Source: Marinomonas pollencensis (lineage in GTDB: Bacteria > Pseudomonadota > Gammaproteobacteria > Pseudomonadales > Marinomonadaceae). Taken from it: 64,000 nucleotides of DNA. Location of the stretch: assembly GCF_003387375.1 (NCBI RefSeq), contig NZ_QUNG01000010.1, positions 1 to 64,000 on the forward strand, read 5' to 3'. The position numbers and the translations under genes were made by a program. A model generated the notes under the pieces. It did not search any database. It worked only from the letters and a program-made list of their open reading frames with translations, and was not told the DNA's origin. Shown here one piece after another: positions 1 to 64,000 of the stretch (position 1 is the first letter of the stretch; the number at the start of each line of letters is the position of its first letter).

Positions 1-75
1 CAGTAACGCAAACGAAACCGGTAGACCCAATAAAATAGAGCCCATTAACACGACCAAGAAAATCGTTAATGTCAT
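1..75 (-). CDS. TRAP transporter large permease (DctM-like), N-terminal fragment
   Basis: Only the first 25 codons are inside the window; the gene runs off the left edge. The visible peptide starts MTLTIFLVVLMG and is one hydrophobic helix, as at the start of DctM-type large permeases of TRAP (periplasmic-binding-protein-dependent secondary) transporters. Its ATG overlaps the stop of the upstream small permease by 4 bases (ATGA), the usual dctQ-dctM arrangement, so translation is probably coupled. The assignment rests on this overlap as much as on the sequence. Confidence 0.7.
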   Translation of the reverse strand, partial: MTLTIFLVVLMGSILLGLPVSFALL

Positions 76-554
76 TCTTCGTCCTCCATATCCATAAGCC
101 AGTTGGGGTTGAATATTCGAACCAAAGAAATCATCACAATTAACAAACCGGACACCACTCCTGCCAGCGCAAATAAGGCCGTTGGCAAACCTGTCAGCGG
201 TGATATATTGTTCCAGTTTGCTATCGTTTGATTCATCGCACCCACAAACAGCATGCCAGAGGAAACTAAGATAACGACCCAAATTAAACGATTAATAATC
301 GGTACTGCAGTAGGGAAAAAGCGTTCTGAAAATTCCGCAATCGCAAGGTGCTCACCACGGCGTAACACCACCGCAGCCCCCAGCAAAACAATCCACACCA
401 AACACAGTCTGGAAAGCTCAACAGATGAACGAATGCCGGAAGAAAAACCGTAACGTAAAACAACATTGGTAAATACCAATACAATCATCGCTGCGAGTAC
501 AACGGTGATAAATACGTCTATGCCTTGCCACATCCACTTTATTGTTTTTTTCAT
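72..554 (-). CDS. TRAP transporter small permease (DctQ family)
   Basis: A 160-residue inner-membrane protein with four predicted helices (about residues 13-33, 47-67, 88-108 and 128-150), the size and topology of DctQ small subunits. The RYGFSSGIRSSVELSR stretch and the following W-rich helix fit the family. It works with the overlapping DctM permease to the left and a periplasmic binding protein (not in the window) to import an organic acid using the sodium gradient. The gene lies 26 bases downstream of the diketogulonate-reductase-like gene, so both are probably in one operon and the substrate may be a sugar acid (inference). Confidence 0.85.
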   Translation of the reverse strand: MKKTIKWMWQGIDVFITVVLAAMIVLVFTNVVLRYGFSSGIRSSVELSRLCLVWIVLLGAAVVLRRGEHLAIAEFSERFFPTAVPIINRLIWVVILVSSGMLFVGAMNQTIANWNNISPLTGLPTALFALAGVVSGLLIVMISLVRIFNPNWLMDMEDEE

Positions 555-580
555 GATGACAGCCTCTAAGAACAGTTATA

Positions 581-1588
581 TCAATTCAATAGTGACTCTA
601 TCTGTTGCCAAATCGAATCATGAATTTCAATACCGCCGGCACGTTCGTGCTTGTCTAGGAATTTTTCAATGCTGCTACCAGCGACTTGGACCGTACCCGT
701 TTCTGCAGGCTCAGACGCCAACACATAATCGCGAATACGCTTCATTTCTGAAGAGAATTGAGAGGCTTCAATGGTTTTACTTAGGTCAATCGCAATCAAG
801 AATTGAGAAACACCGAACTCGCCGCCCATATTTTCGGTTAAGGCTGGTACCGAATGGCCGCCTGTAATCGCGGTTAGCATCATGTCCAATACCAAGGACA
901 TCGAAGAACCTTTCCAAAAGCCCATTGGCAAAATGCGCTTGTTTTCCCAAAGCACGTGAGGGTCTTTAGTCAGTTCGCCGTTGTTATCATAACCGCCTAC
1001 AACAGGTAGTTCTTTATCGGCTAAAACGTAGTTTTGTAGCTGACCATAAGAAAATTGAGACATGGAGCAATCAACCAGAACCGGAGGATCACCAGCGATT
1101 GCCATGATAAGAGGATTGGTGCCTAAGCGGTGATCTTTACCGCCCCAGGCTGGCATAACGGCAGTAGAATTGGTTGCGGCAATGCCTGCAAACCCTTCAC
1201 GCGCCATGCGCAGTACATAAGAGCCACCGCGCATCCAGTGGTTAGAATTACGCATGCCCACCATACCAATACCATATTGGCGAGCAAGCTCCATTGCGCG
1301 ATCGGAACAAATTAAGCCATTTAAAACACCTGGGCCAAAGTGACAATCCCACTGTTCTAATGCGCCCATACTATTCACGCATTCTGGTGTTTCATTGAGT
1401 TTGATTTGACCTTTATCCACTTGCGAAATAAACACCGGAAAACGATTAATGCCGTGAGAGTAAATCCCTTCGTTGGCCATTTCGACAAAACCTTCAGCAA
1501 GACGCGTTGCATTGTCTTGCTCCATGCCTCGAGAAAGCAGGATAGTTTTATAGGTATCAGTCAGCTGCGCTACAGATATGATTGGCAT
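581..1588 (-). CDS. dlgD: 2,3-diketo-L-gulonate reductase-like (Ldh/YiaK family)
   Basis: A 335-residue NAD(P)H-dependent oxidoreductase of the malate/L-lactate dehydrogenase-2 fold. Family signatures include GIYSHGINRFP near residue 42, then NSNHWMRGGSY, NPLIMAIAG and the C-terminal ILPMGFWKGSSMSLVLDM. These match E. coli YiaK (DlgD), which reduces 2,3-diketo-L-gulonate. An open frame extends 29 codons further upstream, but the ATG at 1588 is preferred. It has a GAGG Shine-Dalgarno 6 bases upstream, and the protein then aligns with YiaK from its first residue. The TRAP genes follow immediately, as in the E. coli yiaKLMNO order. The exact substrate is not proven. Confidence 0.8.
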   Translation of the reverse strand: MPIISVAQLTDTYKTILLSRGMEQDNATRLAEGFVEMANEGIYSHGINRFPVFISQVDKGQIKLNETPECVNSMGALEQWDCHFGPGVLNGLICSDRAMELARQYGIGMVGMRNSNHWMRGGSYVLRMAREGFAGIAATNSTAVMPAWGGKDHRLGTNPLIMAIAGDPPVLVDCSMSQFSYGQLQNYVLADKELPVVGGYDNNGELTKDPHVLWENKRILPMGFWKGSSMSLVLDMMLTAITGGHSVPALTENMGGEFGVSQFLIAIDLSKTIEASQFSSEMKRIRDYVLASEPAETGTVQVAGSSIEKFLDKHERAGGIEIHDSIWQQIESLLN

Positions 1589-1603
1589 AGTAAACCTCAT
1601 GTT

Positions 1604-1618
1604 TTCCGTATTACGGAA
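1604..1618. promoter_or_regulatory. Inverted repeat, IclR-like operator candidate
   Basis: TTCCG-TATTA-CGGAA is a perfect 5-base inverted repeat lying 16-30 bases upstream of the reductase ATG at 1588. IclR-family regulators of sugar-acid and aromatic catabolism often bind TTCCG-n-CGGAA palindromes. The regulator gene is not in the window, so the assignment is an inference. Confidence 0.45.
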
Positions 1619-1675
1619 TTTGTTATTGTTGTTATTCCATATAATGGCAGCCAATCTCGATAATGTGAAGCTCAA

Positions 1676-2045
1676 TTGAGAAAAATTTAGAAAAAATTCC
1701 CCTTAAATCTCTATAAAAAAACAGTACGCCTTTTTGGAGATCTTGGGGTTTTAATAAAAATATTAATGTGGGCAATAAGTTAGAAAGATATTTAAAAAGA
1801 AAAACATTTAAAAATACGCGAACACTTTTTCAGGCTAAAAACGTTTGACGAAATAGACAGGAAAATACTAATAACTAGGCTTTATAAAAACGCTCACCGT
1901 CATTTACTTTAGGTATAAAAAAACCAGCCGAGGCTGGTTTTCATTCTAAATAGTCAGCTAAAAAAGGCTCACTACGTACAGCAAAGCGTTATCGATATCC
2001 TGAGGAAAGTGAACCTGTTCGTGGCTTCCTCCTCAACTGACAAGT
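1676..2045. other. Intergenic stretch
   Basis: AT-rich DNA of about 370 bases upstream of the dlgD-TRAP operon, probably holding its promoter. It contains the terminator of the FUSC gene at 1915-1940. No coding potential was seen. Confidence 0.5.
1915..1940 (-). terminator. Rho-independent terminator of the FUSC gene
   Basis: AAACCAGC and GCTGGTTT pair as an 8-bp stem around a CGAG tetraloop (1921-1940). On the minus strand this is followed by a run of seven T. It lies about 105 bases beyond the stop of the minus-strand gene ending at 2046. Confidence 0.8.
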
Positions 2046-4247
2046 TTAGGAAACCGTTTTAATGCTATTGCCATGCACCTGAATTTGTAGCTCAAGTGTC
2101 AAACGCCGAATTTCTTCTAACTGCCCTAGCAAGGAATGCAATTGCGACTGCACAAAGTAATGACGTTCATCTTCATCGATTGGGTTCTGCTCAAGCGTCT
2201 TCCTCAAACGTTCAATTTCGGCGCTGCTATCATTCACCAGCTCACGTTGCTCAAGACACTCAGCCACTTCATGCAAACTTTCCACGATATAATCTCCCGC
2301 ATCCGCTAATAACTGATTGCTGGACTGATCGATTAACGTGCCGCGGTGAGCACTGAATGCAGCGATGTAATTAAATAAAGTATGGCTACGTATTACCAGG
2401 CGCTGCCAAAGCTCGGTATCACGGCGAAAATGCCCTGGCTCTTGCTGCATATTCACTAATGTCGATGTTAATAACGCATCGGCATTATAAGCTCGGCGGC
2501 GGCTATGACGATAAACCTGCTCACTCACATCATCCTCTTGATAAAAGCGCATCAGCTCTCGTAAATAATCCGCACTACGACGCAAACCTTCAGCAAAGGT
2601 TATTGGCAATTGTCGGTAGAACCAATCTGGCAAGATGAAAAACACCGCTAACCAAGAGATCACACTACCAATGAGGGTATCCACAAGACGCGGCCAAATA
2701 ACATTGTAGCCGTCTGAGACTTGGTTAAAGCAACACACCACCATCAGTGTGATGGCCGCCGTCGCCAACATATAGCGATTGGTACGAGTTAAGAAAAACA
2801 CTACCCCAGCAACGACAGCAATCAATAATTGAATGATTTCGACTGGAAATAAGGTAATCAAAGACCAAGCGGCAACCAAGCCAACTATGGTGCCGGCAAT
2901 ACGTTCATAGAGACGTTTCCGCGTTGAGCCGAAGGTTGGCAAACAAACGAATAGCGTGGTCAACATCACCCAATAACCCACCATCAAATCCATCGTTTGT
3001 ATAATGGCGTAACCACAGGTTAGTGCGATAGACATACGCACCGCATGACGAAAAACCTGAGACTTGGGCGTTAATTGATCCGCAATTTGGCTCAATATAG
3101 AGCGCAAAGTCACGCGTGGCTGGGGAATTTGCTTTGAGGCATCGGATAAGGAAACATCTTCTAACTGACGCGCTTTATCCAACTCTTGTTGCAATGCAAT
3201 CACGTTGTCGGTTAACTGGCGTAAGGGCCGAAACAAACGCCATTGCGTTGGCTCGGCTTCACGCTCTAAATACGCCATTGAGCGTTGCACACCTGCCACG
3301 GCTTCTTCGCTGTCACGTAAATCAATCGCCTGCCCGCCCCGTATTGCTTCGCCTATTTTGCGGCAGCTGGTTCCTGCTTCTGATAACTGGCGTTGTAAAC
3401 GAAATAAGATATCGCTGTGAAAGAAAGTTTCCGCCAAATCAGAATAATTATAGTGAGAAGAGCTCGCGCGCTCGTGGATGCCTTGGGCAATAAAATAAAA
3501 ACGAATGTAGCGCCCTAACCTAGGGTTTTTAGGGTCACTATCAATTCGGCTAACTAATATTTCTCGCACCCGATTTAACGCAACAACCACTTGCCCATGT
3601 TGTCGTGCTAACTCTAAGCGTAATGAATCTACTGCGCCACGCGACGGCAAAGGAAAAAACTTAGACTTCAATTTTAGATACAAGCCCACTTCGATATACA
3701 GTGAAGTCAATGCCTGACGCAGCGTCACATGGGCAAACAAAGCCGCCCAGATCACCGACAAAATGCCGTACCACAACGCCCCTAATGTTAATAACACAGG
3801 CTCATACCAAACAGGCAATTCGTCCGCCGCTTGATTTAACCCTATCATGGTATAAACCGCTAGAATCAAGGTTGCTTGTGAGATTAAGCCATAGCGACGA
3901 CCTAACGCACCGCCCATTGATAAAGAAAAAGCCACCACCGCAATAGAGGCGCCAAACAGCCAGGGATAGGGCATGAGTAAGCGCACACCAAAGGCTGTAA
4001 TAATGAACAATATCAAGGTGATAGAAAGCGTTCTTACACGCCCTTGCCAACCATCTTCAGTTTCCGCTAAGGCACTGGCAATCACCCCCAAAAAGAGTGG
4101 AATGACCATGTCGATATGGCCCACAAACCAACTCAATGCCATCGCACCACATAAAGCGATGAACACTCGGATACCATAGGACAGCTGACTGTTACTGGTC
4201 ACGCTTAATTTGCGCAGAGCTTGCAGAGAATGTTTAAAGGGCAACAT
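2046..4247 (-). CDS. FUSC-family inner-membrane protein (YccS/YhfK type)
   Basis: A 733-residue protein with the YccS/FUSC architecture: a cluster of six hydrophobic segments in residues 30-185, a cytoplasmic helical region of about 200 residues, a second cluster (about 395-520), and a soluble C-terminal tail. FUSC proteins resemble the aromatic acid exporter AaeB and fusaric-acid resistance proteins. The cargo of YccS-like members is unknown. The ATG at 4247 (MLPFKHSL) is preferred over a further 11 codons, although its AGGAG motif is 13 bases away. It stands alone, with a terminator downstream and a gap of about 230 bases to the next gene. Confidence 0.75.
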   Translation of the reverse strand: MLPFKHSLQALRKLSVTSNSQLSYGIRVFIALCGAMALSWFVGHIDMVIPLFLGVIASALAETEDGWQGRVRTLSITLILFIITAFGVRLLMPYPWLFGASIAVVAFSLSMGGALGRRYGLISQATLILAVYTMIGLNQAADELPVWYEPVLLTLGALWYGILSVIWAALFAHVTLRQALTSLYIEVGLYLKLKSKFFPLPSRGAVDSLRLELARQHGQVVVALNRVREILVSRIDSDPKNPRLGRYIRFYFIAQGIHERASSSHYNYSDLAETFFHSDILFRLQRQLSEAGTSCRKIGEAIRGGQAIDLRDSEEAVAGVQRSMAYLEREAEPTQWRLFRPLRQLTDNVIALQQELDKARQLEDVSLSDASKQIPQPRVTLRSILSQIADQLTPKSQVFRHAVRMSIALTCGYAIIQTMDLMVGYWVMLTTLFVCLPTFGSTRKRLYERIAGTIVGLVAAWSLITLFPVEIIQLLIAVVAGVVFFLTRTNRYMLATAAITLMVVCCFNQVSDGYNVIWPRLVDTLIGSVISWLAVFFILPDWFYRQLPITFAEGLRRSADYLRELMRFYQEDDVSEQVYRHSRRRAYNADALLTSTLVNMQQEPGHFRRDTELWQRLVIRSHTLFNYIAAFSAHRGTLIDQSSNQLLADAGDYIVESLHEVAECLEQRELVNDSSAEIERLRKTLEQNPIDEDERHYFVQSQLHSLLGQLEEIRRLTLELQIQVHGNSIKTVS

Positions 4248-4474
4248 AGTTGAATTGCGTCTCCTAGCCGACGACAGCAATAAAAAAGCATGGGGTAAGA
4301 AGCAAGTGTAAACGGGGCTTATTACAACTACAAGGCAACAAAGAGCATCTGCAAATTACTTCCTAATAACATGATTCAAAAGTACTTTTTTAACAATTTC
4401 TCATAGTTTTTTAGTAACACAAGCGTTTTTCCAAGCGACGCTTCTAGGGCTTATATAGTGCAACGTTACTCGGC

Positions 4475-5395
4475 TTATTTTTCCCTTTTCGGATCTCCCA
4501 AAATCTCTCGGGTTTGGTTTCTAAAATGATGAAGAAAAGCCGACAAGCGCTTAGGTAAACTACCATAGGGGTAGAGTAAATACATTGGCAGCATGGGTAG
4601 CTTCCATTGTGGAAAAACCCGCACAAGGTCACCAGCATGATGTTTTTCACGCATCGCCACCATGTAATCTGGTAACACGCCTACTCCATAGCCGCGCGCA
4701 ATTTCTTCTAGTTGCATGGCTATTTGATCACTCCAGATACGAGAACGAGGGATGTTAATGCATTTTGATCCATCCTCAGAATGCATTAACTCTAAATCGC
4801 CTTCTGGCAAATAAAAATGATGCATATTGACCCAAGGCACACTATTTAGATCCTCTATTTCATTTAGATTGGCGTTTTTCTCCATAAACTTTTTCGATGC
4901 ATATAAACCACACGTCAAATAGCCAATCATTTCTTCTTTAAACTTTGAGGGTTGAGGTGTTCCCAGCCAAATGCAGGCATCGGTTTCAGCACTAACATCT
5001 TCGAACTTATTGAAAGTATTAAGAGAAATTCGCACATCTGGGTATTGCTGAGTAAAACGCACAATTTCCTTTGGAAACCAGGACCGAATCAAGCCGGAAT
5101 AGACCGCAATATTTAGCTCTCCGATAACAGACTCTTGCATTGTATCTACTGTTTTTTGCGCCCGCCTAGCGGCATCCAAGATCTCCCAGGCAAAAGGAAG
5201 AAAGGCTTTACCGGCGTCATTTGCGGTCATTTTACTGGCTTGTCGGAGCAGTAAAGGTTGCCCGACTGTCTCCTCCAAATGGGTGATACGCCGACTCAAT
5301 GTGGATTTAGACACCCCTAATAATTTCGCACTTTGCGTCAGACTATTGGTTTTAAGCAAAGTCACAAAACTATGTAAATCATTCATATCGTACAC
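4475..5395 (-). CDS. LysR-family transcriptional regulator
   Basis: 306 residues. The N-terminal winged helix-turn-helix (about residues 5-63) reads SLTQSAKLLGVSKSTLSRRI. An inducer-binding domain of PBP2 fold follows. The GTG at 5395 has GGAAG 6 bases upstream; an ATG three codons later is also possible. The gene is divergent from a metallo-hydrolase and TonB-receptor pair with 72 bases between them, so it probably controls that pair and itself. The inducer is unknown. Confidence 0.85.
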   Translation of the reverse strand: MYDMNDLHSFVTLLKTNSLTQSAKLLGVSKSTLSRRITHLEETVGQPLLLRQASKMTANDAGKAFLPFAWEILDAARRAQKTVDTMQESVIGELNIAVYSGLIRSWFPKEIVRFTQQYPDVRISLNTFNKFEDVSAETDACIWLGTPQPSKFKEEMIGYLTCGLYASKKFMEKNANLNEIEDLNSVPWVNMHHFYLPEGDLELMHSEDGSKCINIPRSRIWSDQIAMQLEEIARGYGVGVLPDYMVAMREKHHAGDLVRVFPQWKLPMLPMYLLYPYGSLPKRLSAFLHHFRNQTREILGDPKREK

Positions 5396-5432
5396 AAGCT
5401 ACTTCCTTACACATTTTGGATTGCACAAAACC

Positions 5433-5445
5433 GAACAAATTGTTC
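5433..5445. promoter_or_regulatory. GAACAA-A-TTGTTC palindrome in divergent promoter
   Basis: A perfect 6-base inverted repeat around a single A lies midway between the divergent lysR and metallo-hydrolase starts. It is the only clear palindrome in the 72-base gap and is a likely binding site for the adjacent LysR protein (inference). Confidence 0.45.
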
Positions 5446-5467
5446 CGGGCGCTCGATTATAACTTAT

Positions 5468-6541
5468 GTGAGAATGCAAACAATAATCACTATCAAAAAA
5501 AGATGCCCTGTGACAACCCCATTTGCTTCACTTAATTTGACAACCACACTCCTGATAAGTGCATTCATGAGCACTGTGTCTATCCCTGTTCAAGCTACGG
5601 ACTTACAGACAGCGGAACAACTTGCTCAACAAGGGCTGGTTGCAGGAAAAAACTACCCAGGTTTAACCAATCTATGTGCCCTTGACAAACCACTAAAACA
5701 AGCGGGTGCTCATTCACATAAGAAAAACACTCGAAAAATGACGGATCAAGCCAGAGAGAAGCGTGCAAAAGCCGCCACCGTAGCGCCACAACAAGTCTTT
5801 GATAACCTCTATTTTGTCGGCAACCGCCAAGTGGCAAGCTGGGTTATTCGTACTTCAGAAGGGTTAATTATGATTGACGCAATGAATACGAACCAACAAG
5901 CGAAAAAGATCATCATTGCTGGTATGGAGAGCCTTGGCTTAGACCCAAATGAGTTACGCTACCTGATCATTACTCATGCTCACGGCGACCACTATGGTGG
6001 GCAAGAATATCTCACAGAACGCTTTTCACCTCGTCTGGTAATGAGTGAGGCAGATTGGCGAGAGCTAGAAAAACCGAAACAAGAAATCAGCAACCCAAGG
6101 TGGGGCAAAGCACCAACAAGAGACCTATCCGTTGACAACGGGGACACTATTACCCTTGGCGACACTCGAATACAGTTGGCCGTTACCCCCGGCCACACAC
6201 TTGGCACCCTCTCATTGATTTTTCCTGTCCAAGACCAAGGTAAGCCACACATGGCGGCATTGTGGGGCGGAACAGGTTTGAATTTCGGCCCTAATGCTGA
6301 GCGCTTAGCCATGTACTCCTCTTCAGCCGAACAGTTCAGACTGCTTGCCCAAGAAAATCAGGTTGATGTGTTTTTATCCAACCACCCAACTCGTGACAAT
6401 AGTCTCGCGAGAATGAAGCAGCTAAATAACAGAAACCACCAGCAAACACACCCTTTTGTCGATCCAGATGCATTGCAAGCATTTGCCTTATTAAGAGACT
6501 GCAGCCAAGCACAATTAAAAAAGCTGCAAGCGTCTCAATAA
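5468..6541 (+). CDS. Exported MBL-fold metallo-hydrolase
   Basis: 357 residues with an N-terminal signal peptide (hydrophobic about 24-41, cleavage near VQA-TD). The metallo-beta-lactamase fold shows the zinc motif HAHGDH (H170, H172, D174, H175) and a further His in TPGHTLG (H243), consistent with two zinc ions in the periplasm. The spacing resembles subclass B3-like enzymes, but hydrolysis of beta-lactams cannot be claimed. A GTG at 5468 or the ATG two codons later could be the start. The gene is followed after 40 bases by a TonB receptor, so the enzyme may act on a ligand handled by that receptor (inference). Confidence 0.75.
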   Translation: MRMQTIITIKKRCPVTTPFASLNLTTTLLISAFMSTVSIPVQATDLQTAEQLAQQGLVAGKNYPGLTNLCALDKPLKQAGAHSHKKNTRKMTDQAREKRAKAATVAPQQVFDNLYFVGNRQVASWVIRTSEGLIMIDAMNTNQQAKKIIIAGMESLGLDPNELRYLIITHAHGDHYGGQEYLTERFSPRLVMSEADWRELEKPKQEISNPRWGKAPTRDLSVDNGDTITLGDTRIQLAVTPGHTLGTLSLIFPVQDQGKPHMAALWGGTGLNFGPNAERLAMYSSSAEQFRLLAQENQVDVFLSNHPTRDNSLARMKQLNNRNHQQTHPFVDPDALQAFALLRDCSQAQLKKLQASQ

Positions 6542-6581
6542 CCTCAACCATTATTATAAAAACTGTCTAAAGGTTCACTAC

Positions 6582-8492
6582 ATGTCATCTAAGCATACTT
6601 TTATTTCGTCTATCACAGGCGCTCAGCTTTATCTCATTGCTTCAAATGCATTGGCAGAAGACTCGATCAAGCTGAATGAGATGGTAGTTTCAGCCGCAGG
6701 TTATCAGCAAACCGTGGCCGAAGCCCCAGCGAGCATTACCGTGATCGATAGAGAAACTATTCAACAAGGCGCGTATCGTGACATCACTGAAGTACTCAGT
6801 CATGTTCCTGGTGTTTTTGCGACGGGGGGAGCGTCTGGGAAAGACATTTCGATTCGCGGCATGCCAACAAAGTATACGCTTCTTCTCGTCGATGGCAGGC
6901 CACAGTCTTCTCGTGAGTCCCAGCCTAGCGGCGCTGGTGGTATGGACCAAGAATGGCTTCCGCCCTTATCTTCCATTGAGCGAATCGAAGTAATCCGTGG
7001 CCCTATGTCGACATTATATGGCGCCAATGCCATGGGCGGTGTTATCAATATCATTACCCGTCAAGCAAGTGATACATTGCATGGTAACCTAGGCTATGAC
7101 GTCACCTCATCGGATAGCAATGATTTCGGCACAAGCCAACAAGGTAGTTTATTTTTAAGCGGCCCATTGATCGATGACAAATTAAGTTTTCGCCTTGGCG
7201 CACGCTACCTACTCAACGACGAAGATAACGTATTACGAGGTGCGCCTGAAAAAGAGATTCATAACTACAATGGGCAACTACGCTTCACACCTAATAAAGC
7301 ACACACTTTCGACATAGAGCTGATCAAAAGTCGTCAAAATAGGATCACGACAGCAGGAAAGTCATTATCCGAAAGCGCAAGTGATGGCGAGACAAATAAC
7401 GAAAAAGAAACCCTTTCTATCGCACACACAGGCCACTGGGGAGCACTCACCGACAACAGCTATCTACAACATGAAAGTACCTACAATGAAGGCCGAGAAA
7501 TTCGTATTACCAATACAGTGCTCGACTCACGATGGGTTATTCCTTTTGCAGACCATACCCTTACCCTAGGAACAAACTTCTCAGAAGCGAAGCTTAAAGA
7601 TGACAGCAATGTCATGGAAGACAGCATCATCAGTAATGATCAATACTCGCTATACGCTGAAGATGAATGGCTAATTGGAGACAGCTTTGCCTTAACTGGA
7701 GGCCTACGTACCGACAAAAATGAAAACTTTGGCTCACAACTCAGCCCCCGCTTATATGCTAATTGGTTTCTAAACCAGTACTGGACAATCAAAGCCGGTG
7801 CAGCCACTGGCTACCAAACACCAGAACTTCGTCAAATGACAGAAAACTGGGTGCAATACAGTCGCGGCGGTAACCTCTACGGCAACTCAGAATTGCAGCC
7901 AGAAACCTCATTAAGTCAGGAAGTTGGGCTTATCTATAGCCGAGCAACAACCTTAGCGAGCATCACGATTTTTGATAACCAGTTTGATGACAAAATTGTC
8001 CGCACCAGTTGCCCTACGTCTATTTGTTCCATCAGCAGTGACCGTTACTATGTCAATATCGATGAAGCAAAAACCCAAGGGGTAGAAATTAGTACGGAAT
8101 GGAAGTGGCACCCTTCCCTGAGCATGAGTGTGCGTTATACCTACACAAAATCAGAACAACTTTCCGGTGATAATAAAGGTCAACCGCTGACACAAATGCC
8201 AAAGCACCTGTTCGCGAGTAGTGTGAAATGGGCATTATCGCCCCAGGCCAAAATCTGGCTAGATTATGAATACAGAGGGGAAGAGTCCATGGAAACAGGA
8301 CTTTCATCTAACACAGAAATACAAGCGCCTTCTTATGACCTGCTGCACATCGGCACTCAATATCAACTAAGCGATGCCTTTACGCTTCAGGCCGGTATCA
8401 ACAACCTGCTAGATCAAGAGTTTTCATACGATGAATTCGGTTTTGTAGACTCCAGTCGAGCCTACTGGGCTTCTTTAGAGTATCAATTCTAA
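6582..8492 (+). CDS. TonB-dependent outer-membrane receptor (siderophore-receptor type)
   Basis: 636 residues. A signal peptide ends near LAEDS, followed by a TonB box-like segment (NEMVVSA). The plug domain (about 45-160) carries SIRGMPTKYTLLLVDGRP and IEVIRGPMSTLYGANAMGG. A 22-strand barrel follows and ends in a C-terminal aromatic residue (EYQF). The plug resembles FepA/CirA-type ferric-siderophore receptors. Sitting 40 bases after the metallo-hydrolase and opposite a LysR gene, it is probably co-transcribed with the hydrolase. The substrate cannot be read from the sequence, and no Fur box was identified with confidence. Confidence 0.85.
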   Translation: MSSKHTFISSITGAQLYLIASNALAEDSIKLNEMVVSAAGYQQTVAEAPASITVIDRETIQQGAYRDITEVLSHVPGVFATGGASGKDISIRGMPTKYTLLLVDGRPQSSRESQPSGAGGMDQEWLPPLSSIERIEVIRGPMSTLYGANAMGGVINIITRQASDTLHGNLGYDVTSSDSNDFGTSQQGSLFLSGPLIDDKLSFRLGARYLLNDEDNVLRGAPEKEIHNYNGQLRFTPNKAHTFDIELIKSRQNRITTAGKSLSESASDGETNNEKETLSIAHTGHWGALTDNSYLQHESTYNEGREIRITNTVLDSRWVIPFADHTLTLGTNFSEAKLKDDSNVMEDSIISNDQYSLYAEDEWLIGDSFALTGGLRTDKNENFGSQLSPRLYANWFLNQYWTIKAGAATGYQTPELRQMTENWVQYSRGGNLYGNSELQPETSLSQEVGLIYSRATTLASITIFDNQFDDKIVRTSCPTSICSISSDRYYVNIDEAKTQGVEISTEWKWHPSLSMSVRYTYTKSEQLSGDNKGQPLTQMPKHLFASSVKWALSPQAKIWLDYEYRGEESMETGLSSNTEIQAPSYDLLHIGTQYQLSDAFTLQAGINNLLDQEFSYDEFGFVDSSRAYWASLEYQF

Positions 8493-8809
8493 CTTCATCT
8501 TTCGCAATGGCTGCGCATGCAAATCATTTCTTTTAATGCGCTGCCATTGCCTTCCCTTAAGCCCCACCCTATTGGATTAGCTGAGGCTTTAATTCTAGCT
8601 ATCAGACTAGATCCCCTTAGACATTTAAAAGGCGAGCCACAGCAACTGCTTTTGCTTTCTGAAAGCGCCCTTAGCCTGAATCAAGACAACTCTTTTATAT
8701 CTTACTTTCCACTCTGTGTTGAATCATAGAGAATAGCAACATAACGCTTACCTCTTCACTGAGACAATAAGCACTATAACGTTTTATCATTTGTATTAAG
8801 GATTATTCG
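8493..8809. other. Intergenic stretch, no clear gene
   Basis: About 317 bases between the receptor and glyoxalase genes. A 70-codon open frame (8517-8729, plus) lies here but has no convincing Shine-Dalgarno and no recognisable motif, so it is not annotated. The right part probably holds the gloA promoter. Confidence 0.4.
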
Positions 8810-9337
8810 ATGTCTAAGTACCACGAAACAGCTGAAGAAGTTTCTCAAGCCACTGAAGGTTATGTGCTGCAGCAAACCATGTTGCGCATTAAAGATCCTA
8901 AAGTGTCCGTGGATTTCTATCAAAATGTCTTGGGTATGACACTGCTAGGGAAATACGACTTTCCTACGATGAAGTTCAGCCTTTACTTCCTAGGTTACGA
9001 ACAAGAAATACCAGAAGGCGACGACAAAACGAAAACAGAATGGGTATTTAAACGCCCAGCCTTAATAGAACTAACCCACAACTGGGGCAGCGAAAACGAC
9101 GAAAACTTCCCAGGCTACCACAATGGCAATGAAGACCCGCGAGGCTTTGGCCACATAGGCATTAGCGTACCTGACGTATATGCCGCCTGTGAACGCTTTG
9201 CTAAATACGATGTGGAGTTCGTTAAAAAGCCAGACGATGGCTCTATGAAAGGCCTTGCCTTTATCAAAGACCCAGACGGTTACTGGATCGAAGTTCTGTC
9301 CGCAGAAGGCATTACAGAGATTATTCTTTCCCAATAA
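8810..9337 (+). CDS. gloA: Lactoylglutathione lyase (glyoxalase I)
   Basis: A 175-residue VOC-fold enzyme that isomerises the methylglyoxal-glutathione hemithioacetal to S-lactoylglutathione in the cytosol. The four metal ligands of the family are visible: Q22, E87 (in IELTHNWG), H115 (GFGHIGISV) and E161 (YWIEVL). The length and the insertion around residues 62-80 fit the longer zinc-type glyoxalases found in Pseudomonas and eukaryotes, rather than the short nickel-dependent E. coli form. An AAGGATTATTCG leader supplies the ribosome site. It is monocistronic with a strong terminator directly downstream. Confidence 0.93.
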
Positions 9338-9344
9338 CAAACCG

Positions 9345-9389
9345 CTCAAAACCACCTTCTCGATCTAGCATAAGGTGGTTTTGAGTTTT
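9345..9389 (+). terminator. Strong hairpin terminator after gloA
   Basis: A 14-bp perfect stem (CTCAAAACCACCTT with AAGGTGGTTTTGAG) around a 13-base loop, followed by TTTTG. It starts 8 bases after the gloA stop. Confidence 0.9.
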
Positions 9390-9566
9390 GTCGCTAAGCT
9401 TGTTTTAGATTGCCATTGGACTGACAGTGTGCGGTCGCACCATTCGGTTTAACACTATTTCTGCGTTCTTAACTGGACGCAAACACTCATGTCACCAGCA
9501 AACCGCCGCTTAAACCACAAGACAAATAGAAACAAAGCGAACTCGCCCCTATTTGTCTTCAGCGCG

Positions 9567-10805
9567 TTACAATGACGCTAAGCCTTGCTTAAAGCCTTCT
9601 AGCAAATCTTCTGTGTCTTCAATACCAATAGAGCAGCGTATCATTTGCTCGCTAATGCCCGCTTTGGCTCTGTTTTCTGGGCCCATTTCATAAAAAATGG
9701 TACTCGCCATTGGTAACGCCAAAGTACGGTTATCACCCAAATGGGTGGCATTCACTATGATCTCAATAGCGTCTAATAACTCGGCGCAATCGTAACCTTC
9801 TTTTAAGTCGAAACTCAGAATAGAACCGTAATGCTTAAATAATTTAGACGCTTTATCATGTTGTGGATGCGCAGCTAGCCCTGGGTAATACACAGCTTCC
9901 ACCTTGTCATGGTTATCGAGCATTTGGGCAAGGGCAAGGGCATTTGCACAAGAGCGATCCATACGCAAAGCCATCGTTTCTGCGCCAACCGCAATTTGGT
10001 AGGCGGCGTCAGAGCTGAGTGATCCACCCATGTCGCGCAACGACTTTTTCTTAATCTGCTTCATCGCCCATTTGCTTGGGTCGCCTTTTCGATAGGCTTC
10101 GAAAATATTAGGGTAATTCGTCCAATCGTATTGCCCTGTTTCCGTCACTGCGCCGCCTAGTACTGTGCCATGGCCGCTAAAATATTTAGACAAGCTATTG
10201 ATTACCAAGCTGGCTTTAACGCGAACCGGTTGAAATAGATAAGGTGAGGTCATGGTATTGTCGACAAAATACACCAATTTCTGTTCCTCACACCAATCAC
10301 CAATGGCCTCTAAATCGACAATTTGTGTGCCTGGGTTGGCAATGGTTTCTACGAAAACCATCAGGGTGTTATCTTGCTTAGCCGCCTTAACTTGCTGAAT
10401 ATCGGTCGCATCAACTAATGTAATTTCGACGCCAAAATTCTCAAGTGTGGTAATAAGACTATAAGAGTTACCAAACAAATAGCGGCTAGCAATCAGGTGA
10501 TCACCTTGCTTTAGCATGCTCAAGAAAGTAGCGCTAATCGCCCCCATGCCCGTCGCAAAAACCAAGCTGTCCAGACCAGACTCCGCTTGGGTAATCATGG
10601 ATTGTAAGCTGTCCGTGGTTGGCGTCGATTGTCTTGCATAGCTTTGACCCGTTGCTTTACCTTGAAAGACATCCATCAAATCTTGCGTTTTTTTATAACC
10701 GTAAGGAACAGAGTTGTAGATCGGAGTATGGATTGGATTGTCGTTATAATCCTGTTGACGGTCATGATGGACAATATTACTGGTAAAACCTTTTAACTTT
10801 ATCAT
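9567..10805 (-). CDS. Trans-sulfuration family PLP enzyme (cystathionine gamma-synthase/lyase-like)
   Basis: 412 residues of the Cys/Met-metabolism PLP family. The cofactor lysine is K207 in NSLSKYFSGHG, the phosphate-binding segment is SYARQSTPT (57 on), and ATGMGAISATF forms the PLP pocket. The family performs gamma-replacement or gamma-elimination on homoserine esters, cystathionine or methionine. An insert (YRKGDPSKWAMKQIKKKS) suggests a subgroup called only 'cystathionine gamma-synthase family', so the precise reaction is open. It is monocistronic, with a 240-base leader that contains hairpins. Confidence 0.85.
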   Translation of the reverse strand: MIKLKGFTSNIVHHDRQQDYNDNPIHTPIYNSVPYGYKKTQDLMDVFQGKATGQSYARQSTPTTDSLQSMITQAESGLDSLVFATGMGAISATFLSMLKQGDHLIASRYLFGNSYSLITTLENFGVEITLVDATDIQQVKAAKQDNTLMVFVETIANPGTQIVDLEAIGDWCEEQKLVYFVDNTMTSPYLFQPVRVKASLVINSLSKYFSGHGTVLGGAVTETGQYDWTNYPNIFEAYRKGDPSKWAMKQIKKKSLRDMGGSLSSDAAYQIAVGAETMALRMDRSCANALALAQMLDNHDKVEAVYYPGLAAHPQHDKASKLFKHYGSILSFDLKEGYDCAELLDAIEIIVNATHLGDNRTLALPMASTIFYEMGPENRAKAGISEQMIRCSIGIEDTEDLLEGFKQGLASL

Positions 10806-10907
10806 TGATGTATCACCACATTAAATCTTGGACGTAGGATGAGTGTTTCTAGAATGGCTGCAATCATAATACGCATCCAAACACTATGCTAGGAAGAGCA
10901 GCGCAGC

Positions 10908-10976
10908 AGGTGTTGTGAGCCGATAAGCCACAAAGCGTAATCAGAGCACCTCATAGACGATTAAATACGTCTTATG
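10908..10976 (-). promoter_or_regulatory. Structured leader / operator candidate upstream of the trans-sulfuration gene
   Basis: Two hairpins can form in the region upstream of the gene starting at 10805. One pairs AGACG with CGTCT (10955-10972, extending outward with one bulge). The other nests TTGTG-GC pairing inside AGGTG/CACCT (about 10908-10950). AGACG..CGTCT resembles methionine-repressor half sites, but the 18-base span is not the 16 bases of two adjacent met boxes. No known riboswitch consensus was recognised. Confidence 0.3.
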
Positions 10977-11044
10977 TGGGCCGCTTATGAAGATATCTTA
11001 TAAAGTAACCGCCCCCAACGCTGAACCAGAACATAAATTCCGTG

Positions 11045-11440
11045 TTAGGTTAATTGCGCTATAAATTTTGCTGCCAAGGTGGCTAGCCCCTCTGGGGTAA
11101 TCACCTCAACATTGTCTTGATCAACAACGCGCCCCGCTTTGACCAGCACAGTTCTCGGGTAGCCCGGACCGCCAAATTGCAGCGTTAACTTTTCGTCTTC
11201 TGGACTAATGAAACAGCCTTTCTCTAACTGCACCCTCACTTGCAGAACCGCCACTTCATGAGAGGCCATTTCTTTTACAAAGGCCGCTAAGTGTGGTTTT
11301 TGCCTTTCTGTACAATCAGGGCACCAGGCGGTAACGACATTGACAACAAAAGTCTCCCCTAACGCCATACGCTGATAAACATCCGCAGGATCAACTGTAT
11401 TGACCTGATAGCTTGCGCTTTCCATTAGACCCACTTCCAT
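11045..11440 (-). CDS. Thioredoxin-fold protein with CPDC motif
   Basis: A 131-residue thioredoxin-like protein. The active site is WCPDC (C40 and C43) after strand FVVNVVTAW, and the cis-proline loop is probably GGPGYPRTVLV. No signal peptide is seen, so it is probably cytosolic. CPDC in place of CGPC is found in thioredoxin-family reductases of unknown partner. It may be the redox partner of a reductase outside this locus. It lies 69 bases downstream of the NUDIX gene on the same strand. Confidence 0.75.
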   Translation of the reverse strand: MEVGLMESASYQVNTVDPADVYQRMALGETFVVNVVTAWCPDCTERQKPHLAAFVKEMASHEVAVLQVRVQLEKGCFISPEDEKLTLQFGGPGYPRTVLVKAGRVVDQDNVEVITPEGLATLAAKFIAQLT

Positions 11441-11508
11441 TTCGCTTTCCTTTAAGCTATTTCATAATGACGACTTATACGATGGCGCCCGTTTTGAAAT
11501 CGTGAACC

Positions 11509-12063
11509 CTAGGCACTCAAGGGTTGTTTCTCGCTGCGGCTCGACTCAGCGAGTAGCTCATCCCTAATGAGGGACAACAAAAAAGTCTCACGCTCAATCG
11601 ACAAGCCTTTTTTAGTGCTGTTTTCCATCACCTCTAGATTATGCCTAATGGCATCGTGAACATTGATCCACATAGGCTTCATGCCATTTTTGACTTCATA
11701 GTCTTCAAAGCGTGTTTCACCCAAGTGCTCATCAATATCACAGGTGTAGCAATAGGACTTCATATGCATGATCTCAAAGCCATCTCGGTGCCAAGGGCGA
11801 TATTCTTCATACAAACCAAACGCCTCTACATTATGAATATTTTGCGCGCCTGTTTCTTCAGTGAGTTCACGAACTAAGCCCTGCATCTGGTTTTCACCAG
11901 GATCAATACCGCCACCAGGTAAGGTGTAGTCATCGTAACGCTGGGTATAGAGCATTAAGATTTTATCGCCTTTCAAAATAATGCCTCGTGCAGCAAGACG
12001 AGTGAATGAAGGCGAATCGAGAGACTCGATGTCAGGGTGAACAGTGGACTTTAACAAACGCAT
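11509..12063 (-). CDS. NUDIX hydrolase
   Basis: 184 residues. The Nudix box G-x5-E-x7-REUxEExGU is complete from G51 to A73 (GGIDPGENQ... RELTEETGA), giving the Mg-binding helix that cleaves nucleoside diphosphates linked to another moiety. The substrate is not predictable. The N-terminal 20 residues and C-terminal tail are outside the domain. Confidence 0.88.
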   Translation of the reverse strand: MRLLKSTVHPDIESLDSPSFTRLAARGIILKGDKILMLYTQRYDDYTLPGGGIDPGENQMQGLVRELTEETGAQNIHNVEAFGLYEEYRPWHRDGFEIMHMKSYCYTCDIDEHLGETRFEDYEVKNGMKPMWINVHDAIRHNLEVMENSTKKGLSIERETFLLSLIRDELLAESSRSEKQPLSA

Positions 12064-12172
12064 AAAAACGGCAGCTACTCAGAATAAAGGCAGCTACTCA
12101 GAATAAAGGCTGGATAATAATGGTTAGCTGGTAACCAATCAAACTTAGCCTAATGAAAAAGGCAAAACGAAG

Positions 12173-12352
12173 ATGATAGATAAACATCAGCAATCAATGA
12201 GCACTGTGCACGAGCCCGCTCAGTCTGGCTGCGAATGTTGTGCAACACCAAACAAGCCAGTCGTACCAGACACGCCTAAAACAGGGCGTAATGATCCTTG
12301 TATTTGCAGTAATGGCCGTAAGCTTAAAAAGTGCTGTGGTAAAAATACATAA
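12173..12352 (+). CDS. Small SEC-C motif protein
   Basis: A 59-codon gene ending in the zinc-binding SEC-C motif [19 protein letters not shown], as at the C-terminus of SecA and in many small accessory proteins. An additional Cys cluster (CECC) lies near residue 20. It begins after AACGAAG. The motif is compact and in frame with a good ATG, so it is very likely real despite its size. Its role is unknown; SEC-C zinc knuckles bind partner proteins such as SecB or nucleic-acid factors. Confidence 0.8.
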
Positions 12353-12484
12353 GGAATCTAAGGCTGGGTGACTCTTTAATATTCCCAATTGACGACAGCT
12401 CCTATCAGCAAAGATAAAAAATGATCTGTTTCTCTGTTTCCTTCGTTCTAGTTAAACAATTATTGCCATCTTGGAGTAAGCCCC

Positions 12485-13003
12485 ATGTCTCAAATTTCTA
12501 TCCTTTACACAGTACCAGTACTTTTGCTCGCCAGCTCAATAACCCACGCCAGCGTAGCGGTTCGCTTTGTTGAAAGTGCGCCCAAAGATCGCTTTGTGTT
12601 AACCAATACCAGCCAATGCGAGATGGAAAACATCACCGCAAATATCGATTTAGCCAACAGTACAGGCAAATTAATTTTTGACACCACAGCCACAGGAGCA
12701 GGTGTTGACGTCTTTCAACCATTTGAAGCCGGTGATGGAAATATACAACTAACGAATGGGAGTCAGGTTAACGATGGCGCAACAAAACTGTCCATCAAGA
12801 TTGCCAAGTTACAAGCCAATGAGGCCACTCACTTTACTATCGATGTGGATGACACACTAAAACAAAGCGAATGGGGCAATATACGTGTCTCAGGCTCAGA
12901 AATTGAAAACGCCACGATTGAAATAACATCAAAAGATAACGCCACATTAAAAGGGACTTTTGACAACCAAGGCAAGACGACACTCGCCTTTACCCATTGT
13001 TAA
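12485..13003 (+). CDS. Secreted protein of unknown function (MAFp3-like)
   Basis: 172 residues with a signal peptide (ISILYTVPVLLLASSITHA, cleaved before SVAV). The mature part is acidic and beta-rich. It contains FVLTNTSQC, GKLIFDTTATGAGVDVFQP and FTIDVDDT, which recall small exported proteins annotated as aggregation-factor core protein MAFp3-like in marine bacteria (recollection, not searched). Two cysteines, one near residue 40 and one at the last position, could form a disulfide. It has a good AGGAGTAAGCCCC leader and stands alone. Confidence 0.65.
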   Translation: MSQISILYTVPVLLLASSITHASVAVRFVESAPKDRFVLTNTSQCEMENITANIDLANSTGKLIFDTTATGAGVDVFQPFEAGDGNIQLTNGSQVNDGATKLSIKIAKLQANEATHFTIDVDDTLKQSEWGNIRVSGSEIENATIEITSKDNATLKGTFDNQGKTTLAFTHC

Positions 13004-13068
13004 TTGAATTGTTTTAGATAGGACATCAACCCATGAAACATCATGCGCTCTAGTGATCTAGCTCTTGC

Positions 13069-13446
13069 TTATGCCGAGCGCTCTGCAAGCACCTCTTTAA
13101 AAGCAAACATGCCATTCAAAGCAGCAGGAAAACCGGCATAAACCGCCATCTGAAGAATCACTTCTTTTAACGCTTGCTCACTGCAACCCACATTGAGTGC
13201 GGCGTTCAAATGCACCTTCAGCTGAGGCGCACAATGGCCTAACGCGGTTAACGCTGCGACCGTGGCAATTTCTCGTGATTTTAAATCCAACTCAGTTCGG
13301 GCATAAATATCGCCAAACGGAAATTCAATCGTGTACCTCGCCAAATCAGGACAAATATCTTGCAGACTATCGATGACATTTTGCCCTGCTTCACCGTCAA
13401 TTTCGTTCAGTAATTTTAACCCTTTATCAAAGCGTGAATCGCTCAT
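13069..13446 (-). CDS. Carboxymuconolactone decarboxylase (CMD/AhpD-like) family protein
   Basis: 125 residues (MSDSRFDKG start, with GAGGAGC upstream on the minus strand). The CMD fold segments ELDLKSREIATVAALTALG and HLNAALNVGCSEQALKEVILQ fit gamma-carboxymuconolactone decarboxylase relatives. Only one Cys lies in the GCSEQ position, so an AhpD-type CxxC peroxidase activity is not supported. It has its own MerR-type promoter immediately upstream and follows the MerR gene. This pairing is known for thiol- or aldehyde-stress regulators (AdhR/NmlR type). Confidence 0.8.
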   Translation of the reverse strand: MSDSRFDKGLKLLNEIDGEAGQNVIDSLQDICPDLARYTIEFPFGDIYARTELDLKSREIATVAALTALGHCAPQLKVHLNAALNVGCSEQALKEVILQMAVYAGFPAALNGMFAFKEVLAERSA

Positions 13447-13478
13447 TGGTATGCTCCTCATTGGATGAATGTAAACAC

Positions 13479-13509
13479 ACCATACAAGTTAGAGTTCACT
13501 CTAAGTCAA
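13479..13509 (-). promoter_or_regulatory. MerR-type promoter with 19-base spacer
   Basis: On the minus strand TTGACT (-35, 13509-13504) and TATGGT (-10, 13484-13479) are separated by 19 bases. The spacer holds a dyad, TTAGAGTTCACTCTAA (13489-13504). An overlong spacer with a central palindrome is the hallmark of promoters activated by MerR proteins through DNA distortion. The -35 box overlaps the merR stop codon. Confidence 0.8.
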
Positions 13510-13862
13510 GCCACTTTTCCGCTTTTATATAAATCGATCTTTTCTTCTAAAACACTCAAATGCGCTTGCTGTTGCTCTATATGACGCATCAAACCTTCCC
13601 TATGTTTCTCAAGCAAATGTTGACGCTCTAATAGCGTCGAGCCGCCCGCCTCTCTCAAAGTTGCATAGCGCAAGACTTCTTCTAACGGCATACCTGTTTC
13701 TTTAAGACGCTTGATAAAACCAACCCAAACCTCCTCTTTCTTCCCATACACACGATGACCACTCGCATTCCTTTGAACCTGATTGAGCAAGCCTATTTTC
13801 TCGTAATAGCGCAATGTATGAGACGATAAACCCACCTTTTCAGAAAACACTTTCATATTCAT
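13506..13862 (-). CDS. MerR-family transcriptional regulator
   Basis: 118 residues. The DNA-binding domain (1-70) reads VGLSSHTLRYYEKIGLL then RVYGKKE, followed by a dimerisation coiled coil (80-112). No Cys is visible, which argues against metal- or thiol-sensing through cysteine in this protein. It most likely activates the carboxymuconolactone decarboxylase-like gene downstream through the 19-base-spacer promoter. Confidence 0.88.
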   Translation of the reverse strand: MNMKVFSEKVGLSSHTLRYYEKIGLLNQVQRNASGHRVYGKKEEVWVGFIKRLKETGMPLEEVLRYATLREAGGSTLLERQHLLEKHREGLMRHIEQQQAHLSVLEEKIDLYKSGKVA

Positions 13863-14160
13863 TTGGATGCTCCAGAGTTAAGGAAGAGACATTTTATATC
13901 AAGCTGACATTCAGCATAGAAAAGCGCTGAAAGCACTGTGATTAATGTTTTTTAAAGATGCCTGTCTTGGCTTGCGAGCCAATTAGGTTAAATAACAAAC
14001 AAGCGATGAGCAACAGCTTGAAAAAGACATAAAGTAAGGACAAAAAGCCTTATTATTACTGATTTTCAAGGCATAGCTATTCTATATAAACCCATGATTT
14101 TAAAATGAAATATTCGCTTACTTAAGTAAAAAAGAAGGCGTGATATATCATGAAAAACCT

Positions 14161-15062
14161 ATGAACAATTCGGATAATTTAACCCCATCAGTACCAACAA
14201 ACGAAAAACAAACAACACTAGATAAAGCGTCAGAATATGGCTACGAAAAAGTTCGTAGCTCCTTTACCAAGTCTTTCGCATTAGCCATTTATGCTGGAAT
14301 GTTCATTTCCATCGCATTCGTCTTTTACCTCTCAGTAACAACCGGCACCGACAGCGCCCCTTGGGGAATGATGCGCCTTGTTGGTGGCATTGCATTTAGC
14401 CTTGGCTTAATCCTGGTTATCGTTTGTGGCGGTGAACTCTTCACAAGTACTGTGTTAAGTACTGTTGGCTGGGCACAAGGTCGCTTTAATACGGCTCAAT
14501 TACTAAGATGCTGGGGCGGGTTTATTTAGGTAATTTAGTCGGCGCTATGGCTATGCTTGGTCTCGTAATGGCCGCAAAACTGTACCAACTTGATGGCGGT
14601 GAATGGGGCATGCACGCCATGATAGTTGCTAAAGGTAAGCTTGGGTATGATTGGTCACAAGCATTTGCCCTAGGTATTTTATGTAACTTCCTAGTTTGCT
14701 TAGCAACATGGATGACCTTCACAAGCAAAGACAGTATTGGTAAATCGCTTCTTGTCATTTTACCTGTTGCCATGTTTGTCAGCAGTGGCTTTGAGCACAG
14801 CATCGCTAATATGTTTATGGTGCCTCTTGGCTTAGCGATTAAAGCGGTTAGTGACCCAGCGTTTTACATCGCCCATGGCCACCTAGCATCAGACTTCAGC
14901 CAGCTTACTTTTTACAACTTTATTGTTCATAACCTGATACCGGTTACACTGGGTAATATTTTTGGTGGTGGGATTCTAGTTGGCCTTGGCTATTGGAGTA
15001 TTGATCGCAAAAAGCCCCATGAAAAAGCGTTAGATCAAACGCTAAACACACAACGCAGATAG
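14161..15062 (+). pseudogene. Formate/nitrite transporter (FocA/NirC family), frameshifted
   Basis: Two overlapping frames together encode one formate/nitrite channel of about 300 residues. The first frame (14161-14529) gives the N-terminal half: KSFALAIYAGMFISIAF then GGELFTSTVLS. The second (from about 14508 to 15062) continues with VYLGNLVGAM and ends after the last helix. The junction lies in TGGGGCGGGTTT near 14512-14522. Adding one base there restores WGG-VYLGNLVGAM, as expected for the family. It is either a real single-base deletion inactivating the channel or a sequencing error in the G-rich run. The start codon is uncertain (GTG 14140 or ATG 14161). Confidence 0.8.
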
Positions 15063-15266
15063 TCCAATAAAGTAACTTCCAAGAGCGGATCATCCGATGT
15101 TGGAAGTTACTCAATTTAACGATTTTTTAATGCCCTCCCCATAGCACTACAAGCTAACGAAAAAGCATGCTTCAGCGCCTATCCTACTCTCAAATAGAAA
15201 GCGTAGCCTTGTTATGGCTGGTCGCACTTTAGTACTCGCTTTAGTAAGCATTTGAAATTACAGACT

Positions 15267-15881
15267 CTACCAACGCTCTGGCGAGTAATAAAACACTGGC
15301 AGAGACCAGCTCCAACGAATGGCAGCCAGTCGCATCGCCAAACCACTGCCGAATGACGCTAGCAAGGTAATCTCTTCATTCACCCCATAATGCTGCAACA
15401 CTAAATAAAGCACAGCGACCATTAAAGACACGCTGGCATACAGCTCATGTTGCAGTACTTGCGGGGTTTGATCACAAAGAATATCCCGTAAAATACCGCC
15501 GAATACACCAGTGATAATGCCCGCCATAATGACCACAGGCAGGCTATAGTCCAATTGCTGAGCAACATTACAGCCAATGATAGTAAAGGCGATCAAGCCC
15601 ATAGCATCCAGCAGAAGAAACAACTTATGCAAGCGATGCATAAAGCGCGCAAGCACCATGGTCGAAAGACCTGCGCCAATCGTCAGATAGATATAAGAAG
15701 GATGTTGAGTCCAATTAACGGGGAAATTTCCGAGCAGAATATCACGTACCGTGCCGCCGCCTAACGCAGTAATAAAGGCGATCAAAGCCACACCAAACAT
15801 ATCCATATTGCGGCGACCCGCCACTAAAGCACCAGACATCGCTTCAGCGGTAATGGCAATAAGATAAACAATCGTAAGCAC
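15267..15881 (-). CDS. UPF0126/TRIC-family membrane channel, glycine-riboswitch controlled
   Basis: 204 residues, about seven hydrophobic helices, with two glycine-rich repeats (ALGGGTVRDILLG near residue 40 and ITGVFGGILRDILCDQ near residue 125). These mark the UPF0126 family, whose fold is that of TRIC cation channels. A tandem glycine riboswitch sits directly upstream on the same strand, so expression should respond to glycine. Together with proposals that family members move glycine, this suggests a glycine transport role (inference). It is monocistronic. Confidence 0.85.
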   Translation of the reverse strand: MLTIVYLIAITAEAMSGALVAGRRNMDMFGVALIAFITALGGGTVRDILLGNFPVNWTQHPSYIYLTIGAGLSTMVLARFMHRLHKLFLLLDAMGLIAFTIIGCNVAQQLDYSLPVVIMAGIITGVFGGILRDILCDQTPQVLQHELYASVSLMVAVLYLVLQHYGVNEEITLLASFGSGLAMRLAAIRWSWSLPVFYYSPERW

Positions 15882-15904
15882 ACAGAACTCCTGTGTAAAT
15901 CTGT

Positions 15905-16105
15905 GCCTCTCCCCCTGTCCTTTGTTCCTGAGAGTTTAACCAGACGGACCTGACCGCTGGCTTGCTCCTTCGGCGGGCTACTAACGAAATGTAACCTCTC
16001 TCCAGATGGCAATATTCTAAATCCGCAGTACGTTGGCCTGAGCGTTTATGGGAGTTTGCGCCTTCGGCGGCCAGCTTCTAAAGCCGACTCTCTCCTGCGG
16101 GGCGC
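15905..16105 (-). promoter_or_regulatory. Tandem glycine riboswitch
   Basis: Read on the minus strand, two aptamers follow one another. The first (about 16105-16019) has AGGAGAGAG, then GCCGCCGAAGGCGCAA and AACGCTCAGGC. The second (about 16013-15905) has CTGGAGAGAGG, then CGCCGAAGGAGCAA and AAACTCTCAGG with GGACAGGGGGAGAGG. These are the conserved elements of the gcvT-type glycine riboswitch, and the two copies with a short linker make the classic two-aptamer form. It ends about 24 bases before the UPF0126 start, so it probably acts on that gene. Confidence 0.95.
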
Positions 16106-16548
16106 GCATTGTAGACAATTGCTATGGGAAATGAAATAGATAAAAAAGCTCTGATTGCTCACGTAATCGGAAAAACACCTCTAACAGAAGCTATCGTATC
16201 AAGCGGCTTCCTCCTGCTATCACTGACAGCCTAATTGATACGATACATTGCGAGTATATATTAACTTGTGAAATATCTATGGACCAGTAGATTTGACAAG
16301 AGAATAGATTAATTCACCTATTCCCACACTAGACGGAGAAGTACCAGTGAAGTTATTTAATTGCATGAAATTCAACATGTTGCTCCGTAGCTTGCTCCAT
16401 TCACACAACAACCTCCGATCGCATAGAGAGTCGCATGACAATGCTAAAAAGTGATAAACCATATGCATTACTAGCTGCTATTGGACTTTTCAGGAAATCA
16501 AGTTGTGCTACTCGACTTAATCGTATGCTCCATCATTTATGATCTTAT
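16106..16548. other. Intergenic stretch, nothing recognised
   Basis: About 440 AT-rich bases between the riboswitch and the LysR stop. No frame has a ribosome site plus recognisable protein. The right part lies downstream of the minus-strand lysR gene; no clear terminator was found. Confidence 0.4.
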
Positions 16549-17481
16549 CTAATCACGTATTACGGTCTCAGTTGCAATGACTGTATCGTCTTTGGAAGCC
16601 AATAGTTGTGCTCGATATTTTAGTAAACCCATAAACCTCTGTGAGCTTTCAGATTGCTCAAATTTTCGAGGAAATAATAAGCCGAATGACATCCATCTTT
16701 CAGGAACAATCGGACGTAAAGTCACGTTTTGAGTGTTAATTGCAGAGGTTGTAAGAGAGTCTGTAATCGTAACACCCACTCCTTCCGTGACTAATTGGCA
16801 AGCCAACATTAAAGCACTTACTTCACAAGCATAAGAAGGCATTAAACCAGCTGATTTGAAAAGGTCGTCTACTTGATTACGCATTAGAAGACCAGGAGAT
16901 AAAGCTATGATGCGTTCATTAATAAGATCTTCTGCTGATACTTCACTCTTCTGCGCTAATGGGTGGTCTTTCGGCATCAGCACTTGAGCTCTAGCTCGTA
17001 ATAATACTTCCGTTTTTGTATCTGAGTCATCTATAGGAAGAGCTCCTATACCAAAATCATATTCTCTACCTGAAAGCCATCTATATGCCTCTCTTCTAGT
17101 CTGGATATCAACATGTATTCTAGTATCGCTATCTGTTTTCATAAATTGCTTCATAACAGGAGTCACGAGTGCATACGCAATTCTAGGCATAACAATTATG
17201 TTTAAGCTTTCTTTTCTTCCTGATCGTATATCTGCCGCTATGCGTGGGATTTGATCTAAGTTGTCTAAAATACGTCCCGCTTCCTTATAGAACACCAAAG
17301 CTTCTGGTGTGGGCTTTAACCTGCGACCTGTCCTATAAAAAAGCTGCATTTTCAGCTCACCTTCAAGCGAACTAATAAGTCGGCTAACCGCAGGTTGACT
17401 AAGATTCAACAATAAAGCGGCTCCAGATAAAGAGCCTTCGGAAAGAGTTAAAAGAAATGCTCTTAATGCTTTTATATTCAT
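16549..17481 (-). CDS. LysR-family regulator next to TctCBA genes
   Basis: 310 residues. The N-terminal winged helix (1-60) contains SLSGAALLLNLSQPAVSRLISSLE, and a PBP2-type effector domain follows. It is divergent from the tctC gene with a 310-base gap that holds repeated TTGCATTTTT motifs, so it probably regulates the transporter operon in response to the transported acid (inference). Confidence 0.88.
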   Translation of the reverse strand: MNIKALRAFLLTLSEGSLSGAALLLNLSQPAVSRLISSLEGELKMQLFYRTGRRLKPTPEALVFYKEAGRILDNLDQIPRIAADIRSGRKESLNIIVMPRIAYALVTPVMKQFMKTDSDTRIHVDIQTRREAYRWLSGREYDFGIGALPIDDSDTKTEVLLRARAQVLMPKDHPLAQKSEVSAEDLINERIIALSPGLLMRNQVDDLFKSAGLMPSYACEVSALMLACQLVTEGVGVTITDSLTTSAINTQNVTLRPIVPERWMSFGLLFPRKFEQSESSQRFMGLLKYRAQLLASKDDTVIATETVIRD

Positions 17482-17496
17482 AAAATCGTACTACAG

Positions 17497-17540
17497 AAAA
17501 ATGCAAAGAATGGAAGTCAGAGAATAATAGTTGCATTTTT
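17497..17540. promoter_or_regulatory. AAAAATGCAA / TTGCATTTTT inverted repeat
   Basis: A perfect 10-base inverted repeat (17497-17506 and 17531-17540) lies just upstream of the lysR start. A third TTGCATTTTT occurs at 17716-17725, about 65 bases before tctC. The shared motif near both starts suggests the binding site of the adjacent LysR protein, although poly-T composition could contribute. Confidence 0.4.
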
Positions 17541-17791
17541 AACAAGCAAATATCAATAAATTTTGAGCTACAGATTAACTAAAGGCATATAACGCCTCTG
17601 TTAAAGGTCAGTTTTTATATCCAGCCTTCGCAAGCCTCTCAATTAACTAAAAAATACTTTTTGTAGTTAATGCTCACTACGAATGATGCAAAAAACACAA
17701 GTCAGTAAAGCATTTTTGCATTTTTTTAAAGAAAAAAAAGAGTATATGCTGAATTTATAAAAATAAATAATCCTCCATAGGAGCTATTCTC

Positions 17792-18754
17792 ATGATAAGA
17801 AAAAGTTTTGTCTTTGCCATTTCCTCTGCACTTTCACTGACGATATTCACCAGCACCATAGCAAAAGCAAGCGATTATCCACGTCGCTCGATCAATGTTG
17901 TGGTTCCATATAAAGCTGGAGGCGGTACAGATGCGTATGCTCGTGCGTTAGCTGCAGCGGCAAAAGGTACAATTAACGCTCCTTTGGTGGTTGTTAACAA
18001 ACCGGGGGCCGGGGGTTTAAACGGAGCTCAATCAACTTTAGGAGCAAGACCCGATGGCTACACTATTATGCTCACTTCTGGCGGCTCGTTTTTACTCTCT
18101 ACATTGACACGCAATACTAAGATAGACGCGCTAAAGTCTTTTGAATTTGTAGGACAGATAGGACAATTAAAAACATCGTTAATTGTCTCAAATGACAGTC
18201 CATATAAAACCGCTCAGGATCTCATAAACGCAGCGAAAGATAGTCCTAGTACATTACGTTGGGCTCATTCTGGCCGCGGGGGTTTTCATTACATTGCAGG
18301 CCTTGGCTTCCTTGCTGCTAATGGCATTGAAGCCCAAGATGTGCCTTTTAAAGGTGGCGGCCCTGCACGAGCTGCCATAATGAGTAATCAAACCGATTTT
18401 GGTTTTATAGGAATTCAACAATTAAAAGGCTTCGAAGAACAGCTCCGTGGTTTAGCTGTGAATGCGAGCACACGAGATCAGAAAGTCAATTCGGTACCAT
18501 CATTTAAAGAGCTCAATATCCCCTACTCTAATATATCTTCGCCTGTAATTATTTTGGCTCCAAAAAATACTCCAAAAGATGTTATTACCTATCTTGAAAG
18601 CTCTTTAAAGACGATCACTAAAAAGCCTATTTTTGTTGAAATGCTATCGAAACGAGGTACAGCACCCGCCTACCTCCCAGCAGAAGATACTCAAAATGTC
18701 CTTATGGAAATGAAATCTGACATCTTGCCAATTCTTGAAAATTTGAAAAAGTAA
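17792..18754 (+). CDS. tctC: TctC-family periplasmic substrate-binding protein
   Basis: 320 residues with a signal peptide ending near KASDYP. The mature protein starts with the family pattern YPRRSINVVVPYKAGGGTDAYAR and has VVNKPGAGGLNG. These are typical of Bug/TctC receptors of tripartite tricarboxylate transporters, which bind di- or tricarboxylates in the periplasm. It has a good GGAGC ribosome site. It is the first gene of tctC-tctB-tctA-lyase. The ligand is not predictable. Confidence 0.93.
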   Translation: MIRKSFVFAISSALSLTIFTSTIAKASDYPRRSINVVVPYKAGGGTDAYARALAAAAKGTINAPLVVVNKPGAGGLNGAQSTLGARPDGYTIMLTSGGSFLLSTLTRNTKIDALKSFEFVGQIGQLKTSLIVSNDSPYKTAQDLINAAKDSPSTLRWAHSGRGGFHYIAGLGFLAANGIEAQDVPFKGGGPARAAIMSNQTDFGFIGIQQLKGFEEQLRGLAVNASTRDQKVNSVPSFKELNIPYSNISSPVIILAPKNTPKDVITYLESSLKTITKKPIFVEMLSKRGTAPAYLPAEDTQNVLMEMKSDILPILENLKK

Positions 18755-18767
18755 AGAGAGAAGCATT

Positions 18768-19241
18768 ATGCGTAAACTCATAGAAGGAATGGTTATTTCC
18801 TTAATCGGTTTAAGTGCAGTATGGGGAGCTTACCAAATCCCTGCCGCACAGGAGGGGGAAACCTGGGCAGGCTTAGTTCCCATGATTGTTGCAGTTTGTT
18901 TATCTCTTGGTGGTGCGATCATTGTTATTGGAGGTTTCACAGAAAGCACTATCACTAAATCAAATGTTAGCTTTCGCCCCTCGACCACTATAATAGAAGT
19001 GTCTGGTTTAGCTGTGTTAGCTTTTAGTTATCACTACGCCATATCCGCATTTGGGTATCTTTTACCAACCGCACTTGTCGCCCCTATTGCCTTATATACT
19101 TTTGGTGTTCGCAGCCCTATCGGTTTAGCAGTATCAATAGTGCTATGCCCATTGGTTTTCCACACCATTTTTTTTGAATTACTCGGTGTTTTTCCTCCAT
19201 ACGGCACTGTTTTTGACCCACTAGATTTAATCAGGAGTTAA
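18768..19241 (+). CDS. tctB: TctB-family small membrane subunit
   Basis: 157 residues with four hydrophobic helices, 13 bases after tctC and 3 bases before tctA. The size and topology are those of TctB, the poorly conserved small subunit of tripartite tricarboxylate transporters. The loop EGETWAGLVPMIVA after helix 1 fits the family. It forms the membrane complex with TctA. Confidence 0.88.
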   Translation: MRKLIEGMVISLIGLSAVWGAYQIPAAQEGETWAGLVPMIVAVCLSLGGAIIVIGGFTESTITKSNVSFRPSTTIIEVSGLAVLAFSYHYAISAFGYLLPTALVAPIALYTFGVRSPIGLAVSIVLCPLVFHTIFFELLGVFPPYGTVFDPLDLIRS

Positions 19242-19244
19242 AGC

Positions 19245-20762
19245 ATGGAAATATTCTCAGCTCTTAGTTTTGTTCTCACCAGCCCGATGTTAATCGTCGC
19301 AATACTTCTGGCTGCGGTGGTTGGAATGATTGTCGGTGCAATTCCGGGGCTTACTGCTGCTGCCGCTATCGCAATGCTATTACCAATTACCTACTATATG
19401 GACCCTCTGTTTGCATTAGCATTCTTATATGTGATTGGGAAATCTGGGCGTTATGGCGGTTCGATTGCAGCAATTCTTTTTAATACACCAGGCACAGCCG
19501 CTTCAGCAGCAACTCAACTCGATGGTTACCCTTTAGCTCAACAAGGAAAAGCTGGCAAGGCTATGAAGGTAGCAACAATATCCTCTGTTATAGGTGACTT
19601 TATGGGAGATATTTTGCTTATTGTCGGCGTTGGAGCAATTGCCTCCGTAGCTCTTCGCCTTGGGCCACCAGAAACATTCGCAATCTATTTTACTGCATTT
19701 ATTGTCATTGGTTCTGTAATTGGTAAATCTATTGCTAAAGGTTTGATTAGTGCTCTGCTTGGTGGCTTGATCGCAATGATAGGTTTAGACCCCATATCTG
19801 GTGAAGAACGCTTTACATTTGGTGTTTTTGATTTGACAAATGGTATTGGTCTTGTGCCTCTTATGATCGGAGTTTTCGTGCTGGGGGAAGTGTTTGATCA
19901 AATGGAGAAACGCAATAAACGTATGGCTGCTTTAAATACTAAAGCATATGATAAAAATAACGATGGGTTGACATGGGAAGAGTATAAACCATGTTTACCT
20001 CATGCAATTCGAGGCGGCTTTATTGGTTCTTGCATAGGTATTTTACCTGGTTTAGGTTCAGCTATTGCGGCTTTTGTTTCCTATGGCGAAGGTAAAAGAC
20101 GGGCAAAGAAACCAGAACAATGGGGTAAAGGAGCATTAGAAGGAATTGCGGCACCAGAATCTGCTAACAACGCCGTTTCTGGCCCTTCAATGGCACCTTT
20201 GATGACACTAGGTATTCCCGGCTCAACAATCGGAGCTATTTTATTGGGAGTATTTTTAATCCATGGAATTCAAGTCGGGCCAACATTATTCCTGACATCC
20301 AAAGAACTAATTTATCAATTATTTGCCTGTGGCTTAATTGGAATAGCAGCTTACGGATTAATTGGTTATTTTGGCGCATCACAGGTAGCCAAACTGATTG
20401 TACGCATTCCACAAAATGTACTTTATCCGATGATATTTCTTACCAGCTTCATCGCCTCATATTCTGCACGTGGTTCTATGTTTGATGTTTTAGTGATGAT
20501 ATGTGCCGGTGTCGTGGGTTGGTTTATGAGAAAGTATGAGTTTAATACGGCAGCGTTTATTATTTCATTTGTTTTGGCTAAAGGAACTGAAGAGTCACTT
20601 CGTCAATCTTTACTCATGTCCGACGGTGGATTAATGGTATTTATTGAGCGACCTATTGCACTTATTTTTATACTTTTAGGTATCAGTGTAATGCTACTCC
20701 GAATAAGAAGTATTCGCCGTGAAAGGAACCAAGCCGAAAATAAGGAATTGAACAATGCTTAA
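19245..20762 (+). CDS. tctA: TctA-family large permease
   Basis: 505 residues with about 11-12 helices. The diagnostic TctA segments are present: IVGAIPGLTAAAAIAMLLP near residue 30, NTPGTAASAATQLDGYPLAQ near residue 85 and ESANNAVSGPSMAPLMTLGIPG near residue 305. It is the sodium- or proton-coupled permease of the transporter. Its last codons overlap the start of the following lyase gene by 8 bases, implying co-translation and a metabolic link between uptake and that enzyme. Confidence 0.94.
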   Translation: MEIFSALSFVLTSPMLIVAILLAAVVGMIVGAIPGLTAAAAIAMLLPITYYMDPLFALAFLYVIGKSGRYGGSIAAILFNTPGTAASAATQLDGYPLAQQGKAGKAMKVATISSVIGDFMGDILLIVGVGAIASVALRLGPPETFAIYFTAFIVIGSVIGKSIAKGLISALLGGLIAMIGLDPISGEERFTFGVFDLTNGIGLVPLMIGVFVLGEVFDQMEKRNKRMAALNTKAYDKNNDGLTWEEYKPCLPHAIRGGFIGSCIGILPGLGSAIAAFVSYGEGKRRAKKPEQWGKGALEGIAAPESANNAVSGPSMAPLMTLGIPGSTIGAILLGVFLIHGIQVGPTLFLTSKELIYQLFACGLIGIAAYGLIGYFGASQVAKLIVRIPQNVLYPMIFLTSFIASYSARGSMFDVLVMICAGVVGWFMRKYEFNTAAFIISFVLAKGTEESLRQSLLMSDGGLMVFIERPIALIFILLGISVMLLRIRSIRRERNQAENKELNNA

Positions 20763-21876
20763 TTTTTCTATTTATAAAGATCAGTTTACTTCAGCGGAAA
20801 TGCAAGAAAACTGGTCAGAAAGAAGCACTATTTCAAGCTGGTTAGAGGCCGAGCAAGCACTAGCTACTTGCCAGGCAGAACTAAACATTATTCCTTCAGA
20901 TGTTGCGAATAAGTTGCAAAGTCTAAAGTTTGAAGACCTCAACTTAGAAAACTTAACATCAGAAATGGCTTTGGCTGGTCGCCCAATCGTGGGTCTTGTA
21001 AAACAAATCAGAAAAATGGTTGATGCAGATCAAGAGACATTTGTTCATTATGGGTCAACAACACAAGATATTATGGATACTGGTTTAGTTCTACAAATGC
21101 ACCGTGGACTTGAGTTGATTAACCAGCAACTTATTACCCTATTAGAGAAAATCAAACGATTTAATGTTTCCTATGGAAACATAAGTATGATTGGTCGTAC
21201 TAATGGCCAACATGCGATAGAGATAACTTTAGGTGCAAAATTAAATGTTTGGCTATTTGAACTAAAGCGTCGTCACGCTTGCATCAATGAAGCCTCTGCT
21301 AGAGGTCTTAATGTGCAATGCGGTGGGCCAGTAGGTGATTTACGATCAGTTCCCGAAGGTAAAAGACTGCATCTAAAACAATCTCTAGCTTATACTCTTA
21401 AGCTGAATAGTGTTGAACCACACTGGCAAAATGCAAGAGATGGCCTTGATGAAATCATCACAGCGCTTGGCCTACTTTGCAGTAGTCTTTGTAAAATAGC
21501 ACGTAATATTAACCTACTCTCGTCGTCGGATATTGGTGAAATGTTTGAGTCTCCTCAACCTGGAAAAGGAGGGTCCTCTTCTATGGCACATAAGAAAAAT
21601 CAAAGGTGCTCTGAGTTTATGGAAGCCATCGCAAGGTTAGGAAGACAGCAGGCGGAAGCAATTCATGAAACAAATATGCACGAGCATGAGCGCTCAGGTG
21701 GTGTATGGATTAGTGAATGGTTAATCGTACCTGAAGTTTTTCAATACACCTCTGGAGCGTTAATGTGGGCTAACCAAATGTTCGACAATCTTTCTGTTGA
21801 TAACAACAAAGCTTTATCTAACTTAAATAAATACAATGAAGAATTAACCATCAAAAAAATGAAAATAAAACAATAA
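20755..21876 (+). CDS. Fumarase/aspartase-superfamily lyase, C-terminally truncated
   Basis: 373 residues. The N-terminal domain (SAEMQENWSERSTISSWLEAEQALA) and the substrate-binding regions GSTTQDIMDT (about 101-110) and GRTNGQHA belong to the adenylosuccinate lyase / 3-carboxymuconate cycloisomerase group. The signature loop reads GGSSSMAHKKNQ, with A and Q where PHKRNP is usual. Family members have about 450 residues; here the frame stops after NLNKYNEELTIKKMKIKQ, missing the last helices. A GGTGCCTGTC-type repeat follows 50 bases later, suggesting the 3' end was lost by rearrangement. It probably once acted on the TctCBA substrate; current activity is doubtful. Confidence 0.75.
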   Translation: MLNFSIYKDQFTSAEMQENWSERSTISSWLEAEQALATCQAELNIIPSDVANKLQSLKFEDLNLENLTSEMALAGRPIVGLVKQIRKMVDADQETFVHYGSTTQDIMDTGLVLQMHRGLELINQQLITLLEKIKRFNVSYGNISMIGRTNGQHAIEITLGAKLNVWLFELKRRHACINEASARGLNVQCGGPVGDLRSVPEGKRLHLKQSLAYTLKLNSVEPHWQNARDGLDEIITALGLLCSSLCKIARNINLLSSSDIGEMFESPQPGKGGSSSMAHKKNQRCSEFMEAIARLGRQQAEAIHETNMHEHERSGGVWISEWLIVPEVFQYTSGALMWANQMFDNLSVDNNKALSNLNKYNEELTIKKMKIKQ

Positions 21877-21895
21877 TCATAGATGTACTAGCTTA

Positions 21896-21945
21896 GGTCT
21901 GATCTGACAGTTACCTCATTCTGAGCCGGTGCCTGTCAGTTTAGG
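21896..21945 (+). repeat. Remnant of the GGTGCCTGTCC repeat family
   Basis: TCTGATCTGACAG followed by GGTGCCTGTCAGTTTAGG resembles the right part of the repeats at 23812-24112 and 28157-28566. It lies between the truncated lyase and a Fic-like fragment. Confidence 0.4.
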
Positions 21946-21963
21946 TCCATAGGAGTTATATGA

Positions 21964-22060
21964 ATATGGCAGCAAGAAAATCGGCCTCACTTTACATGGG
22001 ATAAAAGCCTTGTAGAGTCTATGTTAAAAGAATTTCGTCTTAACTGTCTTGGTATACCAC
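21964..22060 (+). pseudogene. Fragment of a Fic-family protein N-terminus (DUF4172-like)
   Basis: One frame reads WQQENRPHFTWDKSLVESML then KEFRLNCLGI. It matches the start of Fic proteins with a DUF4172 domain (pattern W.WQQ..WP.F.WD). There is no ATG in frame (ATA precedes WQQ, with a TGA before it) and the similarity ends after about 32 residues, far short of the 370-residue family length. It is a decayed remnant placed between repeats and the methyltransferase. Confidence 0.5.
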
Positions 22061-22117
22061 ACGCAACACTGAGTAAATTGGAGCGCTGCGGTATTTTGAT
22101 CCCCGTGAATGCGCTTG

Positions 22118-22711
22118 TTAAGGCTTGGTGGCAATTGTATAAACATGATTTTCTGGATATTGATCTAATTCAAGGTGTAAAACAGATAAACCATTATTTA
22201 TAAGCACTTGTAGGTTTTCATTAATACCAATAGAACTGTAGTAGAAAGTGTCATCGTGCCATTGATCAGTATGCTCACCTTCAGCATTGCCAAATGTATA
22301 TATCAGAATGCCACCTTCTGCTAAAAGCTGACATAGCTTTGTCACAACTGGCTTTTGCATAACCAAGGGTAAGTGAAAAATGCTATCCCATGCCACAATG
22401 AGGTCGAACTTTTCTTTTGTTTCCCAGGAGCATATATCCGCATGAAAAAAGTTGTGTTCTGGGTGCTTTACGCTAGCTAATTTAATCATTTCTTTTGAAA
22501 CATCAAGGCCAGTAACAGAGAAACCATTGCTTTCCAATATGCGTATAAATCTACCACCAGAACCACAACCTACATCAAGGGCTTTCCCGCCGCACCGCGC
22601 GAATTTAACAGCTCGTTGAAACTGATTTACGCCATAGGAAGACTCTACGTGTTGGTCATGCCACCACTGAGCAATTTTGTCGTATTTCGTTCCTAGTACA
22701 AATGGTTCCAT
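22118..22711 (-). CDS. Class I SAM-dependent methyltransferase
   Basis: 197 residues. The Rossmann-type SAM pocket is ALDVGCGSGGRFIRILE (about 44-60), with GLDVSKEMIKLA as motif II and DLIVAWDSIFHLP as motif IV. Small methyltransferases of this form are frequent integron cassettes. Its stop codon lies inside GTTAAGG, the position of the stop in many cassettes of this window, but no full attC could be drawn here. The methyl acceptor is unknown. Confidence 0.82.
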   Translation of the reverse strand: MEPFVLGTKYDKIAQWWHDQHVESSYGVNQFQRAVKFARCGGKALDVGCGSGGRFIRILESNGFSVTGLDVSKEMIKLASVKHPEHNFFHADICSWETKEKFDLIVAWDSIFHLPLVMQKPVVTKLCQLLAEGGILIYTFGNAEGEHTDQWHDDTFYYSSIGINENLQVLINNGLSVLHLELDQYPENHVYTIATKP

Positions 22712-22785
22712 TTAAGAGCCTTAGCGCCTTGATAAACCGTGCTAACACGGAACTTGTTGTGTGCAATACTGAGCGAAGCGAAACA

Positions 22786-22822
22786 CAAAAAAGCGGGAGT
22801 GTTTGCCTCCGTTTTTATTCAT
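22786..22822 (-). terminator. Possible terminator of the M23 gene
   Basis: GCGGGAG and CTCCG can pair with one bulge around TGTTTGC, followed by T-rich sequence on both sides. It lies about 40 bases beyond the M23 stop on the minus strand. Confidence 0.4.
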
Positions 22823-22858
22823 TTCGATGTGCTCATAATCCACTCTAAGCCTTAGAGA

Positions 22859-23677
22859 TTACTCTTTGACCCACAAAGCCGCATCTACTCGTACATCACG
22901 AACATTCATCCGCCAATCAAGATGAGGACCAGTAGATCGACCAGTAGAACCAACAGCCGCAATATGTTCGCCTTTCTGTACCAACTGCCCTACTTTTACA
23001 TCAACACTGGATAAGTGCAAAAACGTACTGAAGACCCCAGCACCATGATCTAAAATAATAGTGCCGCCGCTGTAATATAAATCCTCTTCCGCCAATACAA
23101 TTTTGCCACCTGCTGGCGCATAAACAGACTCACCTTTCGGTGCCGCGATATCGACCCCCCAATGGGGACTGCCCGCTTTGCCATTATAAAATCGCTCACT
23201 GCCGTACACACCAGTGACCTGACCTTGTACTGGCCACTGAAACACATCGGTTCGCCAATTATCATAATCACTCACCTTGGCACGCACATCTCGTACTTGT
23301 TTCGCTTCTGCCTGAATGCGTCTTTGCACCTCTGCAGGTGGCGTCACACGAGAATTAGGAACACCATTAACTCTTTGTACCTTATATTTTCGTGGCGCAA
23401 TATGAAGTGTCCTGCGCTCAACCTCACCAGAAGGCGCAGTAATGGAAATACGTTTATTTCCTGAGACATCTCGGCCCAAACCAATAGAAAGATAGCCTTT
23501 TTTATCAGACCTATAATAAGTATCAAGGAACTTAACCATTGAATAAGGCGCAGCCTGAACAATAAGATAACCACCGCTTTGATATTGTTTTTCAGTAATC
23601 GTGATCAATTTCGCACTCAGCGGTAAACACACAAAGATACAACACAGCGTAAAGGCGTACTTTAGATAATTAAGCAT
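22859..23677 (-). CDS. M23/LytM-family peptidase, exported
   Basis: 272 residues with a signal peptide (about 1-22). An N-terminal beta region precedes the LytM domain (about 150-265). The first zinc motif HWGVDIAAPKG is intact (HxxxD) and LHLSS supplies the third conserved His. The usual final HxH reads GPHLDWRMN, so the second His is Asp. I recall this HLDWRMN variant in other proteobacterial M23 proteins, so it may be a subfamily feature rather than inactivation. It should act on cell-wall peptides or activate amidases. Confidence 0.85.
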   Translation of the reverse strand: MLNYLKYAFTLCCIFVCLPLSAKLITITEKQYQSGGYLIVQAAPYSMVKFLDTYYRSDKKGYLSIGLGRDVSGNKRISITAPSGEVERRTLHIAPRKYKVQRVNGVPNSRVTPPAEVQRRIQAEAKQVRDVRAKVSDYDNWRTDVFQWPVQGQVTGVYGSERFYNGKAGSPHWGVDIAAPKGESVYAPAGGKIVLAEEDLYYSGGTIILDHGAGVFSTFLHLSSVDVKVGQLVQKGEHIAAVGSTGRSTGPHLDWRMNVRDVRVDAALWVKE

Positions 23678-23811
23678 GCTTTCCCTTTCATTTTGATGGT
23701 TTTTTTGACCTTTTCAATGACATCTGAAGCCACTAGCAGAAGACACAAGAAGTTAATTTTATATACATTATATGACTATTTAAATCCGCTGTAACAGGCC
23801 GATATGCGGTA

Positions 23812-24112
23812 CAAATCCTACAAACCGTATATGGCATTGCCGGATTCCATCAAGTGATCTAGATAAAGCGAATGGGGCGTTAAAAACGATTAAGTTGAGA
23901 GGGATTTAGAAAGAAACAGACCAGAGTTGGTTTGATTTAACTCTGATCTGATTTAACTGATCAAGAAAGCGCTAGAAGCATTGGGTACACTGGGCTCTTT
24001 AGGTGCCTGTCCAGTCAGTTGCTAAGCTCACCTGCCGTTATGGAGCGCAGCGGAATACTTCGGACGGGAAGACCCGCTATGACTGGAGTTTAAGGGTGGG
24101 TGGCACTTTAAT
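23812..24112 (+). repeat. Direct repeat, copy A (about 300 bp)
   Basis: Runs from CAAATCCTACAAACC to GGTGGGTGGCACTTTAAT and includes GCTCTTTAGGTGCCTGTCCAG. It is near-identical to copy B (28157-28566) except in the interior (24015-24072). There copy A carries GCTAAGCTCACCTGCCGTT and the following bases, identical to the left half of the attC site at 27821-27891. No open frame fills it. Confidence 0.8.
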
Positions 24113-24161
24113 GCTACTGCCTGTAGCGTATCCCTTTGATTTAATTTTATTCTGACCCCAA

Positions 24162-24698
24162 TTAACCCCGGAATGTCCCGCGAATTGGGTAATTATTATC
24201 CGGGTCTTTAAGCCATCTCAAACCGGAAAGCAGTAAGTCCAAGTTCGGTCTTGCAAACGGGACATTGGAAATATCGGCAATCTGCAAATCCCCATCTTTA
24301 TTAATGATGAAAAGTCCCGGCTCTGGGAAGTTATGATCGGTTTCCTTCTCTGATCTGGGGCTGGAAATATAAAGCCCCATCTCTTGCATTTGCTGCTGTG
24401 TTAGCCCGTAAGCAATAGGAAAACTCACCCGTAATTTCTTAGAGTGTGCCTTTAATTGTTCTTTGCTATCGGCTGAAACAGCGACAAGTTCAACGCCGAT
24501 TTTTGATAGGTCATCAGCATAGCCGTCCAGTTCATTTAAATAGTTCGTGCACACAGGGCAGTGCACACCGCGATAAACGACCACCATTTTCCAATTAGTA
24601 TCGCCTGCTGCTTTTGCAAGATTGGTGTCTTCACCGGATAGCAGCTTTGCTTTAATATCAGGGAATGTCTCTCCCGGATGTAGCTTGTTGGTGTACAT
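24162..24698 (-). CDS. AhpC/TSA-type peroxiredoxin-like protein
   Basis: 178 residues of thioredoxin fold. The redox motif is RGVHCPVCTNYL (CPVC near residue 48), and LVAVSADSKEQLKAHSKKL with FPIAYGL fits the alkyl-hydroperoxide-reductase/TSA family. The CxxC arrangement is that of thiol-disulfide-exchanging peroxiredoxin-like proteins. The ATG at 24698 has AAGGGTGAT upstream. It is the last gene of a minus-strand redox operon (SDR-SDR-nitroreductase-peroxiredoxin), starting 14 bases after the nitroreductase stop. Confidence 0.8.
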   Translation of the reverse strand: MYTNKLHPGETFPDIKAKLLSGEDTNLAKAAGDTNWKMVVVYRGVHCPVCTNYLNELDGYADDLSKIGVELVAVSADSKEQLKAHSKKLRVSFPIAYGLTQQQMQEMGLYISSPRSEKETDHNFPEPGLFIINKDGDLQIADISNVPFARPNLDLLLSGLRWLKDPDNNYPIRGTFRG

Positions 24699-24711
24699 GG
24701 TTATCACCCTT

Positions 24712-25374
24712 TTAAAGTATTTTCAGCACGTCTTTGCGTGGTAGCCTTGATTTCGGCAGCTTAGCATTTCCCCCTTCGGGATGATGGTATCCGACGACGA
24801 GTGCGACTTCGCATACATAACCGTCCAGCTCCTGCTCAAACTCTTCGCTGATGAGTTCAGGATCAATACCTTCCATGGGGGTTCCATCAACATCTAACCG
24901 TGCCAAAACATGCAGGGCATTGCCAAGTGCGATATAGACCTGCGCCTTTGTCCACTCGGCATTATTCCTCGTAGCATCCATCTTCGATTCCGCAAAAGAG
25001 AATTTGGATAGAGCTCTATTCCTTGATTCAGACGAATTATCTCCACGCCCATTTGCGATGTCCGTATCCACAACTTTGGCGAAATCTTCAATTGCGTATC
25101 GCGGGTTATGCGCTAATAAAATCACATGCGATCCATCGGTAATATGCTTCTTGTTGTGAAAGTTTTTACGAGCGAAGGTTTTTTCCAAGCGACCTTTTGC
25201 CTCCTCGCTTTCAATCACAATAAACTTCCATGGTTGGGAGTTTATGGACGAAGCAGTAAGGCGCAGCGATTCATACAAAACCTCCATATCTTCCGACGAG
25301 ACACGTCTCGTCGGATCATAATGCTTAGAGGTTTTGCGCGTTTCCAGGTCGGTGATAATTGGGTGCTTATCCAT
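24712..25374 (-). CDS. Nitroreductase-family oxidoreductase
   Basis: 220 residues. FMN-binding family features are present: LRLTASSINSQPWKFIVI (about 31-48) for the phosphate and flavin pocket, and ALHVLARLDVDGTPMEG (about 156-172). It resembles NfsB-type NAD(P)H-dependent reductases of nitro compounds or quinones. It lies 11 bases after the SDR gene in the same operon, next to a peroxiredoxin, which suggests electrophile or oxidative stress handling. Confidence 0.85.
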   Translation of the reverse strand: MDKHPIITDLETRKTSKHYDPTRRVSSEDMEVLYESLRLTASSINSQPWKFIVIESEEAKGRLEKTFARKNFHNKKHITDGSHVILLAHNPRYAIEDFAKVVDTDIANGRGDNSSESRNRALSKFSFAESKMDATRNNAEWTKAQVYIALGNALHVLARLDVDGTPMEGIDPELISEEFEQELDGYVCEVALVVGYHHPEGGNAKLPKSRLPRKDVLKIL

Positions 25375-25385
25375 GGCAATACTCC

Positions 25386-26156
25386 TTAAACACCAAAAAA
25401 GTTAGGCTGGCCATTTGATGCGGAAACACCGCCATCAATCGGCAAGTTCACACCGTTGATGAAGCTTGCTTCCTCGCTGAGAAGGAAAGCAATGGCGGAG
25501 GCCACTTCATTTGGTTTTGCCGCGCGGCCCAATGGCGTACGGCTCTTAAACAGTGCCATCATTTCCTCGCTTTCGGTTAGGAATGATCCCATATCCGTAT
25601 CCGTCAAGGTTGGTGCAACTGCGTTCACGCGAACTCCTTGCCCACCAAGCTCTAACGCCAATGCGCGTGTATAGTTACTCACCGCGCCTTTGGAGGCGTT
25701 ATATGGGCTGAAACCCCAATCGCCGCCAATACCAGACACAGAAGACACATTAACGATTGAACCGCCGGATTTTTTCAGGTGAGGCGTAGCATGGTGAACG
25801 GTGTGGAACACGCCCTCGACATTAATCGACATTACTTGTTTAAAGTCCTCCAGAGTGACTTCACCAACTGGGCCGCCAATGGCGATACCCGCACTATTGA
25901 CCAATCCATCTAGTCCACCAAAGCGTTCAACATGCGCATTGATAAGCTTTTCAACATCTTCTGGATTGCTGACATCGCCTGCTACGGCAAGTATTTGGTC
26001 CGGCTTATTGATGCTTTTTAAAGTATCATCCAACTTGGATTGTGTGCGACCAAAGATCGTCACATTCCATCCATTTTGAATGAGTTTTTCGGCGGTGGCG
26101 GCGCCCATACCTGAGCCGCCACCGGTTACGATTGCTGATTTTTTAATAATTGACAC
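25386..26156 (-). CDS. Short-chain dehydrogenase/reductase (classical SDR)
   Basis: 256 residues. The NAD(P) loop TGGGSGMGAATAEKL is at 12-26, NSAG at about 88, and the catalytic S-Y-K is present as NVSSVSG and YNASKG. The C-terminal GVNLPIDGGVSA is typical. The alcohol or ketone substrate is not predictable. It is the second gene of the four-gene minus-strand redox block. Confidence 0.9.
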   Translation of the reverse strand: MSIIKKSAIVTGGGSGMGAATAEKLIQNGWNVTIFGRTQSKLDDTLKSINKPDQILAVAGDVSNPEDVEKLINAHVERFGGLDGLVNSAGIAIGGPVGEVTLEDFKQVMSINVEGVFHTVHHATPHLKKSGGSIVNVSSVSGIGGDWGFSPYNASKGAVSNYTRALALELGGQGVRVNAVAPTLTDTDMGSFLTESEEMMALFKSRTPLGRAAKPNEVASAIAFLLSEEASFINGVNLPIDGGVSASNGQPNFFGV

Positions 26157-26195
26157 TATTCATCTCCTGATTGTTTAATGATTATCGATGGCGAT

Positions 26196-26795
26196 TTAAA
26201 GGTAACTTGCTACATCAAAAGCCTGACCTGTTTCCTTGCTTGATACGGCATGCTTATAAGCCTTAGCGGTATCAGCTGCTGAGATACCGCCAGTACTATC
26301 CATACCCATCGCTTCCATAGTCTCTTTAACAAAATGTGGACTTACCGTGTTAACCCGCAAACTGTCACCCAGTTCAAATGCTGCGGCTTTTGCAAATGAA
26401 TCCAAAGCAGCATTAACAAGACTGACTGCCGCACCACCTTCCATTGGATGCTGTGCCAGAACGCCGGATGATAGTGTGATACTCCCACCTTCTCGTACGT
26501 ATTTTTGGCCTATTTGAAAAAGGTTAAGTTGTCCCATTAATTTGTTATCAAGCGATAGTTTGAATTGGTCATAAGTTAAATCTTTAACCGGAGAAAAAGC
26601 GACTGCACCCGCTGTAGAAACAATGGCATCAACCTCTCCAATCTGATCAAACAGCGCAGAGATAGAATCGCGACTTTCTATGTTGACCTGATAGTCTCCG
26701 CCTTTATACCCAACTTGAATCAACTCATGCTGCTCTAGCGCATTTGCAACCGCTTTACCAATCGTTCCAGTTGCGCCAATCAATACAATTTTCAT
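26196..26795 (-). CDS. Short SDR-like dehydrogenase
   Basis: 199 residues. The cofactor loop is GATGTIGKAVANAL near residue 7 and ivSTAGAVAF replaces NNAG. The catalytic Tyr of the YxxxK motif is not found: the corresponding region reads GGAAVSLVNAALDSFAKAAA. This is a known short SDR group with unusual active sites (compare proteins annotated as short chain dehydrogenase of about 200 residues). It is divergent from the LysR gene (137-base gap) and first in the redox operon. Confidence 0.8.
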   Translation of the reverse strand: MKIVLIGATGTIGKAVANALEQHELIQVGYKGGDYQVNIESRDSISALFDQIGEVDAIVSTAGAVAFSPVKDLTYDQFKLSLDNKLMGQLNLFQIGQKYVREGGSITLSSGVLAQHPMEGGAAVSLVNAALDSFAKAAAFELGDSLRVNTVSPHFVKETMEAMGMDSTGGISAADTAKAYKHAVSSKETGQAFDVASYL

Positions 26796-26931
26796 CATTT
26801 AGTCCTCTATGTGTTTAGTCTGTTTGTTAACTTGGAAACATCATAGCGAGCGCATCGAAATGAATAAATATCACTAATTAGAATTTACTTGTGATAAATT
26901 AAGAACAATCAACAAATGGAGCGAGCCTTTT

Positions 26932-27819
26932 ATGGATATCCTGAAGTCTATACAGACCTTTCAACAGGTCGTTGAAGACAAGAGCTTCAGCAAAGCTGCT
27001 GAGCAATTAAATCTTGTGCCATCAGCGGTGAGCCGACAAATTACAGAGTTGGAAAGCTGGTTGGGTGTACGCTTGATCAACCGAACCACGCGCTCTTTGC
27101 ACCTGACAGATGAAGGTAGAACTTATTTGTCAAAAATGACGGCGATCTCAAGACAGGTGAATGACCTAAAAGAGCTGAATTCAGTCGATGAACGATTAAC
27201 AGGGCACGTAAAGATTTCAGCGCCAATCATGCTAGGCCAGCAACATGTTCCTCAAATCATTTCATCCTTTAACAAGCAACACCCTGATGTAAAAATTTCA
27301 TTAGTACTGATGAACCGAATGGTAGATATTATCGAGGAAGGTTTTGATATGGCTATCCGTGGCGGAAAATTATCAGACTCCAACTTTCATGCACGCATGT
27401 TAGGTGAGGTTTCATTTAAAACGGTTGCCAGCGAAGCTTATTTGAAAAGAAGTGCAATTTTGGACACGCCCTCTGCGCTTAGTGAACACAACTGCCTTGT
27501 CAATATGGCGACAGCCACTCCGAGACGCTGGACATATAAGGTTAATGGAAAACAAAAATCGTTTAAAATCAAAGGTAGTCTGGAAGCTAATGATTCCTTA
27601 TGTATTTTAGCATTAGCAAGAGAAGGCATGGGTGTAGCGATGCTGCCAGAGCAATATGTAAAAATGGATTTAGCAACGAATAACTTAACTGAGGTTTTAA
27701 GTGAATTTGCCACAGAGCCATTACCCGTAAGCATTATATACCCTTCAAGTAAACTCATGAGTAAAACATCAAGGGCTTTGATTGATTATTTCGTCAGTGC
27801 TTTTAATGAAATTGATTAA
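26932..27819 (+). CDS. LysR-family regulator of the redox block
   Basis: 295 residues. The N-terminal winged helix contains SFSKAAEQLNLVPSAVSRQITELE, and the effector domain starts near residue 90 (GHVKISAPIMLGQQHV), in the AaeR/DmlR-like subgroup. It is divergent from the SDR gene and so probably controls the redox operon. Its stop codon is 2 bases before an attC-like site, as if gene and site formed the end of a cassette. Confidence 0.9.
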   Translation: MDILKSIQTFQQVVEDKSFSKAAEQLNLVPSAVSRQITELESWLGVRLINRTTRSLHLTDEGRTYLSKMTAISRQVNDLKELNSVDERLTGHVKISAPIMLGQQHVPQIISSFNKQHPDVKISLVLMNRMVDIIEEGFDMAIRGGKLSDSNFHARMLGEVSFKTVASEAYLKRSAILDTPSALSEHNCLVNMATATPRRWTYKVNGKQKSFKIKGSLEANDSLCILALAREGMGVAMLPEQYVKMDLATNNLTEVLSEFATEPLPVSIIYPSSKLMSKTSRALIDYFVSAFNEID

Positions 27820-27820
27820 G

Positions 27821-27891
27821 TGCTAACGCTAAGCTCACCTGCCGTTATGGAGCGCAGCGGAATAGCTGTCAGGTGGAGCGTTTTGTTAGCC
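27821..27891 (+). other. attC site following lysR (71 bp)
   Basis: TGCTAAC ... GTTAGCC ends with a long imperfect inverted repeat between them (GCTCACCTG pairing with CAGGTGGAGC) and a GAGCGCAGCG apex. This is the pattern of the array's attC sites. It lies directly after the lysR stop, about 2.7 kb outside the main array. Confidence 0.65.
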
Positions 27892-28156
27892 TCACACTTC
27901 CACTATTCAGTTAGGCTCGAACTCTCGTAATAACTGTCTTAGCAGTTCATTCAGCCGCGCCCGCTGCTTTGAGAAAAAGAAGTCAGATCCTGAGGGATCC
28001 ATATTTAGGAAAACGAGCCATATCAGTAAATTTAAAAATCACAGCGAAGCAATGGCGAGAAGGAATCATACAACGTACAAAAACACTGAGTGAAGCATCG
28101 AGTATCTTGACGTGAAATTCATGGGGTTTCCTCAGGGTCAGCCCCCAATTATCCTT
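27892..28156. other. Intergenic stretch
   Basis: No gene was recognised between the attC-like site and repeat copy B. A short palindrome, GGATCC within TCCTGAGGGATCC, was the only structure noticed. Confidence 0.3.
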
Positions 28157-28566
28157 CAAATCCTACAAACCATATACGGTATTGCCGGATCTCATCAAGT
28201 GAACTAGATAAAGCGAATGGGGCGTTAAAAACGATTAAGTTGAGAGGTGATTTAGAAAGAAACAGACCAGAGTTGGTTTGATTAAACTCTGATCTGACTT
28301 AACTGATCAAGAAAGCGCTAGAAGCCGTGGAAATACTGGGCTCTTTAGGTGCCTGTCCAGTCAGTTGCTACTTTCTTCCCCATTGTTTTGCAGCCTACAA
28401 ATATTTTTTGCTCTTTGCAGTCCTTAAATACATTTCCACGGCTTTTAAACATGCCTGTCTTAGAATGCCCTTGATAGATGTAACGCCAGAAATTTTAAAG
28501 GGGAATGAGCCCTTAGTCCAAAAAAGCCCGCTATGACTGGGTGTTAAAGGTGGGTGGCACTTTAAT
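28157..28566 (+). repeat. Direct repeat, copy B (about 410 bp)
   Basis: Shares its left 210 bases (CAAATCCTAC through CTGTCCAGTCAGTTGCT) and its right 40 bases (GCCCGCTATGACTGG to GGTGGGTGGCACTTTAAT) with copy A. The interior (28371-28520) is different. With copy A it brackets the redox block, and its right end recurs as copy C after the AbiE pair. Confidence 0.8.
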
Positions 28567-28586
28567 TCTTTCAAATATCAGCCCTG

Positions 28587-28630
28587 AAATTGTCGTATTT
28601 TTGCATTTGTAAATTGTCGTATTTTTGCAT
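28587..28630 (+). promoter_or_regulatory. Two 20-bp direct repeats upstream of the AbiE pair
   Basis: AAATTGTCGTATTTTTGCAT occurs at 28587-28606 and again, identical, at 28611-28630. A TATATAAC -10-like element follows and then the ATG at 28661. The position overlapping the promoter suggests an autoregulatory operator for the antitoxin (inference; AbiEi proteins are known to bind repeats in their own promoter). Confidence 0.65.
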
Positions 28631-28660
28631 ACTATATAACCAATAAATACGGGGGCTAAG

Positions 28661-29065
28661 ATGACAATTCAAGACAGGATAAAAACAAGAGTAAAACGCT
28701 CTAAGCGCTCTGTCTTTCTGCGCTCTGATTTTAAAGACATTGCCGAATACGACCAAGTCGGACGTGGCCTTAGAAACCTTGTTAAAGACGGCTTATTAAT
28801 GAAAATTGGTTATGGTCTTTACACCCGAATCAGACAAAATAGAATCACAGGGAAACCTATGCCTGACAATACTTCTGGCGCAGATGGTGTATTAATTGAA
28901 GCGATGGAAAGGCTTGGTGTCGATTACAAACTAGATAACCTATCCAGTTTGAATATCTCTGGGGAAAGTACTCAAATTCCAGCCAACATCAAAATAATTC
29001 TCAACAACCCGCGCTTTACCCGTAAAATTTCGATAGGAAAACAGGGCATCAATGACGATCGATAG
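28661..29065 (+). CDS. AbiEi-type antitoxin (DUF6088-like)
   Basis: 134 residues. A winged-helix start (RVKRSKRSVFLRSDFKDIAEYDQVGRGLRNLVKDGLL) is followed by a short C-terminal part, the layout of DUF6088/AbiEi-like antitoxins that repress their own promoter. The ribosome site is GGGGG. The last 14 bases overlap the start of the nucleotidyltransferase toxin gene, so the two are translationally coupled as in type IV AbiE systems. Confidence 0.8.
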   Translation: MTIQDRIKTRVKRSKRSVFLRSDFKDIAEYDQVGRGLRNLVKDGLLMKIGYGLYTRIRQNRITGKPMPDNTSGADGVLIEAMERLGVDYKLDNLSSLNISGESTQIPANIKIILNNPRFTRKISIGKQGINDDR

Positions 29066-29975
29066 CTCACTTTTTGTTGATGTTGCCGACGCCATTGGTC
29101 TTGGTAATCCCGCCATTGTCGAAAAAGATTACTACGTTGTTCAGCTACTACACCTTATTTCTTCCATTGAACTGGAATATCATCAGATTGTTTTTTCTGG
29201 CGGTACTGCATTGGCTAAATCGACAGTCAAAACCTATCGAATGTCTGAAGACATTGACTTGAAGCTAATACCAAAACAATCGTTTTCACATCAGTCATCA
29301 CAAAATGCCAGAAGAAGTGCTCGTAAAGACGTGAAGAGTCTTATTGAGTCTTTGATTGAAAGCTGCGCCCTTTTCTCAATCGAAGGAACACCTACAATTT
29401 CGGACAAATATAGATACTTCGCCTTTGATATCCGCTACCCCCAACAATACCAACAAATTCCCTGTTTGCGCCCCTTTATCAAATTAGAATTTATAGAATC
29501 AGACCTTTTAAGCAAACCAGAAACTAGATCGATTCAATCCATCTTCGCCGAAGTAACGCAATCCGGTATTGAAATTGACGAGTTTCCTTGTTCTGCCATC
29601 ATTGATACTCAAGCAGAAAAGCTCCTATCAATGATACGAAGAACAGCCAGTGTCGCTAGAAACATCGAACGGACAGATGACGAGACACTCATTAGGCACA
29701 TCTACGACACCTATCACATCCAACTTACCCAACCCTCAAGCACCGACCAGCTCAGTTCATTAGTCGCAAAAGCAATCAAAATAGATGTCGAACGTTATGG
29801 AAACCAACACCAACGATTGATTGATGACAGAAAATTTTCTGAACGCTACAACAACTACGTCAGTCCCATGGTCTACGCAGAACCCCCCGTTTCATGGGAA
29901 GACGCACTCACCGTATTTTCAACGCTCACAAACCAAGTGCTAGATCATATTGAAGCGAACTCTTTGATAATTTAG
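29052..29975 (+). CDS. AbiEii/AbiGii-family nucleotidyltransferase toxin
   Basis: 307 residues. The nucleotidyltransferase motif is intact: FSGGTALAKSTVKTYRMS then EDIDLKL (about 49-73), giving the catalytic GG/S...DxD. Further acidic and RR motifs follow. Related AbiEii toxins transfer nucleotides to tRNA or other targets and cause bacteriostasis during phage infection. It forms a bicistronic toxin-antitoxin and abortive-infection pair with the gene before it. It is flanked by repeat copies B and C. Confidence 0.85.
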   Translation: MTIDSSLFVDVADAIGLGNPAIVEKDYYVVQLLHLISSIELEYHQIVFSGGTALAKSTVKTYRMSEDIDLKLIPKQSFSHQSSQNARRSARKDVKSLIESLIESCALFSIEGTPTISDKYRYFAFDIRYPQQYQQIPCLRPFIKLEFIESDLLSKPETRSIQSIFAEVTQSGIEIDEFPCSAIIDTQAEKLLSMIRRTASVARNIERTDDETLIRHIYDTYHIQLTQPSSTDQLSSLVAKAIKIDVERYGNQHQRLIDDRKFSERYNNYVSPMVYAEPPVSWEDALTVFSTLTNQVLDHIEANSLII

Positions 29976-30095
29976 GAATGTTCGGTTGGTTGGCCTACTG
30001 AATAACAGACGAGGAGTCATCATCCATATTCAAAACCTTTTAATCGCAGAACATTTAGTCGTTAATAGCTCTTTAGAATTTTAAAGAAAATGCTT

Positions 30096-30150
30096 CCTTA
30101 GTCCGAAAGGCCCGCTATGACTGGGTTTTAACTGTGGGTGGCACTTTAAT
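30096..30150 (+). repeat. Right end of the direct repeat, copy C
   Basis: CCTTAGTCCGAAAGGCCCGCTATGACTGG and then GTGGGTGGCACTTTAAT match the right ends of copies A and B. The copy abuts, and supplies the stop codon of, the truncated GNAT gene. Confidence 0.7.
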
Positions 30151-30550
30151 GTTCATGATTTAAATAAAGATCAATGTTAAAGCTCTCACATTGCAAATAC
30201 AGTGTTCTTATACCCATGTTTATAGCTTTATTTTTCGCTGATTCTAGCAACGCATGAGCAACTCCCTTGCGCCTATAATCCTGGTTAGTGAACACGCCAC
30301 CTACCCAATATTCATATTCCGGATAGTTCTTGTTTTCGCGAATCTTTAGTTCGATGACACCAATAAGTTCACTATCAAGGTGGGCAACTAGCGACAAAGG
30401 GATCGAGTTTCGATTAACTGATTTCTCGATAACTTTTTCGAGTACTTTTTCTTCGGTGACATTTGGAGCAACCCTAGCCCACTCATCGTAGTACCACTTA
30501 GCTATTTTAGGAGCTTCATACGAATGATCCGCTAATAGTGAAATTTTCAT
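30146..30550 (-). pseudogene. GNAT acetyltransferase, 3' end lost
   Basis: 134 residues from the ATG at 30550 (GAGG 5 bases upstream). The GNAT fold is clear: LIGVIELKI, then the acetyl-CoA loop DYRRKGVAHALLESA and LYLQCESFN. The protein stops after DLYLNHEH, where the family continues with another 20 residues (YxxxGF). The stop is provided by the ATTAAAGTGCC end of repeat copy C, so the repeat has replaced the 3' end and the cassette's own attC. It is the last cassette of the array and is probably non-functional. Confidence 0.75.
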
Positions 30551-30564
30551 GTTTCCTCTTAACC

Positions 30565-30620
30565 ACATAACGCCTCAATAAGGGGTGCCGTAGGCGTCCC
30601 TCTTGATTGACTTGTTAAAC
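30565..30620 (-). other. attC site 1 (56 bp)
   Basis: ACATAAC at the left and GTTAAAC at the right enclose an inverted repeat (CGCCTCAATAAGGG against CCCTCTTGATTGACTTG). It ends the two-gene cassette to its right. Confidence 0.8.
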
Positions 30621-30635
30621 GTAAATGCACGATGC

Positions 30636-31115
30636 TTAATCTTTGGGGACATTTTCTTTTACCAATGCTATTTCAAAAACCCTAAAGAGTACCGATATTA
30701 TTTCTGCTATTACCACGAAAGACAAAATAACAACCATTATTTCAGCTGTCGTGAAAAGCATGTTCTTTGACGGCATAAGCTGCCATGTAGGATATTGAAG
30801 AAATACTATATCAATATTTCGTAAGTATGGAAGAAATACTGCTAAGAAAGTGCATCCAAGTAAAATATAGGCATCTAGCTTTAACCCTTTTACAAAAGAC
30901 AAAAACCTACCATTACTAGATGCAAATGTTTGAAGCTTTTCGCTTCGTGTAGTTAGCAAGCCGAAGATTATTGATATTGCAGAGATAATGCCACCCAATA
31001 ATGCTCCAAGAACGCCGCTAAGAGCACTTTCTAGAACTTTGTATGATTCATTGGCACTCGATGATAGCAGCAGTGAAACTATAAAAATTGATGAGAAGCC
31101 TATTACATATCTCAC
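30636..31115 (-). CDS. Unknown four-helix membrane protein (second gene of a two-gene cassette)
   Basis: 159 residues, four hydrophobic helices (about 3-20, 29-53, 78-100 and 121-145) with a short charged loop TTRSEKLQ and a charged tail. No family was recognised. Its start lies two bases after the stop of the 280-residue gene with no attC between them, so the two form one cassette and probably one functional unit. A small membrane protein paired with a soluble partner is a common design for phage-defence effectors, but that role is only a hypothesis. Confidence 0.75.
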   Translation of the reverse strand: MRYVIGFSSIFIVSLLLSSSANESYKVLESALSGVLGALLGGIISAISIIFGLLTTRSEKLQTFASSNGRFLSFVKGLKLDAYILLGCTFLAVFLPYLRNIDIVFLQYPTWQLMPSKNMLFTTAEIMVVILSFVVIAEIISVLFRVFEIALVKENVPKD

Positions 31116-31117
31116 TG

Positions 31118-31960
31118 CTATCTCCTGAAAGTATATTGTTCACGAATTACTTCAAGAATATCTTTAACATCGTCTGCAGAGTAACCATCGAGTTCAACCT
31201 CTGAAATATTTCCATCCACTGTTAATATTTTTGCTGTTTTTCTACTCTCAAGTTTCTTTGTTTTCTCATTATCATTTCGTTTCCCCCAGATAGACCAACT
31301 TCCACCACCATCCTTAGCCCAATCAACGAGTATGTTTACCCATTTTGAATTTCTTAGATTAAGAAAACCATCTTTGTTCTTGAATACAGGCTTAAACTCA
31401 GATGCATTGGTTTCATTGGATATGTCTTTCAGAAAACCACCCAACTCTTCTTTTGTACTACCAAATAAATTGGGAGTAGCCAAATCAAACTCTACTGTAG
31501 TGATATATTGTAACAAATCATATGAGTCCCAAAAACTATTATCAGTCAGTTTTGGGAAAATATGGGCTCTTAGCTTCTGTTCAGCAAGGTAAATATTGTT
31601 GCCTATCTGATCGAAAGCTTTAGCTGCAGATTTAGCACTAGAAAAAACATTAGTTTTTCTTTCTACCAAAATGACTTGCTCATACCTATCCCAAATCCAT
31701 AATACTGGAGGAAAATTATCTTCTTGGTGTGATTTAAACTCTCGATCGTGCAAATGCACTTCTGACTTCTTCGAAACGACTCCAGCCATTACTCCTGAAT
31801 CAGAATCATAGATTCTAACCTTGAGAGAGTAGCTTTCAAAAAGTTCAGATGATGAATCTAATGCCTTTTCAAAATGTCGAATATCTCTTTTAAGCTCTTC
31901 TTCTTTGAAGATTTCATCATTTCTTGGAAGTAATGAAACCTGTAGTAGATAAAAATCCAT
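31118..31960 (-). CDS. Unknown 280-residue soluble protein (first gene of a two-gene cassette)
   Basis: No signal peptide or membrane segment. Notable parts are WIWDRYEQVILVERKTNVF (about 88-106), an all-helical middle, and GGGSWSIWGKRNDNEK near residue 220. A short C-terminal beta-helix segment follows (KILTVDGNISEVELDGYSA). No catalytic motif was recognised. It heads a bicistronic cassette with the four-helix protein, coupled by a two-base gap. The intact frame and tight coupling argue that it is functional. Confidence 0.75.
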   Translation of the reverse strand: MDFYLLQVSLLPRNDEIFKEEELKRDIRHFEKALDSSSELFESYSLKVRIYDSDSGVMAGVVSKKSEVHLHDREFKSHQEDNFPPVLWIWDRYEQVILVERKTNVFSSAKSAAKAFDQIGNNIYLAEQKLRAHIFPKLTDNSFWDSYDLLQYITTVEFDLATPNLFGSTKEELGGFLKDISNETNASEFKPVFKNKDGFLNLRNSKWVNILVDWAKDGGGSWSIWGKRNDNEKTKKLESRKTAKILTVDGNISEVELDGYSADDVKDILEVIREQYTFRR

Positions 31961-31991
31961 TTTTGGATGTTTACTCCCATGTATGTTTTAC

Positions 31992-32063
31992 GTTTAACGC
32001 CGCGTTAAACGGCTGCGCTTTTCGCAGTCCGAGCCGTAGGCGATTTTGAACGCCTTGTTATGA
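31992..32063 (-). other. attC site 2 (72 bp)
   Basis: GTTTAAC (fits RYYYAAC) and GTTATGA flank an inverted repeat with GGCTGCG and CGCAGTCC near the apex. It ends the 331-residue cassette. Confidence 0.8.
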
Positions 32064-32064
32064 A

Positions 32065-33060
32065 TCACTTTTTCGAACTCTTGGACAGATTAGAAATAAT
32101 TTTAGATGTTTCTTGCACAACCTTTGACAAGTGCTCAATTTGGTCAACTGTATCAGCTTTAGATTGTTCGGTTCCAGTTTCCTCGCTTTGATTCAAAGCT
32201 GCTCTAACAAACGACGATAAGGCACCATTCTCGTTTGACAATACTGCACTCTCATACACTATTTGCTGGGTAGATATATTTGTAATTTCCTTTTGATAGT
32301 ATTTTATTTCAGTCAGGTTGGATTTGTACATTTTTAGAAAGAAAAATGAGAAGACCTCAATAAATATAACCACTGTCACCCTAGGTATATAATAAGAAAG
32401 GATACCGGTTAAAGATTCGAGTTTTGCATCTGTTCCTAAAACCATATATGTAAGCAACCCGACTGCAATCGATGTGGTTAGAACACCAATAACCAAATTT
32501 AAATTTGCTCGCCTTGTGAGAGTTTCAATTTCCTTGGACAACCTATCTATCGATTTTCGGTAATTATCCTTGGCCTGTCTCATTTGAGCCGTTGTTAAAG
32601 CTGCACTGGAATATTCTTTTTCTAATTCTGCGGCCAGATCACAGCTTATTGTATTTTTTAATTCATTTATCAACGCCTCTTGCTGCCCTTCTTCCAATTG
32701 AATTTGTGCGTAAGATACTTCCGTAATTTTCCTTTTTAGTTCATCCAAATCCTCTTGGACTATAGAAGAATTAGAGTCTTGCGATTCCCATGATGGCTTC
32801 ATTTTATTTGCCATCCGATCAACTATCGGAACCTTTATGCCACCTTTCAAATAAACCATTAGAAAGTAAGCGGCTCCAGCCGCTATTAAATATGCAGCGA
32901 CTCCTAATACAAACCTGATGTTTAAGTATAATAGTCCTGATATTAATTCAGCGTTAATCCAAACTAGAATGCCAATAATCGTTGGCGTAAAAATAAGTAC
33001 TAATCGAAGTCTGAAACGACGCTCTTCGCTAGACCGATTTTTTTCTATAGTCTCATTCAA
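32065..33060 (-). CDS. Unknown cassette protein: four membrane helices plus coiled coil
   Basis: 331 residues. Two helices lie near the N-terminus (about 20-42 and 46-70), then a long charged coiled-coil-like region (about 95-185). Two more helices follow (190-212 and 228-250), and a polar helical tail rich in E, S and K ends the protein. The family is not recognised. The stop lies a few bases from attC site 2, as usual in this array. The layout would suit a membrane-anchored oligomer, but nothing more can be claimed. Confidence 0.75.
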   Translation of the reverse strand: MNETIEKNRSSEERRFRLRLVLIFTPTIIGILVWINAELISGLLYLNIRFVLGVAAYLIAAGAAYFLMVYLKGGIKVPIVDRMANKMKPSWESQDSNSSIVQEDLDELKRKITEVSYAQIQLEEGQQEALINELKNTISCDLAAELEKEYSSAALTTAQMRQAKDNYRKSIDRLSKEIETLTRRANLNLVIGVLTTSIAVGLLTYMVLGTDAKLESLTGILSYYIPRVTVVIFIEVFSFFFLKMYKSNLTEIKYYQKEITNISTQQIVYESAVLSNENGALSSFVRAALNQSEETGTEQSKADTVDQIEHLSKVVQETSKIISNLSKSSKK

Positions 33061-33078
33061 TCGAGCTCTCCTTTTGAC

Positions 33079-33177
33079 TCATAACGCCTCAATCAGAGGC
33101 AAAAAATAGTTGGTTATAATTAGCGACTCAGGAGCAAAACCAACTGTTTTTTGTCCTGCTGAATTGACTTGTTAGGG
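33079..33177 (-). other. attC site 3 (99 bp)
   Basis: TCATAAC and GTTAGGG flank a long inverted repeat (AAAAAATAGTTGGTT against AACCAACTGTTTTTT). It ends the frameshifted 588-codon cassette. Confidence 0.85.
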
Positions 33178-34945
33178 CTATGGTTTACACAGTATGTGAG
33201 CTTGAACTCCAAAATCTTTACATGAACTTATAAACGTATTTATAAGCCAAATTAACTGCACATAGTGAGGCTTACATTTTTGACCCAAAGCTAATTTGTT
33301 TAATTCACCAGCCAATTTAGCCTTACTCAAAAAAGGTGTTGCAAGTACAATTTTCTTTATAGAGTTAGGGTTTTGATTTACAGCATCTAGAGCTACTTCT
33401 AAATCTTGCCAATTATTGGCACCAGTGACCCTACTAATATTTGTGTTTTCATAATTCTTGTGCCACTCATTATCATATTTATTCTTAAATAGTTGCTTTT
33501 CTGCTTGTGTTCGGCCAATGTTTTTTAATGCTTGAGCAACAACGTCATGAAAAGCACTAGCACCATATGTATCTTTCTTAATAAATTTAGAATGAATAAA
33601 AGAGATAGACGGAATAGCGCTATTGCTATCTATAGCAATATGATCAGCCCATTCGTCATTCATGTCATCACAGATAACAATATTGTGAGAAACACAATAT
33701 TGATCTTCCACTTTCCTAAATAGTGAATTGGCAGGAAACCTAGTTAAATTGACTGTATGCGGTTTCTCTTTTTCGCTAGCTATACCAGTAAAGTTATAAC
33801 TATCATCAAAAATATTAAGTATCGACTGAATGTTATTAACTAAGTGTTTATCTTCAAAACATGACTTTGAATAATATGAATAATTTGGTGAGTCGAAAAC
33901 AGCAGAAAAAGGCTTTTCTTTATTTATATAACTACCTATCGAATAAGTATCAGAACCATTTTCAGTCACGGAAATACTATCAAGGAGTTTATTTCTAATT
34001 GTAATTAGTTTTTTTGAGTATGATACTTTGCCCGATAAAGTGGTTCCTTTCACTTTCATTAAATTACCATCGACTAAAATTGGAGATTTTAATTGATTAA
34101 AAAACCTATTGATTTCTCCCCCATTTAATTGGCTACCATCAGCCTTAGTTAAAACAGCTACACCATTTAAAAACTTATTTTCTATTTCAGTCAAATCTAT
34201 CAGAATAGCCACGATTTTATGACCTAAACCTATAATATCCTTTAAGCAAATCGGAGAAGCAAAATTACGAAGAAACTCACTTTGATTGGTGGTTGCCTTG
34301 ATTTCCTCTTTAATCTCAACAACCCAGTCGACTAATCCATCAAATGCAGATTTTTTATCTCTATGACTAACTCTAGAAGTACTTGGTGTTAGTGTGTATG
34401 AGTCTGCTCCAACTTTCATTCTGAAGTTGCTTGGAATTGATCGGCTAGATGAATTAGATGAGACAATACCATTCAAACTTTTAGCTTCTAATGAACGGGA
34501 TCTAATTACCGCATTTGATATGCTCATATTTTTCATGGTAACTCTTTCATACTCAGGTTTTTTATCACCATGAAAATGACAGAATTTTTCATAATCAAAC
34601 TCATCTATAAAAGAAGAAAAAATTTTCTCAGGTGAATCTACATATTTCTTCAAAATAGCTAAGGCGTCATCACACTCTATTAATAACAAATAAGCGTACT
34701 TTTGTTCTTTAATCGAAGTGCCTTCTAAAAACGAGGGCTCTGCTTCTATCTTATATGAAACAATAGAATATATAACTTGATTACCCAATGCCGTTGTATG
34801 GTTTTTTTTTATGGTCGTTTAAAAGGTAATTTCCCACACGCTCTTGAGAGATCTCTTTAAATGTATCTTCGATAGATTTTTTGGTAAGTGCTTTATTCAG
34901 CTTATAAAACTGAACATTCTTGCTTAGACTTAAGTCGTTAATCAT
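33178..34945 (-). CDS. Large unknown cassette protein, interrupted at an A9 run
   Basis: The long frame (33178-34788) has only a TTG start and no ribosome site. Upstream, an ATG at 34945 opens a frame, MINDLSLSKNVQFYKL and on, that runs into a nine-A tract (34802-34810, T on the plus strand). Dropping one A joins both frames into 588 residues. Thus the gene has a frameshift in a homopolymer: mutation, sequencing error or programmed slippage. The C-terminal part (VICDDMNDEWADHIAID, SFIHSKF, ISRVTG) faintly recalls DUF6119/TIGR04141 proteins of unknown function. That link is weak. Confidence 0.65.
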
Positions 34946-34987
34946 TTTACTAAAATCCTTCTATGTATGACTAAACTAGCGAAACAG

Positions 34988-35044
34988 CCCTAACAATTAA
35001 GGGTTATACGGCAGCGTAGCTGCGGCTATAACCCACTGTTGAAC
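34988..35044 (-). other. attC site 4 (57 bp)
   Basis: CCCTAAC and GTTGAAC (fits GTTRRRY) flank AAGGGTTATA / TATAACCCACT. It is identical in its core to sites 14 and 17. It ends the first SIR2-remnant cassette. Confidence 0.8.
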
Positions 35045-35453
35045 GGCTGCGTGCTATATAGGGGATTTGCTTTTTTCATGGTGGGACGTCCCTGTTAAAT
35101 AACTCGCTTAATACCAAAGATTGTTTGGACTATGCCGCTTCAGATCGTCTTTGATCGCCGCTATGTTGGTTCTTTACGTGCCCTTTTGTAGCGTGATTTG
35201 ACCAGATAGGCAAGTGATTACCTTAGACCTTATGACCTGATCTGTTTTTATTCTCTGATCTCGCTAACGCTAACTGCCATTGTCCAATGACAGCATGATG
35301 CGAACCCGCTCTATCTCCTTACTCGCAGATACATCGCCAAGATACATCACAGTACTTTCGCCACAAGCAGGGCAGGATTTATCAGGACCAGGATTTATCA
35401 GGACAGGCATGCTAAGAACACCGAAAACACTGGGGACTTAAGGTGCCTGTCCC
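35045..35453 (-). repeat. Cassette-borne repeat element, copy 1
   Basis: About 410 bases shared with 42513-42904 and 44627-45005. The end towards the SIR2 fragment reads GGGACAGGCACCTTAAG on the minus strand, and a nearby GGACAGGCATGC gives an inverted arrangement. It has no open frame of note. It cuts the SIR2-like gene after about 52 codons. This resembles a non-autonomous (REP/MITE-like) insertion; no transposase is present. Confidence 0.7.
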
Positions 35454-35594
35454 ATTAGAAGCACTATCTGAAAAATTGAAAAGATTTGTATCGATTCTTT
35501 TTAAAACATTTTCGCGAAATGTAGCTGTAAATGGCCAAACAAGCGGCATCCCACACTCTATTGAAGCACCTGCGCCTAGGAAAAATACCAACAC
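35412..35594 (-). pseudogene. SIR2-like N-terminal fragment, copy 1
   Basis: The GTG-started frame encodes VLVFFLGAGASIECGMPLVW and then PFTATFRENVLKR. GAGAS-x4-GxP is the NAD-binding start of SIR2-family domains found in many anti-phage NADases. After about 52 codons it runs into the repeat element (GGGACAGGCACC) and stops. It therefore lacks the catalytic His region and must be non-functional. An almost identical copy lies at 42863-43045. Confidence 0.7.
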
Positions 35595-35614
35595 TCGGTA
35601 TGTACTTCTTGGAA

Positions 35615-35675
35615 ATCTAACGCCAAGCTCAGCGGCGCGCGCTTTTAGCGCGTCCGCTGAAGCTTTTTGTTAGAT
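35615..35675 (-). other. attC site 5 (61 bp)
   Basis: ATCTAAC and GTTAGAT fit both consensus boxes exactly. A GCGCGCGC / GCGCG stem-loop is at the apex. The PD-(D/E)XK gene reads into this site. Confidence 0.85.
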
Positions 35676-36570
35676 TTTGTTTTCTCCACTCGAAAAATTT
35701 CTTGCCGATTGTTCGTGTATTGTATTTTTCGTGCTGAATACCGATATTATTTTCATCAATATATTCAGCAAGAATGTAACGAGCCACTTCTTTATCCCCA
35801 GTCTCAATATTAAATACTTGAATCTGAGTGCTATCTCTTTTTACAACTCGGTATTCACCGCTTTTCGTTGTAATTGCGGTTTCTTCAAGTATCTCGCCAA
35901 TATCTTCACCGGCTCTCATGGTTTTCTGAGTTGAGGGCTCTGTAGTTAGAGAGCTATGACGAATAAATGCTTTTAAAGTATGACGCATGTATTCATTAAT
36001 AGGGTTAATTTTCCCAGCAACTTCCAACTCTAGTAATTCTTGAAGTATTTTTGATATGCAATTATCACCTGAACTCCAATGAATCCAATATTTTCCGTGT
36101 CCTTTTTTCCGTAGTTCCAAATTATTGAATTCAGCAGATAGCTGGCTATTACTGACCTTTGGAGTGAGAAAAATAATAGTGAGCTCTTTGATACTTGGCT
36201 CATCGGCGAGAATTGCCTGATAATATTCATCAAGCTGTTTTGGATTAGCAGCGCCAGTTTTAATTTTGTTCTCTATAATAATTCTATGGCATTCCTTTTT
36301 GTCGTTATTGAGCAATATTATCTGTATATCTATATCTTTTCTCTTTCCATTCAGTTGATATGGCTCTTCAAGCGAAACTTGCGAATCTATAAAACCCGAT
36401 GATGTTATCTCTTTAAATCTCTCGTCATCAATTGTTTGCAGAAGCTTTCTGATTACAGAATCACTTAAGCCGTGATCTTTGTTGCTATCCAATAGATAAC
36501 CGAGCATTGCTGACATGCTTGGTTCATGCAGCCTTGATTTTCCTTGACTCAATACTTGAAATATATTCAT
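35629..36570 (-). CDS. PD-(D/E)XK nuclease-like cassette protein
   Basis: 313 residues. KDIDIQIILLNND followed by RIIIENKIKTGAANPKQLDEYY (about 77-120) gives the D...(E)xK core of the PD-(D/E)XK superfamily, close to the PDDEXK_4 type with the start LHEPSMSAMLGYLL. Such proteins often belong to restriction or phage-defence loci. The C-terminal residues SFSGRAKSARR are encoded within attC site 5, so the protein tail is specified by the recombination site. There is no partner gene in the cassette. Confidence 0.8.
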   Translation of the reverse strand: MNIFQVLSQGKSRLHEPSMSAMLGYLLDSNKDHGLSDSVIRKLLQTIDDERFKEITSSGFIDSQVSLEEPYQLNGKRKDIDIQIILLNNDKKECHRIIIENKIKTGAANPKQLDEYYQAILADEPSIKELTIIFLTPKVSNSQLSAEFNNLELRKKGHGKYWIHWSSGDNCISKILQELLELEVAGKINPINEYMRHTLKAFIRHSSLTTEPSTQKTMRAGEDIGEILEETAITTKSGEYRVVKRDSTQIQVFNIETGDKEVARYILAEYIDENNIGIQHEKYNTRTIGKKFFEWRKQNLTKSFSGRAKSARR

Positions 36571-36583
36571 GACTTCCTGATAA

Positions 36584-36682
36584 ACCTAACGCTTACTTAA
36601 GCGGGAAAATATAGTTGGCTAAAATGTTGAACGGAGTGAAAACAGCCAACTGTATTTTTTCCGTTTGAAGCTCTTGTTAGCT
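36584..36682 (-). other. attC site 6 (99 bp)
   Basis: ACCTAAC and GTTAGCT flank AATATAGTTGGCT / AGCCAACTGTATT. It ends the HNH cassette. Confidence 0.85.
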
Positions 36683-37059
36683 TACTTTGTGAACACGATT
36701 TTTCTGAACAAACATACATCACTTAACATTTGGGTTCTTCGTCTAATGCCGTATTCTCGAACTATGGTAATTAACTCTTGTCGAGTAGGGTTCTCTGAAG
36801 TAGATTCATCAGCAGGATTCCAACGCCCTTTGATGTTCACATTACAAGTTTTACAGGATATGGCAATATTTTCATTAATATTCTCACCACCTTTAGATAA
36901 AGGAATAATATGATCTTTTTGCCACTCCTTATAATTATCCACAGTGGCTAATAAATCTTTATCGCAATACTCACATTTAAATCCCGCTCTAATTCCGAGG
37001 ATTACATCATTCTCACCCCATTGACCAGTATTAACGAGTGCTTCAATAACTTTATTCAT
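36682..37059 (-). CDS. HNH endonuclease
   Basis: 125 residues. Zinc-type HNH signature: CEYCDKD (about 29-35), the catalytic pair in KDHIIPLSKGGENINENIA, and SCKTCN closing the zinc site. It is close to McrA-like short HNH proteins. As a single-gene cassette it could act as a restriction or defence nuclease, or as a mobile-element nuclease. The stop overlaps the end of attC site 6. Confidence 0.88.
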   Translation of the reverse strand: MNKVIEALVNTGQWGENDVILGIRAGFKCEYCDKDLLATVDNYKEWQKDHIIPLSKGGENINENIAISCKTCNVNIKGRWNPADESTSENPTRQELITIVREYGIRRRTQMLSDVCLFRKIVFTK

Positions 37060-37075
37060 ACAAACTCCTTTTGTA

Positions 37076-37168
37076 AGCTAACGCCGTTTTAAGTTGAAAA
37101 GTACGGTGGGATATTATCGCGAAGCGATGGCCCGCTGTAATTTTTCAACTTGAAAACTCTTGTTATGC
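37076..37168 (-). other. attC site 7 (93 bp)
   Basis: AGCTAAC and GTTATGC flank TTTTAAGTTGAAAAGTAC / TTTTTCAACTTGAAAA. The next gene's stop codon (TAA) is inside GTTATGC. Confidence 0.85.
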
Positions 37169-37387
37169 GTTTTGTAATTCAATTAATAGAGCTTCAAGTT
37201 TACCTTTAATAACGGGTTCAACTGCCTCCATAATTAAGACGTTTACCAAATACTCATTAACGATAGATCTTTTCTCAAAAGGAATATCACTTATAGTTTT
37301 AGATGAAAGATCTTGGTTTAACTTTTGTACTGAATCAGCTGATAGATCATGTTCTTCTGGCAAAGTTAAAAATTGTTCTAAATTCAT
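37163..37387 (-). CDS. Small unknown cassette protein
   Basis: 74 residues from ATG 37387 (GAGG 9 bases upstream; an ATG five codons earlier is possible). It is acidic and mostly helical, with no motif recognised. The stop is formed by the attC core. Size and charge would suit an antitoxin or an anti-restriction mimic, but nothing supports a specific role. Confidence 0.6.
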   Translation of the reverse strand: MNLEQFLTLPEEHDLSADSVQKLNQDLSSKTISDIPFEKRSIVNEYLVNVLIMEAVEPVIKGKLEALLIELQNA

Positions 37388-37419
37388 ATTTAAGATCCTC
37401 AATGCTCATATAGAGAGAC

Positions 37420-37503
37420 GTATAACGCCCGCAGCAACCGCGGCTTAGTAGTGGAGCCGCAGGCGGAACGGAAAAGCCGTCGGCTTGCCTGCGCTTGTTA
37501 GAG
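37420..37503 (-). other. attC site 8 (84 bp)
   Basis: GTATAAC and GTTAGAG flank a GC-rich inverted repeat (GCCGCAGGCG and CGGCTTGCCTGCGC). Confidence 0.8.
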
Positions 37504-38187
37504 CTATACCTGCTCAAAACCTGCTCTGTTTCTGATAACATTAGTTTCTAAAAAGAACTCGTAATCGGATATCCATTTTTCAGCCGATGGTGATTCTATT
37601 TGATATTTTTTTAATACCGATCGTATCTGGCTTGGAGAAGGACACTCCCAACGTTCAAAATTCATCAGGTCATTTATTTCCTTATCTGCTTTCTTTTGCT
37701 CATCAGATGCATTTACGTTGATTTTGTTGGGGTCAGGCCTTTCCTCTACAGCATTGCGAATTGCACGCTGATAGATTATCGATATGCCTTTTTTCCAATC
37801 TTTTTCTGCAAGCTCTAACTGAGCCTCGGATGCACCTATGCCCTTTAATGCGTCAATAATGTTGTCGTGTAGTTCCAGCCTCTTCTTCAGCGACATTCCA
37901 CCCATAAAACTACCTGCCATGAGGTCAGTGAGCGTAGCTTCCGATGTTGTGGTGGCAACCTGCCTTAGCTGATCTATTGTTGCGGCCGCCTTTTCTATCT
38001 GCTCTTTCATTCTTGCCTTCACAGGCCCAAGCGAAAGCTCAGCCAAATCGCCAATCCTAGCCATAAAAGTTACGAACGCGCCACATAAAGCCGCTACCCA
38101 GCTTGTCGACTGGTCATCGAATTGTATGCCGATTACCACCGGTGCAATCAGCGTGAACGCTATCCCTGACCAAAATAATAAGTTCAA
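37504..38187 (-). CDS. Unknown cassette protein with two N-terminal membrane helices
   Basis: 227 residues. Two helices are at about 4-24 and 32-50, followed by a long helical cytoplasmic part (ARMKEQIEKAAATIDQLRQV, then charged segments). No enzyme motif is seen. The stop is adjacent to attC site 8. It shows the same general design as other cassette proteins here (N-terminal anchor plus helical domain). Confidence 0.7.
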   Translation of the reverse strand: MNLLFWSGIAFTLIAPVVIGIQFDDQSTSWVAALCGAFVTFMARIGDLAELSLGPVKARMKEQIEKAAATIDQLRQVATTTSEATLTDLMAGSFMGGMSLKKRLELHDNIIDALKGIGASEAQLELAEKDWKKGISIIYQRAIRNAVEERPDPNKINVNASDEQKKADKEINDLMNFERWECPSPSQIRSVLKKYQIESPSAEKWISDYEFFLETNVIRNRAGFEQV

Positions 38188-38209
38188 TCCTTTCTCTCCC
38201 TGCTTGGTG

Positions 38210-38281
38210 CTCTAACGCCGCGCTCTGCGGCAAATTTGAAGCGCAACGGAAAATTTGTCCGACAGCAGCGCCTTGTTAGCA
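38210..38281 (-). other. attC site 9 (72 bp)
   Basis: CTCTAAC and GTTAGCA flank GCCGCGCTCTGCGGCAAATTT / AAATTTGTCCGACAGCAGCGCC. The stop of the 252-residue gene lies in the site. Confidence 0.8.
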
Positions 38282-39034
38282 CTTTAGCCTACGCCGCCCA
38301 AGCATGACGAACTGCTGATGAAGGTTATAACACTCGGTGCTTTTCTCATTAAGTTCTTTAATTTGTAAATCGACATGTTCAGGCCAATCCCAGGCTCCCC
38401 GGTAGGCATCGGGAACAGCGGACAGCATAGGGCCAGTGTGAATATACCCAGAGCTTTGGGCTAGCCTATATATAAATTCATGCATTTTCTGATATAGCTC
38501 TTTGCGAGCAGCCTCAAGCTCCTGATCCAAAAACTCTGTCTCTGCGGTATTCCATGTGTCTACGAAGCGATCAATCTCGTCGGTATTGTTGTCATGGTAG
38601 GAGTTACCGAAGTCATGCTCTTTTAAAAGAACCGCCGATCTTGAGTTAGAGGGAAACTCTGCGAGAAATCTTTCAAACAACGCACGATCTACTGCCTCTA
38701 GCTCCTTTGCTTCGGTTGCTGCGATGTAACCGGTTTTATAAATAAAGTATCTGTTTGCGACGTTATGGATTAATGCTAATGCGATGAGAGAAAAGCCTAA
38801 AGTATAGTCAGCTGTGCTTGATTCTAGCTCTGCAAACGTGAATTGCACCCCAGAATTCAAGTTAAATGTTGCAACCAGCCAGTTGTAAAATATCTGCTTA
38901 AAAGCAGTTGGGGTCAGAATAATTGTTCCACCAACTGTAACAACAAACCACGTGAGCTTGTTGGTAAAGTCTGGGAACAAATATTTTTTACCAAGAGCAA
39001 TTACTAGTTCTTTTAGCTCTTTCTTTGAGATCAC
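38276..39034 (-). CDS. Unknown cassette membrane protein (252 residues)
   Basis: Hydrophobic segments at about 27-45 and 73-93. A helical soluble part (about 105-245) is rich in E, W and Y and contains GSYIHTGPMLSAVPDAYRGAW-like features around residue 200. No family was recognised. The stop codon lies in attC site 9. A GAG motif and a clear ATG support the start. Confidence 0.7.
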   Translation of the reverse strand: MISKKELKELVIALGKKYLFPDFTNKLTWFVVTVGGTIILTPTAFKQIFYNWLVATFNLNSGVQFTFAELESSTADYTLGFSLIALALIHNVANRYFIYKTGYIAATEAKELEAVDRALFERFLAEFPSNSRSAVLLKEHDFGNSYHDNNTDEIDRFVDTWNTAETEFLDQELEAARKELYQKMHEFIYRLAQSSGYIHTGPMLSAVPDAYRGAWDWPEHVDLQIKELNEKSTECYNLHQQFVMLGRRRLKC

Positions 39035-39051
39035 TCAGTGCTCCTTAAGAG

Positions 39052-39147
39052 TGCTAACGCCTCACTTAAGCGGACTAAAATAGTTGGTTATAATGTGAAG
39101 CGAAACCTAACCAACTGTTTTAGTTCCGTTTAAAGTTCTTGTTAAAT
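39052..39147 (-). other. attC site 10 (96 bp)
   Basis: TGCTAAC and GTTAAAT flank ACTAAAATAGTTGGTT / AACCAACTGTTTTAGT, closely related to the inner arms of sites 3 and 6. Confidence 0.85.
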
Positions 39148-39149
39148 GG

Positions 39150-39707
39150 CTACAGCATCATATTTAAATGAAGCATTGGTAAAAAACCACGCACTTTTTT
39201 AGCTACTTCTTTACTCATGGACTTTTTAATTTGTTCAATTTCATTTGAGTGCCAACAAATAATATATATTCCTACAAGTTTAGTAAGATCAAGGTTACCT
39301 TTTTTGCGCCACTCTCTTTCATGAGTCCAATCAACTTTGTCGTATTCATAACGCACATGTCGCCATTTTTGCTCTTTCGGGATCCAGTCTCCTTCGTTGT
39401 CAGGCAAATAAATTACAGGTCTAGCACCTAGTTTAAAAGCACCTTCTTTATTAAGAGCAATACCATAAAAACGATATCTAGCATCTTCCTTCTGCTCCGA
39501 CTTAGTAGCGAAATGTTTTAACGATGAGAGTGGTGTTTCTGTAAAACACACAGCAGAATTAGGGCCTTTTATAAAGCCCTTTTTACGACTTCCGATTAAT
39601 TCACCATCACTTAAAATTTGACATAAAACTTCGAGAGCAGAATTATCTTCTTTCTCTCTAGTCAAGTGAACCAATGAATTAACAATGTCACCTCGATGTT
39701 CGTGCAT
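39150..39707 (-). CDS. AbiGi-like abortive-infection family protein
   Basis: 185 residues. LVHLTREKEDNSALEVLCQI, VCFTETPLSSLKHF, YGIALNKEGAFKLGARPV then IY, and DWTHEREWR follow the order of conserved segments in AbiGi-type proteins (the antitoxin-like half of the lactococcal AbiG system) and in the ADP-ribosyltransferase-like 'DarT/DUF2971' neighbourhood. No AbiGii partner is in the cassette. It is an isolated cassette gene and so may act alone or with a partner elsewhere. Confidence 0.6.
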   Translation of the reverse strand: MHEHRGDIVNSLVHLTREKEDNSALEVLCQILSDGELIGSRKKGFIKGPNSAVCFTETPLSSLKHFATKSEQKEDARYRFYGIALNKEGAFKLGARPVIYLPDNEGDWIPKEQKWRHVRYEYDKVDWTHEREWRKKGNLDLTKLVGIYIICWHSNEIEQIKKSMSKEVAKKVRGFLPMLHLNMML

Positions 39708-39719
39708 AAAACTCCTGCC

Positions 39720-39794
39720 ATTTAACGCCTCAATAACCGGCGCAGATTTGCTGCGTCCGGCGCCGAAGGCGCGAAGTTGATTGACTTGTTAAGC
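39720..39794 (-). other. attC site 11 (75 bp)
   Basis: ATTTAAC and GTTAAGC fit the consensus exactly, with CCGGCGCAG / CGTCCGGCGCC at the stem. Confidence 0.85.
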
Positions 39795-40751
39795 TTATTC
39801 CTGCTCACAATTATCCGGCTCTTTCTCTAAAGATTGAATTGCTGGTTCCAAGAGATAATCTGGAATTTTTGGATCTAGACCCAATTGCTGCCACTTGATA
39901 AAAGTGGCTATAACAAAGTTTTGCAACCAAACAGTTGACTCTAGATCAAAGACTTTACCGGCATATGTATCATATTGTTGGTTTCCGCCAGCCATAATAT
40001 GAACAAACGGCGATGAATCTTTGTACTTTTTGTAGTCACTCAAATTCACGCCTGATGCTAATAAAGCAGAGAAATGTTCAGACTCATCTACTCTCTTTAG
40101 TGTTTTTTTAAAAGCATCTTGAAGATCGTGACTAACACCTGAATGCCCTAAGCTAGATGTAATAAAAAACTCTGAACTGGAATTTGGTATGAAGCTTGAA
40201 ACTGACAAAGAGGCATACTCAAAAGCACCTGCCGCAAGACAGGAAGCTGAATCGTAGTCTCCGTCTTCCAAATCTTGTTGAGCCTTTTCAAGGTACTTCC
40301 TTAAGCCCTCGTCATTAATAAAAGATATACGGCTAACTTGATCAAAGTCTATGTCGAAATAGCTATCAAATACTCGCTTTAAAAAGCGGTAAGAAAATAG
40401 ACGCCAATCATCCATACTACTCTCATCTGGCTCAATAACGTGATGCTGAACCATATTTCTCATTAGGTTGAGATTCCGTATTTCCTGACGGTAAGGAAGC
40501 TTTAAGGCTTTGTCTTTAAACTCTTGAAATTGATCCACTTCATTGAGCATGGATTCAAAGTCGATATTTAATTTTTTTTCATTCCGGATTTCATATTTTA
40601 GCAATATTGATTTGACTGCTATTTCGATTGATATATGGAAGTTATGAACCGCCATCATCTTATTTAGTGGGTCGTTTTTTCTCGAGCTTTCGATTCCATT
40701 TAGATGGAATTCTTTAGCTAAAAGAACCCTTTTTTGTATTACATCTTCCAT
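39795..40751 (-). CDS. Unknown helical cassette protein with HEPN-like Rx4H motif
   Basis: 318 residues, almost entirely helical. HNFHISIEIAVKSILLKYEI (about 36-55) followed by NLMRNMVQHH (R..H spacing of the HEPN RNase motif, near residue 96) resembles the HEPN/MAE_28990-like layout of a nucleotidyltransferase partner or toxin. No nucleotidyltransferase partner is adjacent. A second helical domain from about 165 contains SCLAAGAFEYASL, a repeat-like echo of the first helix. Ribonuclease activity is a hypothesis. Confidence 0.6.
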   Translation of the reverse strand: MEDVIQKRVLLAKEFHLNGIESSRKNDPLNKMMAVHNFHISIEIAVKSILLKYEIRNEKKLNIDFESMLNEVDQFQEFKDKALKLPYRQEIRNLNLMRNMVQHHVIEPDESSMDDWRLFSYRFLKRVFDSYFDIDFDQVSRISFINDEGLRKYLEKAQQDLEDGDYDSASCLAAGAFEYASLSVSSFIPNSSSEFFITSSLGHSGVSHDLQDAFKKTLKRVDESEHFSALLASGVNLSDYKKYKDSSPFVHIMAGGNQQYDTYAGKVFDLESTVWLQNFVIATFIKWQQLGLDPKIPDYLLEPAIQSLEKEPDNCEQE

Positions 40752-40773
40752 AACGATATTTCTCAGATTATTA

Positions 40774-40834
40774 GCTTAACGCCCGCGTAATAGGCGCGAG
40801 CTTGCGAGCGTCCTGATTGACGCGTTTGTTATAG
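40774..40834 (-). other. attC site 12 (61 bp)
   Basis: GCTTAAC and GTTATAG flank GCCCGCGTAATAGGCGCG / CGTCCTGATTGACGCG. Confidence 0.85.
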
Positions 40835-40836
40835 CC

Positions 40837-41943
40837 CTAACCTCGGGGTATAAGCTCTTGGCTTTCATGCTCATATTCTTCCAACTTCTTTTCTGCAACT
40901 CGCTGTATGTAACCATCCATTACACAATTACAAACAAGTTCGTTGAAAGATTCATTTTCTGTCATCAACTGAGAGACGGAGATAGTCTGTGTCTGATTAT
41001 TTCTATTGACCCGATATGTTTCTATATATGGGCTATCAAATTGATCGCAGAATATTTTAAGCTCTAAATCAAAGCTTTCTTCAGAGCGTAAAAAAATATA
41101 TGTATCAGATGTACAACTGGTATTTGCTTGTATATTGCCAATATTCCAAAAAAATCTATACACCTGGTCATTGTGATCACGCTTGATATCATAATGCACA
41201 GTTTGATGAGGGATAGATAACGCTGACAGTGATCCAAATTGGTTTCTGGCCTTTTCGCTCGGCAATGGAGGGAAGTCATCCTTTGTATTATCGGCACTCA
41301 CCCCTTTCTTTCGTGGTAACGTAATTTCTACTTTAACACCAGTAGCCAAGACTGGCGTGAGGTTAGTGATTTGTAGAGAAATTAACTCAGAGCCTCCCCA
41401 GATTTTTAAGAACTCACCTCGCTCCTTATAGAAATTTGGGTTACGCTCAATGTTACCAAAAGTATTTAAGACATTGTTCAACCCTTCCATATTGGGCAAG
41501 TTATAATTTACTTTGTATTCTGGAATTTCGTCTTCCGGAGGGGTAGCAACAATACAACCTCTTAGGTTAACAGAGTTGTCTTTGTATTGTTCTAAGTCGG
41601 CATTCAGTAGTTCTATACTCAGAATCGGCTTTTTTGGGATTTCAGATAACCGAAGATCAACCTGTTCTTTTCCTACTGTCATCAAGTAATGGTAAATAAG
41701 ACCTATTACTATCAAGAACAAACCAATCCAGTGGTTTGAACTGCCTTCCATAAAATTTCTTAAAATTTCGGAGCGACCAAATAAGCTTTCATACCCTGCA
41801 ATAACTATAGCTTGTACAATGTTTAACTGTGACTCAGCCACCAAAACTACGCCTAAGCCAATAATTATTCTTGCTATTACATTGTAGGCTTTGGGCCTGA
41901 TTATCGTGAGCAATCTATCCAGTCGCTCAAGCCAAATATCCAT
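40837..41943 (-). CDS. Unknown cassette membrane protein (368 residues)
   Basis: Two hydrophobic helices (about 18-43 and 69-88) precede a long soluble part of mixed alpha/beta type with many beta-strand-like segments (SLQITNLTPVLATGVKVEITL around 193-213), reminiscent of an immunoglobulin-like fold. The tail is rich in E. No enzyme motif is seen. It is a single-gene cassette. Confidence 0.7.
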   Translation of the reverse strand: MDIWLERLDRLLTIIRPKAYNVIARIIIGLGVVLVAESQLNIVQAIVIAGYESLFGRSEILRNFMEGSSNHWIGLFLIVIGLIYHYLMTVGKEQVDLRLSEIPKKPILSIELLNADLEQYKDNSVNLRGCIVATPPEDEIPEYKVNYNLPNMEGLNNVLNTFGNIERNPNFYKERGEFLKIWGGSELISLQITNLTPVLATGVKVEITLPRKKGVSADNTKDDFPPLPSEKARNQFGSLSALSIPHQTVHYDIKRDHNDQVYRFFWNIGNIQANTSCTSDTYIFLRSEESFDLELKIFCDQFDSPYIETYRVNRNNQTQTISVSQLMTENESFNELVCNCVMDGYIQRVAEKKLEEYEHESQELIPRG

Positions 41944-41973
41944 AAGTTAAGCATTCTCCTGAATTACATCAAA

Positions 41974-42056
41974 GCTATAACGCCCCAAGCAGGGGCATAT
42001 TTTGCGTTTTGAGCGCAGCGAAGCAAAATATGTCCCGCTGCCTTGGATTGTTATGC
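41974..42056 (-). other. attC site 13 (83 bp)
   Basis: GCTATAAC and GTTATGC flank GGGGCATATTTTGC / GCAAAATATGTCCC with a GAGCGCAGCGAAGC apex. Confidence 0.85.
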
Positions 42057-42437
42057 TCAGCGCTGCTTGACAAAGGTTTGCAACTTACGGATTGCTGCTA
42101 TCAATATTTCCGCCTTATTGAAATGGTACAAACCTGTTTCAAAGTACCCACACTGCTGCTTTGCAGCTGCGTAACCCTCAATTGCAACATCGAGTTTCTT
42201 GTTTTGCCGGTTCGAAAGCTTCCTACGCAAGGGAATAAAGGAAGCATTGTCGAGACTGTGCGCGTCATTCGGGAACTGACCTTTCTGAGCAATCAAAGCT
42301 TGACTCTCCAGCCTCTCATGCAGCGCATCCACAATTTCGTTGTACTCCTTTCGCCGGTCTCTCCCAATAGCTAATCGATTTCCAACTAGTCCCCCTACCA
42401 AAATACCGACAATGCCTGTGGCCAGCTCCGACAACAT
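42057..42437 (-). CDS. Small unknown cassette protein with one N-terminal helix
   Basis: 126 residues from ATG 42437 (MLSELATG). The helix ATGIVGILVGGLVGNRLAIG (about 5-24) is followed by a basic helical domain with RRKEYNEIVDALHERLE and RRKLSNRQNKK. Proteins of this look, with one membrane anchor and a helical cytoplasmic part, are frequent unknowns in marine integron arrays. An ATG nine codons upstream is less likely because it lies close to attC site 14. Confidence 0.65.
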   Translation of the reverse strand: MLSELATGIVGILVGGLVGNRLAIGRDRRKEYNEIVDALHERLESQALIAQKGQFPNDAHSLDNASFIPLRRKLSNRQNKKLDVAIEGYAAAKQQCGYFETGLYHFNKAEILIAAIRKLQTFVKQR

Positions 42438-42455
42438 CAACTTCTCCGATTTAGT

Positions 42456-42512
42456 GCATAACAATTAAGGGTTATACGGCAGCGTAGCTGCGGCTATAAC
42501 CCACTGTTGAAC
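42456..42512 (-). other. attC site 14 (57 bp)
   Basis: GCATAAC and GTTGAAC flank AAGGGTTATA / TATAACCCACT. The same site type as sites 4 and 17. It ends the second SIR2-remnant cassette. Confidence 0.8.
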
Positions 42513-42904
42513 GGCTGCGTGCTATATAGGATAGGGGATTTGCTTTTTTCATGATGGGACGTCCCTGTTAAATAACTCGCTTAATACCAAAGATTGTTTG
42601 GACTATGCCGCTTCAGATCGTCTTTGATCGCCGCTATGTTGGTTCTTTACATGCCCTTTTGTAGCGTGATTTGACCAGATAGGCAAGCGATTACCTCAGA
42701 CCTTATGACCTGATCTGTTTTTATACTCTGATCTCGCTAAGCGCTAACGCTAACTGCCATTGTCCCATGGCAGCATGATGCGAACCCGCTCTATCTCCTT
42801 ACTCGCAGATACATCACAGTACTCTCGCCACAAGCAGAGCAGGATTTATCAGGACATGCATGCTAAGAACATCGAAAACACTGGGGTCTTAAGGTGCCTG
42901 TCCC
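42513..42904 (-). repeat. Cassette-borne repeat element, copy 2
   Basis: Near-identical to copy 1 (35045-35453), with a few substitutions and small insertions/deletions (for example AAGCGCTAACGC near 42738 where copy 1 lacks four bases). The end next to the SIR2 fragment again reads GGGACAGGCACC on the minus strand. Confidence 0.7.
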
Positions 42905-43045
42905 ATTAGAAGCACTATCTGAAAAGTTGAAAAGATTTGTATCAATTCTTTTTAAAACATTTTCGCGAAATGTAGCTGTAAATGGCCAAACAAGCGGCAT
43001 CCCACACTCTATTGAAGCACCTGCGCCTAGGAAAAATACCAACAC
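42863..43045 (-). pseudogene. SIR2-like N-terminal fragment, copy 2
   Basis: Encodes the same FFLGAGASIECGMPLVW segment as the copy at 35412-35594 and is cut by the repeat element at the identical base. Thus the truncated cassette was duplicated after the insertion. No full-length copy exists in the window. Confidence 0.7.
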
Positions 43046-43065
43046 TCGGTATGTACTTCTTGGAA

Positions 43066-43177
43066 ATATAACGCCTTTGTAACAGGCTGATAAAGTTGGG
43101 TGACTTTTGGATTAAAGTGGCGCAGCCCCCCAAAAGGCGCACAGCTTTAATAGTCCTTATTGACAAACTTGTTAGGT
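43066..43177 (-). other. attC site 15 (112 bp)
   Basis: ATATAAC and GTTAGGT flank a long stem with GGCGCAGCC and GGCGCACAG loops. It ends the GIY-YIG cassette. Confidence 0.8.
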
Positions 43178-43179
43178 GC

Positions 43180-44010
43180 TTAGTTGGAGTTATAGCCAAA
43201 CTCTCTTGTTTTTAATATTTTTTTCCACCAAGTTTCTCGGCTAAGGATGACTTTATCGTCGGCTGTTGATTTAAATATATCTAGGACGCTATATCTGAAA
43301 TTTTCTTTTATATGGCTAGGGTCTAAGTTCTTCAGATCAATATTGCCGCCATGACAACTAATAACATATGAATTCCAACGCCCTAAGATCATATTTTCCC
43401 CGTAAGCTGAACCTACATACATTTTTCCGTTTGATGTGTCAGTGATGAGATAAACCCCCTTTTGATTGGCTAGTGCTGCTTTCCATGCTTCTTTACTAAT
43501 CACTCTAGTTAAATCTGACCAAGATAGGTCAATATTTTCATAACCTGGAAATAAATCATTATCAAATTTATCTGGCAAAATTTGCTCTATTAGACAATCA
43601 TCAATTACTGACTCAGCTAGCCGAACCATATTTTGCGATTTATTCTTGTATCTAATAATCAGCCTGCCACAGTACTTCTCATATTCTGGCAATGATTCGA
43701 ATTCATATCCCATGCCATTCAAGATATTCAAATCTTTTGTGACTTTACCAACATGAAACAAAAGCCATAAATTATCATCAATTTTTATGAAACCTAAATT
43801 TATTTGGCCAACTTTAAATGATTTATTTTTACTGTAATTCCAGTACTGACCATTAAGCATTGTTTCATGGTCAGCATTCTTATAAAAATCAGCTGGGCTC
43901 CAGTTACCATCAAACATTAAGTTAAACCTTATCTTTATGTTTGATAAGTTATCTAGGCGAAGAATTTCATTAAGGGAAATGTCTTTTGAGGTCATATGTG
44001 AATTCTGCAT
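43180..44010 (-). CDS. GIY-YIG nuclease-family cassette protein
   Basis: 276 residues. The GIY-YIG core is at the C-terminal half: KGVYLITDTSNGKMYVGSAYG (about 180-200), with R in LGRWNSYVI and E in LSRETWWKKIL near the end. The N-terminal 170 residues form an unrecognised domain. Architectures with an N-terminal recognition domain and a C-terminal GIY-YIG nuclease occur in restriction and homing enzymes. The stop codon is 3 bases after attC site 15, and attC site 16 lies just upstream. Confidence 0.8.
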   Translation of the reverse strand: MQNSHMTSKDISLNEILRLDNLSNIKIRFNLMFDGNWSPADFYKNADHETMLNGQYWNYSKNKSFKVGQINLGFIKIDDNLWLLFHVGKVTKDLNILNGMGYEFESLPEYEKYCGRLIIRYKNKSQNMVRLAESVIDDCLIEQILPDKFDNDLFPGYENIDLSWSDLTRVISKEAWKAALANQKGVYLITDTSNGKMYVGSAYGENMILGRWNSYVISCHGGNIDLKNLDPSHIKENFRYSVLDIFKSTADDKVILSRETWWKKILKTREFGYNSN

Positions 44011-44016
44011 TTTTGC

Positions 44017-44132
44017 ACCTAACGCCTTTGTAACAGGCTAATTTTTGTGAAGCAGTTTGTGTAATACTGACGCGCAGCGCCAACACAAAATGCGTAGCTA
44101 AAATTTGTCCTTGTTGACAAACTTGTTATATG
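44017..44132 (-). other. attC site 16 (116 bp)
   Basis: ACCTAAC and GTTATAT flank CGCCTTTGTAACAGG / TTGTCCTTGTTGACAAAC. Site 15 shares the same outer arms. Confidence 0.85.
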
Positions 44133-44147
44133 AATTAACCACTGAAG

Positions 44148-44552
44148 CTAAGCCCCTAATAATGGTAAATGCCTAACTTTCTTATACTTAAGCGAAAGTT
44201 CAATACAGTGCCGTAATATGGTTGTAGGCATAGGTTCGCTGAGCCGCAACACAATTGCTCTGTTTCCCTGAAATTCGAGATCATTTGAATATAGCTCCCG
44301 AAAAGTGTCTACAAGTTTGGTTTTACAATTAAAATATATAAAGTAACTATCTGGTGATTTTTGTTTCCAGTCAAAGCGTACCGTACTACCTGTTTTTACA
44401 AGATAACTAGGCTCACCCCATTTAAGAGTTTCTTCCACCTCACCTAAATTTTGCTCATGAACAATGTCGAGCACCAACGAACGAAGTTCCAGCAATATGC
44501 TTTTTGCATGTTCAGGGTAACCATCAAATTTTTTTCGAACTGCAAGTTGCAT
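44148..44552 (-). CDS. DUF1801 (YdhG-like) family protein
   Basis: 134 residues. LKWGEPSYLVKTGSTVRFDWK and YFIYFNCKTKLVDTFRELYS are typical of DUF1801 proteins (a small SCP-like/ribosome-associated fold of unknown function). It is the first intact cassette at the right (5') end of the array. Confidence 0.85.
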   Translation of the reverse strand: MQLAVRKKFDGYPEHAKSILLELRSLVLDIVHEQNLGEVEETLKWGEPSYLVKTGSTVRFDWKQKSPDSYFIYFNCKTKLVDTFRELYSNDLEFQGNRAIVLRLSEPMPTTILRHCIELSLKYKKVRHLPLLGA

Positions 44553-44569
44553 CATAAGCCTCCCTATTC

Positions 44570-44626
44570 ATATAACAATTAAGGGTTATACGGCAGCGTA
44601 GCTGCGGCTATAACCCACTGTTGAAC
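44570..44626 (-). other. attC site 17 (57 bp), array 5' end
   Basis: ATATAAC and GTTGAAC flank the same core as sites 4 and 14. It is followed by repeat copy 3 and then ordinary chromosome. No attI or integrase gene is seen beyond it. Confidence 0.8.
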
Positions 44627-45005
44627 GGCTGCGTGCTATATAGGGGATTTGCTTTTTTCATGGTGGGACGTCCCTGTTAAATAACTCGCTTAATACCAAA
44701 GATTGTTTGGACTATGCCGCTTCAGATCGTCTTTGATCGCCGCTATGTTGGTTCTTTACGTGCCCTTTTGTAGCGTGATTTGACCAGATAGGCAAGCGAT
44801 TACCTCAGACCTTATGACCTGATCTGTTTTTATACTCTGATCTCGCTAAGCGCTAACCCTAACTGCCATGGCAGCATGATTCGAACCCGCTCTATCTCCT
44901 TACTCGCAGATACATCACAGTACTCTCGCCACAAGCAGAGCAGGATTTATCAGGACAGGCATGCTAAGAACATCGAAAACGCTGGGGTCTTAAGGTGCCT
45001 GTCCC
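44627..45005 (-). repeat. Cassette-borne repeat element, copy 3
   Basis: Same sequence as copies 1 and 2 up to GGTGCCTGTCCC, but no SIR2 fragment follows; the flank is GTTAAAAGAAGCAAGTTCAAT. The attC plus element therefore spread as a unit, or the cassette end was lost by recombination. Confidence 0.7.
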
Positions 45006-45124
45006 GTTAAAAGAAGCAAGTTCAATGATTTATCAGGACAGGCATGCTAAGAATAGGCATGCTAAGAATATCGAAAACACTGGGGTCTTAAGGTGCCTGT
45101 CCCGTTAAAAGAAGCAAGTTCAAT
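44944..45124 (+). repeat. Tandem duplication of the element's end
   Basis: GATTTATCAGGACAGGCATG ... GCAAGTTCAAT (83 bp, 44944-45026) is followed directly by a second copy of 98 bp (45027-45124), which itself contains an extra repeat of AGGCATGCTAAGAAT. Each unit carries GGACAGGCA and TGCCTGTCC in inverted orientation. Confidence 0.85.
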
Positions 45125-45564
45125 CGGTGTTTTCGATGAGGTAGGCGACAGGTGTGAAGAAGTGCCGAAGAGAAACGCCGGTTGGACTGGATGATCTTCA
45201 GGTGACGGTCCAGCAGTGAGGTCGAGGTCAGGTCAAAGCCCTTTTTGAAGCTGTGTTTCTAGCTACAATAAGGTCTGTATGGCAAAAAGAGGTTCGACCC
45301 TGAGCAGTGCATAACGTCACCTATCATTTCGACTTTAACCGATGACTGGCTTTAGATATTCTCCAGTTACCGGCCTAAAGGCCAGCCCACAAGACAATCG
45401 TCTTAATTGAGTTATGTAGATCTAGCAAAAAGTTACCTGCTCAGCAGAGCGGAATAAAAGTCAGGTATGCAAAGCGTTTGAATGGAAGGCACAGAACCAA
45501 TAACCCCCTCCAGCTCCCCCTTGAAGTAAGGGGGAGAGAAAGGGCAAGTTCAATGCAAAAAAAT
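45125..45564. other. Intergenic stretch between the array and the cobalamin operon
   Basis: About 440 bases with no recognised gene. A palindrome CCCCCTT-GAAGT-AAGGGGG (45519-45538) lies about 30 bases beyond the cbiX stop. It may terminate the operon or be a dispersed repeat. GCAAGTTCAAT recurs at 45544-45554, matching the ends of the tandem units. Confidence 0.5.
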
Positions 45565-46797
45565 CTATTTGTGGGCGAATGCGGTTTTGGGGCAGTCGTT
45601 GTCTATTTTGTCTTTTTCTTCCGCTAGGATTTCATCGGTAAATTGTCCCATGAAGCAGCAGCAGATGCCTTCGCCTATCATGGTGCGTGGTCCCATTGGG
45701 TGGCCGATGTGTTTGTAAACCCCGTGGCTGTGGCCATGTCCGTGGTCATGTGAATGACCGTGGCTGTGGGAATGATCGTGTGTGTGTCCATGCTCATGGG
45801 AGTGACCGTGATCATGGCTGTGGTCGTGGCCATGAGAATGATGGTGTCCATGGTCATGGGCATGTTCGTGACCGTGTTCTTTATCAGAAACGGACAAACC
45901 TTGGGTGTCGTCTTGTGGGTCGACGAATTCGGCATGGTGGTGATGAACGTCTACTTCGCCTGCGGCTAAGCGGCGTTTGAAGGAGTTCATTAGGGTTTCT
46001 TCACCGGTTTGTAATTCACCTTGCATGATCTCTTCGACGCGGTTTTGGAAGGCGTCGATGACACGTGGATGGTCGCTTAGGTAAGGCGTTTGGATGAATT
46101 CAATCGCTGGGTTTTCTTTGGCGACTTTCTCCACATAGCCTTGAATACGCTTGATCAAGCGACCGGTAAATAAGAAGTAAGGCGCAACCACAATGCGTTT
46201 GTAGCCTAGCTTCATTAGGTTTTCTAAGCCGACACCCACAGATGGGTAAGTCACACCTGAGTAGACAGTGTCTGCCCAACCAAAGCCCATGTTTTCATTG
46301 ACGATGCGCGTCAATTTAGCGGCTTCGGCATTGGCGCCTGTGTCCGATGTACCACGCCCCACTACGACCAATAACGTGTCGTAGAGGTTTTCTGGTGGGT
46401 TTTCAGGGTCTAGCCCAAGTGACTCATAAATACGCGCCTGAAAGGCTTCGACCATGTCGTCTTGCAAGCCCAGCTCACGACCATAGGTAATATGAAGTCC
46501 GGCGTTCTTTTCTTCATAAGTGGTCAATACAGAAGGAATGTCGTTTTTCGCGTGTGTCGCGGCAAATAACATACCCGGAACCGCGTAAATTTCTTCAACG
46601 CCTTGGCTTAATAAACGGTTTAAGCCCATGTGGATATTCGGCGCGGAGAATTCCAAAAAGCCATATTCTACTGGTAGTTCAGGAAAGCGCTCTTTCAAGC
46701 CCTTTGCCACTAAGCCAAATTCGCGCTCTGCGTCTTTGTCACGGCTTCCGTGACCACAAATCATAATGCCCTTTTTGGCTTGCTCTGTATTGCTCAT
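45565..46797 (-). CDS. cbiX: CbiX-type sirohydrochlorin cobaltochelatase with His-rich tail
   Basis: 410 residues. Two chelatase halves (1-130 and 140-265) carry ICGHGSRDKDAEREF and VVVGRGTSD. CbiX inserts Co(II) into sirohydrochlorin. Residues about 285-365 hold some 31 histidines, mostly in HDHGHSHEHGH-like repeats, a likely metal store or delivery segment. A C-terminal CCCFMGQF cluster may bind a metal or Fe-S centre. It is the last gene of the cobJ-cobM-cobW-cobN-cbiX operon. Its presence beside CobN is unusual because the two chelatases insert cobalt at different stages. Confidence 0.85.
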   Translation of the reverse strand: MSNTEQAKKGIMICGHGSRDKDAEREFGLVAKGLKERFPELPVEYGFLEFSAPNIHMGLNRLLSQGVEEIYAVPGMLFAATHAKNDIPSVLTTYEEKNAGLHITYGRELGLQDDMVEAFQARIYESLGLDPENPPENLYDTLLVVVGRGTSDTGANAEAAKLTRIVNENMGFGWADTVYSGVTYPSVGVGLENLMKLGYKRIVVAPYFLFTGRLIKRIQGYVEKVAKENPAIEFIQTPYLSDHPRVIDAFQNRVEEIMQGELQTGEETLMNSFKRRLAAGEVDVHHHHAEFVDPQDDTQGLSVSDKEHGHEHAHDHGHHHSHGHDHSHDHGHSHEHGHTHDHSHSHGHSHDHGHGHSHGVYKHIGHPMGPRTMIGEGICCCFMGQFTDEILAEEKDKIDNDCPKTAFAHK

Positions 46798-46880
46798 TGT
46801 TTCTCTCTACTTTGTTCGACTCAGCTGGTTAATAGTCTAACGACCACCAGCACGATAACCAATGCCCTTCTGCCCAAAGG

Positions 46881-49800
46881 TCACTGGCGTTGTTCTTGCT
46901 GCTGATCTAGGTCAAGCAACAAGGATTGAATTTGTTCTCTGTGGTGTTCTGCGTTTTGCCACATACCACGCTGGATCGCTTCTAATAGGCGCTCGCCCAT
47001 TTCTTCCAGTGCGTGGGGGTTATTATCGCGCATAAACGCTTGGTTGTCTGGATCTAACAGCAAGCTGTCGGTAACTTGTTCGTATTGATAATCCGCCACT
47101 ACATCCGTAGTCGCATCGTAGGCAAACAAGTAATCAACCGTCGCGGTCATTTCAAAGGCACCTTTATAACCATGGCTTTGCATGGCTTGGATCCATTTGG
47201 GGTTTAACACCCGAGAGCGCACCACGCGGTTTAGCTCTTCTTTTAAGGTACGAATTTTCGGCGCGGTTGGGTTCGAGTGATCACTGTGATACACACTCGG
47301 CGCTTGGCCGCTAAACTCGGTGACCGCGTTGGTCATGCCCCCTTGGAACTGGTAGTAATCGTCCGAATCAAGAATATCGTGCTCGCGGTTGTCTTGGTTT
47401 TGCACCACCGCATCGAGCTGTGACAAGCGCTCTACAAAGGCCGATTTGGCCTCCACGCCTTCTCCTTGGCTGCCGTCGTCATTTGAGCCATAAGCGTAAC
47501 CGCCCCAGTTTACATAGGCTTCTGCTAAGTCAGCTTTGGTGTCCCAACAACGCTCGTCGATCAAGCCTTGCAAACCCGCTCCATAGGCACCGGGTTTACT
47601 GCCAAACACACGATAAGAAGCCTGTCGACTGGCCTGCTCTGGGCTCATACCTTGTGCCAATAAGGTGTGTTTTCTGGCTTCCACATTGGCACGAATGGTG
47701 TTGCCATTGCCCGGCTCTTCGAACTCGGCGATGGCTTGCACAGCGGCATCATAAAGGCGCATCACATTGGCAAAAGCATCACGAAAAAAGCCAGACACAC
47801 GCAAGGTCACGTCCACACGAGGTCGACCGAGTTGCATGCAGGAGAGTATTTCAAAGTCGGTAACACGGTTCGAACCCGGTGCCCAAATCGGCCGCACGCC
47901 CATTAGTGCAAAGGCTTGAGCAATGTCGTCCCCACCGGTGCGCATGGTGGCGGTGCCCCATACCGACAAGCCTAAGTCTTTCGGGTAGTCCCCTTCTTCT
48001 TGCAGGTGCCGCTGGATCAAGGCTTCCGCCGATTGCTGGCCTATCGCCCAAGCAGCGGGCGACGGAATGGCGCGATTATCCACGGAGAAAAAGTTGCGCC
48101 CTGTTGGCAAGGTATCTAACCGGCCACGGGTCGGCGCACCACTTGGCCCAGGCGGTATAAAACCACCTGCGAGTCCGGTTAATAAGGCTTGAATTTCATT
48201 GTGGGCGCTTTGTGTTAACGCCACCATCAGGCTGCGCTTACTGTGCGCTAATAGCTCTGCGGTTTGCGGCAAGCCCTGCGCTAACCCATCAAGCGGTTCA
48301 TCCCTTACCAAGTGACGCAGCACCAAGTCTTTAGCAAATAGTTCTAAACGTTCTTTCGTATCCGCATGAGTTCGCCAGTCGCCATTGCTTACGCTCTGCA
48401 AGGCTTTTGGCTGCATGCCTAACCAAGGTTTGCGGGTGCTTTGCAGTGGGTCAAAGTCGTCTTGATCCAGACCAAAATCCGCCATCAAGGTATGCAATAT
48501 GCCTTTACTGCTAATCTCGCTGCCACGGGGCAAACGCAATAAAGCCACCAAGGTATCGGCTAACTTGTCGTCTTCTGGTAGTTCCCCAAGGCGATGTAAA
48601 CCATGGCGAATTTGCGCTTCTTTGATCTCACACAGGTAAGTATCTAGGCCTTCTAGTACGCTTTCTTCCACCAGCACACCTTCTTCACTGGCTTCCACTC
48701 CGCTGAGTTCTTCTAACAAATGGCTTTCTTGGACTTTCTTTAAAATTTGTTCACGCAGCCAGGTTTCACGACGCACATCCATGCCCATGGCTTGGTAATA
48801 TTCGTCGACCAAATTTTCCAGTTCGGCCATTTCGCCATAACTTTCTGAACGGGTCATTGGCGGCATCAAATGGTCAATGATTACTGCTTGGGTACGGCGT
48901 TTCGCTTGTGCGCCTTCGCCCGGATCATTAACGATGAAGGGGTAAAAGTGCGGCATAGGGCCGAGAGCAATATCGGGCCAACATTGATCAGACAAGGCCG
49001 TGCCTTTGCCCGGCAGCCATTCTAGGTTGCCGTGTTTGCCCACATGCACAAAAGCATCGACTTTATAAACGTGTCTCAGCCAAAAATAAAACGCCAAGTA
49101 ACTGTGTGGTGGAATCAGGTCTGGGTCATGGTAATTCGCGGCGAGGTCCAAATTAAAACCTCGCGCAGGCTGAATCCCGACAAAGGTTTCTCCCAAGCGA
49201 ATGCCCGCTAGCATGATGCGACGCTGGCCGTTTTGTTCGCGGCATTTATGGTCGTCTTCTGGTGGCCCCCAACGGTCCCAAACGGCATGTTGGCAGTCTA
49301 ACGGTAGCTGGTAAAAATAATGCAGGTAGTCTTCCAGTGCCAAACTTTGCCAACAACCACGCTCGTGTAAGGTGGTTGGGTTGTTCGTTACGGCCCCCAG
49401 CAAGGCTTCTATTAACGCATTGCCATGCTCAGGAATGTCTTGAATCGGATAGCCTGCGGCTTCCAGTGCGGTTAACAAATTTACCGTCGATGCGGGGGTG
49501 TCTAACCCCACGCCATTGCCAATGCGTCCGTCTTTAGTTGGGTAGTTAGCCAGCACAAAAGCAATGCGTTTTTCCCGATTCGGTTTGTTAGCGAGCTCCG
49601 TGTAGCGCTTGGCTAACTCGGCAACAAAGTGCGCGCGTTCCGAGTGCAATTCATAACGCACCAGGTCAACTTGTGCGAGTTCGTTGTAATGGCTCAAGGC
49701 TTTGAAACTGAGCGCTCGGGTAATAATACGGCCATCCATTTCTGGCAACACGATTTGCATCGCCACATCACGACTGCGTAAGCCTTGGCTTTGCTGCTGC

Positions 49801-50747
49801 CAATCGTCTTGGGTACTACCTGATAAAACCAGTTGTAACACTGGAATCGGTGAGGCAAACGCGGACTGAAAATCGGTTGGCTCAGAAGCCAAGTCTGGGC
49901 TGCCGACTCGGTTTGCAGCAAAGCCCGTGGTGTTTAAGATGACTTTAGCTTGGGTGCGTTCAATGAGCGACTCGATCAAACCAACCGACACTGAATCTTT
50001 TAGTGAGCTGACCGCCACCGCCAGTGGCACTAGGCCTTGTTGCGACAATACCTCAATAAGGCCATCGAACATGACGGTATTGCCGCTTTGCAAATGAGAG
50101 CGATAAAACACCAAAATAGCCACAGACTGACCCGCGTGGATAGCGTGCTGATAGTCATCTTGCCATTGTAAAAAGCTGGCGGATTGGCCGGCGTGATAGA
50201 TCAAAGCATTGGGCAGTGGCGCAGGTTCTTGCCAAGGGTGTGCCTTAGCAAAATAGCGATCACCCAAAAAATAGAAGAGTTGCTGACTGTTGCTTTGCCC
50301 ACTGTCCCGAAGATAGCGCCACACACGATGGCTGTCTTCTGGTGGAGCGCTTGAAGCGTTAAATAATGCAGGGTCAGGAGTGTCGTCACCCGGTACGACT
50401 ATCAAGGTACGGCCAGGTTTGGCTCGCGACCAAGCTTGCAGTTGTTGAAAGCCATAGGTCCAATAATGCTCACCGCCAAGCAGCGAGAGTACCACTACCT
50501 GAGCCTGCTCTAGTACCTTATGCTCATACAAATCATAGGCCGCGGGTTTAACCAGCTGCATCCAGTTTGCCAAGCGCACGGTCGGCAAAGAGGCGCCCAC
50601 CGAGGTGAGCTGGTCTAGCGTACTGCCTAAAGCACCCAGTACGCTGTCTGCAGCGGCAAGTATCACCAACTGTGCCGGCGCTTGACCTAGGTCGACAATG
50701 CCTTCATCGTCGACGAATCCGCCCGGTTTGGCTGCTAATAAATGCAC
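46881..50747 (-). CDS. cobN: Cobaltochelatase subunit CobN
   Basis: 1288 residues, the size of the large subunit of the aerobic cobaltochelatase, which inserts cobalt into hydrogenobyrinate a,c-diamide with CobS and CobT. Recognisable parts include VHVGKHGNLEWLPGKGTALS (about 566-585), EPGNGNTIRANVE and DSDDYYQFQGGM. The GTG at 50747 is chosen: GGAG lies 6 bases upstream, and the protein then begins with the usual HLLAAKPGGFVDDEGIVDLG. Longer frames upstream add 14 codons without a ribosome site. It is 70 bases after cobW. Confidence 0.94.
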   Translation of the reverse strand: MHLLAAKPGGFVDDEGIVDLGQAPAQLVILAAADSVLGALGSTLDQLTSVGASLPTVRLANWMQLVKPAAYDLYEHKVLEQAQVVVLSLLGGEHYWTYGFQQLQAWSRAKPGRTLIVVPGDDTPDPALFNASSAPPEDSHRVWRYLRDSGQSNSQQLFYFLGDRYFAKAHPWQEPAPLPNALIYHAGQSASFLQWQDDYQHAIHAGQSVAILVFYRSHLQSGNTVMFDGLIEVLSQQGLVPLAVAVSSLKDSVSVGLIESLIERTQAKVILNTTGFAANRVGSPDLASEPTDFQSAFASPIPVLQLVLSGSTQDDWQQQSQGLRSRDVAMQIVLPEMDGRIITRALSFKALSHYNELAQVDLVRYELHSERAHFVAELAKRYTELANKPNREKRIAFVLANYPTKDGRIGNGVGLDTPASTVNLLTALEAAGYPIQDIPEHGNALIEALLGAVTNNPTTLHERGCWQSLALEDYLHYFYQLPLDCQHAVWDRWGPPEDDHKCREQNGQRRIMLAGIRLGETFVGIQPARGFNLDLAANYHDPDLIPPHSYLAFYFWLRHVYKVDAFVHVGKHGNLEWLPGKGTALSDQCWPDIALGPMPHFYPFIVNDPGEGAQAKRRTQAVIIDHLMPPMTRSESYGEMAELENLVDEYYQAMGMDVRRETWLREQILKKVQESHLLEELSGVEASEEGVLVEESVLEGLDTYLCEIKEAQIRHGLHRLGELPEDDKLADTLVALLRLPRGSEISSKGILHTLMADFGLDQDDFDPLQSTRKPWLGMQPKALQSVSNGDWRTHADTKERLELFAKDLVLRHLVRDEPLDGLAQGLPQTAELLAHSKRSLMVALTQSAHNEIQALLTGLAGGFIPPGPSGAPTRGRLDTLPTGRNFFSVDNRAIPSPAAWAIGQQSAEALIQRHLQEEGDYPKDLGLSVWGTATMRTGGDDIAQAFALMGVRPIWAPGSNRVTDFEILSCMQLGRPRVDVTLRVSGFFRDAFANVMRLYDAAVQAIAEFEEPGNGNTIRANVEARKHTLLAQGMSPEQASRQASYRVFGSKPGAYGAGLQGLIDERCWDTKADLAEAYVNWGGYAYGSNDDGSQGEGVEAKSAFVERLSQLDAVVQNQDNREHDILDSDDYYQFQGGMTNAVTEFSGQAPSVYHSDHSNPTAPKIRTLKEELNRVVRSRVLNPKWIQAMQSHGYKGAFEMTATVDYLFAYDATTDVVADYQYEQVTDSLLLDPDNQAFMRDNNPHALEEMGERLLEAIQRGMWQNAEHHREQIQSLLLDLDQQQEQRQ

Positions 50748-50859
50748 ATCTTCTCCGTTCTTTACTGATATTTTTCGGCGATAAACCACCCTGAGTCACC
50801 AGGGTTATCAGCAGATGCGAACAACCTTGGTGACGTATTGGGGGCTGGTTCTCGACCTG

Positions 50860-51948
50860 CTATGCGCTTAACGCATCGTGCAAAATGTTTTCAATTTGCT
50901 CTTTGTTAATGCCTTTGCCGATAAAGACCAACTGAGTCTGGCGCACTTCTTCTGGCAACCATAAACGGTCAAAGTAACGATCCAAACGCGTGCCCACGGC
51001 TTGGAAGACTTGGCGCATTGGCTTGCCATGTACCGCAGCAAAGCCTTTCACACGGAAAATATTGTGCTCTTCGATCAACTGAGTCAGAGTTTCTTGCAAC
51101 AAATCAGACGACACTTCACCCAAGGTAATCACAAAGGAATCAAAATGATCGTGGGCGTGGTCATGGTGCGCGCCATGTGCGTGGTGGTGATCGTGGTGAT
51201 TATGCACGTCATCAATACGACTTTCTGTTGCGGCATCAATGCCTAACAACATATCCAGCGCCGCTTCGCCGTTTTCGATATACACAGTTTTCACCGTGCT
51301 AGGCACTTCGTTGGTGATAATAGACTGCACCTTGGCACGGTCATTCTCATCTAATAAGTCATTCTTGCTGACCACAACAAGGTCCGCAGCACTTAGCTGG
51401 TCGTCGAGCAATTCTTGTAGGCTTGGATCATGATCCAGGCTTTCGTCTGCTTGGCGCTGAGCTTGCACTTGCTCTTCATTATTGGCAAAGCGCCCAGCAG
51501 CAACCGCAGGGCCATCCACCACGGTAATCACTGCGTCTACCGTGCAATATTCTTTAATACCCGGCCAGTTAAACGCTTGAACCAAAGGCTTAGGCAGAGC
51601 CAAGCCACTGGTTTCAATCAAGATATGGTCGATGTCTTTACGACGCGCGACTAGCTGCTCCATGACAGGCAAAAACTCTTCTTCTACGGTACAGCAGATA
51701 CAGCCATTGGCTAATTCATAAAAGCCATCGTCGCTGCGCTCACCGTTTTCTTGACCTTCTTCGCCTTCAGGGCAGTCAAGCGGGCAAGAACGCAGGATTT
51801 CGGAGTCGATGTCCAGCTCGCCAAATTCATTGACGATCACAGCAATGCGTTTGCCTGCCGCTTGTTTCAGTACATTGGACAATAAGGTGGTTTTACCACT
51901 GCCTAGAAAACCAGTAACTATGGTGGTTGGGATTTTATTAAGCTGCAT
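50860..51948 (-). CDS. cobW: CobW-family GTPase/metallochaperone
   Basis: 362 residues. The P-loop is TGFLGSGKTTLL (about 13-24), the metal motif CICCTVEEEF (near 83), and the G-domain guanine motif SKND (about 188). A His-rich insert HHDHHHAHGAHHDHAHDH (around 250) is next to the CobW C-terminal domain. CobW probably hands Co(II) to the CobN-containing chelatase. It lies between cobM and cobN in the same operon. Confidence 0.94.
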   Translation of the reverse strand: MQLNKIPTTIVTGFLGSGKTTLLSNVLKQAAGKRIAVIVNEFGELDIDSEILRSCPLDCPEGEEGQENGERSDDGFYELANGCICCTVEEEFLPVMEQLVARRKDIDHILIETSGLALPKPLVQAFNWPGIKEYCTVDAVITVVDGPAVAAGRFANNEEQVQAQRQADESLDHDPSLQELLDDQLSAADLVVVSKNDLLDENDRAKVQSIITNEVPSTVKTVYIENGEAALDMLLGIDAATESRIDDVHNHHDHHHAHGAHHDHAHDHFDSFVITLGEVSSDLLQETLTQLIEEHNIFRVKGFAAVHGKPMRQVFQAVGTRLDRYFDRLWLPEEVRQTQLVFIGKGINKEQIENILHDALSA

Positions 51949-51962
51949 AATGAATCCTGCTT

Positions 51963-52742
51963 TTATTTTTTGTCGTCTTTTCGACGATGGATTTTTCGGA
52001 ATATATGGGCCTGACTTTTATCGTAAAGATAAGAGTCCGCAAAGTCCTCAGTGTCTAGCACTTGCCCCACTAAAATAAGACTGGTTCGAGTAAACTTTTT
52101 TTCCCGAACTTTAGCAACAATATCCGCTAAGGTACCGACCACATAATCTTGGTCTGGCCAGCTGGTTCGGTAACACACGGCCACCGGACAATCAGCGCCA
52201 TAATGGGGTATCAGCTCATCGACAATTTTATGTATGCGGGTCACTCCAAGGTGAATCGCAAGGGTAGCCCCACTTTGTGCAAGCGCCGGCAAGCGCTCGC
52301 GTTCAGGGAACGGTGTTTTGCCTTCGTAGCGCGTCATGATGACAGTTTGCGATACGCCAGACAGAGTAAGCTCTTTTTTCAGCATGGCCGCAGACGCTGC
52401 CACCGCACTGACACCCGGTATCACTTGATAATCAATGTCTAAGACTTCAAGACGACGAATTTGTTCACCAATGGCGCCATATAAAGCCGGGTCACCACAC
52501 TGTAAGCGCGCTACGTCCTTGCCTTCTTTGGCCGCTTTTTCAATCACTGCTGTGGTTTCATCTAAGTTCATTTCAGCCGTGTCGTAAATCGCTTCGGCGC
52601 TGTCACGCACACTGTCGATGACTTGTGTAGGAATCAAAGACCCCGCGTACAAAACGACAGGACAGCTCTCCATGATTTTGACCGCCTTGATGGTCATCAA
52701 ATCTGGGTCACCAGGGCCTGCGCCAATAAAGTAAACCGTCAT
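51963..52742 (-). CDS. cobM: Precorrin-4 C11-methyltransferase
   Basis: 259 residues of the tetrapyrrole methylase family: FIGAGPGDPDLMTIKA start, LQCGDPALYGAIGEQ and VIPGVSAVAASAAML are the SAM and substrate loops. CobM methylates C-11 of precorrin-4 in the aerobic cobalamin pathway. It lies 14 bases before cobW and 25 bases after cobJ. Confidence 0.93.
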   Translation of the reverse strand: MTVYFIGAGPGDPDLMTIKAVKIMESCPVVLYAGSLIPTQVIDSVRDSAEAIYDTAEMNLDETTAVIEKAAKEGKDVARLQCGDPALYGAIGEQIRRLEVLDIDYQVIPGVSAVAASAAMLKKELTLSGVSQTVIMTRYEGKTPFPERERLPALAQSGATLAIHLGVTRIHKIVDELIPHYGADCPVAVCYRTSWPDQDYVVGTLADIVAKVREKKFTRTSLILVGQVLDTEDFADSYLYDKSQAHIFRKIHRRKDDKK

Positions 52743-52767
52743 CTTACTTCCTTTAATCTAGTCAGCA

Positions 52768-53544
52768 TTAAAGCTTTTTTGAATAGCCACGCGGGGTATA
52801 AATCCACTCTTTTTCGCCATTCACTATGTGTTTTGTGTCTGAGTTACCCACGCTCACCATGGTGAACATATCAACGTCTTTGGCATCTAACTGACCAAGC
52901 GTGGTAAAGGTAATCTGTTCTTCTGGGCGAGTTAGCTGACGGCCAATCATCACTGGCGTGTTGGCCGGACGATATTGCAATAAGACATCACGGGCGTGAT
53001 TTAATTGCCAGTCGCGCTTTTTCGAGACTGGGTTATAAAAAGACACCACAAAATCCCCTGCGCCGCAGGCGTGCAGTCGTTTGTCGATGGTTTCCCAGGG
53101 GGTTAATAAATCAGAAAGGGAGATAGTACAAAAATCATGACCCAGCATGGCGCCCACTCGGCTGGCGCCCGCTTGCATTGCGGAGATGCCGGGAATCACT
53201 TCGATCTCAACATCCAACCATTCAGGGTGCTCTTCTTTGCCTTGCAGTTGCAGGTCCAGCAATTCAAACACCAAGGTCGCCATGGCGTAAATTCCAATAT
53301 CACCACTGGAAATTAACGCGGTACTTTTGCCTTGTGAAGCTAAAGTTAACGCAAGACGGGCACGGCCTATCTCTTCACCTAACGGTAGGTCATGGAAAGT
53401 TTTGCCTTCACTCAACTCTCCCAACAGGTCTAAATAATAGCCGTATGCCACCCAATCAGAACAGGCTGCCAATGCTTTGGTTGCGTTTGGTGCAACCAAA
53501 CCTAAATCACCAGGGCCCATGCCCATTACAAATAGTTTGCTCAT
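52768..53544 (-). CDS. cobJ: Precorrin-3B C17-methyltransferase
   Basis: 258 residues, the same methylase fold (MGMGPGDLGLVAPNATKA, ISSGDIGIYAMA, VIPGISAMQAGASRVGAM-like loops). The C-terminal NSDTKHIVNGEKEWIYTPRGY is typical of CobJ/CbiH. It is the first gene of the operon visible here. No cobalamin riboswitch was recognised in the 130 bases upstream, so regulation is unclear. Confidence 0.92.
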   Translation of the reverse strand: MSKLFVMGMGPGDLGLVAPNATKALAACSDWVAYGYYLDLLGELSEGKTFHDLPLGEEIGRARLALTLASQGKSTALISSGDIGIYAMATLVFELLDLQLQGKEEHPEWLDVEIEVIPGISAMQAGASRVGAMLGHDFCTISLSDLLTPWETIDKRLHACGAGDFVVSFYNPVSKKRDWQLNHARDVLLQYRPANTPVMIGRQLTRPEEQITFTTLGQLDAKDVDMFTMVSVGNSDTKHIVNGEKEWIYTPRGYSKKL

Positions 53545-53680
53545 CACATCTCTTAAAAATAGTCGTGCGTTGTCATTACGCGAATCGGACTATTGTACAC
53601 GTGAACGCACTAAGATGAGATGAAAACAGACAAGGTTAACGTGAGCGTTCTTCAGGTAAATCAAAGAACTAAGCGCCCGA

Positions 53681-54037
53681 TTAAGCCTCAACGCGAATCA
53701 ATTGACATTTCACCTTGGTCAGGTTGTCAATTTCTAGACCAGCTCGCTTACCTTTTACCCAAAAAGACACATCTTCCCCTAGGTAGTAAGCCCCTGAGGC
53801 ACTGATGGCCCGAGTTAAGTCATAGGTTTCTTGTTGCCATAAGATGTGCGCTTTTTCACCGTGGAACATGACTTTTAGCGGCATGCCCGTGCATAGATAA
53901 TCCGCCACATCTGTTTGGCTATTTTCTAAGCTTGGGTAACTGTCTTCTGGGCCGGTGTCCATGCCACTACAGGCAGTCAACCCCAGTAAAGTCACACCAG
54001 CAAACAAGCGGCTTGTCCATTTCTTTGTAGTCGACAT
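53681..54037 (-). CDS. MliC-type lysozyme-inhibitor lipoprotein
   Basis: 118 residues from ATG 54037. A lipobox, LLGLTAC, gives a lipid-anchored Cys at about residue 24. The mature domain reads YLCTGMPLKVMFHGEKAHILW ... SASGAYYLGEDVSFWVKG, the conserved SASGxxY and FWxKG pattern of MliC/PliC inhibitors of C-type lysozyme. Just upstream a 15-base unit containing AAAGGAG is repeated three times. Confidence 0.85.
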   Translation of the reverse strand: MSTTKKWTSRLFAGVTLLGLTACSGMDTGPEDSYPSLENSQTDVADYLCTGMPLKVMFHGEKAHILWQQETYDLTRAISASGAYYLGEDVSFWVKGKRAGLEIDNLTKVKCQLIRVEA

Positions 54038-54044
54038 TTTAGAG

Positions 54045-54089
54045 ACTCCTTTCACAATCACTCCTTTCACAATCACTCCTTTCACAAAC
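54045..54089 (-). repeat. Three 15-base tandem repeats carrying the ribosome site
   Basis: ACTCCTTTCACAATC (plus strand) occurs at 54045, 54060 and, with one change, 54075. On the minus strand each gives GTGAAAGGAGT, so the Shine-Dalgarno of the MliC gene is triplicated. Only the copy nearest the ATG (7-8 bases away) is correctly placed. Confidence 0.85.
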
Positions 54090-54316
54090 AATAATCAGGC
54101 GGATCAAAAAGTGGCTGACTCACGGTTGGTAAACACAGAGTCATCAGATAAAAAACACGGATGTGGCTATTTTCGCTTTTTCACAGCAGAAACAAAAGCG
54201 CTTTTACGCTTAGCAAGATGACAAGAAAAATGAATCTCCTTAGAAAACATTACTCTAGGCTTTGACAGCTGTTATTAAAAGACCGTATATTGCGTACATC
54301 GAAACTATTCGATTTC

Positions 54317-54467
<151 letters not shown>

Positions 54468-54594
54468 GTCAGACAATACCTCAAGCAAGGTACGCTTTAC
54501 GCTGTACTTTCGCCTAATGTTAGGTACTTCACTAAATAGTGACGTATTTGCCTGTCCGTTCGCCCTGATTCACCTTTATTTGTAGGATTTAAAA

Positions 54595-55092
54595 ATGAAT
54601 CAGAGCTCAACAACGAATGTTACTGACTTTAACTCAGCAAACCAACGCATTGCATTTATTCATGCGTCTTGGCATACCGACATCGTTTTAAATTGTTTAG
54701 AAGGGTTTAAAACTGAGCTAGCCGCTCGTGGTTACGACCTAGATAAAATTGATATTTTCCCTGTTCCAGGTGCTTACGAAATACCTCTTCAAGCCAAGTT
54801 ACTTGCTAAAAGCGGCCAATACGCGGCAATCGCAGGCAGCGCACTGGTGGTTGATGGTGGTATTTACCGTCACGACTTTGTGGCACAAACCGTATGTAAT
54901 GCATTGATGCAAGTACAACTAGAAACCGAAGTTCCGGTACTTACTGCGGTACTAACACCACACAACTTCCACGAACACGATGAGCACTCTAGTTACTACA
55001 GCCGTCACTTCGTGAAGAAAGGCATCGAGCTTGCTAATGCTTGTGACATGACGATTCAATTAACGACTAAGACAAAGCAAGCGCTGCTATAA
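54595..55092 (+). CDS. ribH: 6,7-dimethyl-8-ribityllumazine synthase (RibH2 type)
   Basis: 165 residues. FIHASWHTDIVLNCLEGF, FPVPGAYEIPLQAKLLAK, VVDGGIYRHDFVAQTV and VLTAVLTPHNFHEH give the lumazine synthase core. The sequence follows the RibH2/RibZ-like subgroup known from Brucella and Mesorhizobium rather than E. coli RibE. It joins the pyrimidine and butanone phosphate precursors of riboflavin. It is monocistronic behind an FMN riboswitch with a terminator after it, and probably a second, regulated copy. Confidence 0.93.
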   Translation: MNQSSTTNVTDFNSANQRIAFIHASWHTDIVLNCLEGFKTELAARGYDLDKIDIFPVPGAYEIPLQAKLLAKSGQYAAIAGSALVVDGGIYRHDFVAQTVCNALMQVQLETEVPVLTAVLTPHNFHEHDEHSSYYSRHFVKKGIELANACDMTIQLTTKTKQALL

Positions 55093-55138
55093 AACCAGCA
55101 CTTCTACGCCCGACACTCGCCCAGAGCGTCTAATAAAG

Positions 55139-55173
55139 CGCCTTATTTACTCTCTTAAATAAGGCGTTTTTTT
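55139..55173 (+). terminator. Rho-independent terminator after ribH
   Basis: CGCCTTATTTA and TAAATAAGGCG pair (11 bp) around CTCTCT, followed by seven T. Confidence 0.92.
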
Positions 55174-55487
55174 GTTCATTGGTTGCTACCCACTCAACGC
55201 TTTTGGCCTATTACTGGGCGATGTCTCACTATATTCAGTCGCTATTTAGCCGTGACAAAACCACTTTCCGCTCCCTAGAAATACCCACTTATAAAAATAT
55301 AACAGCAACTTAGCCGAAGATTAGTCATTTTCCCGCATATAACCAACAACAACTTGCTTATAAAATTCTCCAATAACCTTAATAGCTTCTTTGATATAGG
55401 CTTTCATTTTCAAAAGAGTAATATTTGAAAAATGTGTTTCCAGTTGTATAGCAATTTTTGCGGCTCAATATGATAAGGAGATAATAA
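55174..55487. other. Intergenic stretch upstream of cfa
   Basis: About 310 bases that should hold the cfa promoter. The last 50 bases are AT-rich and contain AAGGAG before the ATG at 55488. No other feature was recognised. Confidence 0.4.
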
Positions 55488-56702
55488 ATGGGCGTGTCCA
55501 GCGAACAATTCGATCAGAATACGACATCTTCAGCGAACCTTCAGACTCAACCTCCCTCATCGACTCCCCAGCCTATTAAACCAAGGTCTGCCATTGAGCA
55601 CTGGGTTCGCTCGCAACTTGCCCACGCTGGCATCACTATTAATGGTAATAACCCTTGGGATCCTCAGGTGCATAATGAGGCAATATGGCAGCGCGTTCTG
55701 CGCCATGGGTCTCTAGGTTTAGGTGAAGCCTATGTGGATGGTTGGTGGGACTGTGAGCAAATTGATGAATTTATCTCGCGTATCATCAATGCTCAACTGG
55801 ATAAAAAGGTCAGCGGTCGTTGGGTTAAAATGCGCCACTGGCTTGCCGCCACCTTGATGAACCGCCAATCAGAAAAACGCGCCTATCAAGTGGGTGAGCA
55901 ACATTACGACGCCGGCAATGATTTGTACCAAGCCATGCTAGACCCGACCATGGCGTATTCTTGTGGTTATTGGCATCAGGCAGACAATCTTCATCAGGCG
56001 CAAATCAACAAGCTACGCCTCATTTGCGAAAAAGCCAGATTACAAAAAGGCGAATCCGTATTAGAAATTGGTTGTGGCTGGGGCAGTTTTGCTGAGTTGG
56101 CCGCCAAAGAATATGGCGTCAATGTCACCGGCATTACTATCTCGAAAGAACAAAAGAAACTGGCCGATGAGCGTTGCCAAGGGCTGCCGGTTAACATTGC
56201 GCTGCAAGACTACCGAAGCCTAGATGGGCAATACGACAAACTGGTGTCGATTGGTATGTTTGAACACGTGGGCCCGAAAAACTATGACACCTATATGCAA
56301 ACCGCCCATCGCTTAATGAAAGACGACGCTATCTTCGTATTGCACACTATTGGCAATGCACAAGCCTCGGTAGGAACAGACCCTTGGATAGACAAATACA
56401 TTTTCCGCAACGGGGTCATTCCATCCCTTAGCCAGATCAGCGAGGCAGTAGAACCTTATTTTGTCATAGAAGACGTGCACAACTTTGGCCCTGACTATGC
56501 AACCACGCTGCTGGCATGGCATGATAATTTTGTGGCCGCGTGGCCAGAGTTAAAAGAACAATACAGTGAGCGTTTTTACCGCATGTGGGTCTACTATTTG
56601 AAGGTCTGCGCTGGCGCATTTCGCAGTCGTTCACTACAGCTTTATCAAGTCGTACTAAGAAAGCGCGCGGCTAACTTACCGCGTTACCAAAGCGTGCGTT
56701 AA
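55488..56702 (+). CDS. cfa: Cyclopropane-fatty-acyl-phospholipid synthase
   Basis: 404 residues. YQVGEQHYDAGNDLYQAMLDP, MAYSCGYW and the SAM motif VLEIGCGWGSFAELAA (about 186-201) are family signatures; SIGMFEHVGPKNY and FRSRSLQLYQVV close the domain. It converts cis-unsaturated acyl chains to cyclopropane rings using SAM at the membrane. It begins with AAGGAG. The N-terminal 35 residues are Pro/Ser-rich and lie outside the family domain. Terminator downstream. Confidence 0.94.
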   Translation: MGVSSEQFDQNTTSSANLQTQPPSSTPQPIKPRSAIEHWVRSQLAHAGITINGNNPWDPQVHNEAIWQRVLRHGSLGLGEAYVDGWWDCEQIDEFISRIINAQLDKKVSGRWVKMRHWLAATLMNRQSEKRAYQVGEQHYDAGNDLYQAMLDPTMAYSCGYWHQADNLHQAQINKLRLICEKARLQKGESVLEIGCGWGSFAELAAKEYGVNVTGITISKEQKKLADERCQGLPVNIALQDYRSLDGQYDKLVSIGMFEHVGPKNYDTYMQTAHRLMKDDAIFVLHTIGNAQASVGTDPWIDKYIFRNGVIPSLSQISEAVEPYFVIEDVHNFGPDYATTLLAWHDNFVAAWPELKEQYSERFYRMWVYYLKVCAGAFRSRSLQLYQVVLRKRAANLPRYQSVR

Positions 56703-56712
56703 CAAGCAGTAG

Positions 56713-56760
56713 AACGCATCAAGAAAGAGCCTTTATTGGTGGCATTCTTGATGCGTTTTA
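56713..56760 (+). terminator. Hairpin terminator after cfa
   Basis: ACGCATCAAGAA pairs with TTCTTGATGCGT (12 bp), followed by TTTAT. It may serve both the cfa gene and the convergent LRR-kinase gene. Confidence 0.85.
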
Positions 56761-56779
56761 TAGCACAGATAAAGACAGC

Positions 56780-58033
56780 TTACGCCAGCTCAATAAGCCG
56801 TTGGCGCAATGCTTGATACAACTCACTCTTGCTGTCTGAGGCCACACAAAGACTCAACATGTCATCAATAAAATGTCCCATGGCTCTGTGCTCTATTTGC
56901 TGAATACCTTGCTTTTGCTCAGCGGATAAATTGGCGTATTTAGAGGCTGCGCCAAAATCACCAAATAGAATGTGTCCATCTGGGTTGATCAGCACATTGT
57001 GCGCATACAGGTCACCGTGAGATATTTCTTTATCCATAAAGTGCTGCAACACGGCGTCCATTTGCGTCACAATAAAATCAATTTTCTGAATAGAGAAAGC
57101 CTGTCCTTGGGTGAAAGTATCACGCGTACAAGTTACTAGACTTGGAGGCTGCCCCAGGTTTTGATAGTCTTCAGGGATCAGCTCCATCAATAACGCAGAA
57201 CACTCAGGCTCAGAGATTTGCGCAAGAGGCTTAACGATGTTTTCATGCACACCAATTGACAAGCAGGCGTCCAGTTCATCGTCTGGGTATCCGTCGCTGG
57301 TTACCTCACCTTTAAACACCTTGACGGCAATCTTGTCAGGAAAGCCATAAAGATTACGCTGCCAAGTGGCTTTCGAAATTACCCCAGAAGCCCCCTGCCC
57401 TAACACCTGATGCAAGATCAAATCTTCGGCAGCCACGGTTTTAAACTCTTGATGATAGTGGCGATCTGCACAAAAAGGGTTGCCGGAAAACGCCAGCCAC
57501 GCCAATTTCGGCAAGCGTAATAAAACATCAGGAAAGGACGACAGTTTATTCGCGGATAAACGGATCAACTCTAGGTTTTGGCAACCTTTGATGGATTCTG
57601 GAATGTGACGCAATTGATTGCCCGCCAACGCCAATTTTTGCAAGCGCGGTAGCAAACCAATTTCATCTGGCAAGGCGTCAATTTGGTTATCCGTTAAAAT
57701 CAACCAGCGGGTAATGCGCGGCAAAGCCGCCCCGGAAACCTTACGAATCTGATTGCTCTTAAAGCCAATCATTTCGAGCTTAGGGCAAGAACCAAGCACT
57801 TCTGGCAACTCAGTAAATTGATTATTTGAGCAAAACAAGATCTTTAAATTACTCAATCTTGCCAAGTCATCAGGTAAGCTAGTGAGTGCATTATTCGATA
57901 AATCAAGAATCTCTAAGCTATCCGCCAATGAATAAATAGCCTCAGGAAATTCGCTGAGATTTTCCGCCAGCTGTAAGCGTTTAACGCCCTTTAATGCACC
58001 GCTATTAAGTTGTTGAAGTGTCTGCAAAACCAT
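56780..58033 (-). CDS. Leucine-rich-repeat protein kinase-like protein
   Basis: 417 residues. About seven LRR units (LEILDLSNNALTSLPDDLA, LQKLALAGNQLRHIPESI and similar, residues 15-190) precede a Ser/Thr-kinase-like domain (210-405). The ATP loop is GQGASGVISKA, the invariant Lys in IAVKVF, the catalytic HGDLYAHNVLIN and the metal DFG in LFGDFGAAS. HGDLYxHN replaces the canonical HRDLKxxN, but the aspartate and asparagine are retained, so activity is plausible. Such LRR-kinases occur sporadically in marine gammaproteobacteria; the target is unknown. Confidence 0.85.
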   Translation of the reverse strand: MVLQTLQQLNSGALKGVKRLQLAENLSEFPEAIYSLADSLEILDLSNNALTSLPDDLARLSNLKILFCSNNQFTELPEVLGSCPKLEMIGFKSNQIRKVSGAALPRITRWLILTDNQIDALPDEIGLLPRLQKLALAGNQLRHIPESIKGCQNLELIRLSANKLSSFPDVLLRLPKLAWLAFSGNPFCADRHYHQEFKTVAAEDLILHQVLGQGASGVISKATWQRNLYGFPDKIAVKVFKGEVTSDGYPDDELDACLSIGVHENIVKPLAQISEPECSALLMELIPEDYQNLGQPPSLVTCTRDTFTQGQAFSIQKIDFIVTQMDAVLQHFMDKEISHGDLYAHNVLINPDGHILFGDFGAASKYANLSAEQKQGIQQIEHRAMGHFIDDMLSLCVASDSKSELYQALRQRLIELA

Positions 58034-58201
58034 CTACCCAAAATAAAATTGCCGCCATTATAGCGGCAATAAAAGCCAAGTAACATGAGCGCAGCTGCTT
58101 CCACTCCACTAAAGCCTCTCTTTAACTTGCTAGCCTCTTTAGATGGAGGCTAGCTTTAACCTGTAATCAAGCTTACTTTATATTGCTTAAGCTTTTGATA
58201 C

Positions 58202-58927
58202 CTAGGTGGTTCGTGGCTGCTTATAAGCATTCCAATTGCCCTCTAATCGCTTCAACCCCTTAGTAGTAATAAAGACCAGCGCCATATAAATAACAGCTGC
58301 GGTTATAAATCCTTCATAGGCAACATAATACTGTCCATTGACCATTCTGCCTGCTTTTAAGATATCTAAAATGGTAATAGTGCTGGCGATCACACTGCCG
58401 TGTAGCATAAAAATGATTTCGTTTGAGTACATTGGAAGTGCTCGTCGGGTCGCACTGGGGAGAATAATCCTTCTCAATCGAAGTAACACTGGCATCCCCA
58501 TTGATACTGCAACTTCATTTTCTCCCTGAGGCATTGTTTCAATAGCCCCCCTTAGAATCTCCGTCTGATAGGCCGCTGAGTTTAATGAGAATGCAATAAA
58601 GGCACACCACCATGGGTCTTTCAAAATCACCCAAAACACACTTTCTTTAATAATATCAAACTGGCCTGCACCATAATAAATTAGAAACAATTGAATAAGT
58701 AATGGCGTCCCTCTAAAGACATAGGTAAAGCACAGAATAGGATAATTAAAAAGTTTATTTCTATTCGCTCTTAAAAAAGCCAGAGGGATAGACAAAACCC
58801 AGCCAACAAAAAGAGCAAGTATCGTTAGCAAAACTGTATTAAAAGTGCCAACAATAAAAAGATCCCAATGATTAAGAGGAAGATTCCAATCAATAACCCC
58901 CCAGTCAAGCCAGTTTATTTTTTCCAT
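58202..58927 (-). CDS. ABC amino-acid transporter permease (HisM-like)
   Basis: 241 residues with about five helices and the EAA loop GENEVAVSMGMPVLLRLRRI then ILPSATRRALP. The family imports polar amino acids. It follows the other permease gene after 4 bases. The nearest homologues by feel are the histidine/lysine/arginine/ornithine permeases. Confidence 0.92.
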   Translation of the reverse strand: MEKINWLDWGVIDWNLPLNHWDLFIVGTFNTVLLTILALFVGWVLSIPLAFLRANRNKLFNYPILCFTYVFRGTPLLIQLFLIYYGAGQFDIIKESVFWVILKDPWWCAFIAFSLNSAAYQTEILRGAIETMPQGENEVAVSMGMPVLLRLRRIILPSATRRALPMYSNEIIFMLHGSVIASTITILDILKAGRMVNGQYYVAYEGFITAAVIYMALVFITTKGLKRLEGNWNAYKQPRTT

Positions 58928-58931
58928 AATA

Positions 58932-59621
58932 CTATATACCTCTACTTACCATTCTATTTTTTCGATTAAGAAAATAGAAAATAAGCTCTGAAATCATGGT
59001 TAATATAAGATAAGCAAAAAATGCAAAAATCAGAAATGTAAATGGGGATTGATACTTCAAGCCTATCGCTTTAGAAACATAAGTAAGTTCCTGTAAACCC
59101 AATACGGAAACAAGCGATGTTGTTTTTATTAACACAAGCCAGTTATTAGTAAAGCTCGGTAATGCTATCTGCAGCATTTGTGGAAAAATTATGCGTTTAA
59201 ATATCAATACTTTAGACATACCGCAAGCAATACCAGCTTCTCTTTGCCCTTGGGGTATAGCAATAATTGCACCTCTAAAGGTTTCGGTCATATAAGCACC
59301 AAAGATCAAGCCAATAGTAGAAACACTCGCAGTAAACTGCCCTATTTCAATATAGCCCCAGAGCCCTGTGCTCTGCCCTATATGATTTAATGTTTGTTGA
59401 CCTCCATAAAAAATCAGCAGCATAAGAACTAGGTCAGGAACACCACGAACAACCGTCGTATACATATTCGCTAGGCGATTGGCTGTGGAATTACTGCTTA
59501 ATTTTCCCCAAGCACCAATCAATCCTAAAATCACAGACAACATCAGTGAAGACACTGCTACCGCAATACTCCAAAGCATTCCCTGAAGAAGAATGCTTCT
59601 AAACTCCCAAATTTGCTCCAT
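58932..59621 (-). CDS. ABC amino-acid transporter permease (HisQ-like)
   Basis: 229 residues. EAA loop REAGIACGMSKVLIFKRI then IFPQMLQIALP, with the C-terminal TSLVSVLGLQELTYVSKA typical of HisQ/ArtQ. Partner of the next permease. Separated by 73 bases from the PLP-enzyme gene upstream. Confidence 0.92.
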   Translation of the reverse strand: MEQIWEFRSILLQGMLWSIAVAVSSLMLSVILGLIGAWGKLSSNSTANRLANMYTTVVRGVPDLVLMLLIFYGGQQTLNHIGQSTGLWGYIEIGQFTASVSTIGLIFGAYMTETFRGAIIAIPQGQREAGIACGMSKVLIFKRIIFPQMLQIALPSFTNNWLVLIKTTSLVSVLGLQELTYVSKAIGLKYQSPFTFLIFAFFAYLILTMISELIFYFLNRKNRMVSRGI

Positions 59622-59694
59622 TGACCTCTCCTAAAATTAAGATCAAAAGGGAGTTTAGAATGCGCTCCCTTTTGATATCATGAACAGTCGATTT

Positions 59695-60780
59695 TTATTT
59701 CAAACTTGGGATATTTTTTAGTTTTATTTCGCCATACTTATTTGCATAACCATGCGTTGCTGGCTCTCCACCTAGATGCATAAGAAGCACTTTACTGCCT
59801 TTTTCGAAGCGGTTTTCTTTGACTAATTGCCTCAAACCTCGAACCGCTTTCCCTTCGTACACTGGATCTGCTATAAGCCCCTCAGTACTGGCAAAAAGTT
59901 TAATTGTCTCGAAAGTATCCTTATCCGATATGCCATAATCACCAGTATCACCGACAACAATCTCAATATCAGATTCAGTAATCACTGGCGACTTCCCTAG
60001 TAACTCTAAGGTGTCATTAGCAATGCGTCGTACGCGCTTTTTCTTAATTTCTGTTTCATCGTCATCTGGAATCCCAATGACTTTTGTCTTTACATTTAAT
60101 GCTGAAAATCCAGCAACTAACCCTGCTTGGGTGCCGCTACTACCGGTACAATGAACAACATAATCAAACTGTTTTCCTTCTGCCGCTGCTTGCTCAACAA
60201 TCTCTGCTGCACACACGACATACCCTAACCCTCCCAACGGATGATCGGATGCTCCTCCTGGAATCAAATACGGGTTATCCCCTTTGTCTTTTAAATGCTG
60301 AACTAAATCATCAAGCGGTGTTTCATCTTCAATCGGTCTTTTTACAGTGTCTTCATATAGCTCAGCACCCATTAATTTGCTGTATAAAATATTGCCAGCC
60401 TCTCGATAAAAAGGACCACTGTCTTCTGTCCAACCAGCGTGCATCAAAGCACATCTCATACCTAACTTTGCCGCTGCAGCAGCTGTTTGGCGCGTATGAT
60501 TTGATTGAATAGCTCCGACCGTTACCAACACGTCGTGTTTTTTACTAATAGCATCGCCAATTAAAAATTCTAATTTACGAGTTTTATTTCCACCGCCAGC
60601 CAAGCCTGTTAAGTCGTCTCTTTTTATCCATAAATCGAGGCCACCTAGGTGTTCAGCAAAGTTTTTCAGTCTGTGCATTGGTGTCGGTAGTTGCGCTAGT
60701 GAAGCTCTAGGCCAATCAGATAATTCACGTAACGCTTTAATTTCTACTGAATTCACTTCCATTTTCATTTCCCATATCAA
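59695..60780 (-). CDS. D-cysteine desulfhydrase / ACC-deaminase-family PLP enzyme
   Basis: 361 residues. LPTPMHRLKNFAEHLGG then LDLWIKRDDLTGLAGGGNKTRKLEFL places the PLP lysine in GGNKTRKLE (near residue 66). TVGAIQSNHTRQTAA and HCTGSSGTQAGLVAG complete the fold II site. The family includes D-cysteine desulfhydrase, L-cysteate sulfo-lyase and ACC deaminase; motifs alone do not separate them. Here it is bracketed by amino-acid ABC genes and an ornithine-cyclodeaminase-like gene, so it probably degrades the imported amino acid. Confidence 0.85.
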   Translation of the reverse strand: MIWEMKMEVNSVEIKALRELSDWPRASLAQLPTPMHRLKNFAEHLGGLDLWIKRDDLTGLAGGGNKTRKLEFLIGDAISKKHDVLVTVGAIQSNHTRQTAAAAAKLGMRCALMHAGWTEDSGPFYREAGNILYSKLMGAELYEDTVKRPIEDETPLDDLVQHLKDKGDNPYLIPGGASDHPLGGLGYVVCAAEIVEQAAAEGKQFDYVVHCTGSSGTQAGLVAGFSALNVKTKVIGIPDDDETEIKKKRVRRIANDTLELLGKSPVITESDIEIVVGDTGDYGISDKDTFETIKLFASTEGLIADPVYEGKAVRGLRQLVKENRFEKGSKVLLMHLGGEPATHGYANKYGEIKLKNIPSLK

Positions 60781-60810
60781 TTTATTTTATTTAAAACAGT
60801 TTGGTGTCGA

Positions 60811-61761
60811 TCAAATCAATAAGCTAGCAATAGCAAGGTCTTCTAAACCAAGCCCTGTTGAGCGGAAAAATATTTTCCCTTCTTTAGGCGGTTTAACAGA
60901 AGAGCTACATAAATCCATTAAATCACCACTAATGCTTCCTGCCTCCCAGGTACCATTTTCTATGGAAATTATCATTTCCCCTGCGGTAATGGGTGCTGTT
61001 TCTTTATAGTCACAGAACACGTTGAAATGCTTGAGATCCCTTGGTGATATTTCATGAGCATTGACTACATTAGTACTAATAGAAGTAACCACTGCATTTT
61101 CTTTTAGCCATTCGTATTCAATAACTGGGGTTCCAGAAGAAGTACAAAGCATAACAACATCAGCATTCTCTACTGCTTTTTCTGCGGATAAAGGAACATC
61201 GTATTTAATATTATGATTTGAACAAAATTCATCCATAATACGTTTTTCACTTTCATCATTATTAAGAGAAAGAGACCAAATATTAATTTCCTCCCAGTCA
61301 TGCTGAGCGGCGACGTATTCAAGATGTTTTTTTGCTACCGCCCCAGAACCGATAATCGCTAATTTTTTTGCCGACTTAGGTGTCAAATACTCCAAAGCCA
61401 GCGCCGTTGTTGCTGCAGTTCGAATGGTCGTTAATGCATAGGAATCACAGAGCAATAGCGGTGTTCCAGTAGCAGTAGACATTAATAATGTATAAGCTGT
61501 GACCGGCCGTTTATTTTGTTCTGCTAGGGCTTGAATATATGGGGATACTTTCACCCCCATAATATTAAGATCGTGAATCAGACCTGGATAAAAAATACAA
61601 TCTCCAGCGCCTTTAGGAAATGGAATTACCATTTGGCCAGGCTGAACAGTTGATTGGTTTGCTAGTCCTTTAAAAGCGTCTTTCAATGCATTTTTCACTA
61701 AAGAAACGTCAAGTTTATTTAGTACCATTTCTTCATCATATAATTTTATACTGTCTTTCAT
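60811..61761 (-). CDS. Ornithine cyclodeaminase / mu-crystallin family protein
   Basis: 316 residues. The Rossmann segment LAIIGSGAVAKKHLEYVAA (about 123-141) and the N-terminal RTAATTALALEYLTPK (ligand pocket) are typical. Members cyclise ornithine, or reduce pyrroline-2-carboxylate and other imino acids. Neighbouring transporter and PLP genes suggest catabolism of a basic or sulfur-containing amino acid. It ends 30 bases before the desulfhydrase gene start. Confidence 0.88.
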   Translation of the reverse strand: MKDSIKLYDEEMVLNKLDVSLVKNALKDAFKGLANQSTVQPGQMVIPFPKGAGDCIFYPGLIHDLNIMGVKVSPYIQALAEQNKRPVTAYTLLMSTATGTPLLLCDSYALTTIRTAATTALALEYLTPKSAKKLAIIGSGAVAKKHLEYVAAQHDWEEINIWSLSLNNDESEKRIMDEFCSNHNIKYDVPLSAEKAVENADVVMLCTSSGTPVIEYEWLKENAVVTSISTNVVNAHEISPRDLKHFNVFCDYKETAPITAGEMIISIENGTWEAGSISGDLMDLCSSSVKPPKEGKIFFRSTGLGLEDLAIASLLI

Positions 61762-61806
61762 AAAAATTAATCCTGATATTTTCTTTGAAGTTAAAAATAG
61801 ATTTTG

Positions 61807-62577
61807 TTATTCACCATAAACATCAAAGTCAAAATATTTATCATTAATTTTTTTGTAGACGCCATTCTCACGAATTTTCTCAATAGCTTTCGTGAACTCA
61901 TCTTTTAAAGTATCGCCTTTTCTTACCCCAATACCTAACCCCTCTCCGAAGAAGTCTCGTTCTTCATGGTTTTCACCAAAAAATGAAAAGCCTTTTCCAG
62001 AGTCGGTATGCAAAAAACCTTTAGACAGCGCTATTGAATCCGCTAATATCGCATCAAGTCGCCCCGCGGTAAGGTCCAAATAAATTTCTTCTTGAGAGCC
62101 GTACTCTCTAATGGTGGAGTTTGGATAAGTGAACTTTAAAAAATCTGCATGAGGAGTGGAGGATTGAACGCCGATTATTTTTCCGGCAAGTGTGCTTGGT
62201 TTATCATCGGAAAATTCACCTTTTTTAGCGACGAATTTACCTGGTGTTGCATAGTATTTTTTAGAAAAGTCAATTATCTTCTGACGCTCTTTTGTAATTG
62301 TCATTGAAGCAATAATGGCATCATATTTTCTCGCTAACAGGCCCGGTATCATGCCATCCCAGCCTTGTTCCACCATGACGCAGCTTCTCTTCATTTCCTT
62401 ACAAAGCGCAAATGCAATATCGACATCAAAGCCAATGAGCTTTCCATCAGATGTTTTTTCTGAGAATGGTGGGTAAGCACCTTCTACTCCTATACGTAAA
62501 GTATCGGACGCATTCGCGATATTGACAGAAAGACCGAATAAAACACCTATTACTGAGAATGTTATTTTCTTCAACAT
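61807..62577 (-). CDS. ABC amino-acid-binding periplasmic protein
   Basis: 256 residues. A signal peptide ends near NIANASDTLR. The PBPb family pattern GVEGAYPPFSEKTSDGKLIG then FDVDIAFALCKEM is followed by DAIIASMTITKERQKIIDFS, with two Cys that could form a disulfide as in HisJ/LAO proteins. It delivers the amino acid to the HisQM-like permeases. Confidence 0.93.
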   Translation of the reverse strand: MLKKITFSVIGVLFGLSVNIANASDTLRIGVEGAYPPFSEKTSDGKLIGFDVDIAFALCKEMKRSCVMVEQGWDGMIPGLLARKYDAIIASMTITKERQKIIDFSKKYYATPGKFVAKKGEFSDDKPSTLAGKIIGVQSSTPHADFLKFTYPNSTIREYGSQEEIYLDLTAGRLDAILADSIALSKGFLHTDSGKGFSFFGENHEERDFFGEGLGIGVRKGDTLKDEFTKAIEKIRENGVYKKINDKYFDFDVYGE

Positions 62578-62631
62578 AATATTTCCTTTTGGATTTTCAT
62601 TTTTTAATAATATTCTTATAGTGCTTAAAAC

Positions 62632-63408
62632 TTAGTTATTTGTGCTGTTTAGAAATTGCTGAAAACGTTTTGATTTTTGATACATGAAAATATCTTTAGA
62701 TAAGCCCTGCTCTTCAATCCGACCTTCATGAAGAAAGATGCAGCGGTTAGACACATCTCGCGCAAAACCCATTTCATGGGTGACCACCACCATAGTTCGT
62801 CCTTCTTCAGCTAAGTCCCGCATAACAGTCAGCACTTCCCCTACAAGCTCAGGGTCTAGCGCTGACGTTGGCTCATCAAACAGCATTACCTTAGGATTCA
62901 TCGCAAGCGCCCTTGCAATAGCCACACGCTGCTGCTGACCTCCTGACAAATGATTGGGGTAATAGTCAGAACGATCATAAATACCTACTTTTTCCAAAAG
63001 TGAATGAGCCTCTTCAGTAGCCTCCGCTTTATTTTTTCCTAATATATGAACGGGGCCTTCAATGATGTTTTCTAAAATCGTCATATGAGACCAAAGATGA
63101 AAACCTTGAAACACCATGGCTAAATTCGTTCTTATTCGCTCTACTTGACGGATATTTTCAGGCACTAACAAACCCGCTCGATTCTTCTTCATTTGAATCT
63201 CTTCTCCATTTACGGAGATACTGCCGGATGAAGGGGTTTCCAATAAATTAATGCATCTTAAAAAGGTGCTTTTTCCTGAGCCGGACGCACCCAGTATCGA
63301 AATTACATCCCCTTGGTTTGCGGTTAGACTCACACCCTTAAGCACATCTAAACTGCCAAAATTTTTATATATATCTTGCACAACAAGTGCTGGTGTAATC
63401 TGTGCCAT
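62632..63408 (-). CDS. ABC amino-acid transporter ATPase (HisP-like)
   Basis: 258 residues from ATG 63408 (GAGGATAACC before it). Walker [11 protein letters not shown]-loop [15 protein letters not shown], signature LSGGQQQR, Walker [13 protein letters not shown] and H-loop VTHEMG are all intact. It is the first gene of the operon, divergent from the ArgP-like regulator. Confidence 0.95.
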
Positions 63409-63531
63409 GGTTATCCTCAGAGCGAATAGAAATATTTGTTTTGAAGTCAAAAAAAGCATAGATAAAGCAGTGAGTTGAATAAACCTATAAAAAATATACA
63501 ATCTTTAGTAAAACTAAACTAAGAGAAATAT

Positions 63532-64000
63532 ATGTTTAATAATCAAGAGCTTCTAACATTGATTGCTGTCATAGATAAGGGTAGTTTCGAGTCTGCGGCA
63601 AGATCATTATTTGTTACAACAGGGGCGATATCTCAGCGAATTAAATCGCTTGAGAATAAGTTCGGAGCACCAATCATAATCCGTAGCTCTCCTCCAAAAC
63701 TAACCAAGAATGGGGAGAGAATTATGCTATTGGCCAGACAAATATCATTACTACAAAAGGAGGTTGTTGACGTATTAAGCGCGAAAAAAGAAGGGCGAGC
63801 ATCAATCCCCATCGCGGTTAATTATGACTCTCTAACATCTTGGTTTTTAAAAGTAATTACTAGATCTTGTGTGGAGACTGATATTTTATTGGACATCAAA
63901 ACCACTAGCAAAAGCGCCACGCAACAGTTATTAAAAGATGGGACTGTTATTGCCGCGGTAACACCTTCTCCAGAAATCATTCCAGGGTGTAAGGCGGTTA
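63532..64000 (+). CDS. LysR-family regulator, ArgP/IciA-like (partial, runs off the window)
   Basis: 156 codons visible. FNNQELLTLIAVIDKGSFES then AARSLFVTTGAISQRIKSLENKFG matches the ArgP/LysG subgroup, which senses lysine or arginine. It is divergent from the ABC operon with a 123-base gap, so it probably controls amino-acid uptake there. The effector domain is cut by the window end. Confidence 0.85.
   Translation, partial: MFNNQELLTLIAVIDKGSFESAARSLFVTTGAISQRIKSLENKFGAPIIIRSSPPKLTKNGERIMLLARQISLLQKEVVDVLSAKKEGRASIPIAVNYDSLTSWFLKVITRSCVETDILLDIKTTSKSATQQLLKDGTVIAAVTPSPEIIPGCKAV

Follow-up and report, generated by a model that had tools for sequence, protein, structure and literature searches.

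The 64,000-nucleotide stretch of Marinomonas pollencensis DNA analysed here (the window) carries a confirmed cassette array, in which 17 attC sites follow each other over positions 30565..44626, and taken as a whole the evidence makes it very probable that this array is a sedentary chromosomal integron which lost its integrase gene (intI) and its attI site in place. The initial annotation had proposed an integrase-less cassette array (CALIN) of 17 sites, with genes on one strand, mostly one per site, and neither integrase nor attI in view. All of this was borne out, the term CALIN as a formal label. The sites fall into two classes, 14 of type A and three of type B, with no integron integrase nearby. 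No intI scored over the TIGR02249 cut-off in the 42-contig draft genome, and within the window neither the attI-profile search nor a search for IntI remnants (best E 1.3) gave a match, so that the intI and attI heading a complete sedentary chromosomal integron are not found there.

Type A sites (n = 14, minus strand) share the motif TAACAA...GCGTTA and have RYYYAAC/GTTRRRY-like boxes with covarying paired arms. With the structure drawn up by hand, 87.6% of 210 cells were paired, compared with 67.2% (sd 2.0) in shuffles, and covariation reached 0.475, compared with at most 0.158 in slid controls. A covariance model (R1), partly circular in that it was built from these same 14 sites, recovered 14/14, each with E <= 1.1e-7. 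Starting from the array's last site, these lie at 30566..30620 (51.1 bits), 31993..32063 (46.4), 33080..33177 (74.8), 35616..35675 (48.2), 36585..36682 (61.8), 37077..37168 (51.7), 37421..37503 (39.5), 38211..38281 (50.0), 39053..39147 (59.0), 39721..39794 (49.8), 40775..40834 (54.1), 41976..42056 (50.6), 43067..43177 (65.2) and 44018..44131 (65.4). R1 also matched at 27822-27891 (E 2.8e-4) and, at chance level, at 12935 (E 0.27). A model-free attC test detected 13 sites on the minus strand and 0 on the plus strand, with 0 in the remaining 45 kb of the window, while 500 Markov-simulated sequences gave a mean of 0.016 and a maximum of 1. The initial annotation had named as grounds against its reading fewer than about five sites passing a covariance model, or an integrase gene adjoining the array's 5' side; 14 sites pass the model built from them, and on the 5' side, which is the right-hand side toward cbiX at 45565, cbiX and cobN stand in place of intI. 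Type B sites gave no match to R1, which derives from type A only, and were accepted on the other evidence given below. The minus strand carries every one of the main array genes, usually one gene to a site. For the initial annotation's suggestion that cassettes may be expressed from promoters of their own, a scan gave 29 promoter-like matches, below the shuffled mean of 42.

The same locus can be followed in relatives. The chromosomal 5' flank gene, cbiX (45565..46797, minus strand; Pfam PF01903), is the same neighbour at loci L010, L019, L023 and L151, and the 3' flank genes for DUF6088 and AbiEii (28661..29975, plus strand) are common to the window, L010 and L151, with AbiEii fragmented in the last. 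At this cbiX-abiE locus genome G012 (L151) carries intI, attI and attC cassettes, on the strength of which the window array is read as a decayed integron. An attI follows cbiX in L010, L019 and L023 (a 2.5-Mb MAG), and those genomes gave no IntI match at E <= 1e-20. Since none of the window cassette genes was found in L010 or L151, continuity rests on the flanks and the site, not on the cassettes. When 33 Marinomonas cbiX loci were scanned with R1, 29 had no attC within the fetched flanks, which suggests that few species have this site occupied; at one of the 33, L028, attC lie only far upstream of cbiX. The series at this one locus, from G012 (complete) through KMM3893 (attI only) to the window (headless), makes integrase loss directly testable.

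The three type B sites (34991..35044, 42459..42512 and, at the relatives' attI position, 44573..44626; copies 1 to 3, minus strand) each have a hairpin equal to the 3' end of full elements found in relatives, of which the window holds truncated remnants only. These elements encode a tyrosine recombinase that is not IntI by TIGR02249 (167.1 bits, cut-off 265) and an IS91-type HUH transposase (NF033538 377.5 bits, cut-off 125; PF04986, PF14319). Judged from sequence, type B is best read as a putative second attC type, forming the 3' end of a recombinase-IS91 cassette. Copies 1 and 2 belong to composite gene-less cassettes (34991..35624 and 42459..43075, minus strand; 91% identity) with cassette-exact boundaries, both ends of each lying at most 4 bp from crossovers. 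The composites are made up of a SIR2-like gene start, a REP-like hairpin, the C-terminal end of the IS91 transposase and the type B site; the 66-aa SIR2-like piece was matched by PADLOC (E 6e-4 and 4e-3) and had no Pfam match, and the downstream part of copy 1 is 87-91% identical to counterparts in relatives. Copy 3 is a truncated 3' end of the same cassette without the SIR2-like part (44573..45013, minus strand; 95% identity to copy 2), joined to a REP-like flank, and the REP-like repeat in the cbiX spacer (45057..45111, minus strand) is that found inside the composites (95% over 55 bp). Two other identities for these 640-bp repeats were rejected, namely an RNA family or group II intron, there being no Rfam match there, and a plain promoter cassette, given the content just listed.

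It is unlikely, albeit worth serious consideration, that type B is only an IS91-type terminal hairpin, belonging to an element whose rolling-circle transposition is directed at the GTTA core in attI and attC sites. IS91 elements have fixed targets and one-ended transposition, and this hairpin closes, on the 3' side, an element that carries an IS91-family transposase. However, when joined as a circle the outer type B boxes, GTTCAAC and GTTGAAC, agree with the attC consensus, and folding of the 57-nt site is complete (-28.0 kcal/mol); the 5' start of the element likewise coincides exactly with a crossover, of attI or of attC, in 15/15 readable copies (10 genomes), and the window composites are attC-bounded at both sides without any transposase gene. 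The recombinase-IS91 cassette may carry its own means of movement. A swap in which the IS91-linked recombinase replaces IntI was also considered and rejected: none of nine attI-inserted copies adjoins an intI over cut-off, yet this establishes no link, because most listed attI have no intI anyway and a copy in G023 (L158) starts in an intI-bearing array.

For the window array we infer past IntI action at this locus, a deletion route and present immobility. The ancestral order would have been cobN-cbiX-spacer-intI-attI-cassettes-abiE genes, as kept in G012, with IntI inserting and shuffling circular cassettes where attI and attC cross over, at G|TT. The recombinase-IS91 cassette would have entered the array in this lineage, where it was presumably truncated, fused to the SIR2-like gene start and put in two places as a single composite cassette. 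At the right end a truncated recombinase-IS91 cassette would have become joined to the REP-like repeat of the cbiX spacer, a junction that fits a deletion between two REP-like copies; recombination between them would have taken out the SIR2-like part together with intI and attI. Without an integrase acting in trans, the remaining array would be frozen. No intermediate of the REP deletion was seen, and in KMM3893 attI persists although intI is gone, so the loss of intI would be earlier than, or separate from, the proposed REP deletion.

Integrons are described as consisting of a single integrase with, typically, a single attI and a single array. A profile of intI-adjacent attI (R2), used for attI searches in 48 Marinomonas genomes, found matches in 40 of them. 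Among the 150 best matches listed, 17 adjoin intI and 133 do not, and most of those examined among the 133 head arrays; the total of 347, a sum, was set aside because antisense half-matches inflate it. These dispersed attI match the intI-adjacent profile, and cassettes begin immediately behind their G|TT crossover. Across the chosen regions, same-strand attC were present within 1.5 kb downstream of 26/28 attI and upstream of 4/28, the 28 comprising 27 matches that scored 49.8 bits or more, from 20 regions, and one in the own genome on C4 (37.6 bits); L246:5672, a partial match of 38 bits, was left aside, as were matches that were weaker or antisense. Because the family contains only this genus, the attI control drew on 20 named genomes from other genera, in which Oceanospirillum maris has seven weaker attI-like matches. 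A promoter or REP-type repeat family merely resembling attI is an improbable source of the matches: they do occur whether or not intI is present, their left side varies, and the antisense half-matches reveal internal inverted similarity, but the preponderance of downstream attC speaks against such a family, as does G027. In this complete genome, which has no intI over cut-off, two whole cassettes about 99% identical are shared exactly at the crossovers between two pairs of attI-headed arrays; no sharing between arrays was seen in eight other genomes, whose arrays were partly sampled. Treating the attI copies themselves as cassettes was rejected, their right ends being exact and their left ends varying (98-488 bp over 20 loci that lack a complete intI, contig ends having cut some of them short).

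A distributed integron is a possible, tentatively offered reading of these attI, with the window array as one relic of it. In such a system attI heads with their upstream region would be scattered across the chromosome, each leading its own array; an integrase acting in trans, and often lost, would exchange cassettes between arrays; and the recombinase-IS91 cassette would move via attI and attC, possibly by its own enzyme. CALIN would be too coarse a label if dispersed attI are, or recently were, served in trans, and some CALINs might then be attI-headed platforms of one shared system, which would be missed because attI are unsearched outside class 1. Our literature searches brought up no description of this many-attI organisation.

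Some IS91-family elements have a tyrosine recombinase gene upstream; they share the gene pair and 3' hairpin with the cassette described here and differ from it in the attI/attC crossover position. The window CALIN itself is ordinary. In the outline given with IntegronFinder 2.0 (PMC9024848), CALINs are attC clusters without intI, thought of as degraded integrons; the window conforms to this, but differs in that its lost head is traceable in relatives and three of its sites come from recombinase-IS91 cassettes. The Xanthomonas integrons at ilvD, as portrayed in part of PMC12444791, likewise lost intI in place and have extra arrays elsewhere on the chromosome, whereas most of the other Marinomonas arrays examined start from an attI copy, a feature that part does not mention. 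ISShvi3 of a Shewanella integron, located beside attC in the account drawn on from PMC9229058, is similarly an IS91-like element in a cassette structure; unlike it, the transposase here is accompanied by a tyrosine recombinase, and each of the 15 readable starts is located at an attI or attC crossover. In mobile integrons, Delta-attI cassettes, in the portion of PMC12901181 compared, also place attI away from its intI, but here whole attI regions, roughly 100-490 bp in length, head chromosomal arrays.

Loss of intI and attI in place could be mimicked by an intI hidden in an assembly gap, leaving the array mobile today, which is highly improbable. The assembly is a draft of 42 contigs, and contig C1 begins within an attC-bearing stretch; however, completeness is stated as 99.99%, KMM3893 is likewise without a match at E <= 1e-20, and five of seven single-contig genomes (G020, G027, G028, G029 and G039) have no intI over cut-off, all with attI matches. 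The genome does have two below-cut-off pieces of a phage-type integrase (C3:337408), rejected as IntI on account of that score and the split. Equally hard to credit, and already disfavoured, is an array that never had its own integrase and received cassettes singly from a trans-acting integrase at attG-like sites, as further attC places without intI in the own genome (C1:1464, C1:2752, C1:131180, C5:164993, C11 and C4) might suggest, since at this very locus G012 has intI and attI and three further relatives have attI.

No cassettes common to the window array and other arrays of its own genome were found. Past the last attC, a GNAT acetyltransferase gene lies at 30146..30568 (Pfam PF00583, E 1e-12), on the minus strand like all the cassette genes. 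No family was assigned to the cassette genes at 30636..31115, 31118..31960, 37163..37402 (a small gene), 37504..38187, 38276..39034, 40837..41943 and 42057..42464, and no confident one to that at 32065..33060. Weak matches were obtained at 39150..39707 (AbiGi-like; Pfam PF10899, E 1.3e-4, at cut-off; PADLOC 20 bits) and 39795..40751 (HEPN; Pfam PF05168, E 3.2e-4, below cut-off). The array's first gene, at 44148..44555, encodes a DUF1801 protein (Pfam PF08818, E 2.9e-8). Nuclease genes comprise a PD-(D/E)XK nuclease at 35629..36570 (Pfam PF14281, E 2.6e-14; PDC-S26 weak), an HNH endonuclease at 36682..37059 (Pfam PF01844, E 5.6e-11) and a UzuA-like GIY-YIG nuclease at 43180..44010 (PADLOC UzuA 204 bits; Pfam PF01541, E 7.8e-6), and the gene at 33178..34788 matches the candidate phage-defence family PDC-S71 (PADLOC 756 bits, profile positions 55-589 of 589).

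Fourteen of the 17 attC sites that the initial annotation placed at 30565..44626 proved to be canonical minus-strand sites (type A). With a structure built by hand, pairing extended to 87.6% of 210 cells in these 14 sites versus 67.2% (sd 2.0) after shuffling, and covariation on the same structure reached 0.475 versus at most 0.158 for slid structures. The covariance model trained on those same 14 sites (R1) recovered all of them in a search of the window, each with E ≤ 1.1e-7, along with one chance-level match. A model-free test placed 13 sites on the array strand and none on the opposite strand (mean 0.016, maximum 1 per sequence in 500 simulated sequences), and none in the 45 kb of the window outside the array. 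The three remaining sites (34991, 42459 and 44573; copies 1, 2 and 3) were unmatched by R1 and are read as attC of a second type, type B. A weak attC-like site on the minus strand at 27822-27891 (R1 E = 2.8e-4), right after a LysR gene and left of AbiEii/DUF6088 genes, implies that the old array may once have extended further to this side.

No match to the IntI family model TIGR02249 exceeded its cut-off anywhere in the window's genome, where the sole matches were two pieces of a phage-type integrase. In the window itself, the attI profile R2 gave no match, and tblastn with the IntI of a relative (G012) found no integrase remnant (best E 1.3). The designation as an attC array lacking integrase and attI (CALIN, a category as in passages of PMC9024848) is therefore correct, and by itself ordinary. 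Interest lies in its setting: attI-headed arrays are numerous in the genus and integrases few, and a recombinase-transposase cassette is sited precisely at attI or attC.

As first described, the main open reading frames of the array lie on one strand, the minus strand. Strong PADLOC matches to phage-defence proteins were obtained for PDC-S71 (33178-34788, 756 bits) and UzuA (43180-44010, 204 bits), with weak ones for PDC-S26, PtuB, AbiGi and SduA; of the nine cassette proteins searched together, three were unmatched, as were seven others. Pfam families comprised PD-(D/E)XK, HNH, GIY-YIG, DUF1801 and GNAT, with HEPN and AbiGi weak. Judged from these matches, the cargo leans towards nucleases, as initially noted, and possible defence functions, about half of the genes being without assignment. 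The PDC-S71 match starts at profile position 55, and the likely N-terminal part lies in another frame at 34788-34950, beside a T run; the break is either a frameshift or a sequencing error. Elsewhere in the window, riboswitches were seen at 54313-54469 (FMN) and 15905-16107 (tandem glycine aptamer pair).

The segments 34991-35624 and 42459-43075 share 91% identity and terminate on both sides no more than 4 bp from crossovers (the G|TT point of attI and attC), which identifies them as one gene-less cassette placed twice. Promoter activity of gene-less cassettes in Vibrionaceae is the topic of PMC11014356. The cassette is composite: its upstream part resembles the beginning of a SIR2-like protein (E 6e-4 and 4e-3 in PADLOC, without a match in Pfam), and its downstream part, common to 44573-45013, corresponds to the 3' end of an element found in relatives that carries a tyrosine recombinase (PF13495, PF00589; TIGR02249 167 bits, under the cut-off of 265) and an IS91-family transposase (NF033538, 377 bits). 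The 3' ends found for this element have the same hairpin as the window's type B sites; in the joined circle, the type B site has outer boxes GTTCAAC and GTTGAAC and a full fold at -28.0 kcal/mol.

Seventeen recombinase matches of at least 46% identity were listed, with IntI matches (~28%) set aside; 15 had loci; of the other two, one completed an already counted copy and the second, G015:C99, was left out. The element start was present in 14 of the 15 loci, the other (L176) being lost to a contig end, and all 14 starts lay directly after a crossover, nine after attI and five after attC also matched by R1 (E 2.4e-6 to 3.6e-3). Together with one more start, truncated at the contig end in G023 (L158) and likewise behind attC, this makes 15 of 15 readable starts, in 10 genomes, at an attI or attC crossover. 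Eight of the nine attI belonged to the R2 training alignment; the ninth (L193), outside it, scored 62 bits. Some IS91 elements have a tyrosine recombinase and fixed targets; the present element is best read as a gene cassette that carries an attC of its own. Shewanella integrons with IS91-like ISShvi3 next to attC, and with IS110-family elements, are described in passages of PMC9229058. By eye, a dihydrofolate reductase-like cassette gene follows recombinase-IS91 cassettes in G001 (L159, 1343-1813), and in G003 (L164, 6776-8711) the gene after the attI-inserted recombinase gene looks like a REP-type transposase, not the IS91 transposase.

The CbiX protein of the window shares 97% identity with its counterpart in Marinomonas sp. 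KMM3893, which points to a Marinomonas origin. The KMM3893 locus (L010) reads cobN, cbiX, a repeat-rich spacer, attI with an IS110-family element in its core, six attC (R1, weakest E 0.028), AbiEii and DUF6088. The G012 locus (L151) reads cobN, cbiX, spacer, intI, attI, three attC, then DUF6088 and AbiEii fragments. None of the window's cassette genes was found in either. Two further relatives (L019, L023) have attI right behind cbiX and attC farther along; in their two genomes (L023 comes from a 2.5-Mb MAG) and in that of L010, no IntI match reached E ≤ 1e-20. At this locus, attI is thus retained in four relatives, intI in one, and neither in the window. Among 33 Marinomonas cbiX loci, attC followed cbiX in the fetched flanks of only L010, L019 and L023; L028 had two attC far upstream, and 29 had none, which counts against a general rule for the locus. 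Several Marinomonas loci carry an IS110-family element, with a common start, inside the attI core: L010 (12841-14155), L138, L156 (beside an intI) and L222. The cbiX-intI spacer of G012 (L151, 5700-8600) is packed with repeats that surround a gene for a short-chain dehydrogenase and includes, by eye, a second attI-like stretch.

Type B copy 3 sits at the relatives' attI position and continues into the REP-like repeats found in the spacer beside cbiX (REP sequences are the subject of PMC8266576). Over 55 bp, the cassette's REP-like repeat matches the one at 45057-45111 with 95% identity. Recombination that joined two such copies would take out intI, attI and the SIR2-like part in a single step. 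Because KMM3893 has lost intI and kept attI, intI may already have been missing before this proposed deletion. The window's CALIN is probably the result of intI loss at an old integron site; passages of PMC12444791 cover in-place intI loss and further CALINs, and mention attG insertion (Loot et al. 2024).

R2 was built from 24 aligned attI, 16 beside intI and eight with the recombinase-IS91 cassette. Its best 150 matches (down to ~50 bits) fell in 40 of 48 Marinomonas genomes, 18 of which carry an over-cut-off intI. Only 17 matches, some of them R2 training sequences, lay within 2 kb of such an intI; of the other 133, 83 belonged to genomes without one and 50 to genomes whose intI lies elsewhere. 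In 20 regions chosen from these 150 matches, several per genome, 28 attI were examined: 26 were followed by a same-strand attC within 1.5 kb, and four had any attC within 1.5 kb upstream. No region held a complete intI and one held fragments. In the window's genome, attI occur at C1:127340 and C4:9079, each with downstream attC. A stretch of 98-488 bp upstream of the attI core is conserved (20 loci without complete intI), and some copies retain the first codons of intI, which fits repeated intI loss from dispersed complete integrons. According to passages of PMC9024848, attI are poorly described and undetected outside class 1; among the matches listed for Marinomonas integrons, multiple or orphan attI, IS91 with recombinase and CALIN (titles, abstract openings), dispersed attI heads were not described.

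In the single-contig genome G027, where no intI exceeds the cut-off, two whole cassettes of 350 and 531 bp recur in separately located attI-headed arrays with identities of 99.1 and 99.2%, their ends no further than 10 bp from crossovers. A third shared block, 549 bp long, lacks a recognised attC at one end. This sharing points to past exchange between arrays. Sampled arrays of eight other genomes, including four with intI (G012, G013, G040, G043), had no whole cassettes common to separate arrays; the window's repeated copies lie within one array. Recombination of delta-attI cassettes is reported in passages of PMC12901181. Among 20 named genomes of other genera, four gave R2 matches at E ≤ 1e-3 (best 32 bits); seven of these weaker attI-like matches lie in Oceanospirillum maris (G059, L256; best 32 bits) and suggest that dispersed attI may extend outside Marinomonas.
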